From Kordiimonas sp. SCSIO 12603 (lineage in GTDB: Bacteria > Pseudomonadota > Alphaproteobacteria > Sphingomonadales > Kordiimonadaceae), in the NCBI RefSeq assembly GCF_024398035.1, contig NZ_CP073748.1:910001-974000 (forward strand): 64,000 nucleotides of DNA, written 5' to 3'. A program made the translations under genes and the position numbers. The notes under the pieces were generated by a model that saw only the letters and a list, made by a program, of their open reading frames with translations, had not been told where the DNA came from and did not search any database. The stretch's first letter is position 1. Every line of letters starts with the position of its first letter. Below, piece after piece: positions 1 through 64,000 of this stretch.

Positions 1-2351
<2,351 letters not shown>

Positions 2352-2439
2352 CCTCTCCATAGACAGAGAACAAAACTTTTAAATACAATTGATCATTCTC
2401 AAGCATGCATAAAACGCAAAAATCTTTACTCTTTCGTTG

Positions 2440-2555
2440 ATCTGGTGGTTATAGCAAGCCTGTCCCACCCGATCCCATCTCGAACTCGGAAGTGAAAGGG
2501 CTTCGCGCCGATGGTACTTCGGCTTAAGCCGCGGAAGAGTAGGTCGCCGCCAGAT
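2440..2555 (+). rRNA. rrf: 5S ribosomal RNA
   Basis: About 90 nt after the 23S end. The terminal helix pairs gatctggtgg with ccgccagatc. Between them are the conserved motifs cccgatcccatctcgaactcgg and gccgatggtac, and the gagtaggtcgccgcc tail seen in alphaproteobacterial 5S rRNA. Ends are set by the terminal helix and may shift by 1-2 nt. Confidence 0.97.
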
Positions 2556-2604
2556 CTACTAAAGAGTAAAGACATAAACATCTTCATCAATATCAAAAAA
2601 CAGC

Positions 2605-2630
2605 AAACCGGCCATGTGCCGGTTTTGTTG
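2605..2630 (+). terminator. Hairpin terminator after 5S rRNA
   Basis: An 8-bp stem (aaaccggc / gccggttt) with a 5-nt loop is followed by tgttgt. It lies between 5S and the tRNA, so the tRNA may be read partly by read-through or from its own promoter in 2631-2728. The U-run is short, so termination may be incomplete. Confidence 0.7.
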
Positions 2631-2728
2631 TATTAAGTGGTTCAGCTGAAAATAACAGCCTTGAGCCGCGTCACATCGGAGAATGACATCGCTAAGCGAT
2701 ACTTCGGACGGGTGACAAACATAATTGA

Positions 2729-2805
<77 letters not shown>

Positions 2806-2807
2806 TT

Positions 2808-2844
2808 AAAACCCTTATAGAACTCTGTTCTGTAAGGGTTTTTT
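2808..2844 (+). terminator. Terminator after tRNA-fMet
   Basis: The stem aaaacccttatag pairs with ctgtaagggtttt and is followed by a T-run. It lies just inside the element's left end, so the element supplies its own terminator and may insulate its integrase from rRNA transcription. Confidence 0.85.
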
Positions 2845-2953
2845 ATTATCTTCAGCCTGAAATTTGACAGTAAGAATCTCCTGCTGTTAGGCTCGCACAA
2901 GTATCACACAAAAGCACACACTCGTCTTTCATAAGCATTTTGGGGAATGCATC

Positions 2954-4147
2954 ATGGAAATACACCGGATTCTAGGTGACAAAGTCAGATTATACCGCCG
3001 TATTGAAGGCGGTGCCTGGCACGCGTCTACATATCTTGCAGGAAAAGAGCGCCGTAAGTCTACTAAACAGAAAAGTCTATCTGCTGCTAAAGAGGTTGCA
3101 GAAGACTGGTATCTGGAACTTCGTAATAAGAAACGTCATGGAGAGCTTGCTTCAGGTAAGACCTTCCGTGACGCATCCAAGAAGTTCGAGGTAGAATATG
3201 AGGTCATTACTAATGGCCGTAGAAGCCCTAAGTGGGTTCAAGGACATAAAGACAGGCTTCGCCTGCATCTGCTGCCTTTCTTAGGCCGTAAACCTCTCAA
3301 GGAGATTACATCGGGTGTCGGACAAGAGTATCGTGTTCACCGTATGACCAAACCCAAGAATTGGGATGACGATCACTTTGATTATGACAAGCTTGAGCCC
3401 AAGCCTTGGAAGCCACCAGCCCGTAATACCATTCATAATGAGATGGTAACCATGAGCATGGTGCTGAAGACCGCACAGCGTCATGGTTGGATAGACTTTA
3501 TTCCAGACTTGTCTGACCCTTACAGACGCCAGAGCAAGGTGGAACACCGTCCCTGGTTCACACAAAAAGAATATAAGCAGTTTTATGAAGCCACACGGCG
3601 TAATGCTGCTAATCCTAAGAACCCTCGTTACAAATGGTATGCGGAGCAATTGCATGATTATGTGCTGATCATGGCTAATACTGGCCTTCGCCCTGATGAG
3701 GCTAAACGTCTTGAATATAGAGACATAGAGATTGTAGACGACGAAGCCACAGGCGAGACCATTCTTGAGATTGAAGTACGCGGGAAGCGCGGTATTGGGT
3801 TTTGTAAAAGCATGCCGGGGGCGGTGCGCCCATATGAGCGTATGCTGGACCGTAATGATCCTGAACAGACGGATCGTTTGTTCCCCTCAGACTTTAAGAA
3901 GATGCTGAACGGCATCCTACACGCAGAAAAGCTGAAGTTTGACCGTAGCGGGAAAGCCCGGACGGCCTACAGCTTGCGTCATAGTTATATATGCTTCCGG
4001 CTACTCGAGGGAGCCGACATTTACCAAGTGGCTAAGAACTGCCGCACCAGCGTTGAGATGATCGAAAAACACTATGCTGCGCACCTCAAAGATATGATCG
4101 ATGCAAGTCTGGTGAATGTGCGTAAGAAAAAGGTAAAAACCATTTAA
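2954..4147 (+). CDS. Tyrosine integrase of the tRNA-fMet element
   Basis: A 397-residue site-specific tyrosine recombinase, expected to recombine the tRNA-fMet 3' end with the element's attP. The N-terminal ~190 residues are the arm- and core-binding part. The catalytic domain shows the first Arg in NTGLRPDEA, the second in YSLRHS (with Tyr where His is usual before LR), and the nucleophile Tyr in EMIEKHYAAH. The ATG at 2954 follows ggggaa. Position next to attL and orientation away from the tRNA are standard for tRNA-directed integrases. It is full length with no frameshift. The target is inferred from position. Confidence 0.93.
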   Translation: MEIHRILGDKVRLYRRIEGGAWHASTYLAGKERRKSTKQKSLSAAKEVAEDWYLELRNKKRHGELASGKTFRDASKKFEVEYEVITNGRRSPKWVQGHKDRLRLHLLPFLGRKPLKEITSGVGQEYRVHRMTKPKNWDDDHFDYDKLEPKPWKPPARNTIHNEMVTMSMVLKTAQRHGWIDFIPDLSDPYRRQSKVEHRPWFTQKEYKQFYEATRRNAANPKNPRYKWYAEQLHDYVLIMANTGLRPDEAKRLEYRDIEIVDDEATGETILEIEVRGKRGIGFCKSMPGAVRPYERMLDRNDPEQTDRLFPSDFKKMLNGILHAEKLKFDRSGKARTAYSLRHSYICFRLLEGADIYQVAKNCRTSVEMIEKHYAAHLKDMIDASLVNVRKKKVKTI

Positions 4148-4271
4148 TAAAACAACTATTAAGTGTTAGTATTTAATTCATACTATTATTAGGTGTGAAA
4201 ACAAGTGGTTTTGTATTGAATTAAATCATATCTCGACCTTACAGTAAAAAGACGGATACAGAAATAATAAT

Positions 4272-5372
4272 ATGAATGAAGACAGTTTCAAGGAACTTAC
4301 ACCAAATCCTCAAAAGGGATTGTATAATTCAGAGCATGTTATTTCTGGTATTCCTATCCCAAAAACAAAAAGAATTCAGCTTTTTAATTCGGACGAATGG
4401 GAAGAGTTTACAGAAGAGTGGGCCTCATCTCTTCAAGGTTCATATCATCGTTTACGTCGTTATGCTGGTGCTGGTGATCAGGGGCTTGATGTCGTTGGTT
4501 TTATTGAGTCTACCCAGTTCAGCGATGGGTGGGATAACTATCAATGCAAATTCTATGATCACCCATTAACACCTTCTGATGTTTGGGTGGAATTCGGAAA
4601 AATTATTTATTTTTCCTATCAAGGGAGCTATCCACCTCCTAGAAAGTATTATTTTGTAGCACCAAAACAAGTTGGTACAAAACTGGGTAGGCTGCTAGCA
4701 AACTCTCAAAAATTAAAGGATAGTTTGCAAGAAAACTGGAAAAAGTATTGCGAAAGTGACATCACATCTACAATGAAAGTAAAACTTGAAGGTGATCTTT
4801 TAGCTTATTTTGATAATTTTGATTTCACAATATTTGATACGGTTTCACTCGTTGAAATGATTGAGCAACATGTTTCAACTCCGTTTCATGTCACAAGGTT
4901 TGGAGGTGGACTCGGTCCTCGTCCAGCACCTGAAATTCCTCCTAAAGATACAATATCTCTTGATCACCGTTATGTACGTCAGCTTCTTAGTGTATATGCA
5001 CAATCTATAGGAGAGCCTCAGAGGTCAGTTGATTTGTCTTTGTTGGATAAAGACCCTGGCATAAAAAAGAAATTCCAAAGACAACGTGAACGTTTTTATC
5101 ACGCAGAATCTTTACGAAATTTTTCACGTGATACCGTTCCTCCTGGAGTTTTTGAAGAACTCCAAAATGATATTTTTGATGGAGTTGTTGATGTATGCGA
5201 ATCTCAGTATGAGACTGACATAGATCGATTAGCTACCACATTAACTCAGGCCGCAAAAGTCTCGGTTGAGGCTAGTCCGCTTGCTAGCGTAACACGTGTT
5301 CGCGACAAACAGGGCATGTGCCATCAGTTAGTAAATGATGAGAAATTAGACTGGAGTAACGAAGATGACTGA
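4272..5372 (+). CDS. ABC-3C system, nuclease-like component
   Basis: A 366-residue protein starting an operon of three. Residues ~38-110 look like an Mrr/PD-(D/E)xK-type nuclease core: the motif GAGDQGLDVVGF precedes a beta strand ending YQCKFY, giving the D...QxK pair expected for such a fold. The C-terminal half is helical and resembles the C-terminal domain of ABC three-component proteins. The gene overlaps the next by 8 bp, showing translational coupling. ABC-3C sets combine a Rad50/SMC-like ATPase, a small middle protein and a nuclease-like or other effector, and were proposed as conflict systems. No strong ribosome binding site precedes the ATG. The family call rests mainly on the middle component and on gene order; the nuclease activity is inferred. 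Confidence 0.72.
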   Translation: MNEDSFKELTPNPQKGLYNSEHVISGIPIPKTKRIQLFNSDEWEEFTEEWASSLQGSYHRLRRYAGAGDQGLDVVGFIESTQFSDGWDNYQCKFYDHPLTPSDVWVEFGKIIYFSYQGSYPPPRKYYFVAPKQVGTKLGRLLANSQKLKDSLQENWKKYCESDITSTMKVKLEGDLLAYFDNFDFTIFDTVSLVEMIEQHVSTPFHVTRFGGGLGPRPAPEIPPKDTISLDHRYVRQLLSVYAQSIGEPQRSVDLSLLDKDPGIKKKFQRQRERFYHAESLRNFSRDTVPPGVFEELQNDIFDGVVDVCESQYETDIDRLATTLTQAAKVSVEASPLASVTRVRDKQGMCHQLVNDEKLDWSNEDD

Positions 5373-5856
5373 ACTTAAAAAATTAGACGTTACTCTTTTC
5401 AATAGCGCTTTGGAGACCGGCGTTCGCTCATTGGCCATACTTACTGCTAACTATCCTAATACTTTAGATTTACAACGGTTAGTGGACTTCGATTATATGG
5501 TTGTTCACTCAGGTGATGTCGATGGCCCGGAAAGCCTTCACCCTCCATTGCCTATGAGAGAGGGCGAACTCCTTGTGAGGCGTAAAATTATTGAATCTGG
5601 ACTCTCATTAATGATGAGTCGAGGTTTGGTTACGAGAGTAACCTCTTCAAAAGGAATTTTGTATCAAGCCAGCGATTACGCTAAGCCATTTGTTGATTCA
5701 TTTTGCACATCTTATATGCGTTCGTTATTGGAAAGGGCCAATTGGGTGGCTGAGACATTTGGTAATGCAGATACAATAGAACTCCACACATTAATAAACA
5801 GCTTTTTTGATAAGTGGACTACTCAATTTCACTCACCTCAAAAGGTAGGCAGTTAA
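5365..5856 (+). CDS. ABC-3C system middle component (type 2-like)
   Basis: A 163-residue protein. The segment from residue ~29, with LDLQRLVDFDYMVVHSGD, GPESLHPP, GELLVRR and SLMMSRGL, closely matches what I recall of ABC-three component middle component 2 proteins. These are small, winged-helix-like proteins encoded between the effector and the ATPase. It overlaps the upstream gene by 8 bp and ends 4 bp before the ATPase gene, so the three are one translationally coupled operon. The role is inferred to be bridging or regulatory within the complex. Confidence 0.75.
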   Translation: MTELKKLDVTLFNSALETGVRSLAILTANYPNTLDLQRLVDFDYMVVHSGDVDGPESLHPPLPMREGELLVRRKIIESGLSLMMSRGLVTRVTSSKGILYQASDYAKPFVDSFCTSYMRSLLERANWVAETFGNADTIELHTLINSFFDKWTTQFHSPQKVGS

Positions 5857-5860
5857 TTAG

Positions 5861-7723
5861 ATGCAAGAAACTATTAAAATAAGACAGATTTGTTTCTTAG
5901 GTCCCCATGTTGAACCTGCTTCGCTTTCCTTCGCTCAAGGTTTGAGTGTTATATGTGGTGCTTCTGATACTGGTAAATCATTTCTCATTGAGGCTATTGA
6001 TTTCCTTTTGGGTGGAAAAGATTTGCGAAAGATTCCTGAACTTGATGGATATGAGCGCGCACGTATTTCTATCGAGTCTTCCAAAAAAGAAATATGGACT
6101 TTTGAACGAAGTATTGAAGGTGGTAACTATCTAGAATTCAAAGGCATTATTGGTTCGGCAACGGATGTACAACATACGAGTACAATTAATGTAAAACATG
6201 CGGCTGGCAAAGAAAATAACATTTCGGGCTGGATGCTAGGTGCAATAGATTTGCTTGATAAGTCATTACGCAAAAATGCACGTGGAGAATGTCGTTCGTT
6301 AAGTTTCCGTGATATAGCTAGGTTAATCATTGTTAATGAGCAAGAAATTATTCGTCAAGAATCTCCATTCTTAACCGGACAGTTTATAACTAAGACCGCT
6401 GAAAAATCCGTCCTAAAATTACTACTTACAGGCATAGATGATAGCGCAATAGTTCTTGCAGATGCCCGTAAAAAATCTGAAATGAGCGACTTTGCAAAAG
6501 CTGAACTTCTTGAACAATGGATAAGCGACCTAGAGGATGAAATTACTCAGCAAGGGTTTAGTCGTGAAGAACTTAAAGGTAAACTTAGCAGGTTGGAAGA
6601 GTCAATTGCAATAAGCAAAGAACAACTACAATTAACTCAGTCACAGCTTAAAGAAATGACTACCTACAGGCGGATCATTATAAAAGATCGTGAAAAGGTT
6701 GCAGACCGAATAGATGATATTGCGAATATGCTTGAAAGGTTTTTGCTTTTAAAGGCTCAATACATGACCGACCTAGATCGCCTCATGGCAATCGAGGAAA
6801 CGGGCTCGCTTTTTATTCATCATGAACGGGTATCTTGCCCACTTTGCGGGGCTTTACCTGATGCGCAACATAGCAGTACAGAGTGCGATGGTGATGTGGA
6901 AGCTATTGTCACTGCCGCATCTGCGGAAATGGAAAAAATAAAAAAACTTGCTAGTGATCTTGAGGCAACAATATCTGCCTTGCATATAGAGTCATCGCGA
7001 CTTTCGGAGGAGCTTGTTAGTATAGAGGATCACTTTAATGGAATTGATGGTAAAATTAAGCGCGCGATCGCCCCAGAACTAACAGATGCTCAATCAAATT
7101 ATTCTAGGTATGTAGACGAAAGAAGTACAGTTATCTCAAATCTTTCTCTATTTAATAGGTTAGACAAAATCCACAAACAAAGAGAAGAGCTTTTTGGTGA
7201 TGAAGATGGGCAGGATAACGGGGATCAAAAAATTCCAGCAAAGTTATCCTCACAAAGTTTGTATGACTTTTCTCAAACTGTTCAAAAAATATTAGAGGCT
7301 TGGGATTTCCCTGATATAGGCAGTGTTCATTTTGATGAAAAAACGATGGATTTTGTTATTGATGGTAAGCTTCGCGGAAACAGGGGTAAAGGCTTGAGGG
7401 CCATTACACATGCAGCTGCTACGTTAGGTTTATTAGAATTTTGCAAAGAGCACTCATTGCCACACCCTGGATTTGTCGTACTCGATTCTCCGTTGCTCGC
7501 GTATTATAAACCAGAAGGTGAAGATGATAGCCTGCAAGGGTCAACTCTTAAGAAAAAGTTTTATAAGTACTTGATTGAAGAGCACTCAGACAGTCAAGTT
7601 ATCATTGTTGAAAACGAACACCCTCCAGAAAGCTTTGAAAAACAGCTTGATTTAACTGTATTTACAAAAAACCCTAACCATGGGCGTTTTGGTCTTTTAC
7701 CTCCACTTCAAAACAAGGTCTAA
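5861..7723 (+). CDS. ABC-3C system Rad50/SMC-like ATPase (DUF3732-like)
   Basis: A 620-residue ATPase. Walker A is GASDTGKSFLIEAIDF near residue 32. The middle ~240-440 is coiled coil, broken by a zinc-hook-like CPLCG near residue 326. The C-terminal lobe carries Walker B in FVVLDSPLL near residue 544. This is the Rad50/SMC layout, with the two ATPase halves brought together by an antiparallel coiled coil. It is the last gene of the ABC-3C operon. Such ATPases are thought to sense DNA ends or foreign nucleoprotein and activate the partner nuclease. The assignment to the family is good; the trigger is unknown. Confidence 0.8.
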   Translation: MQETIKIRQICFLGPHVEPASLSFAQGLSVICGASDTGKSFLIEAIDFLLGGKDLRKIPELDGYERARISIESSKKEIWTFERSIEGGNYLEFKGIIGSATDVQHTSTINVKHAAGKENNISGWMLGAIDLLDKSLRKNARGECRSLSFRDIARLIIVNEQEIIRQESPFLTGQFITKTAEKSVLKLLLTGIDDSAIVLADARKKSEMSDFAKAELLEQWISDLEDEITQQGFSREELKGKLSRLEESIAISKEQLQLTQSQLKEMTTYRRIIIKDREKVADRIDDIANMLERFLLLKAQYMTDLDRLMAIEETGSLFIHHERVSCPLCGALPDAQHSSTECDGDVEAIVTAASAEMEKIKKLASDLEATISALHIESSRLSEELVSIEDHFNGIDGKIKRAIAPELTDAQSNYSRYVDERSTVISNLSLFNRLDKIHKQREELFGDEDGQDNGDQKIPAKLSSQSLYDFSQTVQKILEAWDFPDIGSVHFDEKTMDFVIDGKLRGNRGKGLRAITHAAATLGLLEFCKEHSLPHPGFVVLDSPLLAYYKPEGEDDSLQGSTLKKKFYKYLIEEHSDSQVIIVENEHPPESFEKQLDLTVFTKNPNHGRFGLLPPLQNKV

Positions 7724-7787
7724 AGCTTATTATAAGATAAAGCGTTTTCATAAGGCTGACGTCTGCTTTTGACCGCGGGTAAACACA

Positions 7788-8366
7788 TTACACCCACATC
7801 CGACTAACCAACTCGCGCCTTTCATCCCCTACAGCATCAACATAGATGGCCGTAGTGGACATGTTCGCATGGCCTAACATTGATTGTACGATGTTGAGCG
7901 GTACGTTGTGGGTAACAGCATGTATTCCAAATGAGTGCCTTAATCCTTTGCAGGTTCCATATGGCATTTGGGTATTGATGTTAGCTTGATCCATCGTAGC
8001 TTTTATTAGTCGCCAGGTGTGAGAGCGCGACCAAGCCCATAGTATGTCTTGAGTATGGTTTTTTAAGCTGTGAACAGCGGCCAACTCTTCTAAAAACGCC
8101 ATAGGTACAGGGATAGGTCTGTAATGCGGTGTGGCGCGGCGTTTCTTGAGGGAGCGGATAACAATCTCACCTCCAGCCATATCTACTCGGTCAGCAGTTA
8201 AATTCAGCGCCTCGCTAACACGGCATCCGGTATAATATAAAAGTTGGCAGAGGGTTCTAACCTTTTCAGGTTGCTTTTGAGCTGCTTCAAAGAAGGCTTG
8301 ACGCTCATCTTGCGTTAAATAAAGCCGTTTTCCTTGTGCGTTATAAAGTGAGTAAGTCAGCGCCAT
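7788..8366 (-). CDS. Compact tyrosine recombinase (catalytic domain only)
   Basis: A 192-residue recombinase without the N-terminal core-binding domain of full integrases. Catalytic residues are visible: first Arg in YTGCRVSEALN, the H/K-x-x-R box as KGLRHSFGIHA (Lys in place of His), then LGHANMSTTAIYVDA with His and the nucleophilic Tyr. It is oriented away from two inverted 27-bp dyad sites at 8462-8488 and 9044-9070, the first lying 95 bp upstream of its start. That placement suggests the dyads are its recombination targets (inference). It lies between the ABC-3C operon and a lipoprotein gene. Intact and unlikely to be a remnant, since all catalytic residues remain. Confidence 0.85.
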   Translation of the reverse strand: MALTYSLYNAQGKRLYLTQDERQAFFEAAQKQPEKVRTLCQLLYYTGCRVSEALNLTADRVDMAGGEIVIRSLKKRRATPHYRPIPVPMAFLEELAAVHSLKNHTQDILWAWSRSHTWRLIKATMDQANINTQMPYGTCKGLRHSFGIHAVTHNVPLNIVQSMLGHANMSTTAIYVDAVGDERRELVSRMWV

Positions 8367-8461
8367 AATTCATTCTCGCGTGTACCCCCTTTATTTGTAC
8401 AGAAACGCGCGGTTTTACCCTACGCGTTCCCCCTTCTTTTCCCTCTATGCCGCGGCAGTCA

Positions 8462-8488
8462 TGCAACAGAATTGTACATAGTGTTGCA
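8462..8488. repeat. Dyad site 1, candidate recombination site
   Basis: 27 bp made of a left arm TGCAACAGAAT, a 5-bp centre TGTAC and a right arm ATAGTGTTGCA. The right arm is identical to the matching arm of site 2 read on the opposite strand; the left arm differs from a perfect palindrome at two bases. Size and shape resemble a tyrosine recombinase crossover site (dif is 11-6-11), or alternatively a regulator operator. Confidence 0.7.
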
Positions 8489-8619
8489 TGGACGGTGTTC
8501 TGTTTCCGTCTAAATCTCTGTTTTTCTAGAGGTATGTCTAGGTTGGGTAGGTGCACATTAGTTCATGATCTTGAAGCAGGGAAAATACAGTTCAGATGGT
8601 TCACTTGATTGGAAGAAAT

Positions 8620-9021
8620 ATGAAAGCTCAGTTCTTGGTTCTCATAAGCTCATTGGCGTTATTAACGGCATGTTCTGAGCAACGAGATGATCAGCATTTA
8701 TTAGTGGGAGAATGGAAAAAAGCTCACAGTCCCAAAATGGATATTTTTGACGATGGTGTTGGTGTTCACTTGCTTGAGGAGTACGTAATTTATGAACGTG
8801 TTGAGAGCGGCGACCAACTTGTTTTCAAAATGCTTGAGGTAAACTTCGGGGGCGAACTTAGCTATGAGATAGAGATTTCTTGCGACTATGAAGTTTCATC
8901 TGATCGGTTGGTTACTAAAGACTGTGAAGTAGATACAAGCCCGGCTATTACAAATGGCCAAGATTTCTTTGATCAAATTGTGGAAGATGCACTGCAAGGC
9001 GTTTGGGCGAGGAAATATTAA
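8620..9021 (+). CDS. Small lipoprotein, unknown function
   Basis: A 133-residue protein from the ATG at 8620, which has ggaag at the right distance; an upstream in-frame ATG at 8596 lacks one. Residues 1-18 form a lipoprotein signal peptide with lipobox LLTAC and Cys18. The mature part is acidic, mainly beta by pattern, and has two Cys in the later half (ISCDYE and TKDCEVD) that could form a disulfide. I do not recognise the family. The gene is the only one between the two inverted 27-bp dyads, so it may be a cassette or invertible segment served by the adjacent recombinase. Confidence 0.75.
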   Translation: MKAQFLVLISSLALLTACSEQRDDQHLLVGEWKKAHSPKMDIFDDGVGVHLLEEYVIYERVESGDQLVFKMLEVNFGGELSYEIEISCDYEVSSDRLVTKDCEVDTSPAITNGQDFFDQIVEDALQGVWARKY

Positions 9022-9043
9022 TAAAATCAATGTCTTGCAGCTA

Positions 9044-9070
9044 TGCAACACTATGTACAATAGTGTTGCA
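9044..9070. repeat. Dyad site 2, candidate recombination site
   Basis: 27 bp with perfect 11-bp inverted arms (TGCAACACTAT and ATAGTGTTGCA) around GTACA. Its reverse complement matches site 1 at 25 of 27 positions, so the two sites are in inverted orientation with a 555-bp interval. Confidence 0.75.
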
Positions 9071-9135
9071 CATTGGGTCAATCTTCAATTTAGGTAATGT
9101 CATTTAATCTTAATAAGAGTGATTGAATAAGGATT

Positions 9136-9163
9136 TTGCCTTTAAAGCTGTAATGAGTATAAT
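9136..9163 (+). promoter_or_regulatory. Sigma-70-like promoter of the ABC importer operon
   Basis: TTGCCT at 9136-9141, a 16-bp spacer and a perfect TATAAT at 9158-9163, with the first start codon 40 bp further on. It lies outside the interval bounded by the dyad sites, so the operon would keep its promoter in either orientation of that interval. Confidence 0.65.
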
Positions 9164-9202
9164 TATTCTGAACATATAAAATATAATTTTATAAGGAAAT
9201 TT

Positions 9203-10555
9203 TTGATCGTGAAGAAAATAGCTATAGGTGGTTTTTTAGTGATTTTAGTTGCGGTCGCAGCTTTCTATTATTTGTCTCCTCAAAATATTTCGAATACAAA
9301 AAAGATACGTATTATTGGAGAAGCATACGCTCCGCTTACTGCCTTGGCTGGTATGAAGAGTCAATTTGAGCAAGAAACTGGTATTGAAGTAGAGATCGTA
9401 GAAAAAGATCATATGGCGGTCGTTACTGAGTTATCTCAGGAGCTAAGCTCTAGAAATGTCACGTACGATTTAATTCTCATGCCCCACCGTTTATTAGGGC
9501 GATTAGTTGAAAACCAACAGGTACAGCCGTTGACGCCCTTTTTAAAAAAGGATGCTCAAGCCTCATTTAAACCTGAGCAGGACCTTTTTGAAAATTGGTG
9601 GAAAGAAACTGGGTGGTACAAAGGGGAACTGTATGGTTTTCCGTTCACTAATTTAACCATGTATGTTGCCTATCAGAAAGATTTAATAAACGATCCAGAG
9701 GAACAAAAAAGATTTCAGACAAGGTTTGGTCGTGACTTAACAGTTCCAAAAAATTGGTCCGAATATATAGAAGTAGCAGAGTTTTTTAATCGACCAGAGG
9801 AGGGCCTTTTTGGCACATATATTCAAGGACAACAACATGTAGCTTTATGGTATGAGTGGCTTAATTTTGCCTATTCATTTGGTGGAAGAATTTTAGAAAC
9901 GGAAGCGGGAAGCTCCTATGGCGATATCGTGGTGAACTCGCCACAAAACCTTGAAGCAACCAGAGTGTACATGGATTTAGTAAAGTATAGCCCGCCGGAA
10001 ACACTAAATTACAACTGGGATGATGCTTTAGCATCATTGCAGCAAGGCAGAGTCTTCATGGGAATCATTTGGCATGATCAAACCCCTTTTCTTGAAGATA
10101 TAGAGCAATCGAAAATGGCAGGCAAGATTGGCTACACGACAATCCCTACCAATAGTGGGGCTCCTAAAAGCCAGTTGGAGGGATGGTCATATTTGATTCC
10201 TAAAGAGTCTAAAAACCCATCAGAGGCATTTGAATTTATTCGATGGGCAATGTCTCAATCTGTTCAAGTAGCACAAACCTTGGCCGGAGGAGCGTCTGCG
10301 TTAAAATCGACCTACCAAGACGAAAACGTCAAATCTATTCCATACGTACCTGTTTTTCTAGAGAGTGTACCGGTTGCTATACCTAAACCAACGGTCCCTG
10401 AATCTGCACAAATTACAGAGGTTATGCAAAAAGGACTTTCTGAGATATTAGTTGGTAAAGTTACGCCAAAAGATGGATTAGATAATATCGCTATTCAATT
10501 AAAAGAAATCTTAGGTGATAAAGCTCAAATGAGATATTTACCGAATAAAAATTAG
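9203..10555 (+). CDS. Membrane-anchored ABC substrate-binding protein (sugar-type)
   Basis: A 450-residue type 1 extracellular solute-binding protein. Residues ~4-25 form a single hydrophobic anchor without a lipobox Cys, so it is likely membrane-tethered. The binding-protein fold follows from IRIIGEAYAPLTAL, with YDLILMPHRLLG, FENWWKETGWYKG, FPFTNLTMYVAY, YEWLNFAYSFGGR and EGWSYLIPKES. The start is TTG at 9203 or GTG at 9209, both behind aaggaaa. It heads an operon with two permeases, an ATPase and a methyltransferase. The ligand is unknown; by family a sugar, polyol or glycerol-phosphate-like compound. Each listed motif has a counterpart in the C-terminal domain of the NACHT protein at 14391-17678, which is unusual and suggests common ligand or partner recognition. 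Confidence 0.88.
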   Translation: MIVKKIAIGGFLVILVAVAAFYYLSPQNISNTKKIRIIGEAYAPLTALAGMKSQFEQETGIEVEIVEKDHMAVVTELSQELSSRNVTYDLILMPHRLLGRLVENQQVQPLTPFLKKDAQASFKPEQDLFENWWKETGWYKGELYGFPFTNLTMYVAYQKDLINDPEEQKRFQTRFGRDLTVPKNWSEYIEVAEFFNRPEEGLFGTYIQGQQHVALWYEWLNFAYSFGGRILETEAGSSYGDIVVNSPQNLEATRVYMDLVKYSPPETLNYNWDDALASLQQGRVFMGIIWHDQTPFLEDIEQSKMAGKIGYTTIPTNSGAPKSQLEGWSYLIPKESKNPSEAFEFIRWAMSQSVQVAQTLAGGASALKSTYQDENVKSIPYVPVFLESVPVAIPKPTVPESAQITEVMQKGLSEILVGKVTPKDGLDNIAIQLKEILGDKAQMRYLPNKN

Positions 10556-10564
10556 GGTATTTAC

Positions 10565-11458
10565 TTGAGTAAGTTGTCATCTTTGTTCGAAAGGAATTTC
10601 TTGGGCCTTACCTTAGGCCCAATAATGCTTCTATTGATATGTTTGGTTGTCGTCCCCTTCTTAGTTCTTATTGGGATTAGCCTTACCGATTTAAATTTCA
10701 ATATTCCAGACAGGGATGGGAGTTTTGTCGGATTACAACATTTCCACACTGCTTTATTCAAAGACGATCGCTTCTTAAATAGCTTATATGTTCAAGCAAT
10801 ATTTTTAATAACAACTATACCTTTTGAGCTCCTTTTTGGCTTGTTGGGAGCATTTGTATTAATACACTGCGGTAAATATAGTAAGGCTCTCTTACCTGTT
10901 GTCGCCATCCCTATTGTGCTTGCGCCCGTTACTGTTGGAATGTTGTGGCGCCTACTTTTACATGGGGATTATGGGCCGATCGGTTTCTATTTGAGAGAGT
11001 TAGGTATCGTAAATGGAACTATATTAGGGGACCCTTCATTTGCTTTTGTTGGGATTGTGCTTGCTGATATTTGGCAATGGACACCTCTTTTTATTATTAT
11101 TTTGTTTACTGCGTTAAAGAGTATTCCTGAACGGCCTATTAGAGCAGCAAAGCTAGATGGCGCGAACGGAATTCAGCTATTTTGGTCTATTCAAATGCCA
11201 TTAATTAAGCCAGCCGTACTATTAGCTGTTTTAATAAGGGTAATGGACTCATTTAAGGAATTTGATAAGGCTTTTCAGATGACGCACGGTGGCCCTGCAT
11301 CATCAACAGAGCTAATTAATATCTATACATGGATTGTTAGTTTCCAGCATGGGGATATTGGCTATGGTTCAGCCATTACTGTAATTATTTATATTCTAAT
11401 TTATTGTATTTGCTTGGCGTTATTTAAGACCTTCAGAAAAGATTGGCGTACACAATGA
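10565..11458 (+). CDS. ABC importer permease, MalF/UgpA type
   Basis: A 297-residue inner-membrane permease with about six hydrophobic helices. The cytoplasmic coupling (EAA) loop reads RAAKLDGANGIQLFWSIQMP near residues 197-216, matching the binding-protein-dependent transport permease consensus. The start is TTG at 10565, 9 bp after the binding-protein stop, preceded by agggt. Its stop overlaps the next gene's ATG in an ATGA arrangement. It should pair with the following permease as the heterodimeric channel. Confidence 0.9.
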   Translation: MSKLSSLFERNFLGLTLGPIMLLLICLVVVPFLVLIGISLTDLNFNIPDRDGSFVGLQHFHTALFKDDRFLNSLYVQAIFLITTIPFELLFGLLGAFVLIHCGKYSKALLPVVAIPIVLAPVTVGMLWRLLLHGDYGPIGFYLRELGIVNGTILGDPSFAFVGIVLADIWQWTPLFIIILFTALKSIPERPIRAAKLDGANGIQLFWSIQMPLIKPAVLLAVLIRVMDSFKEFDKAFQMTHGGPASSTELINIYTWIVSFQHGDIGYGSAITVIIYILIYCICLALFKTFRKDWRTQ

Positions 11459-12267
11459 AAAAAATTAGCGCTTTATCTTTTGGCCTCTTATTCGCCTTGC
11501 TGTCATTTCTGCCATATGCATGGCTAATATATAATTCCTTTAGAGATAGGAAAGCGCTTACAGCTAGCCCACCTGAATGGGGATTGAACTTTACCCTTGA
11601 TAACTTTTCCTGGGTATATAATGGTCAAAATATTGTAGGATTGCTTGGAAATAGCTTCCTTATTAGCACTGTAACGGCCCTTGTTTGCCTATGTGTGGCA
11701 TTGCCTGCAGCATATTATTTTGCTCGACATAGAAACAATTGGTCAAAACATCTATTTTTATTGGTTTTATCTACTCGAATGGCTCCACCAGTAGCTATCA
11801 GTTTGCCGTTATTCGTAATATTTTCAGAAGTGGGAATTAGAGGAACCTATGGAGCTATAATTTTGGCTGAGGTGGTTTTTAATTTGGCGTTTGTAGTTTG
11901 GTTTTTAGAAGCAGCTATATCCGCTTTTCCTCAGTCGATTGAAAAGGCTTCTTTAATTGATGGTAATGGTCGTTTACAGACATTATTAGCTGTGGTTGTT
12001 CCCAATATATGGCCTTCCGTTTTGGTATGTTTTGGATTTGTATTTTTATTTACTTGGAATGAGTATTTAATCGCATCATTGATTTCCTCATCAACAACTA
12101 GCCCAGTTACACCGGCCCTGCCTAGTTTTGTAGCTCAGGCTACGTCCCAATGGGGTAGGTTTTCAGCTGTGGCATTTATGGCTAGTTTGCCAGCGCTAGC
12201 GTTAGCTGTAGGTGCTAGGAAATACTTGGCGAATGTATTTACCAGTGGTTTGATAACAAAAACTTAG
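11455..12267 (+). CDS. ABC importer permease, MalG/UgpE type
   Basis: A 270-residue permease whose ATG at 11455 overlaps the stop of the previous gene, which decides the start against an in-frame TTG at 11443. About six membrane helices and an EAA-type loop with EKASLIDGNGRLQTL and VVPNIWPS. The N-terminal helix is followed by NSFRDRKAL, as in MalG-type proteins. Partner of the preceding permease. Confidence 0.9.
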   Translation: MKKISALSFGLLFALLSFLPYAWLIYNSFRDRKALTASPPEWGLNFTLDNFSWVYNGQNIVGLLGNSFLISTVTALVCLCVALPAAYYFARHRNNWSKHLFLLVLSTRMAPPVAISLPLFVIFSEVGIRGTYGAIILAEVVFNLAFVVWFLEAAISAFPQSIEKASLIDGNGRLQTLLAVVVPNIWPSVLVCFGFVFLFTWNEYLIASLISSSTTSPVTPALPSFVAQATSQWGRFSAVAFMASLPALALAVGARKYLANVFTSGLITKT

Positions 12268-12278
12268 AGAAAGTATTG

Positions 12279-13328
12279 ATGGGTTTAACCGTAAAAAATA
12301 TTGTCAAAAATTACCCTAAAGTAGTCGCTTTGCAGCCAACTAGCTTTGAGGTGAAAACTGGTGAATTAATAACCATAGTCGGACCATCTGGGTGTGGAAA
12401 AACGACATTGTTAGACATTATAGCTGGTTTTACACAACAGGATTCGGGGACAGTCCAGTTGAATAGTAGAGACATAACTAATCTTCCTATAAATAAACGT
12501 AAAATTGCTTACGTAATGGATGGATTGGGGTTGTATCCACATCTCAGTGTACAAGAAAACATCGCATACCCTTTAAAATTACAAAAATTAGATACTGAGC
12601 AGATTATCGAAAAGTGTCAGGAAGTTACTCAGTTGTTGCAAATTGATGATCTCAATGAACGTATGCCTGAACAACTAAGTGCAGGGCAAAAACAGCGTGT
12701 TGCTCTAGCTAGGGCATTGGTCAGAGATGATATTGAATTGTTACTAGCTGATGAGTGTTTCTCTGACCTAGATGCCAGGCTGAAACTGCAGGTGCGTAAA
12801 GTGTTTAAGCATTGGCAAAGAAAGCACAACATTACATGCCTTTTTGTAACGCATGACCAGCAGGAAGCACTATCTCTTGGAGACCGGACTGCAATTCTTA
12901 ACGCCGGAAAAGTGGAACAGTTAACAAGGCCACAGGAAGTTTATAGCGATCCTCAAAGGCTATTCTTAGCCCAGTTTATTGGAAATCCCGCAGCTAATAT
13001 TATAAGCGTTGTTGATGGATCAGGTAAGTTGAAAGATATACCCAGAGATATTTTAGGGCATCGTGAAAGTGAATTTAGAGAGTGTTATATTGCGGTGCGG
13101 CCTGAGAATTTAACCATTTCATTTGATAATACAAAGTTAGCCGGAGTAGTGGAGCATATTGAATACTCTGGTTCACTTACACTTTATCATATTAGCATTG
13201 ATGGCGATTTACTTGTAATTAAAGATAAATTTTATGATTCAATTTCCGTTAAGGATGAAATTGGTATCGTGATCAGCTCAAATGACTTTTTTTGCTATAA
13301 TAAGAAAACAGAAAATAGGGTGTACTAG
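12279..13328 (+). CDS. ABC importer ATPase, MalK/UgpC-like, with altered motifs
   Basis: A 349-residue nucleotide-binding subunit. Walker A is VGPSGCGKTTLL near residues 34-45, Walker B is ELLLADE with the catalytic Glu, and the H-loop is VTHDQQEA. A C-terminal TOBE-like regulatory region covers ~235-349. Two deviations stand out: the signature reads LSAGQ instead of LSGGQ, and the Q-loop position holds Asp (VMDGLGLYPH) where Gln is nearly invariant. The enzyme may still work but could be slow or couple differently. The ATG at 12279 is chosen over TTG 12276 because agagaaag is well placed. It is followed by a 1-bp overlap with the methyltransferase gene. Confidence 0.88.
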   Translation: MGLTVKNIVKNYPKVVALQPTSFEVKTGELITIVGPSGCGKTTLLDIIAGFTQQDSGTVQLNSRDITNLPINKRKIAYVMDGLGLYPHLSVQENIAYPLKLQKLDTEQIIEKCQEVTQLLQIDDLNERMPEQLSAGQKQRVALARALVRDDIELLLADECFSDLDARLKLQVRKVFKHWQRKHNITCLFVTHDQQEALSLGDRTAILNAGKVEQLTRPQEVYSDPQRLFLAQFIGNPAANIISVVDGSGKLKDIPRDILGHRESEFRECYIAVRPENLTISFDNTKLAGVVEHIEYSGSLTLYHISIDGDLLVIKDKFYDSISVKDEIGIVISSNDFFCYNKKTENRVY

Positions 13329-14404
13329 TGTTTAAACGGCAAGAAATATCGAGCTTGGACGAGATAAAATTACCTACTTTACAAAAGCATGGTTATGCAG
13401 GCTGGTATCGTAAAGTATCTAGTGAGTCCTACGCGGTGGATCCATGGGAAGCATATAAACTAGTGCTAGCTACTAGTAGCTCTGGTTGTTTAGGCACTTT
13501 GCAAAACCTGTTTATTAAACACTGCTCTATATCAGAAAGCGAATTTTTTGATGTTTTTTCTGAACAGGAGCGAGAGTGGCTAATTCAGAATGAAATTGTA
13601 CAGGAAACCGAAAAAAGGTGGTCTTCAAAATATTGTCTATTGGTATGCTTCGGATTTTATTTGTTTGTTGATTGGCCTGAAAAAAGTAGCAATGAGAAGT
13701 TGGTTTCTAGCCAGACATATTTAAGCAGCAGTTCATTTGACTGTATTCATTCGATTAAAAAGTATAGTGCATCAAATGATTTATTTAATACTTTAGATGT
13801 TGGCTGTGGCTCGGGCTTAATTTTACTACAGTTATCAAAAATCTCGGAAAAAGTGTTTGGGATTGACATAGATACTGAAGCAGTGAAATTGAGCCGAATT
13901 AATTTAGAATTAAACGGAGCAAAAGCGTCGTTGGTTAATAGCGATGTCGCAGATTATCTCTTTAAAAAAGCTGGTTTTGATCTAATCAATGTAAATCCAA
14001 CTTGGCGTATTGTTCCTGAAGGAGTTAATTACCCTAATCCAATAGCGAGAGTGGGAGTTGGGAATGATGGATTGGACTACGTAAGGTATCTGTTAAAGGC
14101 ATTACCTTCTTTATTATCAAACGCAGGTAAAATGTTATTACGCGTTGATATTCCGTTGTCTGAGGGAGCAAAAGAAGAACGATACTTTGATTTAAAACGG
14201 TATCTACCTCCTCAATATAGATTTAAGATGTACCCTCTTAAAAAGGTATCTGCTTCACAACAATGTCGAGTAAGCGCAGATACGTGTTCTTACCTAAATC
14301 CTGAAATTGATCTGAGTGATTTGGTGCGTGTTTTTGAAACGAAATATCGACAGTTAAATATTTCAGGCCTTCAAGAAATAGAGTGTGTGATTACCTTAAA
14401 GTAA
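13328..14404 (+). CDS. Class I SAM-dependent methyltransferase
   Basis: A 358-residue protein. The N-terminal ~150 residues are of unknown type, perhaps substrate-recognising. The Rossmann methyltransferase core starts at LDVGCGSGLILLQL (motif I), then FGIDIDTEAVKLS (motif II region), and NVNPTWRIVPEG where amino-methyltransferases have NPPY/F. The layout resembles PrmC/RsmC-type enzymes that methylate glutamine, protein or rRNA, with Thr replacing the second Pro. The GTG start overlaps the ATPase stop by 1 bp, so it is translated with the importer. Its 3' end overlaps the convergent NACHT gene by 14 bp. The substrate is unknown. A methyltransferase as the last gene of an ABC importer operon is unusual. 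Confidence 0.8.
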   Translation: MFKRQEISSLDEIKLPTLQKHGYAGWYRKVSSESYAVDPWEAYKLVLATSSSGCLGTLQNLFIKHCSISESEFFDVFSEQEREWLIQNEIVQETEKRWSSKYCLLVCFGFYLFVDWPEKSSNEKLVSSQTYLSSSSFDCIHSIKKYSASNDLFNTLDVGCGSGLILLQLSKISEKVFGIDIDTEAVKLSRINLELNGAKASLVNSDVADYLFKKAGFDLINVNPTWRIVPEGVNYPNPIARVGVGNDGLDYVRYLLKALPSLLSNAGKMLLRVDIPLSEGAKEERYFDLKRYLPPQYRFKMYPLKKVSASQQCRVSADTCSYLNPEIDLSDLVRVFETKYRQLNISGLQEIECVITLK

Positions 14405-17400
14405 GTGATTTATTTTCTAAAACAACGGTACTGATAAACTTGTTTAACATAATCATCTCTTCCTGAATTTTACATTCAGGTGTACTGATTATTTTATGAA
14501 GAACGATTGTAATTGCTTTCCAAATTATATCTGATTCAATTATTTGATTTCGAGGTTGGCGTACCCACATAGCTTGATACGAAACCTTATGTGCCTCTTT
14601 GGCGAATGATGGGTTGACGCTACCTTTTATAGGGGTTGTGCAGCCACGTTCTAGGAAATACTTTTGAAAGTCACTAGTTAAGGTTTGTAGTGCGATTGCA
14701 TAGGCGCTATCGAAGTGTGCAGAACCATTGGGGAAAACAAAAGACCAAACATCTGCTTGAGCTGTTTTCCTTCCTGACACAGTAGGTATAAAATGTAAGC
14801 CGAATTCCTGTGTCTCAAGCGTTTTGTTAACATTGATATCGTCCCACATAAAGCAACTGAATACCCTATGATTGTCCATTACCTCAGTCTTTAATTCATC
14901 CCAATCCCAGTTAAGCCCATTATATTTATCTGTTCCAAAACTTTGATAAAAACTTCTAAATGATTTTGTTGCCTTCAATATGGTAGGGGTGGTGAGTTCT
15001 AGAGCGCCATATTCGTAGCCGTGGTCTTTTCCAATTATTCTACCATTATATGCATACAAGAAATTTAGCCACTCATGATATAAACATGGGTGAATGTTAA
15101 GACTTTCTAGTTCATTTTTTGAAAGCTTGTTTTCTTTGATTTGCATGTACAATACATCAGGGTTTGGAGCGGATTTGTGTGCAAATGCCCCTCCCTGGTG
15201 ACCGAAACCTAAGACGTTTTCCCGTTCTTCGGTTACTTGCAGCGCTTTTTGATACATTTCTTGAATCGTTTGTGGAAGTTTACGAGGTTTTTCCATCATA
15301 TCCAGAGAATATAGCGCTCTCATAGTTAGAGATGTAAATGGAATACCGTATGGAATACCTGTAAACCATGAGCTTTCTTTCCACCAATCCTGATAGAAAC
15401 ATTCAGCGGGTGTTGCAAAGCTTTGAATAGGCCTATTTTCAAATAAGCACGTTAAAGGTCTTAAGATTCCAGATGCTGCAAATTTTGGTATCAATCTTTG
15501 AGGCATCAAAACAATGTCGTAGTCATTGATGTTGTTTAATTTTTCTTCATATTGAAGTATTGAACAACCATCATACGCTAGAGAGAGACCTTTGCCTTCC
15601 AGGTACTCTTGCAACATTAAAAATGGAAGTTGTTCCTCGCCAAGAATGTTTAGTGCCCGTCTTTGGTTGTGATTGTATGCAGCTTCTGTTGAGTTTGGAG
15701 CTTTAGTGTTTTTGATCAAACACAAATATTCATATTCTATCAGGTTCAAAATATGGGCTTTAGTTTTATATCGATTTTTTAAGTCTTTAAAAATGAGATC
15801 TGTTTGTGAAGTAGTAGATTGAAGTAGCCCCGATATGATCTTATTTGCGATGTTGGGCGCCATTTCTTTGTCAATTAAATCAAAGACGATACCTCGTATT
15901 AAATCGTTCGAGTAATCTAGTGAGGATCCATTAGAAATAGCATTCGCAAATAAGCGTAATATATCAGTTTTCAGTGTGTCTTTTGACCACAAAAAATGTA
16001 GAATTTTGTATAGTTTATTACTGTTATATTCTTCTAGTGAATGTTCCAGTAGTAGTGTAAATGTGCCAATATATGAAGGCTTCGCAAGTAAAAGCGGGAT
16101 TATTTCATTGCGTTCCCAATCCCCTCCCATAAAATTGTTGATTTCTTCGGTGAGTTGGTGATGCAAAATTGAAAGCGCACTACGTCTGTACTTGCCAACG
16201 TTTTTCCTCTCTTGCATGGCTTTTGGCACGAAGCTTTGTAGATATGTAGCAGCAAAGAAGTCTCGTATATTGATATCAAGGAACGAAACGTTTTCTCGTG
16301 AATATTGAAAAATTCTAGATCTAGATAAGACGGTATCTAGAAGGTCTTTTGGGTTTTTACCTAGACTACTGGAGTTTCTGCTTGCTTCTTTTTGAAGATA
16401 GTCGGATGCAATATTTTTTGCTTCAACGTATGAAACAGTTTCTACTTCTCGAAATAGTAGTGTTAAACTAAAGTGTTGAATAAATTTATAATAATCTTCG
16501 ACGTATATGTTAGCCTGATCGATACCTCCTTTCGTATTTTTTTCTAGTAATCTAGTGATGAGTGCTTCGAAAAAATTCAAAGAAGTGAGGGCTTCTGGAA
16601 TGGGATTTTGGTCAAATATTTCTAACGCTACTTCCAAGAATAATGGAATTTTGAATAGTTGTTCAATTCTTGTACTATTTTCTAAATGCTTTTTCAGGAA
16701 TACGGCTGGACTAGCTGTAGTACTTTCAGAATCTAACTGTTTTACTGAGTGATTTGTATTTTGCTGTAATTGCAAGATAAATTCTTGAATGTCATCACTG
16801 GTAAAAGGGATTATTTCGGCTCTGGAAAAATTATGCAATCTATTCAATGATACAATAGGTCTTGAAAAACATATTACCCGTATATTTTTAAATTCTGATG
16901 ATATTATATTTAAACTGTTACAAAATTTATTTTGGAAATCGGGTGCAACCTCATCCAGTCCATCTACAATTAAGAGTACCTCTTTACTCGGGTCTTGCGA
17001 GGATGCATTCGGCTCTTGTGAAGATGCATTTGGCTCTTGTGAGGATGCATTCGGCTCACAAAATTGGATAATATCAGCAATACTGATGTTCGAATTTCTA
17101 AGGTCGTTATTACTTGAGAGTAAATCGAACCAGGTTGGTACTCCATTTCTTAGCGTATCAAACCAGTCGTTACCTGTGTCTTTGGCGTGAACAAAAATTG
17201 GAATGACTTCCGGGTTTACGCGTATTGCTTCTAAACAAAGTATTTGGGCAAAAAGAGATTTCCCATGGCCTGCGTTAGCTGTGACGATTACATTTTTGGG
17301 GACGTTTTTCTTATTGGGGATGTTGTTCTCAGTAGTGAGCTCAGTAATGGATTTAACATCAACTGTTTCTGGGGGAAGCCCATTCTCCATCTCAGTCTTG

Positions 17401-17678
17401 TGATATGGTAGACAAACTAAACTAGTTTCCCCTTCGACATCCAATAGTTTCGAAATATAGAATTGTTTCCAATTAATTTTGGATAAACCTACGTTAAGGT
17501 CGGTTGATTTTTGTAGTTTATTTGCCAGTCTGGCACGATATAAGCTCAGATTTTCTTCTAGGCTGTCTGTTTTGTTTTTTTTCTTTTTAGATAATTCACG
17601 TTTTTCCAGCCATTGGAAAAGATAGGCTATTCCCATCACAATAATTAGTAGGGATATAATATAAATCTCGAGACCCAT
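14391..17678 (-). CDS. NACHT NTPase fused to an ABC substrate-binding-protein domain
   Basis: A 1095-residue protein. Residues 4-22 form one membrane helix followed by basic residues, which predicts the rest is cytosolic. The NACHT/STAND NTPase spans ~125-420, with a P-loop ending AGHGKS at ~136-141 and Walker B plus acidic extension LLIVDGLDE near 235-243. Residues ~420-670 are helical and may serve as a repeat or linker domain. Residues ~675-1070 form a solute-binding-protein domain aligning with the importer protein at 9203-10555 through YDIVLMPQRL, DWWKESSWF, GIPFTSLTM, HEWLNFLYAYNGR and DVWSFVFP. The start codon directly follows the stop of the membrane-protein gene. NACHT proteins in bacteria are known anti-phage sensors in which the C-terminal part senses the trigger. 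A binding-protein sensor domain is new to me. Function is inferred. Confidence 0.85.
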   Translation of the reverse strand: MGLEIYIISLLIIVMGIAYLFQWLEKRELSKKKKNKTDSLEENLSLYRARLANKLQKSTDLNVGLSKINWKQFYISKLLDVEGETSLVCLPYHKTEMENGLPPETVDVKSITELTTENNIPNKKNVPKNVIVTANAGHGKSLFAQILCLEAIRVNPEVIPIFVHAKDTGNDWFDTLRNGVPTWFDLLSSNNDLRNSNISIADIIQFCEPNASSQEPNASSQEPNASSQDPSKEVLLIVDGLDEVAPDFQNKFCNSLNIISSEFKNIRVICFSRPIVSLNRLHNFSRAEIIPFTSDDIQEFILQLQQNTNHSVKQLDSESTTASPAVFLKKHLENSTRIEQLFKIPLFLEVALEIFDQNPIPEALTSLNFFEALITRLLEKNTKGGIDQANIYVEDYYKFIQHFSLTLLFREVETVSYVEAKNIASDYLQKEASRNSSSLGKNPKDLLDTVLSRSRIFQYSRENVSFLDINIRDFFAATYLQSFVPKAMQERKNVGKYRRSALSILHHQLTEEINNFMGGDWERNEIIPLLLAKPSYIGTFTLLLEHSLEEYNSNKLYKILHFLWSKDTLKTDILRLFANAISNGSSLDYSNDLIRGIVFDLIDKEMAPNIANKIISGLLQSTTSQTDLIFKDLKNRYKTKAHILNLIEYEYLCLIKNTKAPNSTEAAYNHNQRRALNILGEEQLPFLMLQEYLEGKGLSLAYDGCSILQYEEKLNNINDYDIVLMPQRLIPKFAASGILRPLTCLFENRPIQSFATPAECFYQDWWKESSWFTGIPYGIPFTSLTMRALYSLDMMEKPRKLPQTIQEMYQKALQVTEERENVLGFGHQGGAFAHKSAPNPDVLYMQIKENKLSKNELESLNIHPCLYHEWLNFLYAYNGRIIGKDHGYEYGALELTTPTILKATKSFRSFYQSFGTDKYNGLNWDWDELKTEVMDNHRVFSCFMWDDINVNKTLETQEFGLHFIPTVSGRKTAQADVWSFVFPNGSAHFDSAYAIALQTLTSDFQKYFLERGCTTPIKGSVNPSFAKEAHKVSYQAMWVRQPRNQIIESDIIWKAITIVLHKIISTPECKIQEEMIMLNKFISTVVLENKSLTLR
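16993..17055 (-). repeat. Three tandem 21-bp units inside the NACHT gene
   Basis: Three in-frame 21-bp copies (16993-17013, 17014-17034, 17035-17055) differ at a few positions and encode three heptads of the type PNASSQE/D. They sit between Walker A and Walker B, just before Walker B. Copy-number change would keep the frame and alter a surface loop. Confidence 0.9.
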
Positions 17679-18317
17679 TTAAACTTCAATCCATAAGACA
17701 AAATAGCGTGCACTAATATAGTGTAAGATGAGTAGCATCATGATAGCAGAAAACATTTTCAAAGAAATTTCGGGTAAAATAATCTTGGTTTCTATACTCT
17801 TGTCACCGCTATAATTAGTGGTGAATGAATAATCCGGTAGGCCATAGGTATAGAAATCTCTCCGATTAACTTCTTTGTTAAAGTTATTAATAGTTTCATT
17901 TCCATAGAACTGTTCACTTCTGTACAGTGTTACTAGTTTTTTAAACCATCTAATCGAATGTCTTGCAGCGATCATTGAAGTCAAATGAATAGATTTACCT
18001 ACACCCTCCCGGCTAGGGATTTTTATGTCTTGTTCATAAGAAAATGCAATCGATACACTGAACATAAACATAACGCCGTGGCATATTGTAAAAAAGATTA
18101 TTTGGTCAGAAACGTATTCATTATTAAAAGTTGAGAACAAGCCTAACATAATCGCAACTGGTGTTAGTATGTTGAATTCAATCATAGCTAAGAAGCAAGC
18201 CTTAAAAGGACGAACTTGGTAACGGTATGTGGCAAGCACGCAGGTAATAAAGCTTCCAATAAAAGCTATTATAACCGCATCCCTTACCACGGATGTTAAA
18301 GATGTAGCGTCAGACAT
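17679..18317 (-). CDS. Small integral membrane protein of the NACHT operon
   Basis: A 212-residue protein of unknown family. Hydrophobic segments lie at about 12-32, 43-62, 72-94 and 185-208, so about four helices. A polar loop of ~90 residues sits between helices 3 and 4, containing MIAARHSIRWFKKLV and RRDFYTYGLPDYSF. Its TAA stop is directly followed by the ATG of the NACHT gene with no gap, so the two are probably translationally coupled and made in fixed ratio. It may serve as a membrane partner or effector (channel or pore) for the NACHT protein; this is inferred only from coupling and topology. Confidence 0.7.
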   Translation of the reverse strand: MSDATSLTSVVRDAVIIAFIGSFITCVLATYRYQVRPFKACFLAMIEFNILTPVAIMLGLFSTFNNEYVSDQIIFFTICHGVMFMFSVSIAFSYEQDIKIPSREGVGKSIHLTSMIAARHSIRWFKKLVTLYRSEQFYGNETINNFNKEVNRRDFYTYGLPDYSFTTNYSGDKSIETKIILPEISLKMFSAIMMLLILHYISARYFVLWIEV

Positions 18318-18403
18318 TGGGGTGCACTTAATAATTGCAGTTATTACATAATCGCACGCTAAAGTAACGATCTGATGAGATCAATAGGTCAATGACCAAT
18401 ACT

Positions 18404-19438
18404 TTAATTGTACTTTACCGTTAGCTGTCCTGATGACGTAATTCTGATTAATACATTGTCATCACCACGTTTCGTGCTGGGTGATTTTCTTGTAGTGGGG
18501 CCCGCCCATTCTTTATCTGGTTTACTATCTTTTTCCCCGAGGTCGGTTAGGAAAATATTAGCTTCCTTCACACCATTTTTCAGATACCGAGCGACTGCTT
18601 TCTTCTTTGGGTGGCCATGGCCAGACCCGGCAGGGAAGACGACGTATGTAGGATTTACAGCTTTTACAAAGCACGTAGCACTACCATTGTTTCCTCCATG
18701 ATGAGGCGCAATCATTACATCTGATTTAATTTCTACTGCTGAGGAGTTATCAACCATATATTTTTCGGCGGCTTCACATGTCGCATCATTATCGTTGTTG
18801 CTTTTGCCTACAGTATCTCCAGTAAACAATACCGACTTACCAGCGTAATCTAGTCTTACAACGATACTCGGAGCATTCCGTTTTTCCGAGCTCGATAGCT
18901 TATCACTAGGGGTAGTCCAATCACTGTCATCTTCCCAATTCTTCCATCCAGCAATGAAAGTTACCTTTGCGTCATTTCCAAGAGCAAATTGCGCGCCGTG
19001 CATGAGCGAAGACGATTGCAAGTTAATGACTGATACTCCTGGATTTTGGATCTCTCTAGATACAGCTCTATCAAATTTGTACCAGGTGGTCAGATTGCCG
19101 CTTTTATTAGTTCTCTTTCTTTCCATACCTGTATGCATAATCTGTCTAACATCGAAGGTATTCAAGATGGCCTCTGCCTCGCCAAGGTGATCAGCGTCAG
19201 AGTGGCTTATAATCATTAGATCTATCGGATTATTGCCTATGATTTGTTTGGCGGCACTTAGGCATTGTTTACTCTTCCAATGGCCAGCATCATAAATCAT
19301 AAAGTGATCATCTGGAGTTTTGGTGATAGTACATAGAGCTTGGCCAACATCAACAATTTGTACTTCTAATTGTTGGGCCCGAACTCCTTGAGTTGTTACT
19401 GAAAAAACAGCGAATACAAAAAACAAGAAAATGCGCAT
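18404..19438 (-). CDS. Secreted ComEC-like metallo-beta-lactamase-fold hydrolase
   Basis: A 344-residue protein from the second in-frame ATG, which has ggggag seven bases upstream; the first ATG at 19453 lies within that site. Residues 1-20 form a signal peptide ending near GVRA. The MBL fold shows VDVGQALC, ISHSDADHLGE (the HxDxDH metal motif), LFTGDTVGK and APHHGGNNGSAT, the pattern of the ComEC/Rec2 hydrolase domain family. A stand-alone, exported version acts on an unknown periplasmic or extracellular substrate (possibly DNA or cyclic or phosphodiester compounds). It lies 86 bp before the membrane-protein gene in the NACHT operon and 62 bp after the relaxase. Confidence 0.83.
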   Translation of the reverse strand: MRIFLFFVFAVFSVTTQGVRAQQLEVQIVDVGQALCTITKTPDDHFMIYDAGHWKSKQCLSAAKQIIGNNPIDLMIISHSDADHLGEAEAILNTFDVRQIMHTGMERKRTNKSGNLTTWYKFDRAVSREIQNPGVSVINLQSSSLMHGAQFALGNDAKVTFIAGWKNWEDDSDWTTPSDKLSSSEKRNAPSIVVRLDYAGKSVLFTGDTVGKSNNDNDATCEAAEKYMVDNSSAVEIKSDVMIAPHHGGNNGSATCFVKAVNPTYVVFPAGSGHGHPKKKAVARYLKNGVKEANIFLTDLGEKDSKPDKEWAGPTTRKSPSTKRGDDNVLIRITSSGQLTVKYN

Positions 19439-19500
19439 CGTATTTCTCCCCATTTCACGACTACAACTTCCTATAGCATAATTATCTTAAAAATTCTGTG

Positions 19501-21135
19501 TTACCGATCACGCTCGTTCTGTCTTTCCTTAACTCTCACCTTTTCAATATCCCTAGCATTGTTCCATTTAGTCATCATCTTGATCTTCTCAGCCCGTGGA
19601 ATATTGGCGTTTAAGATCATCTCCTTGGGGATACTACGCAAGAGCTGAATAGAACGCTTTTGGAGCAGGTCTTTTGTTTGGGTATTGCGTGTACGCGCAA
19701 GCTTCTTTGCTGCGAGATGCTTTTCCGTTTGAGAGAGCGAGTTCTTCTTTTCCTTCACGCGCATTCGAGCTTCATTCAGCTTTTGCATGCGGTAATAGAG
19801 TTGTTTCTCAATCTTCTGAGTACGCTTGTTCGTCTTCTCTCGTTTGCGTTTGTTAGATATAAGTTTCTTGCGACGAGAACGGAGAAGCTTCAGAAGGTTT
19901 TTGGTTTTAGGAGTTTTCTGCTGGTATTTAAGTTTCTGGATAGACTTATCCAGCTTATCAATAGATTTTACAGCCTTATCTTCAGGACTGCGATCATCAA
20001 CAGCTAAGAGTAGTTCCCAACTCTTTTGCTTGTGGTGACTGAGATACCCTTCTGCTCTTTGCAGAGCCTTGTTTTGTTTTTCAACGCGCTTTTGCAGTTT
20101 CTTGATTTGCTCGTTTGTATTTTGCCGATGGAAGCGGTCTTCAAACTTGTCTAACCCGTTCATAATGGCTGCAAGTTCAGATGTTTTTACATCTGGGGCA
20201 GGGCCGCGGCCACCAGCCCTGGCGTATTCATGTTCTACCCTTCTGATTTCACGGTGAATGTGCTTTTCAATACGTTCATCAACTGAGTGATAGGCTTCCT
20301 TAGGTGTTTTTTCACTTACAGGCTCAAGAGGGTCTTTAGACAGATAATCAGCGCACTTTTCTCCAAACTTCTGTTCCAACAGGTTTAAGCGTAGCTGCTT
20401 CCCCATCATTGAAAGTTGAGTGTAACTTTTCCCATCAGTGATGATCAAACCTTGGCCTTTAGACCTCAGCTCATACCCGCTTTTACCAATACGGTCTGAG
20501 AGCTCCTCCCAACCTAACGCCTCATAAAAGTCTCGGCCTATTTCGTTTTTAACCTCAGCAATCTTCTCTTTGCCCCAAGGTTTAAGAGGATCTAGTCGTT
20601 GTTCTCTGGTTTGGGATGCATTGCGTTCTTTATCCGGTGCATAGTCCAGTTCATTGTGCTTGCCCGGTATCTGCATGAACCCCATTTCTTTTGCAGTTTC
20701 ATGAGCAGCACGCTCTAGGCGTTCTTTGGACTTCCACATGTCCCAGGCTTTGCCAGTGCGTTCATGCACTCGGTTAACTACCACATGCATGTGAGGGTGA
20801 TCAGCGTCTACATGCCAGAAGTATAAAGCTTGATGTTCCTGTAGGCCGATTTTCTCTAGCACTTGGTCAGCGGTTTTTATGCATTTCTCTTTATCTAGGA
20901 GACGTTCTTCTGATCGATCCCAATCGATGGAGAAATGATAAACCGGCTTACTGGCTTTGCTGGCGGAAGCAGTTGCTTCCATAATGGTTTCAGCAACATC
21001 GAGTTCTTTGGTAAAGATATTCTTGGCGGCATACCAACCACACTTATGTGGATTGGGATCATTTCTATGCCCCTGAATATTGTACATGATGTTGTCAGCA
21101 AAGCTTCTGCCAAAGGCGATCTCATTCGCAATCAT
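19501..21135 (-). CDS. Relaxase, MobA/VirD2 (MOBP) type
   Basis: A 544-residue relaxase. The N-terminal nuclease domain opens with FGRSFADNIMYN, where Tyr is a candidate nicking residue, and holds the three-His metal motif in HVDADHPHMHVVVNRVH near residues 108-124. The C-terminal ~250 residues are highly basic coiled coil (many KR and RKKL clusters), suited to DNA binding. The ATG follows aggggg. It should nick oriT and pilot the strand to the coupling protein. It stands after mobC in the operon coupling protein - mobC - relaxase. oriT was not identified. Confidence 0.9.
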   Translation of the reverse strand: MIANEIAFGRSFADNIMYNIQGHRNDPNPHKCGWYAAKNIFTKELDVAETIMEATASASKASKPVYHFSIDWDRSEERLLDKEKCIKTADQVLEKIGLQEHQALYFWHVDADHPHMHVVVNRVHERTGKAWDMWKSKERLERAAHETAKEMGFMQIPGKHNELDYAPDKERNASQTREQRLDPLKPWGKEKIAEVKNEIGRDFYEALGWEELSDRIGKSGYELRSKGQGLIITDGKSYTQLSMMGKQLRLNLLEQKFGEKCADYLSKDPLEPVSEKTPKEAYHSVDERIEKHIHREIRRVEHEYARAGGRGPAPDVKTSELAAIMNGLDKFEDRFHRQNTNEQIKKLQKRVEKQNKALQRAEGYLSHHKQKSWELLLAVDDRSPEDKAVKSIDKLDKSIQKLKYQQKTPKTKNLLKLLRSRRKKLISNKRKREKTNKRTQKIEKQLYYRMQKLNEARMRVKEKKNSLSQTEKHLAAKKLARTRNTQTKDLLQKRSIQLLRSIPKEMILNANIPRAEKIKMMTKWNNARDIEKVRVKERQNERDR

Positions 21136-21186
21136 CGGGGAGCCCCCTAAGACATTATGAGAGGTGGTTGCTTATACATCGCTAGC

Positions 21187-21552
21187 TTACACCTCTCGGA
21201 TTGCCTCTATGATTTCGCCAACTGCGGTTTTTACTTCCGTGAGCGTATGTTCATAGTGAATACGCTTATCGTCATAACCGGCAGCATTGGCTTGGTGAGC
21301 GAGTTGGTTCAGATTGTTTCCCACGCGGTTCAGGTCTGCGCCTAGTTTGCTAAACACTGTCACTAGTTCTTTGACCTGGCGGCTACGGGCAGGGCGTATT
21401 TGCTGTGCTAGCGCTATGTGACGCAGGAAGACAGATACCTTCAGATCTGCGAGGTCAGCAGCTTCTTTAATACGTTCCTCTTCTTCGGCAGTAACATAGG
21501 TATATAGTCTGATAGGACGCGGCTGTGCCTTTATCTTACTCGGTTTTGCCAT
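21187..21552 (-). CDS. mobC: MobC-like relaxosome accessory protein
   Basis: A 121-residue protein. The N-terminal part has a ribbon-helix-helix-like segment (RLYTYVTAEEEERIKEAA, then VSVFLRHIAL), and the C-terminal part holds the MobC hallmark LNRVGNNLNQLA near residues 74-85. Such proteins bind near oriT and help the relaxase open the DNA. It overlaps the coupling-protein gene by 17 bp and precedes the relaxase by 51 bp. Confidence 0.88.
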   Translation of the reverse strand: MAKPSKIKAQPRPIRLYTYVTAEEEERIKEAADLADLKVSVFLRHIALAQQIRPARSRQVKELVTVFSKLGADLNRVGNNLNQLAHQANAAGYDDKRIHYEHTLTEVKTAVGEIIEAIREV

Positions 21553-23071
21553 AACGGTTCCCCCATTTACCGTACAAACCTCTGAAGAAACTATCCTTAT
21601 AGTAAATAACGCGATTTACAAGGAATGGTCGTAAACCAGATACAAAAAGCAGTGTCTTGCCTTCAGGGAGGCAGAGTATCTCATCAGGTGTAAGAAGCCT
21701 GCGGGTACGTGTGCTTCGGTTATCAGTGTAGTTATGAGCCAAACTCAATCTACGGCGCTGTGAGCGTGTTTCGCTGTATGTAGTGACCATCTTCTCTCCC
21801 AACGTGCGAGAGACATGCTCAGCGGTCTTAAAATCGGCTGGAGCCAGTGACCAGACTTGAGTGATGGCACAGTTAGACAGGATTGCATCTGCTTGCTTCC
21901 CGTATATGGCTTCTAGCTGGCCGATGCTCTGTGTAAACACCCATAGGCTCACACCGTAACCAGCTAGATATGCAAACCCATTCACAGGCATTTTGCCAAG
22001 CGCAGGAAACTCATCCAGCAGGAACAACACCGGACGTTCAGGAATATGTTGGTTCCTTGTCATGGCTGCTTGCGTCAATCCCACAATCAAGCGCAAGTAA
22101 GGACGATATACAGCGATTTGATGAGGCGGGATGTTCAGATACAAGCTGATGACATGTTGCTTCAGGTCTTCCAGCTTGAAGTCACTGGATGATGTGATAC
22201 TGGTCAACCTCGGACTATCAAACACCTTGGTATGACTTTGAGCTGTTGAGATCACCCCACTACGTTCTTTCTCGGCCTTTTGGCCAAATGCTGAAGCAGC
22301 GCGTTTAATCCATGGATGCGGAGATTGCTTCATAGCTTCAAGCAGATCGTCAAAGTCCTCTTCACCTAGAGTGATCAGACGACGAACCTCAGCAAGGTTT
22401 TGCAGTTCTTTGGGCTTATGGCGCACCACGTACAAGATTAGGCCTGTAAGAAGTGCTCTGGCTTCTTTATCCCAGAAGCTGTCCATTGATACTTCACCTG
22501 GCACAACAATGAGAGAAGCAATCAGGGAAGCATCATCAATCTCATCCGGTCCATAGCGAATGAAGTCTAGTGGGTTATAGCAGTTTGAGTTCTCCTCAAA
22601 CGGAGCCAGACAAAAGACAGTACTAAGCTCTTTGCGGCGTTCTGCTGTGATAGCGTAGTTCTCACCTTTGATATCGACACAGAACACAGAGCCTTGGTGA
22701 TCTAGTAGATTGGGAATAACAGAACTTACGCCTTTACCGCCTCGTGTTTTAGAAACAGTGATCAAATGCCCAGCTTTGTTAAAGCGCAATGGCTTGTTGC
22801 CATCCTTCGCGACGATGAGCCCTTCCTTGAAGTTTAGACCTCCTTGGGCAAGTTCACTGCGTTTACCGAAACGCGCGGTCGCCAAGTTACCGTTGCGAAC
22901 TTTTTCGAAGAAACGCATTCCTTCATAAGCGGTGGCACTAAGCAACACACCAAAGATAAAGGTCACGCTGTACCAGAATATCATTTCCCAGGTTTGAAGA
23001 TTAAATGCTGGAAGGCTCTCCACTGCCGCTATCAACATTCCAATAGGTAATAACACCATAAACCACTTCAT
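21536..23071 (-). CDS. Type IV coupling protein, VirD4/TraG family
   Basis: A 511-residue protein with two N-terminal membrane helices (about 3-20 and 30-50), then a RecA-like ATPase. Walker A is SKTRGGKGVSSVIPNLL near residue 108, and Walker B is VLFLLDEFPALGK near residue 350. It links the relaxosome to a conjugation channel. No mating-pair formation genes are in the element, so a helper channel is needed. It is the first gene of the mobilisation operon and overlaps mobC. Confidence 0.92.
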   Translation of the reverse strand: MKWFMVLLPIGMLIAAVESLPAFNLQTWEMIFWYSVTFIFGVLLSATAYEGMRFFEKVRNGNLATARFGKRSELAQGGLNFKEGLIVAKDGNKPLRFNKAGHLITVSKTRGGKGVSSVIPNLLDHQGSVFCVDIKGENYAITAERRKELSTVFCLAPFEENSNCYNPLDFIRYGPDEIDDASLIASLIVVPGEVSMDSFWDKEARALLTGLILYVVRHKPKELQNLAEVRRLITLGEEDFDDLLEAMKQSPHPWIKRAASAFGQKAEKERSGVISTAQSHTKVFDSPRLTSITSSSDFKLEDLKQHVISLYLNIPPHQIAVYRPYLRLIVGLTQAAMTRNQHIPERPVLFLLDEFPALGKMPVNGFAYLAGYGVSLWVFTQSIGQLEAIYGKQADAILSNCAITQVWSLAPADFKTAEHVSRTLGEKMVTTYSETRSQRRRLSLAHNYTDNRSTRTRRLLTPDEILCLPEGKTLLFVSGLRPFLVNRVIYYKDSFFRGLYGKWGNRYGKTE

Positions 23072-23312
23072 AAGCTTTCTCCTTTTTTGCAGTTCAAGGA
23101 GTTATGGAGGCTTAAAAGAGCAGGGCATTTTTGAGCGTCATTTTGGGCGGAAAATGCGGAATTTACCGAAATTGGCAATTACGCATGGCACTAGATTCAA
23201 AAAGCCTTAGTGACGGTGACTTTCAGAAGATTTTGAAGTGATTATTTTGTAGGCAAAAAAGCGACGAAAAAATACGTCACTCCGCATATACTCCGCATCG
23301 TGCTAAAAAACA

Positions 23313-23343
23313 AAAACAGCCTCTGTATAAGAGGCTGTTTTTT
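23313..23343. terminator. Bidirectional hairpin terminator
   Basis: The stem aaaacagcctc / gaggctgtttt has a 7-nt loop, an A-run on the left and a T-run on the right, so it can work both ways. On the minus strand it lies just after the tRNA-Gln-like fragment, as a native tRNA terminator would. Confidence 0.85.
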
Positions 23344-23365
23344 AATGGAAAATTTCCCAAAATAT

Positions 23366-23388
23366 TGGCTGGGGTGGTAGGATTCGAA
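23366..23388 (-). other. 3' end of a tRNA-Gln-like gene (candidate att core of a second element)
   Basis: Read on the minus strand, the 23 nt give a T-loop start TTCGAATC, then CTACCACCCCAGCCA, the acceptor end and CCA typical of tRNA-Gln (CACCCCAGCCA). No 5' part of a tRNA lies beside it. A lone tRNA 3' end 236 bp from a full-length tyrosine integrase is the usual form of an attachment core. Confidence 0.7.
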
Positions 23389-23623
23389 GGGCGATTTTAA
23401 AATTTTCTCATTCTCATTTTTTATAAAAAGTAAGAATAATTTCAAAAGTTTATTTCCTGACTACCTATTTTATTTTTGTATGCAATATCGAGTTTTTGTA
23501 TCAATTTTCGAGTATCGCTCCGCTTTATTTCCGCTTAAGATTCCAAACAGCATTTGGGAAGCAAATTCATTAATATTCGAAGACATAACCCATTAATAAA
23601 TAACTGACAGGAGGATACCATGG

Positions 23624-24907
23624 ATGGCACATTACAGGAAGTATTATACATCTAGAGGTGATTTAAGGTATCGCGCAGAAGTTAGGGTTAAAGGTGCTAA
23701 GCCAATTTCTAAGGCTTTCCGTAGACTAAGCGATGCGAAAGAATGGGCGAAAGAGCAAGAGGATGCTTCGAAGAGATTATCCGCAGGTCTTCATGATAAT
23801 AAGCATTACACACTAGCAGAGGCGATTGATCGTTATTGTGTTGAACGCCTTCCTTTGTTGAGAAATAAGACGACTAACCCCGCTTTAAACTGGTGGCGTA
23901 AAGAATTAGGTAGTCGATACATCCATACAATTAGACGCTCTGAAGTAATCGACAAGCGTTCGAAGCTTCAGCTTCAGCCTATCTATCGTGTATGTCGAAA
24001 AACGGGGGCGCATATAACGTTATATAAACCGGATGGTTCTATAAGGTTGCGCTTACCTAAAACGGTACAGGCGTATGTCGATGAGCTCAACACGCTTTTC
24101 AATATCGCGATGGATGAATGGGAGTGGATTGAGAACAATCCATTACGGCGTATCAAAAAGCTTAAGGCGAATAATGAGCGCGTACGCTTCTTATCGGATC
24201 ACTATCACATGTGGCCAGGGCATTCTGAATCTATTCATTGGGATGAATTAACTGACCTAGAAAAACAGGATGCGAAGATTAAGTTCCCAAGAGCCTATGA
24301 GCTACCGAGGTTATTGGATGCGGCGAAGAGCCAAAAAGATAGAAAACTTATTCGTAGATATCATCCAGAGTGGACATACCAACTTCTTACTATCCAACTC
24401 GGAACAGGCCTTAGATTAGGCGAAGCAACTCACTTGGTGTGGGAGGAAAACGATCTGATCGAACATCCAATTGTTGTGGTGGATATGAAGGAGCAAAGGC
24501 TTATTTTAAAGAGTACGAAGTCAGATACTTCTCCCAGAGTAAAGCCGCTAGCAGGAAAGGCCTTAGAAGAGCTTATTGATCTATATGAGAATAGAAGATT
24601 TGATACTCCCCTTGTCTTCCCCAACTCTTCGGGCAAGAAACCTCTTCGGTTCGATAGTCGTATTCGAATTGCAATTGATGAAGCTGGTCTAGAAGATTTC
24701 CGATGGCACGACCTTAGGCATACCACAGCGAGCTATTTAGGGCTTCTTGGAGCTAACCAGAGAGAAATCCAGGAAGCACTACACCATCGGTCTATCAAAT
24801 CGTCAGAAAGATATCAGCATGTATCTAATGATCATCTGCGAGGATTGTTCGATAAGTTCTCCCGTATAGTGCAGGAGGAAAAACGTGCAGTTTCTCGCTT
24901 CTCTTAA
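23624..24907 (+). CDS. Second tyrosine integrase
   Basis: A 427-residue phage-type integrase. The N-terminal part has an arm-binding-like segment (YYTSRGDLRYRAEVRV). The catalytic domain has Arg in LGTGLRLGEATHL, the HxxR box in WHDLRHTTAS and His plus Tyr in ALHHRSIKSSERYQHV, so the active site is complete. The ATG at 23624 sits nine bases after aggagg. It differs clearly from the integrase at 2954 and points away from the tRNA-Gln-like fragment. It is likely the integrase of a second element merged into this one. Confidence 0.92.
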   Translation: MAHYRKYYTSRGDLRYRAEVRVKGAKPISKAFRRLSDAKEWAKEQEDASKRLSAGLHDNKHYTLAEAIDRYCVERLPLLRNKTTNPALNWWRKELGSRYIHTIRRSEVIDKRSKLQLQPIYRVCRKTGAHITLYKPDGSIRLRLPKTVQAYVDELNTLFNIAMDEWEWIENNPLRRIKKLKANNERVRFLSDHYHMWPGHSESIHWDELTDLEKQDAKIKFPRAYELPRLLDAAKSQKDRKLIRRYHPEWTYQLLTIQLGTGLRLGEATHLVWEENDLIEHPIVVVDMKEQRLILKSTKSDTSPRVKPLAGKALEELIDLYENRRFDTPLVFPNSSGKKPLRFDSRIRIAIDEAGLEDFRWHDLRHTTASYLGLLGANQREIQEALHHRSIKSSERYQHVSNDHLRGLFDKFSRIVQEEKRAVSRFS

Positions 24908-24984
24908 GCATGTCAGTTAAATATTTGAAAGATAAAACATAAGCCCATTGGGACTGGTCATAATAATAGGGAGGTTATGACCTT

Positions 24985-25395
24985 ATGGAGGTTGATTACA
25001 GTAGGCTTATAACGGTCGAACAAATTGTCGAGCAGGCACCAGCTATCACACATGGGACCATGAGGCATTGGCTGTTTTATCGAAACAAAAACTTGCTTGC
25101 GACAGCAATTTTAAAACTAGATCAAAGCATCTTCATAGATATTGATCGCTTCAATACATGGCTTTCTTTAGACAAAGATGAAGTATCTGATTTCCGTGAT
25201 TTAAGAACGAAGCAACAGATACTAGAGAACTCTCTTCTCAAACCTGGAACATTCGATAACTGGCTTCGTAACCGTCATTGGAACGGGCTCGAAGAAGCTG
25301 TCATCAAGAAAGGTGAACGCCGCCTATTCATTGATATTTTCAAGTTCAATAACTGGATCCGAAACAACAATTCGAATCCCGAATTTGGATCGTGA
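24985..25395 (+). CDS. Small protein with two excisionase-like HTH repeats
   Basis: A 136-residue protein built of two related ~60-residue halves. Each has an N-terminal helix-turn-helix-like part (TVEQIVEQAPAITHGTMRHWL and TKQQILENSLLKPGTFDNWL) followed by a beta hairpin and FIDIDRFNTWL / FIDIFKFNNWI. The pattern fits tandem winged-helix AlpA/excisionase-type domains. It lies 77 bp after the second integrase on the same strand, so a recombination directionality factor is the best guess. It ends 10 bp before the convergent CoiA-like gene. Confidence 0.65.
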   Translation: MEVDYSRLITVEQIVEQAPAITHGTMRHWLFYRNKNLLATAILKLDQSIFIDIDRFNTWLSLDKDEVSDFRDLRTKQQILENSLLKPGTFDNWLRNRHWNGLEEAVIKKGERRLFIDIFKFNNWIRNNNSNPEFGS

Positions 25396-25405
25396 TTGAT
25401 GTTGG

Positions 25406-26599
25406 CTACGGTTTTGATGGGTAGCGAGATGCATACTTGTTTAGAGCGTGATGAAATTTGCTCAAGCGGTAGTTCCCTTTGTTATCTTCCCATATTAATT
25501 TTTGGCGCTCTAAGTGTATTAGGAAGTTTTGTGTATCTGCATAGGGGCCATCACCAAAATGTCCGAAGCTATTTGCGTAATCCAATATATGATCAGCATC
25601 ATAATATACCGAAAATAGGCTAGGTAAGAGTTTACGATCCAGTAGCCAATGAAAAATGATGTCCGCATTAAAATGGCGGGTTGAGTGTTTATATTGCCCT
25701 TCTCTTATACGTTTTAAAATAAAAGCATCTACAATTGCAGCCTGCCATACGCGTGGCTCTACTTCAAATAAGAATGGAGATGAAGGCTGGTAAGTCCCAA
25801 TGTAAATTCTATTGTTTTTTAATGTTTGAATGGGATTCCACCATTTGGGGAAGACCTCTTCTGGCGGTTTGTATGGAGTTTTCCAAATTTTTTGAAATGC
25901 CAAAAATTGCGTTGCCATTTCCTCAGCGTGTTTGTCTTTTGCCTTTTGAGCTCTGATAGTTTCTTCAATTGCGGCTTTCTCGGCGTCCTCTTTCTCCTTG
26001 GCTCTAATTCTCTCCAGCTCTATTCCTAATTTAACAGAATGTAGCCATTCTCTGGGAGCATCATGCAAAATATACTGATCTAATTCTGACTGGGATAATT
26101 CAAAAGGCGTTTTGGACAGATCAACCTCTATTGTACTCACGCCGTAGTCTTTTAGTTTTACAATTTTTTCGGGTTCTGAGAAGTGAGTAACAGCAAACTC
26201 AACGAACAGCTGATGAGGCTCTGTGATGGATGCATCTGGTTGAAAATGAGTATAGCTTTTTTCTAAAATCAATCCCTCAAACTTATAAACTTGAGCGTCT
26301 TGTATTAAAACGTCAGCCCTACGAGTTCGTTTAATTAAGATTTGAGGAATGGTAACTTCTTGTGCATTCATAAGAAGTTGCTTTGCATACAAGTGAAGCG
26401 CGGTTTCCCAAGAACCTTCACATTCTTCTGTACTATGGTGAGCAAAATGGTGTGTAGTTTTAGCGCCCTTTTTGGCTACCAATTGTGAATTACATTTTGG
26501 GCAGATACAATTGCAGGCTAGCCCCCGCGCTGCATTTTGAATATGGATCAACTGTTTAGTGTCTGAATGTAATCCGACAGTCAATTTAGCTTGGCTCAT
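25406..26599 (-). CDS. CoiA-like protein (zinc finger plus nuclease-like core)
   Basis: A 397-residue protein. The N-terminal zinc-binding part has ACNCICPKCNSQLVAKKG and HHFAHHS, the layout of CoiA family proteins. This leads into a PD-(D/E)xK-like core, with Asp in RTRRADVLIQ and Glu in LFVEFAVTHF. The C-terminal half has a KEKEDAEKAAIEE coiled coil and a region that could be a helical bundle. CoiA proteins are competence-associated and act on recombination intermediates; stand-alone versions in mobile elements are mostly of unknown role. It is third in a minus-strand set with a TraG-like ATPase and a coiled-coil protein. Confidence 0.7.
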   Translation of the reverse strand: MSQAKLTVGLHSDTKQLIHIQNAARGLACNCICPKCNSQLVAKKGAKTTHHFAHHSTEECEGSWETALHLYAKQLLMNAQEVTIPQILIKRTRRADVLIQDAQVYKFEGLILEKSYTHFQPDASITEPHQLFVEFAVTHFSEPEKIVKLKDYGVSTIEVDLSKTPFELSQSELDQYILHDAPREWLHSVKLGIELERIRAKEKEDAEKAAIEETIRAQKAKDKHAEEMATQFLAFQKIWKTPYKPPEEVFPKWWNPIQTLKNNRIYIGTYQPSSPFLFEVEPRVWQAAIVDAFILKRIREGQYKHSTRHFNADIIFHWLLDRKLLPSLFSVYYDADHILDYANSFGHFGDGPYADTQNFLIHLERQKLIWEDNKGNYRLSKFHHALNKYASRYPSKP

Positions 26600-26665
26600 T
26601 TAGTGAACAGGCACCTTATATTTTTATGCAATAAAATTATATGTATTTATTCTAAAAAATCACGT

Positions 26666-27619
26666 TTAAGTTGTTTTTATGGTCTCTGCTTTTAACCAGC
26701 CTTGAGCGTTATTCAGTTCTTTCTCAATGATGGAAGTCAATTCAGGGTCATTTACTACATGGCGAACTTGGCCGATTGTGGAGATGGCTCGATTGACGGC
26801 CATGGCTGGCTTAGTTGTTCGCTTTTTAAGGAAGTATAATAAGATACATTCTATGCAGGTTATGAAGTTCTTGGGATAATCGTAAGCCTTACTATGATCA
26901 GCGTCTAAGAAACTGTTTTCGTTGTTGTAAACGATGCTCAGTTCAATGCTTGCGTAAAAATCATCTGGAATAACCTCCAATGTATTGAGCAAGCTAAGTA
27001 GTCTTAGTACACCGATTTCTTTATCATTGAAGTCAGCAACAGTACGCCCAACTTTGTGAAAGCAATCTTCCGTTAAACATTGCACTAGTTTTTTGTCTTT
27101 GACCGCTATCCATTCGCCAACATGGTCTTTGGTAGCAACTAGTGTACTGAGCACTACATTTGCGGTGAAATGATGTTTACCTTTAAAGTAAGGTGCCAAG
27201 TCCACTTCAAGGACATTCAATGGATCAGCAAGAGTTTCCTCTAGCATTTGATGACGATGTTCGCGTAACTTTCTGAGATGTTCAATGGCACGCTGTTGCG
27301 CTTTTTTCTCTTCTTCGGCTTTTTTAGCCTCTCTCTCGGCGTTGACCCGAGGACGAATGAGATCACGTTGTAACTCAACTTCTTTGAGCCAATTTTCGGT
27401 TTCTTGTTTTTCTTTTTCTCTTTTTGCCCGTAACTGAGCCGCTAATTCGGCTTGGCGCTGTTGGTTTTGTTTATGTTCTTCATGCCACTCACTGGCTTTT
27501 TCAACGCCCTTCATTCCTTGTTTCAAAGACCAGGACAGAGCTTTACCAAATAAACGTCCACCAGTTCCTATTGCTGCATCTGCTTTCTCAAGAAGCTCTT
27601 TGTTTCTGTTGTTAGACAT
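26666..27619 (-). CDS. Coiled-coil protein of unknown function
   Basis: A 317-residue protein, not recognised. Residues ~10-35 are amphipathic with glycine (GTGGRLFGKALSW). Residues ~40-130 are a long charged coiled coil rich in Lys, Glu and Gln. The C-terminal ~180 residues are a mixed, probably globular domain with CLTEDCF and CIECILLYF. It starts 11 bp after the TraG-like ATPase stop and is followed after 66 bp by the CoiA-like gene, so the three are likely one transcript. A role as adaptor between ATPase and nuclease is a guess. Confidence 0.6.
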   Translation of the reverse strand: MSNNRNKELLEKADAAIGTGGRLFGKALSWSLKQGMKGVEKASEWHEEHKQNQQRQAELAAQLRAKREKEKQETENWLKEVELQRDLIRPRVNAEREAKKAEEEKKAQQRAIEHLRKLREHRHQMLEETLADPLNVLEVDLAPYFKGKHHFTANVVLSTLVATKDHVGEWIAVKDKKLVQCLTEDCFHKVGRTVADFNDKEIGVLRLLSLLNTLEVIPDDFYASIELSIVYNNENSFLDADHSKAYDYPKNFITCIECILLYFLKKRTTKPAMAVNRAISTIGQVRHVVNDPELTSIIEKELNNAQGWLKAETIKTT

Positions 27620-27630
27620 GAGCGTTATTC

Positions 27631-28917
27631 CTATATCTGTGCCATTCGTTCACGAATGCCAGCAGCTTCGTAGGCAAAAACTTTGTCGAGTTTCATAGGG
27701 TCTTTACCACGCACAAAACTGAGAATGGTATTTGCGTATTCCGAGCCCATGAGCTCTTGCGGTTCCACAACGCGCTCTCTCTTTCCTGCTATGAGGCTTT
27801 TCTTGTTGCCAACACGATCAGAAAGCCGTCTTGCAGTATCAAACTCCGGGTTCATAAAGCACTGGGCGTAACACATCTCCATAAGGCCATCTGCATCAGG
27901 ATAGGCTTTGCGGATTTGTCCCATACTCTGTGCAAACATCCAGGTGCTTAATCCATAACTACGCCCCACTTCGATAGATTCAGCTATGGGTTCCATATAA
28001 CCAAGTTGAGGCATTTCATCGATCAACAAAAGTGCGTTTGGAATGTTACCCAGTTCTCGTTCTCTGCGTGATGGTGCTGAAGCAATAAGACCTCTAATAT
28101 GTTGCCCGATAAGAACCCGCAGAACGGATGCAAATGTTCGAACACGACCCACTGGTATGCAGATGTATAACGTCTTCCAAGGTGGCTTCCAAAAGTCTTC
28201 AGGTAACCATTCAGTTTTGTCGGTGATGTTTCTTACAAACTCACTTTGCCAAATTTCAGCATATCGCCGTGCACTATCAAAAATTGACTCCCGCTGCTTC
28301 TCAGGCATCGTTGGTAAAATGTTCCCGGTACGCCTCAATGCATCTATTGGGGAGCTTTGCATTTCGCTTGCTAAAACTTCCAAGCCTTCCTTTGTCGGCC
28401 ATAGAAGATCTAACACCTCATTCATGTTTTGGTCTTTGGCTGGCGAATGGGTTTTAACATGCGCGATAATGGCCGCGATCATATCTTCTGCGCGAGACTC
28501 CCAAAAATCTGGGTTGGCTTGTTGTACTACAATCATGCTTGCCATGAGCTTCGCGTCATCCCAAATTTTAGCATGATCTTTATGGGCTATGAAATCGAGC
28601 GGATTATAGTGGTGAGTGTCTTTATCGAAGGGCGCAAATTTATAGATAGGTCCAACATTTTCACGCCGCCATTCGTGGGTTAGGTCGTAATTTTCTCGCT
28701 TAATATCGAGAACAATTGCGGACCCATTGTAGGTCAGTAAGTTTGGAATAATTTGAGCCTGACCTTTGCCCGCTCCTGGCGGGGCAATTGTCACGAGTGA
28801 CCCTTCTCCTCCAAACCAGAGAGCTTCAAAGTTCCCACTCTTTTCTGGGTGCTCAATTGCACCGAGTAGCACTTTTTCATCTTTGGAATTTGCGTACTTG
28901 TCGCCACGAGTGAGCAT
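27631..28917 (-). CDS. Second VirD4/TraG-like ATPase, without membrane helices
   Basis: A 428-residue protein from the ATG at 28917, chosen because gggggaa lies just upstream; an in-frame ATG at 28962 would add 15 residues. Walker A is TIAPPGAGKGQAQIIPNLL near residue 45, and Walker B is ALLLIDEMPQLGY near residue 280. SYGLSTWMFAQSMGQI is typical of TraG coupling ATPases. The N-terminal membrane anchor is absent. It may be a second, soluble coupling protein, or the motor of a DNA-processing or defence complex with the next two genes. It is distantly related to the protein at 21536-23071. Confidence 0.82.
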   Translation of the reverse strand: MLTRGDKYANSKDEKVLLGAIEHPEKSGNFEALWFGGEGSLVTIAPPGAGKGQAQIIPNLLTYNGSAIVLDIKRENYDLTHEWRRENVGPIYKFAPFDKDTHHYNPLDFIAHKDHAKIWDDAKLMASMIVVQQANPDFWESRAEDMIAAIIAHVKTHSPAKDQNMNEVLDLLWPTKEGLEVLASEMQSSPIDALRRTGNILPTMPEKQRESIFDSARRYAEIWQSEFVRNITDKTEWLPEDFWKPPWKTLYICIPVGRVRTFASVLRVLIGQHIRGLIASAPSRRERELGNIPNALLLIDEMPQLGYMEPIAESIEVGRSYGLSTWMFAQSMGQIRKAYPDADGLMEMCYAQCFMNPEFDTARRLSDRVGNKKSLIAGKRERVVEPQELMGSEYANTILSFVRGKDPMKLDKVFAYEAAGIRERMAQI

Positions 28918-29232
28918 GTATATTCCCCCAATATGCCCAAATGATAACGTGTATAAATACAATTAAAAGCAGCTAACACCAGTTGAATAAAAAAGGCAAC
29001 AGGCGGTGGGAAATAACTCAAAGTAAGCCGGAGTGTTCCCTTCGGGGATGTGGATGTTTTTAGGTAGGTTTAATTTTGAATTATATAAGGAGGCAAGCAG
29101 GTGGTTAGGGTGTTTAAACTGACTTTTGCAAAGCCATCTTATTTACTCCTAACCAAACTTGATCATTCGCCCGCAGGGGGCTCAAGTTTTTTGAAAACAT
29201 GATAATAGGATTTAACGTAAGATCTCTCATCC

Positions 29233-30501
29233 CTATTCTTTTTTGGGGTTTTGCTTGAGTTGATCTTCCTGCGTTTCAAGTGCCGAATAAGGTGTTGGGC
29301 TACAGGTTTTAACAGGTCTATTGGTGCTTTTGAGTGGGACGTCTCGCTTGCCAATAAAAGCAATGCTCTTCACTCGCTCTCGTGCAAATTCGATTTGAGA
29401 GTTTTTGTAACATGTACTTTGTGGGGCGTTTTCAGGGAGTTTCACAAATACCTTGCTATCAGTAAGTAGTGTTAGACTTAAAACTTGAGTGCGCCGTTTT
29501 ATTTTTTTATCAGTTTTTGTTTCTGGTATAGGGAACAACTCTGGCCATTCTTCGATTAGTTGATCATCTGTCGACATAACAACCAGAACACCGCCTCCTT
29601 GAGACATCATTTTCAGATGATTTGTTACCAACTGAGATGCACCCGGATAAATGAACAGGAGTATTATAATCACTACTGCTGGAGTAATTATAATGCTCTT
29701 AGTATTCTTGTGTGCAGCCCATACAGTGAACAAAAATGCGATGAAAAGTGAAGCAGCTAAAATTAGAAATACAACAATACCAATTAGTATCGGTTCTTCA
29801 ATTTTTTGAAGAAAGCTAGCATGGGTTTGAAGGACGCCTTGGAGGATGAGGTAGATCCATAAGCTTATAAAAGCAACGTCAATAAGTGTTGTTGTGGAGG
29901 GGATGTATGGGCGAGCGTATTCACGATTTAACTTTTTACAAAGTCGACTATATTTTAAATTCATATAACAAGCCCCAAATGCAGCGAGGCCAAAGCTCGC
30001 AAAAAAGCCTATTATTTCTGGATTCTTATACGTAACATCTGAAGTTTGTATGGTGAGGTAAAAAAGGAACCCAGTAATGACTACACTAGGGAGTAGGCTC
30101 GCACCTATTCGAAATACATTGTGACTATGTAGATCCTTAAAGTTTTTTTTATCCTCTTCTTTTTCCTTATCATCCACAAGGTATGGATCATTGAAGCGCA
30201 TGAGACCGGGTGCGATAGGATAGAATGCTAGAACGAGTGTTATCAGGAAAGAAATAAGAATGATGGTAAAACCATGCTTCTCAAGTGCATCAATCACCTC
30301 TAAAACAGGTAGTCCGTGTTTGAAAGCATAAATGCTGCCGAGTACAAAAGGGCTTATAACGGAGAAAAAACCAGCTAAGATCAAAGGAATTTTAAAACTT
30401 CCTAGCGGTAGTTTGTTCCATACGTTTGAAGAGGTTTTCACTAAGCTTTCAAGGAAATTCGTTTTTGGGGCGTTGGGTTGGATTTCATCATTTTGGGTCA
30501 T
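29233..30501 (-). CDS. Multi-spanning membrane protein, unknown function
   Basis: A 422-residue protein with about eight hydrophobic segments (roughly residues 38-62, 78-102, 125-147, 160-180, 205-225, 240-268 and 275-295 are clear) and a C-terminal soluble tail of ~120 residues after MSQGGGVLVVMSTDD. The ATG at 30501 has ggaggg five bases upstream. I do not recognise the family. It is divergent from the Gabija-like pair with 270 bp between, so a shared control region is possible. Confidence 0.65.
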   Translation of the reverse strand: MTQNDEIQPNAPKTNFLESLVKTSSNVWNKLPLGSFKIPLILAGFFSVISPFVLGSIYAFKHGLPVLEVIDALEKHGFTIILISFLITLVLAFYPIAPGLMRFNDPYLVDDKEKEEDKKNFKDLHSHNVFRIGASLLPSVVITGFLFYLTIQTSDVTYKNPEIIGFFASFGLAAFGACYMNLKYSRLCKKLNREYARPYIPSTTTLIDVAFISLWIYLILQGVLQTHASFLQKIEEPILIGIVVFLILAASLFIAFLFTVWAAHKNTKSIIITPAVVIIILLFIYPGASQLVTNHLKMMSQGGGVLVVMSTDDQLIEEWPELFPIPETKTDKKIKRRTQVLSLTLLTDSKVFVKLPENAPQSTCYKNSQIEFARERVKSIAFIGKRDVPLKSTNRPVKTCSPTPYSALETQEDQLKQNPKKE

Positions 30502-30771
30502 AAGGCCCTCCGCTAAAATTATATTCAGAATTCATTTACAATCGTCAAAATCGAATGGCTTAGTAGTCTGCCTATCTTTAAAATAATTTTGGAGCAGAAG
30601 TAAATTAATAGGCTTTTCACGTCCATTTATTGAGGTGAAATGGCTGTAGTCTCACGATCAATAGTGTTGTAGTTCCATCACAGCTATGAAAGCAATATCA
30701 AATACCTATGGTTGTAATTTGGTGAGTAACTGTTATATCTTTTGATTTCAAGAATATCGATTGGGGGATGT

Positions 30772-32886
30772 ATGAAAGTAGCAAAAATAGAGGTCGAGAA
30801 TTTTCGAGGAATCAGATCGGCCACGTTGCATCTGCCTACGCATGCAGTGCTCATAGGTGATAATAATACTGGGAAAACTACAGTTCTAGAAGCGCTTGAC
30901 CTAGTGTTGGGGCCTGATCGATTAAACCGTAGACCACCTATCAACGAGCATGATTTCTTTGAAGGTAGGTATATCCAGCAAGCCAAAAGAGAAGAAGTTG
31001 ATGGTGAAGCTGTCGAAGCTGAAGATGGTGAGGCTTTTGAGTATCCCGAAGTCAAAATTGAAGCTGTAGTTGTTGATCTGTCAAGCGAACAGCTTTCAAG
31101 GTTTGGCAGTTATATTGAATTTTGGGACCAAGCTCAGAATGAATTGTACGATGAGGCATCGCCTGAAGGAGTTGATGAAGAGCATATCTTAAATGCGCTG
31201 CGCGTTACATTTGTTGGGAAATACAATGCCGATGAAGATGACTTTGAAGGTACAACCTATTATTCTCGTAGTCTGAAGGAAGATGAGAAACCCGTCCCAT
31301 TCAGTAAAAAAGATAAGCAACTGTGTGGGTTCCTTTATTTGCGGTCTGTAAGAACTGGTTCACGTGCCCTCAGTCTAGAGCACGGTAGTTTGTTAGACAT
31401 CATTCTTCGGCTAAAAGAGGTCCGGCCAAGAATGTGGGAGGAGACTATTTCTTCTTTGGATGGCCTTGCCGTTGCGAGTAATCCAGAAGTTGGCATATCC
31501 GGCATCCTCGAAAGTATTAATGCGTCTCTAAAGAAGTATGTTCCAAGAGAATGGGGCGTTGGCCCGCATTTGAAAGTATCCAATCTCACTAGAGATCACC
31601 TCAGGAAAGTTATCACGGCATTTATTGCAACAGGCAACGGAGAGCATGCCGCTCCTTTTTATCGACAGGGTACAGGAACTATTAACCTTCTGGTCTTGGC
31701 CATGCTGAGCCAGATTGCTGCGGATAAGCAGAATGTTATCTTTGCGATGGAAGAACCTGAGACAGCTGTTCCTCCATATGCTCAAAAACAGATAATTCAT
31801 GAAGTCAAGAAACTGGCCTCACAAACGATCTTCACCTCTCATTCTCCCTATGTACTTGAAGAGTATGACATAGAACAAACTGTAGTTTTACAGCGCTCCG
31901 ATTTAAGTGTTCTCGAACAAAAGCAAATAGAGCTTCCTGACAGCATAAAACTCAAGATGTTCCGTCAAGACTTTCGGAAGAGGTTTTGTGAGGGGTTGCT
32001 CTCTCGCAGAGTACTTGTTGCTGAGGGGTATACAGAGACTGATGCATTTCCCACGGTTTGTCGCAGGTTAGCGGATTTGGACCCATCAAAGTACTCCAGT
32101 TTAGAAGCGCTCGGTATTTGTACCGTCAATGCAATTGGAGAAACCAATATTCCTGCGGTGGCAAAACTATATGGAGACATTGGGAAAAGGGTTTTTGCTC
32201 TTTGCGATCTTCAAAAAGACGAAAACAAGAACAGGATTGTCGCAAACGTAGAGCAAATGTTTATGCACGCGGAGAAAGGCTTCGAAGAGTTGGTGTTGTC
32301 AGGTACTACAGAAGCCGCACTCAAGAGATTTAGGGGGTGCATAGATTGGCCTCAACATTTGCAAGCTAAGTTTCCTGATCCAGAGATAGATATTATTCCT
32401 GCGATGAAAGAGTACTTTAGCTGGTCTAAAGCTAGTTGGGGTATCGCTGATTTCCTGGCTCAATGTAGTGAGAATGAAGTGCCTGAGTGGCTACGTGAAA
32501 CCGCTGTAACGATCAAAAAATTATTCGATGAGGTAGAAACGTTTGATGAGGGTGAGGAAGGTGATCCTGAGGCTCATTTTGTTCCCTATGTAGCAGGAAC
32601 TGCACGTATTCAAAGTTTCGGGGATAAGCAAATTTATACAGTGGAAGCTGATGAATTGGACTGGGCTGTCGTATCATCAGAAGAGCGTGGTATGGGGCCT
32701 GAAAATCACTATCAAGCTATCGTTCATCATGATGACCTCGGTGAGCTTTCCTGGAATCTTTGGGAATACCCAGTAGGTGGAGAAAATCGGCGCGAAACTA
32801 ACGTTGGCGTTCACGAGATACTCGATGATCTCGATTATGGATTTGAGTGGGAGAAGCCAGGAAACAAAAAGGCAGAGGCTGAATAA
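30772..32886 (+). CDS. gajA: Gabija-like GajA: OLD-family ATPase with TOPRIM nuclease
   Basis: A 704-residue protein starting at the ATG with ggggga four bases upstream. The N-terminal ABC-type ATPase has VENFRGIRSATL and Walker A GDNNTGKTTVLEAL near residue 28, then Walker B FAMEEPETAVPPY and the switch TIFTSHSPYVLEE. The TOPRIM domain follows with VLVAEGYTETDA and ALCDLQKD. The gene directly before a UvrD-type helicase gene marks OLD class 2, the GajA of Gabija, which cuts DNA when nucleotides fall during phage infection. It is longer than the usual ~580 residues: a ~110-residue C-terminal extension from AHFVPYVAG is not part of the ATPase-TOPRIM core. Family certain, exact subtype less so. 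Confidence 0.75.
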   Translation: MKVAKIEVENFRGIRSATLHLPTHAVLIGDNNTGKTTVLEALDLVLGPDRLNRRPPINEHDFFEGRYIQQAKREEVDGEAVEAEDGEAFEYPEVKIEAVVVDLSSEQLSRFGSYIEFWDQAQNELYDEASPEGVDEEHILNALRVTFVGKYNADEDDFEGTTYYSRSLKEDEKPVPFSKKDKQLCGFLYLRSVRTGSRALSLEHGSLLDIILRLKEVRPRMWEETISSLDGLAVASNPEVGISGILESINASLKKYVPREWGVGPHLKVSNLTRDHLRKVITAFIATGNGEHAAPFYRQGTGTINLLVLAMLSQIAADKQNVIFAMEEPETAVPPYAQKQIIHEVKKLASQTIFTSHSPYVLEEYDIEQTVVLQRSDLSVLEQKQIELPDSIKLKMFRQDFRKRFCEGLLSRRVLVAEGYTETDAFPTVCRRLADLDPSKYSSLEALGICTVNAIGETNIPAVAKLYGDIGKRVFALCDLQKDENKNRIVANVEQMFMHAEKGFEELVLSGTTEAALKRFRGCIDWPQHLQAKFPDPEIDIIPAMKEYFSWSKASWGIADFLAQCSENEVPEWLRETAVTIKKLFDEVETFDEGEEGDPEAHFVPYVAGTARIQSFGDKQIYTVEADELDWAVVSSEERGMGPENHYQAIVHHDDLGELSWNLWEYPVGGENRRETNVGVHEILDDLDYGFEWEKPGNKKAEAE

Positions 32887-32892
32887 TCACCC

Positions 32893-34707
32893 ATGGAACT
32901 TACTGAAAAACAGAAGGAAGTGCTAACTTCGGAGGGGTGTCAGCTAGTAACCGGAGGGCCCGGCTCTGGGAAGACAACTATATCCATCTTGAAAGCCGCC
33001 AAACTTACTGAGGAACTGCAAAATACCCAGCAAAAAGTGCTGTTTCTTAGCTTTGCTAGAGCGACCGTTTCTAGGGTTATAGAGGCGATTGATGAGCAAG
33101 AAGCTATTACTAACGTTCATAGGCAAGCCATTGAAGTCGACACTTATCATTCTTTCTTTTGGCAAATTTTGAAGACGCATGGGTACCTTAAGGGCTTACC
33201 ACGAAAGCTAAGTATTTTAACGCCACCTGATGAAGCCATTGAGCTATCCACAATGAGATTGGAGTATCCACCTAGCTCCAAAATCACCAAAGAACAGCGG
33301 GAAGAACGTGACAGTAGAGAAACTGAACTGAGAACGGCGTTGGCCCACGAACATGGGAAAGTTTGTTTTGACTTATTTGCTCCAATTGTAGGCGATATTC
33401 TTTGTGAGAGTAGTCGCATTCGGGAACTCGTTGCCAATAGATATCCTTTTATTATTTTGGATGAGTTTCAAGACACTAATCAAGAGCAGTGGAGAGTTGT
33501 GAAGGCCTTAGGCGAGAAATCAACTTTAATTGCATTAGCGGACCCAGAACAACGCATATATGATTTTATGGGGGCCGACCCAGAACGCCTTAACCACTTT
33601 GAAGACGAGTTCATGCCCGTCAAAATTGACTTACAGGGTGATAACCACAGGAGTTCTGGTACTGAGATAGCCCTGTTTGGCAACGAAATTTTAAGAGGAC
33701 GATATGGCCAAAGGAAATATGTGGGCATATCTCGCTTGAAATATCCAATCGGCGCTGATCCTGCAATGACAAAGCTTGTAACTGAAATATACAAGGCCCG
33801 CAAAAGGCTAGTAGACGCAGGTGTAAAGGACTGGTCTCTGGCTATCTTAGTTCCTACCAAGAAGTTGACACGGGTAACTTCTGACAAACTCAACAATCCA
33901 CCTGCTGGCATGACACCCATCTTTCATCATGCGGTTGTCGAACTAGAAGCAGCAATTTTAGGCTCCGAAGTTGTTGCGTTTTTGATGCAGCCTCAAAATG
34001 AAGAATCCTTCTTCGGTTTTGTAGAGCTAGTAATTTCTTATTTTAAAGGCAAAGGTGGCGCAAAGCCAACAAAGGGAAGCATCGAAGAGGCCAACGGCCT
34101 AGCTAAAAACCTTGTTGAATGGAAAGAGAAAATTGCTCAAGGGAAACCTCAAAGAAAGACAAGCAAACTTACTCCAATGTTTGAGGTGTTTGAACAAGTA
34201 ACGAAGACATCCTTCATGGGTGATCCTGATGAAGATTGGAAAGCTATTCGAGCTTTGCTTATTGCTGGAAATTGTAAGCGACTTCAAGAAATTGCGGATG
34301 AGCTTCGAAACCTACGGATACTTAATCGGGGGTCACAGCTTCGCGCCGAGTTGTTTGAAGATTGGAAAGCCAATGGTGCTTACAACAATGCACTTAACAT
34401 TGTACGTCAGGCTTTTGTTCAAGAACATTTCTCCATGAAATCTAAGCCGGAGACAGGGGTCATTGTAATGAATATGCACAAATCAAAAGGCAAGCAGTTT
34501 GACGAGGTGATCATATTTGAAGGATGGCCGAACGTATCGAGAGGTCAGATCGTTGCCAATTCAGACAGAATAGTGCGAAGCAATGAACAGGGCGCAATCG
34601 ATGATCAAGCGCGTCAGAACTTCAGAGTGAGTGTGACCAGGGGCAAGAGACAGGTCACCATTTTAACTCCTGAAGTTGATCCATGTGTATTGCTGCTGAA
34701 CCAATAA
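32893..34707 (+). CDS. gajB: Gabija-like GajB: UvrD/Rep-family helicase
   Basis: A 604-residue SF1 helicase. Walker A is TGGPGSGKTTISILK near residue 17, Walker B is FIILDEFQDTNQEQW near residue 190, motif V region is MNMHKSKGKQFDEVIIFEG near residue 520, and motif VI is FRVSVTRGKRQVTIL near residue 577. It starts 6 bp after gajA and is likely translated with it. In Gabija, GajB binds the GajA tetramer. It is somewhat longer than the usual ~490 residues. Substrate and activity are inferred from the family. Confidence 0.78.
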   Translation: MELTEKQKEVLTSEGCQLVTGGPGSGKTTISILKAAKLTEELQNTQQKVLFLSFARATVSRVIEAIDEQEAITNVHRQAIEVDTYHSFFWQILKTHGYLKGLPRKLSILTPPDEAIELSTMRLEYPPSSKITKEQREERDSRETELRTALAHEHGKVCFDLFAPIVGDILCESSRIRELVANRYPFIILDEFQDTNQEQWRVVKALGEKSTLIALADPEQRIYDFMGADPERLNHFEDEFMPVKIDLQGDNHRSSGTEIALFGNEILRGRYGQRKYVGISRLKYPIGADPAMTKLVTEIYKARKRLVDAGVKDWSLAILVPTKKLTRVTSDKLNNPPAGMTPIFHHAVVELEAAILGSEVVAFLMQPQNEESFFGFVELVISYFKGKGGAKPTKGSIEEANGLAKNLVEWKEKIAQGKPQRKTSKLTPMFEVFEQVTKTSFMGDPDEDWKAIRALLIAGNCKRLQEIADELRNLRILNRGSQLRAELFEDWKANGAYNNALNIVRQAFVQEHFSMKSKPETGVIVMNMHKSKGKQFDEVIIFEGWPNVSRGQIVANSDRIVRSNEQGAIDDQARQNFRVSVTRGKRQVTILTPEVDPCVLLLNQ

Positions 34708-34750
34708 TATAGAGGCATCTATTTTTATATTCACTCCTAGAAGGAGCTAG

Positions 34751-34855
34751 ATGGCGGCTACTGTATCGTTCATGGTGGTTAGAGTGCTAGAAAAGCTAGA
34801 GGCAATAGATATTGAAATTAAGACGCACCATTCTATCAGCAATGCTTTCCGGTGA
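34751..34855 (+). CDS. Possible 34-residue leader ORF before the CoiA-like gene
   Basis: An ATG with a near-perfect aaggag six bases upstream opens a 34-codon frame (start MAATVSFMVVRVLEKLE) that ends inside the next gene, in another frame. The downstream gene has only a TTG at 34812 or an ATG at 34842, both with weak ribosome sites. The leader could couple translation, or a frameshift may separate the true start from the rest. Confidence 0.4.
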   Translation: MAATVSFMVVRVLEKLEAIDIEIKTHHSISNAFR

Positions 34856-36134
34856 GATTGGACCACTCACCTCTGATCAACTCTTGGCTTTGCCTAAAAC
34901 GGAATGGCAGCACTTACGCGATGCAATAACTGATAATCGTCGGGGTCAGGCAAAAGGCGTTGAAGCGAAGTGTATGGCCTGTGGTGCCCCTGTTTATATC
35001 TCTTGCAGTGATGTCAAAGGGGAAAAGCGGCCCTATTATGCGCACTATAACGAAGCCAATCAATCTTGCCCTTGGTATCGAGGTAAAAACCTAAGTCCAC
35101 ATGATGCTCGCGCTATTCAATATGCTGGACAACAGGAATCTGAAGTTCATAGAATGCTCTGTGAAAAAGTTGACGAGCTGGTACGATTGGATGCTCGATA
35201 CATGTCCTCTACTGTCGATCAGTATTTACCACCTAAAGATAATAGCCACGGCAGGTATCCTGACGTTTACTTCGAATTGGAAGGGTTGGGGCAATTTGTA
35301 ATTGAAATACAGAAGTCGAATACGTTTCAAACAGAAATCTCTGATCGCATAGGCCATTATCAACGTGAAAACATCCCGATCATATGGGTGCTGTTCGGGT
35401 TGGAAGCAGGAAAAGATGTTAATCAGAGTTTTAGCGATGTGATTCAGCGACATAGAGGAAACGCTTTTGTGTTGGATCAAGCTGCTATTAAAAAGTCTAT
35501 TAGTCGTCAATCACTACACCTTTCTTGCTACTTACTAGACAAAAATGGAGAGCTAGAGCCTCCGGTTCAGGTTTCGCTAGATCAACTGACGGTTCCTCAA
35601 AATATGGTTCCTTTTTATCAGGATCGCATTGCGGAACCAATGTGTGCCGAATTTCGTAACCGAAGAATTGGTCTTTATAAGGCAATAAGATCTTGGGATA
35701 TCGAAGATCAGTATGTCGTGATAGTTGATATCGAAATCGCTTTTTCTGAGCTGCCTGTTCAAGCTTCTCTTGATCTGGCGTTCGTTAAATGTATAGCGAC
35801 AATATACTCAATAATCCTTGACGGGTTACAACGACCTGAAATACTGGTGACCCGCTGTCACAACATAAAAGCAATGATTAACTCGTTGTGCCAAGGGCAT
35901 GAATACGCACGTTATTCGGCACTGCTGATTGAGGTGCTTAAACACTCACACCTTAATTATTTGCTGCAGGAAAAGGTTGGTGAGCACCTTTCTAGGAATG
36001 CAAAAGCCTTGGTTTTGGAGGATAGTAGTCAGTGGGCTGTGGCTTCTTACCTTTTCCCTGAATTATTAAATCCGCTTAAAAGGAAGCTATTGTCGGATTT
36101 AGGCGCTTTGCCGGTCTGGGCGGTGCCTCGCTAA
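34812..36134 (+). CDS. CoiA-like protein with PD-(D/E)xK nuclease core
   Basis: A 440-residue protein (TTG start; ATG at 34842 is the alternative). Residues ~52-95 hold a zinc-binding part, AKCMACGAPVYISC then RPYYAHYNEANQSCPW. A nuclease core follows, with GRYPDVYFELEG and FVIEIQKSNTF, giving the D...ExQK signature. The C-terminal ~200 residues are helical and of unknown role. It is the last gene before attR, 105 bp after gajB, and may belong to the same transcript as the Gabija-like pair. It shares the zinc-plus-nuclease plan with the protein at 25406 but is not a close copy. Confidence 0.7.
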   Translation: MKLRRTILSAMLSGEIGPLTSDQLLALPKTEWQHLRDAITDNRRGQAKGVEAKCMACGAPVYISCSDVKGEKRPYYAHYNEANQSCPWYRGKNLSPHDARAIQYAGQQESEVHRMLCEKVDELVRLDARYMSSTVDQYLPPKDNSHGRYPDVYFELEGLGQFVIEIQKSNTFQTEISDRIGHYQRENIPIIWVLFGLEAGKDVNQSFSDVIQRHRGNAFVLDQAAIKKSISRQSLHLSCYLLDKNGELEPPVQVSLDQLTVPQNMVPFYQDRIAEPMCAEFRNRRIGLYKAIRSWDIEDQYVVIVDIEIAFSELPVQASLDLAFVKCIATIYSIILDGLQRPEILVTRCHNIKAMINSLCQGHEYARYSALLIEVLKHSHLNYLLQEKVGEHLSRNAKALVLEDSSQWAVASYLFPELLNPLKRKLLSDLGALPVWAVPR

Positions 36135-36356
36135 AAAATAGCCGTTCAACTAATGCTTTCTAAAGGTGGGGGAATGGATGGGTAAGTGAGTTGTAACGAT
36201 TTTGATGAAGGTCAGTTCCTTATCAAATTTGATGATACTCGATTGGCAAGCGCCCTAAACGAGTTCCGGGAATCTCGTAACTCACACAATATTGCACACA
36301 AAAATTTTATACCGTATAAAATATATTTATAAATCAATGGATTATGTGTGTATTAA

Positions 36357-36406
36357 TCAGGCTCATAACCTGAAGGTCGTAGGTTCAAATCCTACTCCCG
36401 CAACCA
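36357..36406 (+). repeat. attR core, 50-bp direct repeat
   Basis: An exact copy of 2756-2805, ending in the tRNA-fMet CCA. No 5' half of a tRNA precedes it; the upstream flank is A/T-rich element DNA. It marks the right end of the integrated element. Confidence 0.93.
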
Positions 36407-36410
36407 AATT

Positions 36411-36444
36411 AAAGGGTCGTCCACCATCTAGTGGGCGGCCCTTT
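36411..36444 (+). terminator. Terminator right of attR, likely the tRNA operon's original one
   Basis: The stem aaagggtcgtccac pairs with gtgggcggcccttt, with G-T pairs and a 6-nt loop. Its place five bases after the CCA repeat suggests it followed tRNA-fMet before integration. A near copy lies at 39836-39869. Confidence 0.8.
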
Positions 36445-36569
36445 AACTTTGTTGACCGGATTTAGGCTGCGATACCTTGCAAGATACGCCCAAAGCGTAG
36501 ATTGCAGGTTCATATGGAGCAAGTCGAAGACGCAGCGGAATGACGAGGAAGGACATAGTCCTGACGAGA

Positions 36570-36628
36570 CTAATCCTAATCCCAAAACCATTAAAAGAGG
36601 TCAGTACCCAGAGGGTGCTGGCCTTTTT
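36570..36628 (+). repeat. Degenerate tRNA-fMet 3' end plus terminator, copy 2
   Basis: The stretch ctaatcctaatcccaaaacca resembles aaatcctactcccgcaacca of the tRNA. It is followed by ttaaaa and a hairpin, aggtcagtaccc / gggtgctggcct, with a T-run. Read as an old attachment-site scar. Confidence 0.6.
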
Positions 36629-36730
36629 TAATTGGTACGTGGAGTATGGTGTTTTAACTCTACTGGTTCGGGCGGAAACCTGCTGTATTACAACAGGTTG
36701 GAGACAACGCGAGGAGCGAAGCCCGCAAGC

Positions 36731-36801
36731 GGTAAATCCTACTACCAAAACCATCTTAACTTGCTCAGAAAAGCCTCGGTACCCGATTGGGGGCCGGGGC
36801 T
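36731..36801 (+). repeat. Degenerate tRNA-fMet 3' end plus terminator, copy 3
   Basis: The stretch ggtaaatcctactaccaaaacca matches the tRNA end at most positions. It is followed by a hairpin, agcctcggtaccc / gggggccggggct (36772-36801), then tcttctaatt. The stretch 36135-36863 has no gene; it holds attR, copies 1-3 and the structured spacers between them. Confidence 0.55.
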
Positions 36802-36863
36802 CTTCTAATTGTACCAGAGACGATGAAGATCTTTGATCAGCTAAATAAGAACATTGATCCAGG

Positions 36864-38453
36864 CTATGATAGCAGAGGTTGGTTTTTTTCAAACCAACTC
36901 CATCCATCAGCTGTCATGATTTTGATACCACTTATGTTTTTATTTGCATCTAAGGTAAATACTGCAACGGTTCCATCTCCGGGTTTGGGCTCGATACGCA
37001 TTGTATTGAGCTCTGGAAATGGTTCTGCAATGTTCCATACATTGCCAATGCGGTAAGCGAGCTTCCCATCTTTCAGAAATATTTCGAACATACCCCAAGT
37101 TTCATTCTCGTATGTTCCAACATAGTCTTCAAAGGGCTTCGATAAAGTCCATTGGCGTTTGGAGCGGTTGACTTTCAAGTTTTTGGTGCTTTCAAGCCAA
37201 AGCTTACCTTGCTTTACAACTTTGCGGATTTTCTGCTCCGCATCTTTTCGAGCATTCTCGCGACCCATAAGACGATCATATATGTAGTTATTGATAATAA
37301 TAGGTAGCTCTCGACCAATTGTACTTTCATTGGCGAATGATGTGATCCCGATTTTCAGCTCCGGCATGTACGAAATTTGGGCTGAGTATCCAGGAAAGTC
37401 ACCGCCGTGACTTACAATGCTGTTCTCACGATATTGGCCAATATTCCATCCAAGGCCATAATGATCACGTGTATAACCAGCATACCTATCTCCTCTCTTT
37501 ACATGGCGTTTACGTGTTTCCTCAATGATATTAGCAGGTAAGATTTGCTTACCCTCTAATTTACCATCCTCGACAAGTATTTCTAGCCAGCGGGCAGCAT
37601 CATTAGCGCTCATAATCACACCACCAGCGGATTGCATATTTTTATCAGTTTTTTCAATGGTAAGGTGTTTGACTGATTGAACAAAACCTCCGTCCTTTGG
37701 CCATGCCCCAGCTTCATGTGGAGCAGCGATGGACCAACCATGTGCAATAGCATTAGACATACGTGCTGTTGTGCGGGTCATCCCTGCTGGTGCAAAAATA
37801 TTTTGCTGAAGCAAATCCTGCCAAGGCGTTTTGAGTTTTCTGTTTGTTAGAGTCGTTAAAATATTATAGCCAATGTTTGAATACTGAAACTTACCTATTG
37901 GTTTCTCCGCGTTTCGGATGGTCTTGGTTTCTAAAAGCTTCCAATTAATGTCAGGCGTATGTTGACCTGAAAAGGCACTCCGAAACGTGAGTGGTTCATT
38001 CAGAAGGCCATGCGTATGCGTTAGCAAATTGCGTAATGTGATACGATCGGATGCTAGCGTTTCTGCAAATCTGATTTCAGGGGCATATTCCTCTATTGTT
38101 GTATCCAGGTTAAGGTCCCCGCGATGATGCAGGATATTCATCGTGAGGGCGGTGAAGGCCTTTGTTGTTGACCCGATATAAAAAGCTGTATCTGCGGAGA
38201 CGGCTGCATTCGTTTCGACATCAGTTACGCCAAAACCGCGCTTGTAGGTGCCATCAGGCGTATAAACAGCAATTGCAAACCCTGGAACAAATTTAAGATC
38301 TTCCATGGCTGTGTTGATAACGTCATCCAATTCTGACGTTATAGTTTCGAGTGATACAACTGTCTTTGCTTTTTGTACCCTAGTATCTTCATTAGTGAAA
38401 AACAAAATGGAGGCAAAGCAGGAGATGGACATAAATATGTTTTTAACTGTCAT
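36864..38453 (-). CDS. Exported serine beta-lactamase-fold hydrolase
   Basis: A 529-residue class C beta-lactamase/esterase family protein. A hydrophobic N-terminus (NIFMSISCFASILFF) acts as a signal or anchor. Motifs are SxxK in GSTTKAFTAL near residue 98, the Tyr motif QYSNIGY and a third-box-like VSHGGDFPGYSA. The C-terminal ~100 residues form an extra beta domain (YVGTYENETWGMFEIF) like those of DUF3471-type hydrolases. Probably a periplasmic D-peptide or ester hydrolase; true beta-lactamase activity should not be assumed. It lies to the right of the att scars, 114 bp from the regulator gene on the same strand. Confidence 0.85.
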   Translation of the reverse strand: MTVKNIFMSISCFASILFFTNEDTRVQKAKTVVSLETITSELDDVINTAMEDLKFVPGFAIAVYTPDGTYKRGFGVTDVETNAAVSADTAFYIGSTTKAFTALTMNILHHRGDLNLDTTIEEYAPEIRFAETLASDRITLRNLLTHTHGLLNEPLTFRSAFSGQHTPDINWKLLETKTIRNAEKPIGKFQYSNIGYNILTTLTNRKLKTPWQDLLQQNIFAPAGMTRTTARMSNAIAHGWSIAAPHEAGAWPKDGGFVQSVKHLTIEKTDKNMQSAGGVIMSANDAARWLEILVEDGKLEGKQILPANIIEETRKRHVKRGDRYAGYTRDHYGLGWNIGQYRENSIVSHGGDFPGYSAQISYMPELKIGITSFANESTIGRELPIIINNYIYDRLMGRENARKDAEQKIRKVVKQGKLWLESTKNLKVNRSKRQWTLSKPFEDYVGTYENETWGMFEIFLKDGKLAYRIGNVWNIAEPFPELNTMRIEPKPGDGTVAVFTLDANKNISGIKIMTADGWSWFEKNQPLLS

Positions 38454-38567
38454 GATCGGTTTCTTTCGCTGATGTATTTGATAAATGCACCAGTAAACAA
38501 ACAGGTTGATCAGTGTCTGCCCAGATTCGAAAAATCGAAACCGAATTTGAAATTGGTCTAATTAATT

Positions 38568-39626
38568 TCAGTAATGGTTCAGTGCTTTTAGAGCTTCTTT
38601 GCGATAAGCCCCCGCTGACTTACCAACCTCTGTGCGAAAAGTACGATTGAATGTTGTGAGGGACGAAAAGCCACCATTCAATGCGATTGTAAGTATAGGC
38701 AGGTGGGCTTGCTCAGGGTCAGCAAGTGCCGTTCTTATGTTAGCAATACGGTACTTAGCTAGGAACTGCGAGAAGTTGCGATACCCCATCTTTTGATTTA
38801 TCAGGTTCCGTAATTGATGTGGCGGTATACCCACTCGCTCCGCTAGCATCGGAATTGTGAGGCCATCTTCTAAATAAATTTTCTCGTTTTCCACTAGAAC
38901 CATTAGACGATTATAAGCAATTCTGTCTTGTGCTGGTATCTCTATGTCTGCGCTGGTTGAAGAGCCCTCGATTTTAGCTGAAGCAAAATAGAATTGGGAT
39001 GTTTGAAAACGAGTAAGCCAAAGTAGAATTAAAATAGACAATGGAAGTATGAATATTAACCGTATTAATACATGCTGCTCCGATGCCAATAGATAATCTG
39101 AGATTACCAATATCATCACAGTTATTGCAGGTAAAATTGCTATCCAAAGCCTTAGATTTCTCCGTGCATTGATTAGATCATCCCCAAAGCCGGACATAGA
39201 CACCCACATTATGTGAAGTGACATTAATATCTGTATAAGAGAAAGTGTGTGTTTGATGATTTGAGGGCCTCCGCTCAACAAGCCAACATCACCCAAAAAT
39301 ATGAAAAGTAAAAGAGCAGCTGGAACCAATAGTCCTGTCCATGCGAGTGGCCCAAGACGAAACTTGTCATCTATCAGGGACAGGCAGAACCACCAGATGA
39401 GACCGTAATTAGGTACCGAGAGAAATTTGCCCACGACTTCCCAAAATCGAGAAGGAGGCAGTTCTGGTGGCATAACATCAATAAGAAAACCGGAGATACT
39501 AATACATAGAAGAATAAGTATGTATTTTGTGCGATTGTGTGTCCGTTCATACAACGCAAGACCTGCGATTAAAAGCAAAACTGTGATGGTTGAGGTTGTT
39601 AGTGTATATATGTACGTGTTTAGCAT
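38568..39626 (-). CDS. AraC-type regulator with N-terminal membrane domain
   Basis: A 352-residue protein. Residues 1-210 hold about seven membrane helices, and the last ~110 residues form an AraC helix-turn-helix domain with LTIPMLAERVGIPPHQLRNLI and FSSLTTFNRTFRTEVGKSAGAYR. Such membrane AraC proteins sense a signal at the membrane and act directly on DNA. It is upstream of the serine hydrolase gene on the same strand and probably controls it. Confidence 0.87.
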   Translation of the reverse strand: MLNTYIYTLTTSTITVLLLIAGLALYERTHNRTKYILILLCISISGFLIDVMPPELPPSRFWEVVGKFLSVPNYGLIWWFCLSLIDDKFRLGPLAWTGLLVPAALLLFIFLGDVGLLSGGPQIIKHTLSLIQILMSLHIMWVSMSGFGDDLINARRNLRLWIAILPAITVMILVISDYLLASEQHVLIRLIFILPLSILILLWLTRFQTSQFYFASAKIEGSSTSADIEIPAQDRIAYNRLMVLVENEKIYLEDGLTIPMLAERVGIPPHQLRNLINQKMGYRNFSQFLAKYRIANIRTALADPEQAHLPILTIALNGGFSSLTTFNRTFRTEVGKSAGAYRKEALKALNHY

Positions 39627-40235
39627 GATGGATATATAGTTCAGCTTTTATGAATTGACTAACAAACAAGTGTTCTGGTTGCTAATAGTCAAGTCAAAAT
39701 GCCGGGTCATGACCGCAATAGGTCAAATGATTTAGCTAGGTATTCCGATTTGCGAAAGGGTCAATGTTCGAAAATCATAGAAAACAGGCATTTCTAAAAC
39801 ATTCGATAACGAACAAATTCAGCTTCGGCAACTAATTAAAGGGTCGTTCACCATTCGGTGGCCGGCCCTTTAACTTTGTTGACTGGGTATAAGATGTGAT
39901 GCCTCGCTAGACGGACCGTAAGGGTCCGGATTGCTGGTTCATACGCAGCAAAGCGGAGTGACGAGGAGCCCATAAGGGGGACGAGGCTATATTAGATAGC
40001 TGTATAAGCTGATATCGCTCGCTAATCGTCAAAACTATGTTTCATTTCATAGTCGAGAGGTTCGCAACGCTGGATGCGATATAAATTTTATTCATCCATG
40101 CCTAAAAAGGGGTTCATCAAGGTTATGCCTCTGTTTGTCCAATAACCACTTGTTGTTTCGATGGCTACTGTCAATGAAGGTTATCAAAAAGTTACTTTGT
40201 AACAGATACGTGATTTTAACGTGAGGATAGCTAAT
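39627..40235. other. Intergenic region with a second copy of the tRNA-flank block
   Basis: 609 bp without a gene. At 39826-39990 the sequence repeats the block right of attR: ggcaact attached to attaaagggtcg, the same terminator stem (39836-39869), then ttgttgac and a diverged ~110-bp structured stretch ending gacgaggc. Similarity to 36401-36560 is about two thirds by eye. The remainder (39991-40235) has a short hairpin ctatg/catag near 40036 and presumably the promoter of the TonB receptor gene. Confidence 0.6.
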
Positions 40236-42317
40236 ATGTTGAATGGAAGTCGTAGTCGTGAGCTGAGATATAAATCTCTCGCCTCTGTTATCTGTCTGAT
40301 AATAAGTGGAAGTGCTTTAGCTCAAGACAGTAACGTAAACGTTCAAATAAATCAAAATGCGACTGTTAAGTATGAGCCAGAGTTTTTCCAACAATATAAT
40401 CCCATTACTGCACTTGATCTTGTGAACCGCGTTCCTGGTTTTACAATTGATAGAGGCGATAATGTTCGTGGTTTTGGTGGATCAGCGGGTAATATTCTGA
40501 TTAACGGCAAAAGACCCAGCACTAAATCCGATAGTATTGACAATATTCTGAGCAGAATTTCTCAGGATAATGTTCTACACATTGAGCTAATTCGAGGTGC
40601 GACAGGTGGTTTGGATTTAGGGGCAGGACAAAGTGTTGTTGTTAACGTTATCCTGAAAAAACAAAGCAGCGGCAGTGGTACTTTTGAAGTGACCCTTGTT
40701 GAGCGTGAAGGAAAAATAGAGTCGCGTTTTAACGTTTCCTACAATGATAAAATAGCAAATACGTTATATACAGTTGGGATTGAAAGGTTTGGCTTTGATA
40801 TCGCTCGGAGAGGTGTCGAAACACTAACCAACTTCCAAGGACCAGATGAACTTAGGGAAGAGGAAGAAGATGGTGGTTTAGGTGAATGGTTATTAAACCT
40901 CAAAACTGAAACCAACTTTAATAGTGGTGACGTTTTCCGCTTAAACTTTCAGGGTCGAACAGGCCCGTTTGACGTTTTAGAGAATTCAATCCGAACACCT
41001 GTAGGACAATCAGAACCAAATTTATTTGTCCGTACATTTCGTGATGAAGAAGACCAATTTGAAATTAGTAGTGACTATGAACATAAATTCAATGAAGCAT
41101 TCCGAGTAAAGCTAATCGGCCTATTAAACCGGGAATACAGTGATACATTCTCTTCGCTGAATATTCTAAGGGCAGATGATACAGGTAGTTTTTCTCGTTC
41201 TGTTAGGGGAAGTAATGAGGGAGAAACTATCGGTCGGATAGAGTTTGATTGGACAAGTTTTAAAAACCATACGGTCCAATTTGGTATTGAAGGCGCGCGT
41301 AACTTTGTTGAGAGCGAATTTGCACTTTTCAGGGATAATGGTGAAGGTGAGGAAGAGATTAATGTTCCTGGCGCCAATACACGCGTTAGTGAGAAACGCG
41401 GGGAAATCTTTACTTCGGATTCGTGGCGTCTAAATTCAAAACTAACACTTGATCTAGGTTTTAACGTAGAGTTCTCAGAAATTAGCCAATCGGGTGATGT
41501 GCAAAACGCTAGAACATTTACGTTTGCAAAACCTTCAGCAGCCTTAACGTATGTTTCAAGTGAGAAAAGCCAATGGCGATTAAGATTTGAGCGCGAAGTT
41601 GGTCAGCTTAATTTCAATGATTTTGTATCAAGAGCAAACTTTCAAGATGAAGATTTAGATTTAGGTAATCCTGAACTGCAACCTGATAGTACGTGGGTAG
41701 CTGAGGCGACCTATGAGCGTAGATTTGGCGATATTGGCGTAGTCGAACTAACGCTTTTCTATAATTACATTGAAGATGTGATTGATTTGCTCCCACTTGG
41801 GCCCACTACAGAAAGCCCTGGTAATATTGGTAATGGGGAACGCTGGGGTGCTGAAATTAATTTCAGCACTGATTTTGATTTCCTCGGAATTCCAAACGCT
41901 AGGATTGATGTAAACTATCGTGTTCAAGATTCCAGCGTTACAGATCTCGTAACAGGACAAAACCGCCGACTTTCTAATGAACGACCTGAAAACTTTGAAC
42001 TTACATTCAGGAAGGAATTTCCGACATTAAACTCAAATTTCGGCATTGAGTATATGAAGGAAGACCCTCAAGACAGATTTGGTGTTGATGAAATCGAAAG
42101 TAATGATGGACGTAATCGGGTGAATTTTTTCTGGGAAACTATTTTCCCAATTGGGCTTAAAGGGCGATTTGAAGTTAGAGATGCTTTTAACCAAGCACGC
42201 GGTAGAGATAGAACAGTGTTCAGTGGTTTCCGTTCTCTTAGCGATATAGCATTTATTGAAAGCAGGAGGCGGCGTGACGGAACGGAACTATTCTTCACGA
42301 TTAGTGGCGTATTCTAA
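40236..42317 (+). CDS. TonB-dependent outer-membrane receptor
   Basis: A 693-residue protein from the ATG at 40236, with gtgagga at a good distance; an in-frame GTG at 40221 lies upstream of that site. A signal peptide ends near GSALAQ. A plug domain follows (ITALDLVNRVPGF, VRGFGGSAGNILINGKRPST, IELIRGATGG), then the beta-barrel to a terminal Phe (FTISGVF), the usual outer-membrane end. I see no clear TonB box. The ligand is unknown. Placed between the AraC/serine hydrolase pair and an MBL enzyme, it may take up a peptide-like or ester compound handled by these enzymes. Confidence 0.9.
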   Translation: MLNGSRSRELRYKSLASVICLIISGSALAQDSNVNVQINQNATVKYEPEFFQQYNPITALDLVNRVPGFTIDRGDNVRGFGGSAGNILINGKRPSTKSDSIDNILSRISQDNVLHIELIRGATGGLDLGAGQSVVVNVILKKQSSGSGTFEVTLVEREGKIESRFNVSYNDKIANTLYTVGIERFGFDIARRGVETLTNFQGPDELREEEEDGGLGEWLLNLKTETNFNSGDVFRLNFQGRTGPFDVLENSIRTPVGQSEPNLFVRTFRDEEDQFEISSDYEHKFNEAFRVKLIGLLNREYSDTFSSLNILRADDTGSFSRSVRGSNEGETIGRIEFDWTSFKNHTVQFGIEGARNFVESEFALFRDNGEGEEEINVPGANTRVSEKRGEIFTSDSWRLNSKLTLDLGFNVEFSEISQSGDVQNARTFTFAKPSAALTYVSSEKSQWRLRFEREVGQLNFNDFVSRANFQDEDLDLGNPELQPDSTWVAEATYERRFGDIGVVELTLFYNYIEDVIDLLPLGPTTESPGNIGNGERWGAEINFSTDFDFLGIPNARIDVNYRVQDSSVTDLVTGQNRRLSNERPENFELTFRKEFPTLNSNFGIEYMKEDPQDRFGVDEIESNDGRNRVNFFWETIFPIGLKGRFEVRDAFNQARGRDRTVFSGFRSLSDIAFIESRRRRDGTELFFTISGVF

Positions 42318-42435
42318 TGCACGTATACCTTTGAACACGAAGTAATCAGAGTGATGTTCGCCCAAGCTCACTCTGGTTACTTTTACACAAACGGTTTCCA
42401 ATATGCTCCTCTCATCAAGATAACATTATGGAATG

Positions 42436-42490
42436 CTATGCATCTGTTCCCTTTGATGCATAGACAACAAAGAGGGTTAAAGTTCCCTCT
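42436..42490. promoter_or_regulatory. Two stacked hairpins in the 42.3-42.8 kb gap
   Basis: A perfect 9-bp inverted repeat (ctatgcatc / gatgcatag, 10-nt loop, 42436-42463) is followed directly by agaggg / ccctct (42471-42490) and attttc. They precede the terminator at 42537. They may be part of the receptor gene's 3' region or a leader of the MBL gene. The rest of the 485-bp gap shows no gene. Confidence 0.45.
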
Positions 42491-42536
42491 ATTTTCCTCG
42501 CATGTGTACCCTTACCTTTACGCATGCATCCTCCTA

Positions 42537-42564
42537 GGGGAGGCGCATCGCCTCTCCTTTTTTT
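42537..42564 (+). terminator. Rho-independent terminator
   Basis: The stem ggggaggcg / cgcctctcc has a 3-nt loop and is followed by seven or more T. It should end the TonB receptor transcript. Confidence 0.85.
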
Positions 42565-42802
42565 ACAAAGGTAATGGTCACCTACAGCTAGCTTAAAATA
42601 CATAGCCAAACACGGTCTCCATCCCCAATCTGCACTAATAGACACCAATAAAAAGCGGCGTGCTTTTAGCACTCTGGAAAATCACGAAACCGTGTAATGG
42701 CACCCATTGGTCAAGTAGAGCCCGTTGTTCATCCAACAGGTAGTTTATGGGATTTTATCAGAAGCTATGAGTTCTTGTATGTTAATCATTAAGGAACCCA
42801 TT

Positions 42803-43855
42803 ATGAAACAACTCCTCTTATCAGCCTGTTTGATCGCAGGCTCTGCGGCAACGCTTCATGCGGATGACCGAGATTTTAATTATATGCCGAAAGGCGGTTA
42901 TGCCTCCCCAACAGGGGCAGAATATGTTGTTGCATCATCAGAGCGCAAACTTAAGCCGGGGCAGAAAACGGCCAACCTCACTAAATTAAATTTTGCAGGG
43001 GAAGCAATTGTCCAAAGATTGACTGACCGTGCATATTGGGCGCAGGCAGGTTTTTACAGCACGATCTTTTATGTTGGTGATGAGGGTGTGTTGATAATGG
43101 ACCCACTGGCTTTTGGTTCTGGTGAGAAAATTCTAAAGGCTATTGGTACAGTAACTGATAAGCCTGTAACCGCGATTATCTACTCCCATTATCACGGTGA
43201 CCATATTGGCGATGTTGGTGTTTATGTGAAAGCTGCTGAGGGACGCGGGCATGATCTCAGAATTATTGCCAGTGATGCTACTGAGAAAATGTTAAAGCAG
43301 GTAAAGACAAAGCTTCCGCTTCCTACAGAGACTATAAAATTTAAAGGTGGTAGCACCAAGTTTGAAAATCTGACAGTTCGCGTTCATGGGCTTGAGAATC
43401 CCTCCCATGATAAGGATAGTGGTGTCTGGGAACTGGTAGGTGAAAAGGTTGTTCACTTCCCTGATCTCGTTAACCCTGATCAGATGCCATTCATGGGATT
43501 TGCAGGTGCAGAAAGCTATAAAAAGTATATTCTTAATCTGGAAACGCTTAACGGGATGGATTGGGATTATTTATCCGGTGGTCATGGTGATGTAGGTAGT
43601 CATAAGGATGTGACTTTCGTACAGAATTACATTGTAGATCTGGAACAGGCTATTTTAACTGCTCGTAAGGAAGCTGGCAAACAACGCTTCTTTGAGAAAA
43701 TCTATAATAATCATCAGGCTCAGGGATATGCGGGTAATGAGTTTATAAATAAAAAAGCCGCTGAAATTCTTCGAGAGAAATATGGTAATTATTACGGATT
43801 TGAAGCAGGTGTTGGTGCACAAATCCATATGTCACGCGATACTGCACACCACTAA
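42803..43855 (+). CDS. Secreted metallo-beta-lactamase-fold hydrolase
   Basis: A 350-residue protein. The ATG at 42803 has aaggaa upstream and opens a signal peptide (MKQLLLSACLIAGSAATLHA); earlier in-frame starts do not. The MBL metal motif is YSHYHGDHIGD, with a later His in LSGGHGDVG and Asp in VHFPDLVNPDQ. The fold resembles periplasmic MBL hydrolases of the alkylsulfatase/lactonase type. The substrate is unknown. It stands alone between two terminator-like hairpins. Confidence 0.85.
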   Translation: MKQLLLSACLIAGSAATLHADDRDFNYMPKGGYASPTGAEYVVASSERKLKPGQKTANLTKLNFAGEAIVQRLTDRAYWAQAGFYSTIFYVGDEGVLIMDPLAFGSGEKILKAIGTVTDKPVTAIIYSHYHGDHIGDVGVYVKAAEGRGHDLRIIASDATEKMLKQVKTKLPLPTETIKFKGGSTKFENLTVRVHGLENPSHDKDSGVWELVGEKVVHFPDLVNPDQMPFMGFAGAESYKKYILNLETLNGMDWDYLSGGHGDVGSHKDVTFVQNYIVDLEQAILTARKEAGKQRFFEKIYNNHQAQGYAGNEFINKKAAEILREKYGNYYGFEAGVGAQIHMSRDTAHH

Positions 43856-44335
43856 GTGTGGTGATAAATAAAAATTAGGACTGAGGAATATTCCTTAGTC
43901 CATTTCCAGCCTACATTTACCTTATAATGCTTCTCAAAAAGGTCTCATGTATATATGTGATTATGCCCTATTTTTACTTGCTAATGCCCTGTGGTACTAG
44001 GGAGCTTGCTATCTGATGATAAAGACAGGGTACTAGTCCTCTAAATCTATATGAAATCCATCTTATGTAGGGGGGAGAGTTACCTTGTTCAGGAGTGACC
44101 TTGTCACTTCTAACGCTTCTCAATTAGCTGGGGCAGCCTTTAATGCTTCGGAGAGCGTGGATATAGTCCATGATTTCCAAGCGGTATAAAAAAATAATCT
44201 AGCAATTCAGCACTTTGCAGATTTCATTTCCTTATGGTTGTGTTCATTTAAATTAAATTAAACCTTATGATTGTGTTAACAATTTTAAGTTCATATATTT
44301 CCTCAATATATTTTAGGCATTGTTGGGGATAATCT
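43856..44335. other. Intergenic leader of the giant gene
   Basis: 480 bp. A hairpin, ggactgaggaat / attccttagtcc (43878-43901), ends the MBL gene, though the T-run is weak. A 34-codon frame opening with TTG at 44085 behind gggggag is the only small ORF with a good ribosome site, and it has no recognisable product. The 3' part is A/T-rich and presumably holds the promoter of the giant gene, whose ATG follows ggggat. Confidence 0.5.
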
Positions 44336-47300
44336 ATGTCAGATCAGTTTGTTACATCTGAAGAAAATCAAGTTAATACTACAGTTGCAGGAAATCAGGC
44401 AGATGCCTATGTTGCAACCTTTGAGGTAGGCCATCCAACACTTGCAGGCGGTCATATCATTGTGTGGCACTCAGCGGGGCAGGATGGAGATGGTTCTTCA
44501 GGCATCTATGGTCAGCTTTATGGAGCAAATGGTCAGCCGGTTGGTTTTGAATTCCGTGTGAATGAAAACGTAGCTGGGGATCAGCAGCATGCAGTGGCCG
44601 AAGTGCTGGCGAACGGTGATATCATTGTCGCATATAGTAATGGTTCTACTTATTTTTTCCAACGTCTGAGGGTGGATAATGATGAACTGGTTCGTGTTGG
44701 CTCGGAAGTATCAATTGATTCTGTCGTAAGTGATGGTTTTGAAATTACAGCATTGTCGTCAGGCGGCTTTGTTGTGACGTATCAATCCACTCAAAATGGG
44801 CAGTTTGAAGTATTTAGTCGTATTTATACTGCAGATGGAACTCTTGAAGGAAATACCTTTCAGCCTACTACGGCTTCCTTCTTTGCCCGGCCTGATGTCG
44901 TTGAGCTATTAGATGGCCGTTTACTGTATACCTATAGCGGAAATACAGGCACGGCTGGTGAAGGGGTCCATGGGCGGATTTTCAATTCTGATGGTACGCC
45001 AGCGGGAGCACAGTTTACGATTGATCAGGGCACCGGATCACAAACTTTCCCTCAAAGCGTTGCACTTGAGAACGGTGGTTTTGTTACAGTTTGGCATTTC
45101 CGTAATGGTTTTGTAGTGGGCCGTGCCTATGATGCAGATGGCAATGCTACCACAGATCAATTTAATATTTCTACGACAGCAGTGAGTGGTGATGGTGGAA
45201 GAGATACAGAACCTACTATAACTCTTCTTTCAGATGGTACGCTGTTTGTTGCCTATGAAGGTAATGGCAATATTCTTGGGCAGAGACTAACGGTTGAAGG
45301 TACACCGATTGGTGATGAAATTATTCTCAATGAGGTAACTGGTGGCCAGCAGTTTAATGTTGAGGCTGCACTTAATGCGGCTGGTGATGTTGTTGTCAGC
45401 TTCCAGTCAGATACTGGTGACGGTAACGGCTTTGATATCATATCAAGGGTGCTGTCGTTTGATGAGTTTGTACCAACGGGTGGTGATGGTAGCACAGCTG
45501 TAACGAACCCGGATGCACCACCTGTGGTGACAGACCCTGCTGATGAACATCAGAATAATACTTATGAAACAGGTAATCAGGAAAATCCAAGTATAGCTAC
45601 TTTTTCGTCTGATCATCCAACACTTGCAGGCGGTCATATCATTGTGTGGCACTCAGCGGGGCAGGATGGAGATGGTTCTTCAGGCATCTATGGCCAGCTT
45701 TATGGAGCAAATGGTCAGCCGGTTGGTTTTGAATTCCGTGTGAATGAAAATGTAGCTGGAGATCAGCAGCATGCAGTGGCCGAAGTACTGGCGAATGGTG
45801 ATATCATTGTCGCATATAGCAATGGTTCTAACTATTTTTTCCAACGTCTGAGGGTGGATAATGATGAACTGGTTCGTGTTGGCTCGGAAGTATCAATTGA
45901 TTCTGTCGTAAGTGATGGTTTTGAAATTACATCGTTGTCGTCAGGCGGCTTTGTTGTGACGTATCAATCCACTCAAAATGGGCAGTTTGAAGTATTTAGC
46001 CGTATCTATACTGCAGACGGAACTCTTGAAGGAAATACCTTTCAGCCTACTACGGCTTCCTTCTTTGCCCGGCCTGATGTCGTTGAGCTATTAGATGGCC
46101 GTTTACTGTATACCTATAGCGGAAATACAGGCACGGCTGGTGAAGGGGTCCATGGGCGGATTTTCAATTCTGATGGTACGCCAGCGGGAGCACAGTTTAC
46201 GATTGATCAGGGCACCGGATCACAAACTTTCCCTCAAAGCGTTGCACTTGAGAACGGTGGTTTTGTTACAGTTTGGCATTTCCGTAATGGTTTTGTAGTG
46301 GGCCGTGCCTATGATGCAGATGGCAATGCTACCACAGATCAATTTAATATTTCTACGACAGCAGTGAGTGGTGATGGTGGAAGAGATACAGAACCTACTA
46401 TAACTCTTCTTTCAGATGGTACGCTGTTTGTTGCCTATGAAGGTAATGGCAATATTCTTGGGCAGAGACTAACGGTTGAAGGTACACCGATTGGTGATGA
46501 AATTATTCTCAATGAGGTAACTGGTGGCCAGCAGTTTAATGTTGAGGCTGCACTTAATGCGGCTGGTGATGTTGTTGTCAGCTTCCAGTCAGATACTGGT
46601 GACGGTAACGGCTTTGATATCATATCAAGGGTGCTGTCGTTTGATGAGTTTGTACCAACGGGTGGTGATGGTAGCACAGCTGTAACGAACCCGGATGCAC
46701 CACCTGTGGTGACAGACCCTGCTGATGAGAACCAGGTGAACACTGAAGTTGCTGGTGATCAGCGTGAGCCAGATGTTGCGACCTTTGGAGCTGATCATCC
46801 GACACTTGCAGGTGGTCATGTGATTGTTTGGCAATCGAGTGGCCAAGATGGTGATGGTCAGGGTGTTTATGGTCAGCTGTATGGTGCCGACGGTCAGCCT
46901 TTAGGCTTTGAGTTCCAGATAGATGACAGCACAGCCGGTGATCAAACTCTTCCAAGCGTTGATGTTCTCGCAAATGGTAATATCATCATTGTTTGGTCTA
47001 CAGAGGGTGTCGGGAGTAACAAGCAGCTTGTTGCTCAGGAATTCAGTCTTGACGGAACCACGTTGGTACGTGTTGGTGAAGAGCGGATCATTGATGATAA
47101 TGTAGAGCTTGAAACAACAAATCAGAATTATACAGATTATTTTAATGCCCCGTCTATTGAAGCTCTTGATGGAGGTGGTTATGCGGTTACCTGGTTTGAT
47201 CTGACAGATAACAGTGTGCATGTGAATGTATATGATGGCGTGGGTAATCTTCTGAATGCAGATACTATCAGCAACATTGGGTCGGTTGATTTTACCACTG

Positions 47301-50300
47301 TCTCTATCACCGAGCTATCTGATGGTCGCATTGCTGTAGGCTATAACCAGTATACCGCCAATGCATCTATCCGCAATGAAGCATATGTACAGATTTATAG
47401 TGCAGATGGTACGAGGTCTGGTGTTCGTTTAACCTTGAATGATACGACCCCGAACTATCAAAGTGCAGTGCAGCTTGATGCACTTGCAGATGGTGGTTTT
47501 GTAGCTATTTGGACAACGGAAACAATCCCTTCCATTACGAGTGATGCTGCAGATCAGGGAGTGTTTGTTCGTGTGTTTGATGCAAATGGAAACCCGACAA
47601 CACCGGATATTCCAGTTGCGCCTGCTGGTGGTTTAGGGGTTCTTAGTCGTAATGCTGTGATTAATCTGGAGGACGGTACTTTCGTTGTGCTCTGGGAGCA
47701 GGAAGATACCGGTTCTGGTGCGAACGTTCATGGACAGCGTTTTACTGTTGAAGGTGAGAAGGTTGGTGATGAACTTATTATCAATCAGGCTCTTCCTGGC
47801 ACCCAGGAGCAGATTAGCGCAGAACTTAATGCGGCTGGTGATGTTGTTATCAGCTTCCAGTCAGATACTGGTGATGGTAACGGCTTTGATATCCAGTCAA
47901 GAGTGCTTGATATTGATGCACTTGCACCAGTGCCTGAACCACAGCCTATCGAGAACCCGAACCCTGCACCAGTTGTAACAGACCCGGGCAGTGATACAGA
48001 TATCAACACCACAGTTGCAGGAGATCAGACAGAGACCTCTGTTGCAACCTTTGGGTCAGATCATCCAACACTTGCAGGCGGTCATATTATTATATGGCAA
48101 TCTGAAGGGCAGGATATTGACGGCTCCACAGGTATCTACGGACAGCTTTATGATGCAAACGGCCAGCCAGTAGGTGGAGAGCTTTCCCTTGCAGTTGCAG
48201 GTGGTGCTCAGGAACATGCAGAAGTGGCTGTTCTGGCCAATGGTGATTTTATTGTCACCTATTATGGTGAAGATGTGAGCGGAACAGTAGGTGTTAGAGC
48301 ACAGCGCTTCTCTTATGATGGTGATACTATTGTACAGGTTGGTGATGAGCTGACCATTGATGCCAATGCGGTTTATGATCATGCAACAGTGGTTGATGAA
48401 GGTATTTCCAACCCGCCACAGGTAGAAGCGTTAAGCGATGGTGGCTATGTTATCAGCTGGTATGATGCTTCGATTAATTCAGTGTCAGTCAGCTTCTTTG
48501 GAGCTGATGACAGTTTAGTTCATACATCAAGCTTTGGTGGACATTCTTCGCAATCTTATGTGCCGTCAGTGCTGGAGCTTTCTGATGGTCGGGTGCTGTT
48601 TACCTGGTCTAACTATATTGCCAATGCCAGTGTGCGTGAAGAAGCATATGGCCGTATTTATAACGCAGATGGTACGCTGTCTGTTGATACATTTGTGCTT
48701 AATTCCAATGTACCGGATTATCAGAATAATGTTTCTACCGCTGCACTAGATAATGGTGGCTTTGTAGCAACCTGGCATGTTGAGACCACGACCTCTTTCA
48801 CAGGTCAGGACCGTGGTGTGTTTGTACGTATTTTTGATGCGAACGGTCAGGGTGTTACAGCTGATATTGAAGTTGTTCCCGTTGGTTCTGATCAGTGGTA
48901 CGGCACCAGTAATGTAACAGTTCTTGATGATGGTACGTTTGTTGTATTCTGGGAACAGAGCGATGCAGGCTCGGGTGTTAACATTTATGGGCAGCGTTTT
49001 GATGCGGATGGTGCCCGTATAGCTGATAGCTTTGTTGTGCATGAAGATAGCACAGGCAATCAGGAACTGCTTGATGCAGAACTTAATGCGGCTGGTGATG
49101 TTGTTGTCAGCTTCCAATCAGATACTGGTGATGGTAACGGCTTTGATATCGTATCAAGAGTGCTGTCGTTTGGTGAGTTTGTACCAACGGGTGGTGATGG
49201 TAGCACACCAGACACGAACCCGGACGCACCACCTGTGGTGACCGACCCTGCAGATGAGAACCAGGTGAACACTGAAGGTGCAGATGACCAGCGTGGTCCT
49301 GATGTAGGTGTGTTTGGAGCTGATCATCCAACGCTTCCAGGTGGGCATATTATTATATGGCAGTCTGAAGGGCAGGATGGTGATGGTTCCGGTGTATATG
49401 GTCAGCTTTATGATGCTAATGGCCAGCCAGTAGGTAATGAATTCCGTGTTCATGAGAACTTCCAGGGTGAGCAGCGAGCTGCGTCAGTTGATGTGCTTGA
49501 GAACGGTAATGTGCTTGTTGTCTGGTTTGGTGAAAGCGTTGATGGTACCAGCCAGGTTAAAGCACAGGAGTTCAGCTATGATGGGACAACACTGAACCGT
49601 GTTGGTGAGGAACGTGTTCTGGATGATGCGGCGAGCTCTGAAGATTCACCATTCCCGGATTATATCAACCCAGTTCAGGTTGAAGCGCTGGATGACGGTG
49701 GCTATGCCGTTGCTTGGTTTGAGCGTAATACCAATGCGGTTCGTATCAATATTTATGATGAGAATGATACGCTGCTGAGCAGCGACAGTATTGGTGGTAT
49801 CGGTTCAGTAAACCCATCTACTGTCAGCCTGACAGAGTTATCTGATGGCCGGATTGCTCTTGGATGGAACCAGTATGTTGCTAACACCTCTGTTAGAGAT
49901 CAGGCGCATGCCCGTATCTATAATGCTGACGGTACGCTTTCGGTTAACACACTGACCTTGAACTCTACGACAGCTGAATATCAGAATGCAGTTCAGCTTG
50001 AAGGGCTTGCTAATGGTGGCTTTGTAGCGACCTGGAATGTTGAGACAGTCTCTTCCTATAGTGGAGCTAATGATCTTGGCGTTGTTGTGCGTATTTTTGA
50101 TGCGAACGGTGTGCCGACCAGTCAGGAAATACAGGTTACCCCTGTTGGAGCGACGAGTTGGTTTAAGACCAGCAGTCTTGTAAGCCTTGATGACGGTTCG
50201 TTTGTTATCTTCTGGGAGCAGGAAGCTTCAGGGGTTGGAGCTGAGATTTATGGGCAGCGTTATTCAGATGTTGGTGAGGCCATTGGTGAGAGCTTTGTTG

Positions 50301-53300
50301 TTAATCTGGAGAGTACAGGTGAGCAGAGCCTTGTGAATGCCGAGGTTAATGCGGCTGGCGATGTTGTTATCAGCTTCCAGTCAGATACTGGTGATGGTAA
50401 CGGCTTTGATATCGTATCAAGGGTGCTGTCGTTTGGTGAGTTTGTACCAACGGGTGGTGATGGTAGCACACCAGACACGAACCCGGATGCACCACCTGTG
50501 GTGACCGACCCTGCAGATGAGAACCAGGTGAACACTGAAGGTGCAGATGACCAGCGTGGTCCTGATGTAGGTGTGTTTGGAGCTGATCACCCAACGCTTC
50601 CAGGTGGGCATATTATTATATGGCAGTCTGAAGGGCAGGATGGTGATGGTTCCGGTGTATATGGTCAGCTTTATGATGCTAATGGCCAGCCAGTAGGTAA
50701 TGAATTCCGTGTTCATGAGAACTTCCAGGGTGAGCAGCGAGCTGCGTCAGTTGATGTGCTTGAGAACGGTAATGTGCTTGTTGTCTGGTTTGGTGAAAGC
50801 GTTGATGGTACCAGCCAGGTTAAAGCACAGGAGTTCAGCTATGATGGGACAACACTGAACCGTGTTGGTGAGGAACGTGTTCTGGATGATGCGGCGAGCT
50901 CTGAAGATTCACCATTCCCGGATTATATCAACCCAGTTCAGGTTGAAGCGCTGGATGACGGTGGCTATGCCGTTGCTTGGTTTGAGCGTAATACCAATGC
51001 GGTTCGTATCAATATTTATGATGAGAATGATACGCTGCTGAGCAGCGACAGTATTGGTGGTATCGGTTCAGTAAACCCATCTACTGTCAGCCTGACAGAG
51101 TTATCTGATGGCCGGATTGCTCTTGGATGGAACCAGTATGTTGCTAACACCTCTGTTAGAGATCAGGCGCATGCCCGTATCTATAATGCTGACGGTACGC
51201 TTTCGGTTAACACACTGACCTTGAACTCTACGACAGCTGAATATCAGAATGCAGTTCAGCTTGAAGGGCTTGCTAATGGTGGCTTTGTAGCGACCTGGAA
51301 TGTTGAGACAGTCTCTTCCTATAGTGGAGCTAATGATCTTGGCGTTGTTGTGCGTATTTTTGATGCGAACGGTGTGCCGACCAGTCAGGAAATACAGGTT
51401 ACCCCTGTTGGAGCGACGAGTTGGTTTAAGACCAGCAGTCTTGTAAGCCTTGATGACGGTTCGTTTGTTATCTTCTGGGAGCAGGAAGCTTCAGGGGTTG
51501 GAGCTGAGATTTATGGGCAGCGTTATTCAGATATTGGTGAGGCCATTGGTGAGAGCTTTGTTGTTAATCTGGAGAGTACAGGTGAGCAGAGCCTTGTGAA
51601 TGCCGAGGTTAATGCGGCTGGCGATGTTGTTATCAGCTTCCAGTCAGATACTGGTGATGGTAACGGCTTTGATATCGTATCAAGGGTGCTGTCGTTTGGT
51701 GAGTTTGTACCAACGGGTGGTGATGGTAGCACACCAGACACGAACCCGGATGCACCACCTGTGGTGACCGACCCTGCAGATGAGAACCAGGTGAACACTG
51801 AAGGTGCAGATGACCAGCGTGGTCCTGATGTAGGTGTGTTTGGAGCTGATCACCCAACGCTTCCAGGTGGGCATATTATTATATGGCAGTCTGAAGGGCA
51901 GGATGGTGATGGTTCCGGTGTATATGGTCAGCTTTATGATGCTAATGGCCAGCCAGTAGGTAATGAATTCCGTGTTCATGAGAACTTCCAGGGTGAGCAG
52001 CGAGCTGCGTCAGTTGATGTGCTTGAGAACGGTAATGTGCTTGTTGTCTGGTTTGGTGAAAGCGTTGATGGTACCAGCCAGGTTAAAGCACAGGAGTTCA
52101 GCTATGATGGGACAACACTGAACCGTGTTGGTGAGGAACGTGTTCTGGATGATGCGGCGAGCTCTGAAGATTCACCATTCCCGGATTATATCAACCCAGT
52201 TCAGGTTGAAGCGCTGGATGACGGTGGCTATGCCGTTGCTTGGTTTGAGCGTAATACCAATGCGGTTCGTATCAATATTTATGATGAGAATGATACGCTG
52301 CTGAGCAGCGACAGTATTGGTGGTATCGGTTCAGTAAACCCATCTACTGTCAGCCTGACAGAGTTATCTGATGGCCGGATTGCTCTTGGATGGAACCAGT
52401 ATGTTGCTAACACCTCTGTTAGAGATCAGGCGCATGCCCGTATCTATAATGCTGACGGTACGCTTTCGGTTAACACACTGACCTTGAACTCTACGACAGC
52501 TGAATATCAGAATGCAGTTCAGCTTGAAGGGCTTGCTAATGGTGGCTTTGTAGCGACCTGGAATGTTGAGACAGTCTCTTCCTATAGTGGAGCTAATGAT
52601 CTTGGCGTTGTTGTGCGTATTTTTGATGCGAACGGTGTGCCGACCAGTCAGGAAATACAGGTTACCCCTGTTGGAGCGACGAGTTGGTTTAAGACCAGCA
52701 GTCTTGTAAGCCTTGATGACGGTTCGTTTGTTATCTTCTGGGAGCAGGAAGCTTCAGGGGTTGGAGCTGAGATTTATGGGCAGCGTTATTCAGATATTGG
52801 TGAGGCCATTGGTGAGAGCTTTGTTGTTAATCTGGAGAGTACAGGTGAGCAGAGCCTTGTGAATGCCGAGGTTAATGCGGCTGGCGATGTTGTTATCAGC
52901 TTCCAGTCAGATACTGGTGACGGTAACGGCTTTGATATCGTATCAAGAGTGCTTAATTTTAATCTTGACCCTGAAATCATTAATACTGACGTCCCGCTTG
53001 ACCTAGCTTCTACGGAAGAAGATACGGCCATAGTCCTGACTTCAGATATATTCACGGCTGCGGTAACCGATCCTGATGGTGATGTTCTATCAGTTACAAC
53101 TGTTTCTGTTGATCCAGCTTTTGGCACAGTTACGGACAATGGTGATGGCACATTTACTTATACGCCAGCAGCTGATTTCCACGGAGAGGATGTTACGCTT
53201 ACCTTCACAGTGGATGATGGGTTTGGTGGCTCTGTTGAAGGTGAAGCAACGATAGATGTCACATCAGTGGTTGATGCTGTTGAGGATAGCGTGACGACAG

Positions 53301-56300
53301 ATGAAAACACGGCTGTGAGTGTGAATGTTCTGAACAATGATACATTCTCAGGCACAGCAACGCTTTCTTCAGCTACCCTTCAGGACCCATCACAGGGAAC
53401 ACTTAGCTTTGACGATGATGGTACTGTGAGTTTCACGCCTGCAGTAGATGTAGCAAATGGTGAGACTGTAACTGTTGTGGTTGATACGGTCATTGCCAAT
53501 GGTGGAGCTGATGAAACAGCGACACTTACGATTACTCTCACAGCAGTGAATGGTGAACCGTTGGTGACAGATGTTGTTCTAGATGCAACTGCTGAAGATA
53601 CAGCTGTTATCATTACGTCAGATGCTCTGCTTGCAGGTGCAAGCGATGTTGATGGTGATGTTCTATCAGTTACAACTGTTTCTGTTGATCCAGCTTTTGG
53701 CACAGTTACGGACAATGGTGATGGCACATTTACTTATACGCCAGCAGCTGATTTCCACGGAGAGGATGTTACGCTTACCTTCACAGTGGATGATGGGTTT
53801 GGTGGCTCTGTTGAAGGTGAAGCAACGATAGATGTCACATCAGTGGTTGATGCTGTTGAGGATAGCGTGACGACAGATGAAAACACGGCTGTGAGTGTGA
53901 ATGTTCTGAACAATGATACATTCTCAGGCACAGCAACGCTTTCTTCAGCTACCCTTCAGGACCCATCACAGGGAACACTTAGCTTTGACGATGATGGTAC
54001 TGTGAGTTTCACGCCTGCAGTAGATGTAGCAAATGGTGAGACTGTAACTGTTGTGGTTGATACGGTCATTGCCAATGGTGGAGCTGATGAAACAGCGACA
54101 CTTACGATTACTCTCACAGCAGTGAATGGTGAACCGTTGGTGACAGATGTTGTTCTAGATGCAACTGCTGAAGATACAGCTGTTATCATTACGTCAGATG
54201 CTCTGCTTGCAGGTGCAAGCGATGTTGATGGTGATGTTCTATCAGTTACAACTGTTTCTGTTGATCCAGCTTTTGGCACAATTACAGACAATGGTGATGG
54301 CACATTTACTTATACGCCGGCAGCTGATTTCCACGGAGAGGATGTTACGCTTACCTTCACAGTGGATGATGGGTTTGGTGGCTCTGTTGAAGGTGAAGCA
54401 ACGATAGATGTTACATCAGTGGCTGATGCTGTTGAGGATAGCGTGACGACAGATGAAAACACGGCCGTGAGTGTGAATGTTCTGAACAATGATACATTCT
54501 CAGGCACAGCAACGCTTTCTTCAGCTACCCTTCAGGATCCATCACAGGGAACACTCAGCTTTGACGCTGATGGTACTGTGAGTTTCACGCCTGCAGATGG
54601 CTTTGCTGCCGGTGAAAGCGCCACAGTTTTAATAGATACGGTAATTTCCAATGGCGGAGCTGACGAAACATCAACGATAACCATCACGGTGAACGGTATC
54701 AATGATGCTGCTGTTATTGGTGGAGACCGTACGGGAGCCGTGACGGAGGACGAAGATCCTGATGGTGATGGCCTTCTTGAGACGAGTGGTCAGCTTACTG
54801 TTTCTGATGTAGATGGAGCGGCTGAAGAAAGCTTTGTACCGGGTACATTCTCAGGAACATTCGGTAGCTTAAGCCTTGATGCTGCTGGTAATTGGAGTTA
54901 TGCGGTCAGCAATAACCTATCTGCTGTACAAAATCTGGATAATGGTAACAGTCTGACGGATACCATTACTGTAAGTTCAACAGATGGAACAACGCAGGAT
55001 GTTACTGTTACTATTTCAGGCGTCAATGAACCTGCTAGTCCCCCTCCCGCTCCGGGCAGGCCAAACCTTGTTTCCTCTTCGGATCGTGGTTCGAGTTCCA
55101 TTGATAACGTTACCAACGATACAACGCCAACTTTCAGCATAAATGTATCGGGGCAAGAGGTTGGCACAGTGATTCAATTGATGGAAGGTATCAATATACT
55201 TGCCAGTAGGGTCTTGACATCAAGTGATGTTTCTAGTGGCTCCATTACCCTGACCAGTACTGGTTTGAGTGGTGGTGCTACGAACGGGATTACCCATGTG
55301 GTTACGGCTTTAGCTACTAACAATGGCTTTTCGACAAGTTCGGCTTCTTTAACTCTGGTCATCGATACAGTAGCGCCGGTAACTTCGCCTTCATCTGTGA
55401 GTGTCAATATTGATAGTATCAGTAATGATACTGGGGTTAGTGGCTCAGATTTTGTGACAAGCGCAACCAGTTTTACAGTGAACGGTTCGGCAACGCCTGG
55501 ATCGATTGTTACTGTTAGTCTCGGCGGTAATAGTCAAGCGGTTACTGCGAGTTCAAGTGGTACGTTCTCAGCCAGTTTCTCAGGTCTTGGGGATGGCAAT
55601 CACACGATCACTGCTACAGCAAGACTTGTAACACCTGGTCAAACAGATACTGCCGGTAATACAGGTTCTTCCGTAACCAGTATCGCTAGCGATACGCAGG
55701 GTATCACTATTGATACAGTAGCGCCGACTTTAAGTATATCTGATAATACTTCAGGTGTTGCTGATGATGCTGTTAGATTTAATTTTGGTTTCAGTGAAGA
55801 TGTATTTGGTTTTGGTACTAGTGACGTTGCAGTCTCAGGTGGGGCAGCAAGTAGTATCAGCAGCAGCGGTGTTACAGTAACGCCTCCTTCAGACGCTTCT
55901 GGTACCATCAACGTATCTGTAGCCAACGGTAGTTTTACTGACAGAGCTGGTAATGCTGGTGTTGGTGATAGTCATAATCAGGGCTTTGATACAGAACTCC
56001 CTAATAATGCACCAACTATAGTGAATCTCGACGTTGCTAATGATCCACTTCGTAGTGGGTCAACGGTAAGCAATGTTCTCATTGCTAGAGTAGATGCTAA
56101 CGACCTTGATGGAGATAGGCTGAACTTTACGGTCACAGGCTTTATTGGCACTACACCACAGGCTTTGAATACGACGTTTAATTTTGTTCGAATTGATGAT
56201 AATTCTGCCGAGATAAGAGCGACAGGAGGGCCAGTGCAATCAGGTTTCTATAGTATTGATTTTATCATAACTGATGGCAACGGCGGTTCGGTTGAAGGAG

Positions 56301-56869
56301 GCTTCACGTTTCAGGCAAGTGGCGAAATATTCGATGGTAGCGGTTTCCTACCAATCGTTCTGGATCTGGATGGTGATGGGCTTGAGCTCATCGATAACCA
56401 TTCGTTTGATGTTGATGGTGATGGCGTTCAGGAGCTTACGGGTTTTGTTGGCCCAGATGATGGTTTGCTCGCCCTTGATCGGGATGGTAATGGGATCATT
56501 GATAGAGGTGAGGAAATTTCCTTCGTGGATGATCTGCCGGGCGCTGAAACAGACCTAGAAGGACTTCGCGCCTTTGATACTAATGGTGATGGTGTTCTCG
56601 ACAGCGGTGATGACCAGTTTGATGAGTTCCTTGTGTTCCAGGATCTGAATGGTGACGGTATTGGTGATGGCGATGAACTCTCCAGCCTCGTTGAGCTAGG
56701 TATTGCATCAATTGATCTTACCGGTACACCAACTGGCGAAGTACTGGATACAACAATAGCAACTGGCGCGATCTTGAATACCACGACTTTCACGCGAGTT
56801 GATGGAACCACCGGAGAAGTGGGTGATGCTGTGTTTACGACTTTCGAGTTTTCTATTGAAATTCTTTAA
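44336..56869 (+). CDS. Giant repeat adhesin-like protein, 4177 residues, probably type I secreted
   Basis: No N-terminal signal peptide (MSDQFVTSEENQ). Seven modules of ~390-421 residues cover ~1-2875. Each starts near DHPTLAGGHIIVWQS, contains several ~55-residue beta motifs (GVYGQLYDANGQPVG, VEALDDGGYAVAWF) and ends SFQSDTGDGNGFDIVSRVL, which suggests one beta-propeller per module. About three cadherin/VCBS-like units of 192 residues (VLSVTTVSVDPAFGTV) follow, then Ig-like domains. The C-terminal calcium-binding part has DLDGDGLELID, DRDGNGIIDRGEE and DTNGDGVLDSGDD. This plan, acidic and rich in Asp and Gly, fits RTX-type adhesins exported by a type I system, although classic nonapeptide runs are not seen and no transporter is encoded nearby. 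Confidence 0.88.
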   Translation: MSDQFVTSEENQVNTTVAGNQADAYVATFEVGHPTLAGGHIIVWHSAGQDGDGSSGIYGQLYGANGQPVGFEFRVNENVAGDQQHAVAEVLANGDIIVAYSNGSTYFFQRLRVDNDELVRVGSEVSIDSVVSDGFEITALSSGGFVVTYQSTQNGQFEVFSRIYTADGTLEGNTFQPTTASFFARPDVVELLDGRLLYTYSGNTGTAGEGVHGRIFNSDGTPAGAQFTIDQGTGSQTFPQSVALENGGFVTVWHFRNGFVVGRAYDADGNATTDQFNISTTAVSGDGGRDTEPTITLLSDGTLFVAYEGNGNILGQRLTVEGTPIGDEIILNEVTGGQQFNVEAALNAAGDVVVSFQSDTGDGNGFDIISRVLSFDEFVPTGGDGSTAVTNPDAPPVVTDPADEHQNNTYETGNQENPSIATFSSDHPTLAGGHIIVWHSAGQDGDGSSGIYGQLYGANGQPVGFEFRVNENVAGDQQHAVAEVLANGDIIVAYSNGSNYFFQRLRVDNDELVRVGSEVSIDSVVSDGFEITSLSSGGFVVTYQSTQNGQFEVFSRIYTADGTLEGNTFQPTTASFFARPDVVELLDGRLLYTYSGNTGTAGEGVHGRIFNSDGTPAGAQFTIDQGTGSQTFPQSVALENGGFVTVWHFRNGFVVGRAYDADGNATTDQFNISTTAVSGDGGRDTEPTITLLSDGTLFVAYEGNGNILGQRLTVEGTPIGDEIILNEVTGGQQFNVEAALNAAGDVVVSFQSDTGDGNGFDIISRVLSFDEFVPTGGDGSTAVTNPDAPPVVTDPADENQVNTEVAGDQREPDVATFGADHPTLAGGHVIVWQSSGQDGDGQGVYGQLYGADGQPLGFEFQIDDSTAGDQTLPSVDVLANGNIIIVWSTEGVGSNKQLVAQEFSLDGTTLVRVGEERIIDDNVELETTNQNYTDYFNAPSIEALDGGGYAVTWFDLTDNSVHVNVYDGVGNLLNADTISNIGSVDFTTVSITELSDGRIAVGYNQYTANASIRNEAYVQIYSADGTRSGVRLTLNDTTPNYQSAVQLDALADGGFVAIWTTETIPSITSDAADQGVFVRVFDANGNPTTPDIPVAPAGGLGVLSRNAVINLEDGTFVVLWEQEDTGSGANVHGQRFTVEGEKVGDELIINQALPGTQEQISAELNAAGDVVISFQSDTGDGNGFDIQSRVLDIDALAPVPEPQPIENPNPAPVVTDPGSDTDINTTVAGDQTETSVATFGSDHPTLAGGHIIIWQSEGQDIDGSTGIYGQLYDANGQPVGGELSLAVAGGAQEHAEVAVLANGDFIVTYYGEDVSGTVGVRAQRFSYDGDTIVQVGDELTIDANAVYDHATVVDEGISNPPQVEALSDGGYVISWYDASINSVSVSFFGADDSLVHTSSFGGHSSQSYVPSVLELSDGRVLFTWSNYIANASVREEAYGRIYNADGTLSVDTFVLNSNVPDYQNNVSTAALDNGGFVATWHVETTTSFTGQDRGVFVRIFDANGQGVTADIEVVPVGSDQWYGTSNVTVLDDGTFVVFWEQSDAGSGVNIYGQRFDADGARIADSFVVHEDSTGNQELLDAELNAAGDVVVSFQSDTGDGNGFDIVSRVLSFGEFVPTGGDGSTPDTNPDAPPVVTDPADENQVNTEGADDQRGPDVGVFGADHPTLPGGHIIIWQSEGQDGDGSGVYGQLYDANGQPVGNEFRVHENFQGEQRAASVDVLENGNVLVVWFGESVDGTSQVKAQEFSYDGTTLNRVGEERVLDDAASSEDSPFPDYINPVQVEALDDGGYAVAWFERNTNAVRINIYDENDTLLSSDSIGGIGSVNPSTVSLTELSDGRIALGWNQYVANTSVRDQAHARIYNADGTLSVNTLTLNSTTAEYQNAVQLEGLANGGFVATWNVETVSSYSGANDLGVVVRIFDANGVPTSQEIQVTPVGATSWFKTSSLVSLDDGSFVIFWEQEASGVGAEIYGQRYSDVGEAIGESFVVNLESTGEQSLVNAEVNAAGDVVISFQSDTGDGNGFDIVSRVLSFGEFVPTGGDGSTPDTNPDAPPVVTDPADENQVNTEGADDQRGPDVGVFGADHPTLPGGHIIIWQSEGQDGDGSGVYGQLYDANGQPVGNEFRVHENFQGEQRAASVDVLENGNVLVVWFGESVDGTSQVKAQEFSYDGTTLNRVGEERVLDDAASSEDSPFPDYINPVQVEALDDGGYAVAWFERNTNAVRINIYDENDTLLSSDSIGGIGSVNPSTVSLTELSDGRIALGWNQYVANTSVRDQAHARIYNADGTLSVNTLTLNSTTAEYQNAVQLEGLANGGFVATWNVETVSSYSGANDLGVVVRIFDANGVPTSQEIQVTPVGATSWFKTSSLVSLDDGSFVIFWEQEASGVGAEIYGQRYSDIGEAIGESFVVNLESTGEQSLVNAEVNAAGDVVISFQSDTGDGNGFDIVSRVLSFGEFVPTGGDGSTPDTNPDAPPVVTDPADENQVNTEGADDQRGPDVGVFGADHPTLPGGHIIIWQSEGQDGDGSGVYGQLYDANGQPVGNEFRVHENFQGEQRAASVDVLENGNVLVVWFGESVDGTSQVKAQEFSYDGTTLNRVGEERVLDDAASSEDSPFPDYINPVQVEALDDGGYAVAWFERNTNAVRINIYDENDTLLSSDSIGGIGSVNPSTVSLTELSDGRIALGWNQYVANTSVRDQAHARIYNADGTLSVNTLTLNSTTAEYQNAVQLEGLANGGFVATWNVETVSSYSGANDLGVVVRIFDANGVPTSQEIQVTPVGATSWFKTSSLVSLDDGSFVIFWEQEASGVGAEIYGQRYSDIGEAIGESFVVNLESTGEQSLVNAEVNAAGDVVISFQSDTGDGNGFDIVSRVLNFNLDPEIINTDVPLDLASTEEDTAIVLTSDIFTAAVTDPDGDVLSVTTVSVDPAFGTVTDNGDGTFTYTPAADFHGEDVTLTFTVDDGFGGSVEGEATIDVTSVVDAVEDSVTTDENTAVSVNVLNNDTFSGTATLSSATLQDPSQGTLSFDDDGTVSFTPAVDVANGETVTVVVDTVIANGGADETATLTITLTAVNGEPLVTDVVLDATAEDTAVIITSDALLAGASDVDGDVLSVTTVSVDPAFGTVTDNGDGTFTYTPAADFHGEDVTLTFTVDDGFGGSVEGEATIDVTSVVDAVEDSVTTDENTAVSVNVLNNDTFSGTATLSSATLQDPSQGTLSFDDDGTVSFTPAVDVANGETVTVVVDTVIANGGADETATLTITLTAVNGEPLVTDVVLDATAEDTAVIITSDALLAGASDVDGDVLSVTTVSVDPAFGTITDNGDGTFTYTPAADFHGEDVTLTFTVDDGFGGSVEGEATIDVTSVADAVEDSVTTDENTAVSVNVLNNDTFSGTATLSSATLQDPSQGTLSFDADGTVSFTPADGFAAGESATVLIDTVISNGGADETSTITITVNGINDAAVIGGDRTGAVTEDEDPDGDGLLETSGQLTVSDVDGAAEESFVPGTFSGTFGSLSLDAAGNWSYAVSNNLSAVQNLDNGNSLTDTITVSSTDGTTQDVTVTISGVNEPASPPPAPGRPNLVSSSDRGSSSIDNVTNDTTPTFSINVSGQEVGTVIQLMEGINILASRVLTSSDVSSGSITLTSTGLSGGATNGITHVVTALATNNGFSTSSASLTLVIDTVAPVTSPSSVSVNIDSISNDTGVSGSDFVTSATSFTVNGSATPGSIVTVSLGGNSQAVTASSSGTFSASFSGLGDGNHTITATARLVTPGQTDTAGNTGSSVTSIASDTQGITIDTVAPTLSISDNTSGVADDAVRFNFGFSEDVFGFGTSDVAVSGGAASSISSSGVTVTPPSDASGTINVSVANGSFTDRAGNAGVGDSHNQGFDTELPNNAPTIVNLDVANDPLRSGSTVSNVLIARVDANDLDGDRLNFTVTGFIGTTPQALNTTFNFVRIDDNSAEIRATGGPVQSGFYSIDFIITDGNGGSVEGGFTFQASGEIFDGSGFLPIVLDLDGDGLELIDNHSFDVDGDGVQELTGFVGPDDGLLALDRDGNGIIDRGEEISFVDDLPGAETDLEGLRAFDTNGDGVLDSGDDQFDEFLVFQDLNGDGIGDGDELSSLVELGIASIDLTGTPTGEVLDTTIATGAILNTTTFTRVDGTTGEVGDAVFTTFEFSIEIL
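44432..46795 (+). repeat. Two near-identical 1182-bp tandem units (modules 1-2)
   Basis: Units 44432-45613 and 45614-46795 match over most of their length; the second diverges near its end as module 3 begins. The period of 394 codons keeps the frame. Confidence 0.88.
49258..52950 (+). repeat. Three almost identical 1263-bp tandem units (modules 5-7)
   Basis: Units begin at 49258, 50521 and 51784 with gaaccaggtgaac. By eye they differ at only a few bases, for example one codon for Val/Ile at about 50270, 51533 and 52796. The last breaks off near 52950 where the cadherin-like part starts. 421 codons each. Confidence 0.93.
53075..54600 (+). repeat. 576-bp tandem units encoding cadherin/VCBS-like domains
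   Basis: Units begin at 53075, 53651 and 54227. The first two are nearly identical; the third diverges after about 54590. Each encodes 192 residues with a DGDVLSV...GTFTYTP...VDDGFGG domain and a VTTDENTAVSVNVLNND domain. Confidence 0.92.
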
Positions 56870-56954
56870 GAATAGAGAGTCTAAGTGCCATCAGTGTAGT
56901 TAATACCTGGCGGTTCTGTTTCGAAATAGTTGTACATCTGTATTAATGATGCAG

Positions 56955-57020
56955 GTTAAGATGAATTCGAACTCCCGTAACCAATTAAAACCCCGGCACC
57001 TGATAAGGGGCCGGGGTTTT
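56955..57020 (+). terminator. Terminator of the giant gene, joined to a tRNA-end-like sequence
   Basis: A strong hairpin, aaaaccccggc / gccggggtttt (56987-57020), is preceded by ttcgaactcccgtaacca and attaaa, resembling a tRNA 3' end with CCA as in the att scars at 36.4-36.8 kb. The rest of 56870-57255 shows no gene; the regulator's promoter should lie in 57021-57255. Confidence 0.7.
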
Positions 57021-57255
57021 AATTATCTGCTGAGGAACTGATTAAGCTGAAGAGAGATATGATTCGCATAAAAAGGAGTAGTAGTCCTAGAATGCCTTAA
57101 CGGAATAACTACTACATAAAATACCGTCATGGAGAGCGAGATGGAAAATTTAAATATAGTGAGAGAAATATATAATTTCGCCGTGAATCTGAGAAAGTAA
57201 TCATTATATTGGGCAGATGACTACCAATCTCGGCACGCTCTTATAGGCTCCATTT

Positions 57256-58782
57256 GTGACACATTATATCCAAACCGGCGATTATCAGATCCACCCTGTT
57301 GCTGGCCATATTTGGCACCAAGGCGAGACTGTGAAAGTGCGGCCAAAGACATTTGAGCTTTTACTGTTACTGACGGAGGCTCGTGGTGAGCTGGTCAGTA
57401 AGCAGGAAATCCTTCGCAGAGTGTGGGACGATGTAAGCGTAGATGAGCAAGTGGTCTTTCAGTCTATCAAAGAATTACGCAAGATCTTCCATGATGCTGA
57501 TGCTATCAAAACCGTGCCGCGGAAAGGGTATGCCTGGACGTTACCTGTGGAGGAAATCGACCTGACCAAGCAGCGTGCTCAGGAAAAAACAGATGATACA
57601 CCTACTGATACTCTGCGCTGGAGGTTTCCTGCCATATTAGGCTTTGGGCTGCTGCTGGTTCTTGTTATCTGGGCGGCGTTTCAGAAAGAGGACAAGAGCA
57701 CGCTGGAAGCTGGCGCGGTTATTGTTTTGCCGGTTGCGAGCAATCTATCCGACACGGACCATACTTGGGTGCGGTACGGTGCTATGGATCATCTGATCCG
57801 CCGATTGCCGGCCTCTGACCATTTCGGCGTTTACCAAACCATTGATGTATTAGATGTTATAAAAAGAGCAGGCATCTCCGCAGAACGTTTTTCCCATGCC
57901 GACATCTCCCGCATTTTTTCTGTAACTGGGGCTGCTTTGATTGTTGAAGCTAAGCTTGGCGGTACGCCGCATGAATACCAGCTTCTGTACACGCTTCATG
58001 AGCGCAGCAATACCGAGAAGGGTGTCTTGCTGGCGGACCGTGTAGAGAATGGTCTGGACCGTTTGGCTGCCAGAATTACACAGAAGATCGGCAAAAAAAA
58101 TCTGGGTACTGGTGGTACTTATTATTCCGACTTTGCAAATGAAATGATGGCGGCTGCGCTTGAGCACATGCAAACAGAGGATTTTGCGTCAGCAGAGAAA
58201 TATCTGGAGGCAGCAGTTAAGACAGAACCAGACAATATGGCAGCGAAGCGGCTGCTGGCCCACAGCCTGGTGGCACAAAATAAGAGCGAAAAAGCCGCTT
58301 CTGTTCTTGAGGATGGACTTCAGCACGCTGAGGCAACTGATAGCAAACGTGAACTGGCACGGCTCTATTATTTGAAGGGCATCCACAAGCTACAAAATAG
58401 GGATTTTCAAGCAGGTCTCGATTTTTTATCGCTGGCTGCTGATGAAGCTGAAGCGCTCAAAGACTGGCTGTATTTGGGGTATATCTCGGAATATAAAGGC
58501 CATGCTAAACGCGCCTTAGGCGATTTGCCTGCCGCCCAGGAACACTACCGAACGGCAATTGAATATCATCAGATTATTCAGTGCCCTTACGGCCAAGCAA
58601 TGGGCTTGTTGAATATGGCGCGTACAGCGCATGATCTTGGCGATGAGGCAGGAGCGCAATCAAACACCCAATCTGCTCTGGAAATTATTGAAAATCGAGA
58701 CCTCAGGTCTCTTGAGGCGGAAGCTTCCAGATGGGCAGCAACGCTTGATAAACGAATGGATCAAAACAGCTCTAATCCTTAG
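57256..58782 (+). CDS. Membrane transcription regulator, CadC/ToxR-like, with TPR domain
   Basis: A 508-residue protein starting at GTG. Residues ~5-100 form an OmpR/PhoB-type winged helix (KVRPKTFELLLLLTEARGELVSKQEIL, ending TVPRKGYAW). Residues ~122-143 are the only membrane helix. The remaining ~365 residues are periplasmic: a domain like those of CadC/TolB-associated regulators (GAVIVLPVASNLSD) followed by TPR repeats from ~295 to 500. It resembles adenylate-cyclase-associated or ToxR-type regulators. It may control the amidohydrolase and hydrolase genes downstream. Confidence 0.88.
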   Translation: MTHYIQTGDYQIHPVAGHIWHQGETVKVRPKTFELLLLLTEARGELVSKQEILRRVWDDVSVDEQVVFQSIKELRKIFHDADAIKTVPRKGYAWTLPVEEIDLTKQRAQEKTDDTPTDTLRWRFPAILGFGLLLVLVIWAAFQKEDKSTLEAGAVIVLPVASNLSDTDHTWVRYGAMDHLIRRLPASDHFGVYQTIDVLDVIKRAGISAERFSHADISRIFSVTGAALIVEAKLGGTPHEYQLLYTLHERSNTEKGVLLADRVENGLDRLAARITQKIGKKNLGTGGTYYSDFANEMMAAALEHMQTEDFASAEKYLEAAVKTEPDNMAAKRLLAHSLVAQNKSEKAASVLEDGLQHAEATDSKRELARLYYLKGIHKLQNRDFQAGLDFLSLAADEAEALKDWLYLGYISEYKGHAKRALGDLPAAQEHYRTAIEYHQIIQCPYGQAMGLLNMARTAHDLGDEAGAQSNTQSALEIIENRDLRSLEAEASRWAATLDKRMDQNSSNP

Positions 58783-58938
58783 AGATCATTTAAGGTATTG
58801 ATATTAATGCCTTAAATTGAAATTTCAGACTATTTCAGACTATTTAATTGGCATCAGCTACATGCCAGAAGCATCTATTCAGCACCTTAAGGCGCGATCA
58901 GCGCTTTTCTAACCAATAACAAAGAAAATGGTGCCCTG

Positions 58939-60504
58939 ATGCAAAAACACCTTTCAAATAAAACACGATTTAATGCGAGAAAAACCCTTTCAGCTCTACT
59001 CTGCTCCGTAAGTATTGGCGGGAGTGCTATGGCACACTCCCCTTCAATCACTGAGGCAGTTGGACGCCAAACAGTTAGCAATAAAGTTGCCTTCATAGGA
59101 GGAACGGTTATCAGCTCTCATCTTGCTGCCCCTATTGAGGATGCAGTCGTTCTTGTTAAGAACGGTAAAATTGAGGCTGTTGGCCCTGCCACAATGGATG
59201 TTGCTGGTGACTACCAGATTGTTGATGTTACCGGGCAGTATCTGGCGCCTGGTTACATTGATGCCCATATGCATTTTTTTCAATCAGGCAGCGCGTTTAC
59301 CCGGCCCGATAGTTTTGATTATAGCAAGATTCAGCCTTATGAAAGCGATCGAACCTGGGTACGGGAGCATATGGCGGATACATATTTAAGGTATCTAGTG
59401 AGTGGTGTGACTGGAGTGGTTGATATGTGCGGGCCGTCTTTGAACTACCAGGTACGTGCAGAAGCCCGCCGTGAGGCCTTCACCCCAACTGTCGCAATTG
59501 CAGGTGCTTGTATTTCCAGTTTTTCCGCTCCGATCCTTGATCTCGGGGACGGTGATCCGGTATTTCAATATACTAACTCCACAGACGATGCTGTCGCATT
59601 TGTAAAAGCTCAACTTCAAAAGGGCCCCGACCTTATAAAAATTATCTGGTCACCGGATCAGGGTGAAACGCCGCAGCAGCTTTTCGATCTGTTCAAAGAT
59701 GCAATCCAATTAGCGCGCCGTGAAGGTATACCCGTCGCTGTGCATGCAACGGAGCTTGCGAACGCTAAAATGGCAATCCGGGCGGGAGCAGACATTCTTG
59801 TTCACGGCGTTATGACCGAAGCAATTGATGATGAGTTTGTCGCGCTTATAAAGCAGCATCAAACCATTTATATGCCAACATTGGTGGTCCATGAGAAAAC
59901 GGTTGAAATAGCCGGGAACGATTTGAAGTTTTCAAATCACGAACATGGCCTGGCCCATCCAGATATTCTGGAGAGTTTCAAGCTTGCTGATGTCATGCCA
60001 GAGAAAGCTGGTGCAATGGTACAGATAATGCACAAATATATGCCCTATGTTGATGCGGAAGAGGCTGAAGTAGCTGCTCTTTCTGAGCAAGAACAATTTA
60101 TTGTTGGCCAGCTAAGAGGCTTCTTTTCCAGTAAGCTAACCCAAATCCAGCGCGATAATCTCCTACGTCTCTATCGTGAGGGTATCACTTTGGCGCTGGG
60201 TACCGATGCAGGCAACCCCGGTGTATTGCATGGCGGTTCTTTATATACAGAAATGACTGAATGGCACAAAGCAGGACTGCCTCTGTCTGCTATTCTCAAA
60301 GCTTCGACGCTTAATGGCGCCAAGGTTATGGGGCACGAGGCCTCGCTTGGTTCTATTGAAGTTGGAAAATGGGCTGATTTGATTGTCCTTGAAAAAGACC
60401 CGCTAAAGGACCTTGATAATCTGTCGTCAGTAGCAGCAGTGATTAAGGGTGGTAGGTACCGTACTGTAAATCAATTGAAAGCGCAGCTTGAAACGAAGCG
60501 TTAA
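58939..60504 (+). CDS. Exported metal-dependent amidohydrolase
   Basis: A 521-residue protein. A signal peptide ends near GSAMA. The amidohydrolase-superfamily barrel has the HxH metal motif in GYIDAHMHFF, a Lys in DLIKIIWSPD, His in VAVHATE and ILVHGV, and the metal Asp in ALGTDAGNPG. The C-terminus has the usual ADLIVLEKDPL. Imidazolonepropionase/prolidase-like members cleave peptides or cyclic amides in the periplasm. The substrate is unknown. It precedes two serine hydrolases, suggesting a periplasmic peptide- or amide-degrading set. Confidence 0.9.
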   Translation: MQKHLSNKTRFNARKTLSALLCSVSIGGSAMAHSPSITEAVGRQTVSNKVAFIGGTVISSHLAAPIEDAVVLVKNGKIEAVGPATMDVAGDYQIVDVTGQYLAPGYIDAHMHFFQSGSAFTRPDSFDYSKIQPYESDRTWVREHMADTYLRYLVSGVTGVVDMCGPSLNYQVRAEARREAFTPTVAIAGACISSFSAPILDLGDGDPVFQYTNSTDDAVAFVKAQLQKGPDLIKIIWSPDQGETPQQLFDLFKDAIQLARREGIPVAVHATELANAKMAIRAGADILVHGVMTEAIDDEFVALIKQHQTIYMPTLVVHEKTVEIAGNDLKFSNHEHGLAHPDILESFKLADVMPEKAGAMVQIMHKYMPYVDAEEAEVAALSEQEQFIVGQLRGFFSSKLTQIQRDNLLRLYREGITLALGTDAGNPGVLHGGSLYTEMTEWHKAGLPLSAILKASTLNGAKVMGHEASLGSIEVGKWADLIVLEKDPLKDLDNLSSVAAVIKGGRYRTVNQLKAQLETKR

Positions 60505-60749
60505 ACATCATGTTGAAGGTGTAATAGTCTGTTTGGTGATGTAGCTTTTACTACCTTTGATATATTCTGTAACGAAAGCTCTGGCAGCAACTATTGGGTA
60601 GTTAATACTTAGTTAGTTGCTGCTTTACCTATACGGAAATTCAACTGGTTTATCTGTTGCGTTGATCAGGAGCAGTGTTTCTATTCGTTGACATCATGCC
60701 CGGATGCTGTATCTACTACATATGTAGTAGATAATTTCTGAAGGGGGAT

Positions 60750-62144
60750 ATGATGAAATATTACTTACTGGCAGCTTCGGTGCTTTTTGCTTCTGGAGCT
60801 GATGTTGTCGATGCAAACATGGTTGATTACGTGAACACATCAGTTGATCCCACCATTGAGATTGCACAGAAAATACCGGAACTGATGAAAGTTTATGGTG
60901 TTTCTGGCTTAGCGGCAACAGCCGTAAAAGGGGATAAGGTTCTGTTCTCTCAAGGGTTTGGTGTTACCTCAGATGGTCAGTCATATAGTTCTTCAACCTC
61001 CTGCGGTTTATATTCAGCGACGAAAGTATTGGCATCGCTTACATATGCGAACCTTGCAAAAGATGGCAGGATCAATATGGAAGGCGAACTTGCTGATTAT
61101 ATTGAAGATGCCCCAGAAGCATGGCGGAAAATTCCTTTCTACAGGCTCCTCAACCATACCTCGGGTATTACGATGGCAGTGAATAAAAGCTGGTTTGGTG
61201 AACTTGTTTCGAATCCATCTACCCAAAATGCAGATATTTACCAAAAGGTGAGAGATATTCCCCTTGATTATAAACCTGGGGAGTTTTCCAGGTATCGCCA
61301 GTCTGGCTATGCTGTTGCGGAAATGATTTTAAAAAATAAACTGGGTGTAAGTTTTGCCGATATAGCGCTCGAATATCTTACCTCTCCAGCAAATATGACC
61401 AATACCAAACACCCTAGTGTTTCAGATGATAGTCAGCCCGCTTTTTTGCTAAGTGCGGGCGGTTTTGTAACAACCGCGGATGATATGTCGAAGCTTTTCA
61501 TTGGTATTAATAATGGTGCGGTAATAGCACCACAGGAATGGAAAGCATTTCTCCTTAATCAGGATTATCGTTTTAAGGATTACAGCCTTGGAAGTTTGAT
61601 TGAGGAAAGAGACGGTATCTTAACCATGGGTCACAGCGGTGGTGGCGCCAGAGCAAATATTCGCTATGCCCCTGACGAAAAAGTAGGAGTTATGATTTGT
61701 ACGGATGATCGTAGTAATAAAGGATTAGCTATTCCTTTAGCGCGTATGCTGATGCATGAAATTGTGACAGGTGAAGTACCTCCGCTGCCACTTTTAACAG
61801 CGTTTGGGGATTATAAAGCCATGAATGGTGTTGATATTATCTCTGTCTATAAACAAGCGAAAGAACGAGCTGACGGCTATGATTTCTCTGATGCTGAGGC
61901 TCTGTTGAATAATATTGGTTACACATTCCTTTCCGATAAGAGGGTAGAAGACGCAATTCAGGTGTTTAAGCTGAACGTGCAAGAGCACCCGAATTCAGGA
62001 AATGTTTACGATAGTCTCGGAGAAGCGCAGTTAACAGCTGGCGATAAACTAGGTGCGTTGGCAAGTTATCAACAAGCAGTAGCGCTTGATCCGCACAACC
62101 AAGGCGCTGCTAAGGCTGTAAAAAAGTTACTTCAGGAGAAATAA
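60750..62144 (+). CDS. Exported serine beta-lactamase-fold hydrolase with TPR tail
   Basis: A 464-residue protein; the ATG at 60750 (or 60753) follows aaggggg. A signal peptide is at residues 1-~23. The serine motif SATK lies in GLYSATKVLAS near residue 93, HTSG in LLNHTSGI, a Tyr box YRQSGYAVAE and a third box HSGGGARANI. Residues ~375-460 are a TPR-like pair (HPNSGNVYDSLGEAQL). Family members are esterases, D-aminopeptidases or transpeptidase relatives. Confidence 0.86.
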   Translation: MMKYYLLAASVLFASGADVVDANMVDYVNTSVDPTIEIAQKIPELMKVYGVSGLAATAVKGDKVLFSQGFGVTSDGQSYSSSTSCGLYSATKVLASLTYANLAKDGRINMEGELADYIEDAPEAWRKIPFYRLLNHTSGITMAVNKSWFGELVSNPSTQNADIYQKVRDIPLDYKPGEFSRYRQSGYAVAEMILKNKLGVSFADIALEYLTSPANMTNTKHPSVSDDSQPAFLLSAGGFVTTADDMSKLFIGINNGAVIAPQEWKAFLLNQDYRFKDYSLGSLIEERDGILTMGHSGGGARANIRYAPDEKVGVMICTDDRSNKGLAIPLARMLMHEIVTGEVPPLPLLTAFGDYKAMNGVDIISVYKQAKERADGYDFSDAEALLNNIGYTFLSDKRVEDAIQVFKLNVQEHPNSGNVYDSLGEAQLTAGDKLGALASYQQAVALDPHNQGAAKAVKKLLQEK

Positions 62145-62199
62145 GTAGGATGAGCTAGAGAGGTAATTGGCTGAACCGCTCTAGCTCTTTTCTATGCAG

Positions 62200-63477
62200 T
62201 TATTTGCGTGGTGAACCTGCTTTATATAGCCTTACAAATCTGGCGATAGCAGCCAAAATTAAAACCAGCCAGCCTAATAAGATGATATTGATCATTTGTT
62301 CTGATTTCATGGAAAACAGCATTAGGTCGATGTTGCTGGTCTGCCAATAAACCCATTCGCCAGCCAGTTCAGTTGCCAGAAATTTGTTTCCGGTTTCTAA
62401 AATAACGATGCCGTCCCCTGTCGCTGGATTATAACGTACAGAGGTGTTAATGGCGGGCTCGTTGCTGCCGTCGTGACCCGCGATAAAATCACCTTTGTTG
62501 TTGGATGCATAGAGAATGGTGCCAAGCCCCCAGATATCAGCGCCCAGTTCGGAAGCATGAGGTTCGCGCATACGGGTAAGCATTTCGGGTGAAAGGACAC
62601 CTCTGCCAGCCGCAAGATCGTTCGTTGGGAAATGGGCTTGAATAAATAATGTCATATCGTGGCCACTGGTATAGAGAGAGGAAGCTGCGAGTGCTGTAAA
62701 TTTATAATGAGTGGCAGGCTTGCCTTGGGTATCATAGAGGGTAGCAACATTTTCGTGGTGTGTATCTAGAATGTAAGTAGACCGCATCATACCTAGTGGT
62801 TGAAAGATATGTTGTTGCATATAATCGTTGAAACTTTGGCCAGAAACTTCCTCAATAAGCAATTGCAGCAGGGTGTAACCACCACCGGAATATGCGAAAG
62901 CACTACCGGGCTCGATCCCAACCATAACGCGGCCATCTTTTCCCGGTGAAGCATCTTCTGCTTGGGTTAGGGATTGTTCAAGGGATTGAATGTCTTGTTC
63001 CGGAAGAAAACCGCCGTATCCCAATCCGTCGGTAAGCCCTGCAGTATGGCTAAGTAAGCGTCTTATCGTTACCTTGGTATTGTCAAATTGGCTGGGAGGA
63101 AGATGCCAGCGGGATAGATAGGTATCAACTGGTGTATCCAGATCTAGTTTGCCTTGTTCGACAAGTGATAAAACGCCCCATGCAGTAACCCATTTGCTTA
63201 GGGAGGCCACTTGGAAAAGGGTTTGTTGGTTAATAGCTTGCTTTGTTGAGTGGGTGTAGCCGCTATATATTTCACCATCAGCAATTAGCAACAAAACAGC
63301 ATTTCCTTGTGATCGGGTTGCGATCTCATTTTGGGCCGCGGTGGAAAAGGACTGAATATCCCCTTTAGGTGCAATTGCAGTGTGAAACCAACCTCGATCA
63401 ATACTTGTAAAAGTTAAAAACGCCCACAATAGTCCAAGAAAAATCGCTATGAGCATTGTGTATACATAAGGCCGCAT
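62200..63477 (-). CDS. Membrane-bound serine beta-lactamase-fold hydrolase
   Basis: A 425-residue protein with an N-terminal membrane helix (~4-24) and a C-terminal one (~392-412), so the catalytic domain is periplasmic and tethered at both ends. Motifs are SxxK in VASLSKWVTAW, SHTAG in LLSHTAGLTDG, the Tyr motif AYSGGGYTLLQ and GHDGSN as third box. It converges with the preceding hydrolase, with 55 bp between. Likely peptidase or esterase on cell-wall or peptide substrates. Confidence 0.86.
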   Translation of the reverse strand: MRPYVYTMLIAIFLGLLWAFLTFTSIDRGWFHTAIAPKGDIQSFSTAAQNEIATRSQGNAVLLLIADGEIYSGYTHSTKQAINQQTLFQVASLSKWVTAWGVLSLVEQGKLDLDTPVDTYLSRWHLPPSQFDNTKVTIRRLLSHTAGLTDGLGYGGFLPEQDIQSLEQSLTQAEDASPGKDGRVMVGIEPGSAFAYSGGGYTLLQLLIEEVSGQSFNDYMQQHIFQPLGMMRSTYILDTHHENVATLYDTQGKPATHYKFTALAASSLYTSGHDMTLFIQAHFPTNDLAAGRGVLSPEMLTRMREPHASELGADIWGLGTILYASNNKGDFIAGHDGSNEPAINTSVRYNPATGDGIVILETGNKFLATELAGEWVYWQTSNIDLMLFSMKSEQMINIILLGWLVLILAAIARFVRLYKAGSPRK

Positions 63478-64000
63478 GGGGAGCTCCAGTGTGTGTCATG
63501 ATGTTGCTTTGATCATAAGTTGGCGAAGCTATCTATTTTGCAATGGTATCTGGCCAGTTGATCTGTGAACGGTGGCCTATAGTCTGCAATCGGTAAGTTT
63601 GGATCAGGGTTTAATGTTGATTCAAACCTAACCGATGTGCCGAGTTTAAAAACAGTAACGGATCACAATTTAGTTAGTAGCTAAAATTAAAGCCTGTTTT
63701 TACGCATTAAAAGTGGTTTTGAAAATAAACCGTTTTACAACTATTGCGGTATTTTTAGAAAATTTAATTTTCTATTATATAAGACTTTTTCGTAATTTTC
63801 TTATTTTAAAATGAATTAAGTGGAAATAGAATTCTACTTCTTTAGATTAGTTTAATTCAATAAAAACTATCTAATTAATTGATAATTATACATAATATGA
63901 AAATATTTTCAGAAATTAAATAACATAACATGTTAGTTTTGTTAGCTTATGTCTATTGTGTTTTTATTACATCTAATAATAGTATTTTGGCTTGTTCTAA
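63478..64000. other. A/T-rich intergenic region at the window end
   Basis: 523 bp with no supported gene. The left part contains the promoter region of the hydrolase on the minus strand. From about 63700 to 64000 the sequence is very A/T-rich, without clear repeats or hairpins that I can see. Confidence 0.6.

Follow-up and report, generated by a model that had tools for sequence, protein, structure and literature searches.

A compact tyrosine recombinase and an inverted pair of sites around a lipoprotein gene on a Kordiimonas mobile element form a candidate invertible switch

The genome of Kordiimonas sp. SCSIO 12603 is a single 3.85-Mb contig (NZ_CP073748.1), of which we analyzed a stretch of 64,000 nucleotides (the window; all coordinates count from its first letter). 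It contains a mobile element bounded by two copies of a tRNA-Met 3′ end, and within this element a compact recombinase gene stands next to a small lipoprotein gene that lies between two inverted sites. The features are as follows.

2756 to 2810, plus strand: attL of the mobile element, at the 3′ end of tRNA-Met
2954 to 4147, plus strand: integrase of the host integrative mobilizable element (Phage_integrase, 22.8 bits, below the Pfam cut-off of 27.1)
7788 to 8366, minus strand: compact tyrosine recombinase of 192 aa, catalytic domain only (Pfam Phage_integrase, E = 1.6e-24)
8461 to 8489, plus strand: recombinase-proximal recombination site, arms 8461-8471 and 8479-8489, core TTGTACA at 8472-8478
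8490 to 9042, no strand: intersite segment of 553 bp, for which inversion is proposed, partly on the basis of comparison with relatives
8596 to 9021, plus strand: cassette gene for a small lipoprotein (lipobox LTAC by eye; likelier start at 8620)
9043 to 9071, minus strand: distal recombination site, inverted; core TGTACAA at 9054-9060 as read on the plus strand
9052 to 9081, minus strand: promoter-like sequence, TTGAC (9077-9081) and TACATA (9052-9057) with a spacing of 18, partly within the distal site and directed into the segment
19501 to 21135, minus strand: MobA-type relaxase of the host element (Relaxase, E = 7.4e-25)
36357 to 36413, plus strand: attR of the mobile element, a 57-bp copy of the tRNA-Met 3′ end, 96% identical

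With an integrase, attL and attR at a tRNA gene, and a relaxase, the host element is an integrative mobilizable element; coupling-protein-like genes were also recognized on it by eye. The LmuA, LmuC, and LmuB genes of a Lamassu-type defence system (4272-7723) directly adjoin the recombinase, and related elements have a TIR-type gene (L044) or a bSEFIR gene (L008) near their recombinases. A second element of the same genome (L008, 10209-11618) sits at another tRNA-Met copy and has a closely related integrase, with 95% DNA identity over 1.8 kb.

The recombinase has R49, K74, R143, H166, and Y175, which we take to be the catalytic residues of a tyrosine recombinase (Arg, Lys, Arg, His/Trp, Tyr), and this motif places it in that family. 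Among 68 aligned recombinases, R49 and K74 are each kept in 67, and R143, H166, and Y175 in all 68. Its sequence relatives in the PDB are XerC-like, XerD, XerA, and IntI4.

The initial annotation had described two 27-mers, at 8462-8488 and 9044-9070, that match each other at 25 of 27 positions on opposite strands, and we reproduced both the coordinates and the match. It had divided them into 11-bp arms and a 5-bp center, which comparison with relatives corrects to a 29-bp site of 11-7-11 build with a 7-bp core. Once the proximal site is taken as 29 bp, the recombinase, correctly given as 192 aa, starts 94 bp away rather than 95 bp. The center had further been called nearly symmetrical (GTACA/TGTAC) and open to several outcomes. 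The 7-bp core is in fact asymmetric, so that the pair has a defined orientation, which is inverted; the two cores are identical (TGTACAA), and inversion is the expected main product. A search of the 64-kb window with the 27-bp pattern, allowing up to three mismatches, returned only the two known sites, and the same search matched in 0 of 100 shuffled sequences. Between the sites we found a single ORF with a lipobox, in line with the one small lipoprotein gene annotated there. Its product had no match in NCBIfam, only a sub-threshold lipoprotein-site match in Pfam, and no match at E 0.01 in 18 other genomes of the genus; a single-sequence fold model (pLDDT 50.7) was too poor for use. Just past the distal site, at 9203-10555, a solute-binding protein of an ABC transporter is encoded, and a nearby 1,095-aa minus-strand protein (14391-17678) appears, by eye, to combine an NTPase-like part with a stretch resembling this solute-binding protein.

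The unit recurs within the genus. A second copy in the same genome (L008, contig positions 165068-166768) encodes a recombinase with 90% identity to that of the window and two other lipoproteins, and it also has two inverted sites; the unit is present in three congeners (L042, L043, and L044) with recombinases 73 to 84% identical. Across 19 genus genomes, a site search with up to two mismatches found 10 places in 4 genomes, two per close recombinase, and a reversed-pattern control gave 0 matches; with up to one mismatch, 396 genomes of the order yielded the same 10 places only. The initial annotation had suggested looking for the motif near related recombinases: in the 19 genomes, it stands beside 5 of 5 close ones (at least 73% identity), inverted at each, and nowhere else. 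The two inverted sites with an identical core that characterize an inversion system are thus present in the window and at the four other close loci. A looser pattern (3 mismatches) gave 7 matches in the SCSIO 12603 genome versus 2 in the control, the three extra places being unpaired, while the exact pattern had no match in viral contigs. An additional scan of a contig collection recovered one relative only, which was taken as L042. The segments at the five close loci measure 553, 966, 1,170, 1,454, and 1,754 bp, and their recognized cargo genes all point away from the recombinase. By eye, a signal peptide or lipobox is present in most of the ten cargo proteins. Three cargo lipoproteins are homologous (28 to 40% identity), and the window lipoprotein resembles no other cargo protein of these loci.

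Relatives of the recombinase were found in 22 of 396 genomes sampled from the order, 18 of 367 from the class, and 9 of 377 from the phylum (own genome included). Up to about 12 kb was fetched around each, from genome contigs of which some may be plasmids. For 61 recombinases at 59 loci, excluding the window, we compared every 24-mer within −300 to +30 of the recombinase start with the surrounding sequence and accepted copies with at least 20 of 24 matches. Inverted copies were found for 38 of the 61 and direct copies for 4, compared with 1 and 0 in block-shuffled sequence. A second scan for dyad geometry with an identical 7-bp core, which included the window and 10 plasmid loci, found pairs for 46 of 72, with 4 direct and 2 in shuffled sequence. 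From these 46 we set aside L107, L110, L132, and the plasmids L068, L072, and L073 as chance-like, added L051, L055, and L133, which were seen in the 24-mer scan only, and left out L141 and L142 as near-copies, which together account for three recombinase rows, two of which have a pair. In the final tally, which involves our own judgment on individual rows, an inverted site pair accompanies 41 of 59 nonplasmid recombinases, the window included, and no pair was accepted in the other 18.

Reading both scans together, we assigned the pairs to three layouts: type A (16), with both sites upstream of the recombinase and about 130 bp apart; type B (19), with the recombinase between the sites, sometimes together with further genes; and type C (6), with other genes between the sites, beside the recombinase, as in the window. 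A TTGAnn-16/17-nAnnAT sequence lies between the sites at 5 of 11 type-A loci (L112, L122, L136, L137, and L139). Across the paired sites, and divergent from the recombinase, homologous exported-type proteins are encoded at 6 of the 11 (L054, L112, L115, L122, L136, and L139), and their pairwise BLASTP values are below 1e-12 in 15 of 15 comparisons. Promoter scores pointed toward the recombinase in 8 of the 11 type-A loci examined and in the other direction in 3; tried as a test for isomers, this scoring favors the recombinase direction and cannot separate them. A search of 13 genus genomes gave no new type-A loci. Among 11 listed type-B loci, 4 (L108, L109, L117, and L119) have a lipoprotein-like gene about 20 to 150 bp past the distal site. 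The five TGCAACA-type enzymes group as a clade (100/99) in a tree of 68 recombinases, inside a larger clade (98/90) to which all ten plasmid enzymes in the tree also belong. The layouts are clustered but not of single origin (24 changes versus 39.4 in shuffles). At six type-A loci (L054, L112, L115, L136, L137, and L139), the proximal site opens, by eye, with ATG AAA CAG after a ribosome-binding-like sequence, so that a short leader ORF may start at the site itself. At L127 (G770:C63), the recombinase lies between the two copies of an exact inverted repeat of 122 bp, at −246 to −125 and +587 to +708; the recombination site lies at the inner ends of the repeat, which extends beyond it.

Sites recombined by tyrosine recombinases must match each other across the overlap, whereas operators need not. 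We aligned about their dyad centers the two sites of 33 pairs that had been found without any condition on the center; they come from the 38 of the 24-mer scan, from which we removed L141 and L142 as near-copies, L107 and L125 as non-dyad rows, and L127. In the 29 odd-centered pairs, mismatches occurred at 0 of 203 core positions but at 86 of 464 positions in the eight adjacent to the core on each side (25 inner-arm and 61 outer-arm). The 4 even-centered pairs, which are outside this count, likewise matched at all of the central six positions. When mismatch positions were shuffled within the central 21, 24 were expected in the core and the minimum in 20,000 shuffles was 10; with one pair retained per core (23 pairs) there were 56 mismatches, none of them in the core. 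Requiring at least 20 of 24 matches caps the number of mismatches in a chosen pair without in itself barring them from the center. Across loci, on the other hand, the five innermost positions are only 25 to 55% identical, with 23 different cores in 29 loci. As judged from these alignments, identity of the core within loci combined with its change between loci appears to be the footprint of strand exchange by a tyrosine recombinase and not of operators. Outer-arm mismatches exceed inner-arm ones in 19 pairs versus 7, with 3 ties (sign test, 0.014); as weaker evidence, this excess would fit inner arms that trade places on inversion.

In the present orientation, the promoter-like TTGAC is antisense to the lipoprotein gene. 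At 5 of 5 close loci, TTGAC is found immediately beyond the distal site, 17 to 18 bp before the TACATA within the site, and would form with it a putative promoter whose −10 is weak. A simple promoter score, used without a shuffle control, found outward matches in the TTGAC stretch equal or better at 3 of the 5 loci. The segment has one and the same orientation in 5 of 5 close assemblies, a pattern that a dominant state or rare inversion would produce, and the near-identical type-B pairs L047/L141 and L135/L142 are collinear, with no inverted isomer.

The best explanation, and one we consider probable, is an invertible ON/OFF switch of a small exported lipoprotein carried on an integrative mobilizable element, in which the cassette between the sites has also changed. 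The recombinase would bind all four 11-bp arms of the inverted pair of 29-bp sites, and strands would be cut and exchanged across the identical 7-bp core, inverting the 553-bp lipoprotein segment. The putative promoter, whose TTGAC is fixed outside the distal site and whose TACATA falls within it, would be sense after inversion, as opposed to antisense now, and its orientation relative to the gene would set the lipoprotein ON or OFF. We infer that inversion takes place and switches expression, and the inverted orientation would be the ON state. The initial annotation had proposed an invertible surface-gene segment or a gene-cassette system. The association of motif and recombinase agrees with that proposal, and the operator alternative it had named is disfavored. 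As for the alternative arrangements it had suggested looking for, differing cassette content was found between otherwise homologous loci, but neither an inverted nor an empty form was seen at the five close loci or in the two near-identical type-B pairs.

Alternatively, the sites may serve mainly to exchange or capture whole cassettes, as in pdif modules and recombinase-mediated cassette exchange, with inversion as a by-product; this is possible, though we think it rather unlikely. In its favor, L008 and L042 have homologous flanks on both sides (72 to 78% DNA identity), but between the sites they align only over about 33 bp at the distal end and 52 bp at the proximal end, so the cassette appears to have been either replaced or diverged far faster than its surroundings. 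Against exchange, fast divergence fits one cargo protein of the two loci that is still homologous, at 32% identity, and homologous recombination in the flanks could also replace a cassette. Again in favor of exchange, the window and L008, with recombinases 90% identical, have unrelated cargoes. G076 has a homologous pair of cargo genes, and the 14 kb fetched there contain no recombinase of this family; in the part of this stretch that we scanned, there were two dyads, which are unlike one another. Three of five Shewanella plasmids (that of Shewanella baltica and 2 of 4 further ones, some partly fetched) have one variable gene bounded by a second site whose core is different; this arrangement looks like heterospecific sites for cassette exchange and would be closer to a cassette than to a switch. 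However, the loci examined included no empty site, direct-repeat array, or multi-cassette array, and identical inverted cores favor inversion over integration. A broader version, to which we give a similarly low probability, is natural recombinase-mediated cassette exchange, in which matching-core inverted pairs would let mobilizable elements both flip and swap exported-protein cassettes, incoming elements would re-equip resident ones, and the same enzyme family would elsewhere run promoter switches and single-site resolution.

A role of the dyads as nonrecombining operators, serving the recombinase or another regulator, is highly improbable. One site does lie in the leader of the recombinase gene, near-dyads would suit regulators that act as dimers, and isomers were not found. 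Operators, however, should have conserved arms and a free center, and the reverse was found; because the core is identical within a locus while the arms vary, and because it changes from locus to locus, the operator reading is disfavored.

A tblastn search found relatives at 31 to 50% identity in 41 plasmid records. They include single-domain recombinases from Komagataeibacter, roseobacters, and Shewanella, for which the annotation is site-specific or tyrosine-type integrase. They belong to the same protein family as the window recombinase, and some have a site of the same build: a Sedimenticola plasmid relative has AAACACTA-TAGGTAA-TAGTGTTT, and a single upstream dyad of this build is present at L067, L069, L072, L074, and L151. 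They differ in that no like-core inverted partner was accepted within about 5 kb of the ten recombinases first fetched, three chance-level matches having been set aside, and in that several lie near parA or rep genes. The Aquimarina plasmid (L073) has two direct copies 97 bp apart, and in three of four whole plasmids the best dyads had no partner above 18/29. The single site of some plasmid relatives probably resolves dimers. Extending this to the window, with dimers of the excised circular element being resolved and the second site incidental, would suit the nesting of type-C recombinases among the plasmid enzymes, the neighboring parA and rep genes, and the single dyads, but dimer resolution does not need a second inverted site with an identical core, which at 5 of 5 close loci is kept though cargo and flanks change, and we give this reading very little weight. 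The Shewanella sites lie at 14692 and 15922 (L149), 3451 and 4840 (L153), and 4853 and 5230 (L155); the inverted-type sites have TACACCA beside the recombinase and TTGCCTA at the distal position (recombinase strand). A WGR-domain gene adjoins the recombinase in 4 of the 10 plasmids first fetched (L066, L070, L072, and L075).

Among known systems, the FimB/FimE/HbiF-type invertases act with fimS-like invertible promoters. Like the window system, they combine a tyrosine recombinase of about 200 aa without an N-terminal domain, inverted sites, and exported products; the window recombinase also has below-cut-off NCBIfam matches to the DNA invertase models NF007371 (43 bits) and NF007370 (36 bits). 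The type-A relatives are similar in build to a fimS-like element, and in several of them the sites enclose about 130 bp containing a promoter-like sequence. In contrast to Fim, where a promoter and not genes lies in the segment, type C places a gene between the sites: the window segment holds the lipoprotein gene, and TTGAC is outside the distal site. Its sites are also long 11-7-11 dyads, the locus is on a mobile element, and the recombinase scores higher against XerD/XerA models than against Fim.

The Vpma system of Mycoplasma agalactiae, in which the recombinase Xer1 reportedly shuffles a multigene family next to one promoter, differs from a single cassette on a mobile element. Its lipoproteins are phase-variable (PMC2268961), and as in our reading of the window, they are surface lipoproteins switched by a tyrosine recombinase. 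The pdif (dif) modules of Acinetobacter plasmids likewise carry genes flanked by inversely oriented sites of about 28 bp whose inner and outer arms differ. There, XerC and XerD arms flank a 6-bp spacer and modules must alternate, whereas the window has a dedicated recombinase, a single pair, and a 7-bp core; compared by eye with the pdif table in PMC13141974, its sites do not have the XerC and XerD half-sites with a 6-bp spacer. An identity with XerCD/pdif was rejected: the window sites are TGCAACA dyads with a 7-bp core that occur in the genus only with a dedicated recombinase. An integron cassette system was also rejected, as the integron integrase model scores 60 bits against a cut-off of 265 and the sites are inverted rather than direct attC, and an integron-type array was set aside for the same orientation, no arrays having been found in the SCSIO 12603 genome or the genus search. 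Fim-type invertases and pdif modules are functionally closest to the window system, which by the membership tests belongs to neither. We call the family undescribed because the literature searched, by title or abstract opening, has nothing on it or on such pairs in Kordiimonas, and this is the whole basis of the term.

If the invertase reading holds, recombinases now annotated as integrases or recombinases on plasmids would become recognizable as a class of dedicated DNA invertases, which could be found by a simple rule, an 11-7-11 site pair with an identical core. The family may link single-site recombination on plasmids with phase variation on chromosomes, and a defence-carrying mobile element would bear variable exported lipoproteins of its own. 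The core rule also makes switching testable from existing long reads. Elsewhere in the window, at 44336-56869, a 4,177-aa ORF has long near-identical repeats and, by eye, probably encodes a giant surface or secreted protein.
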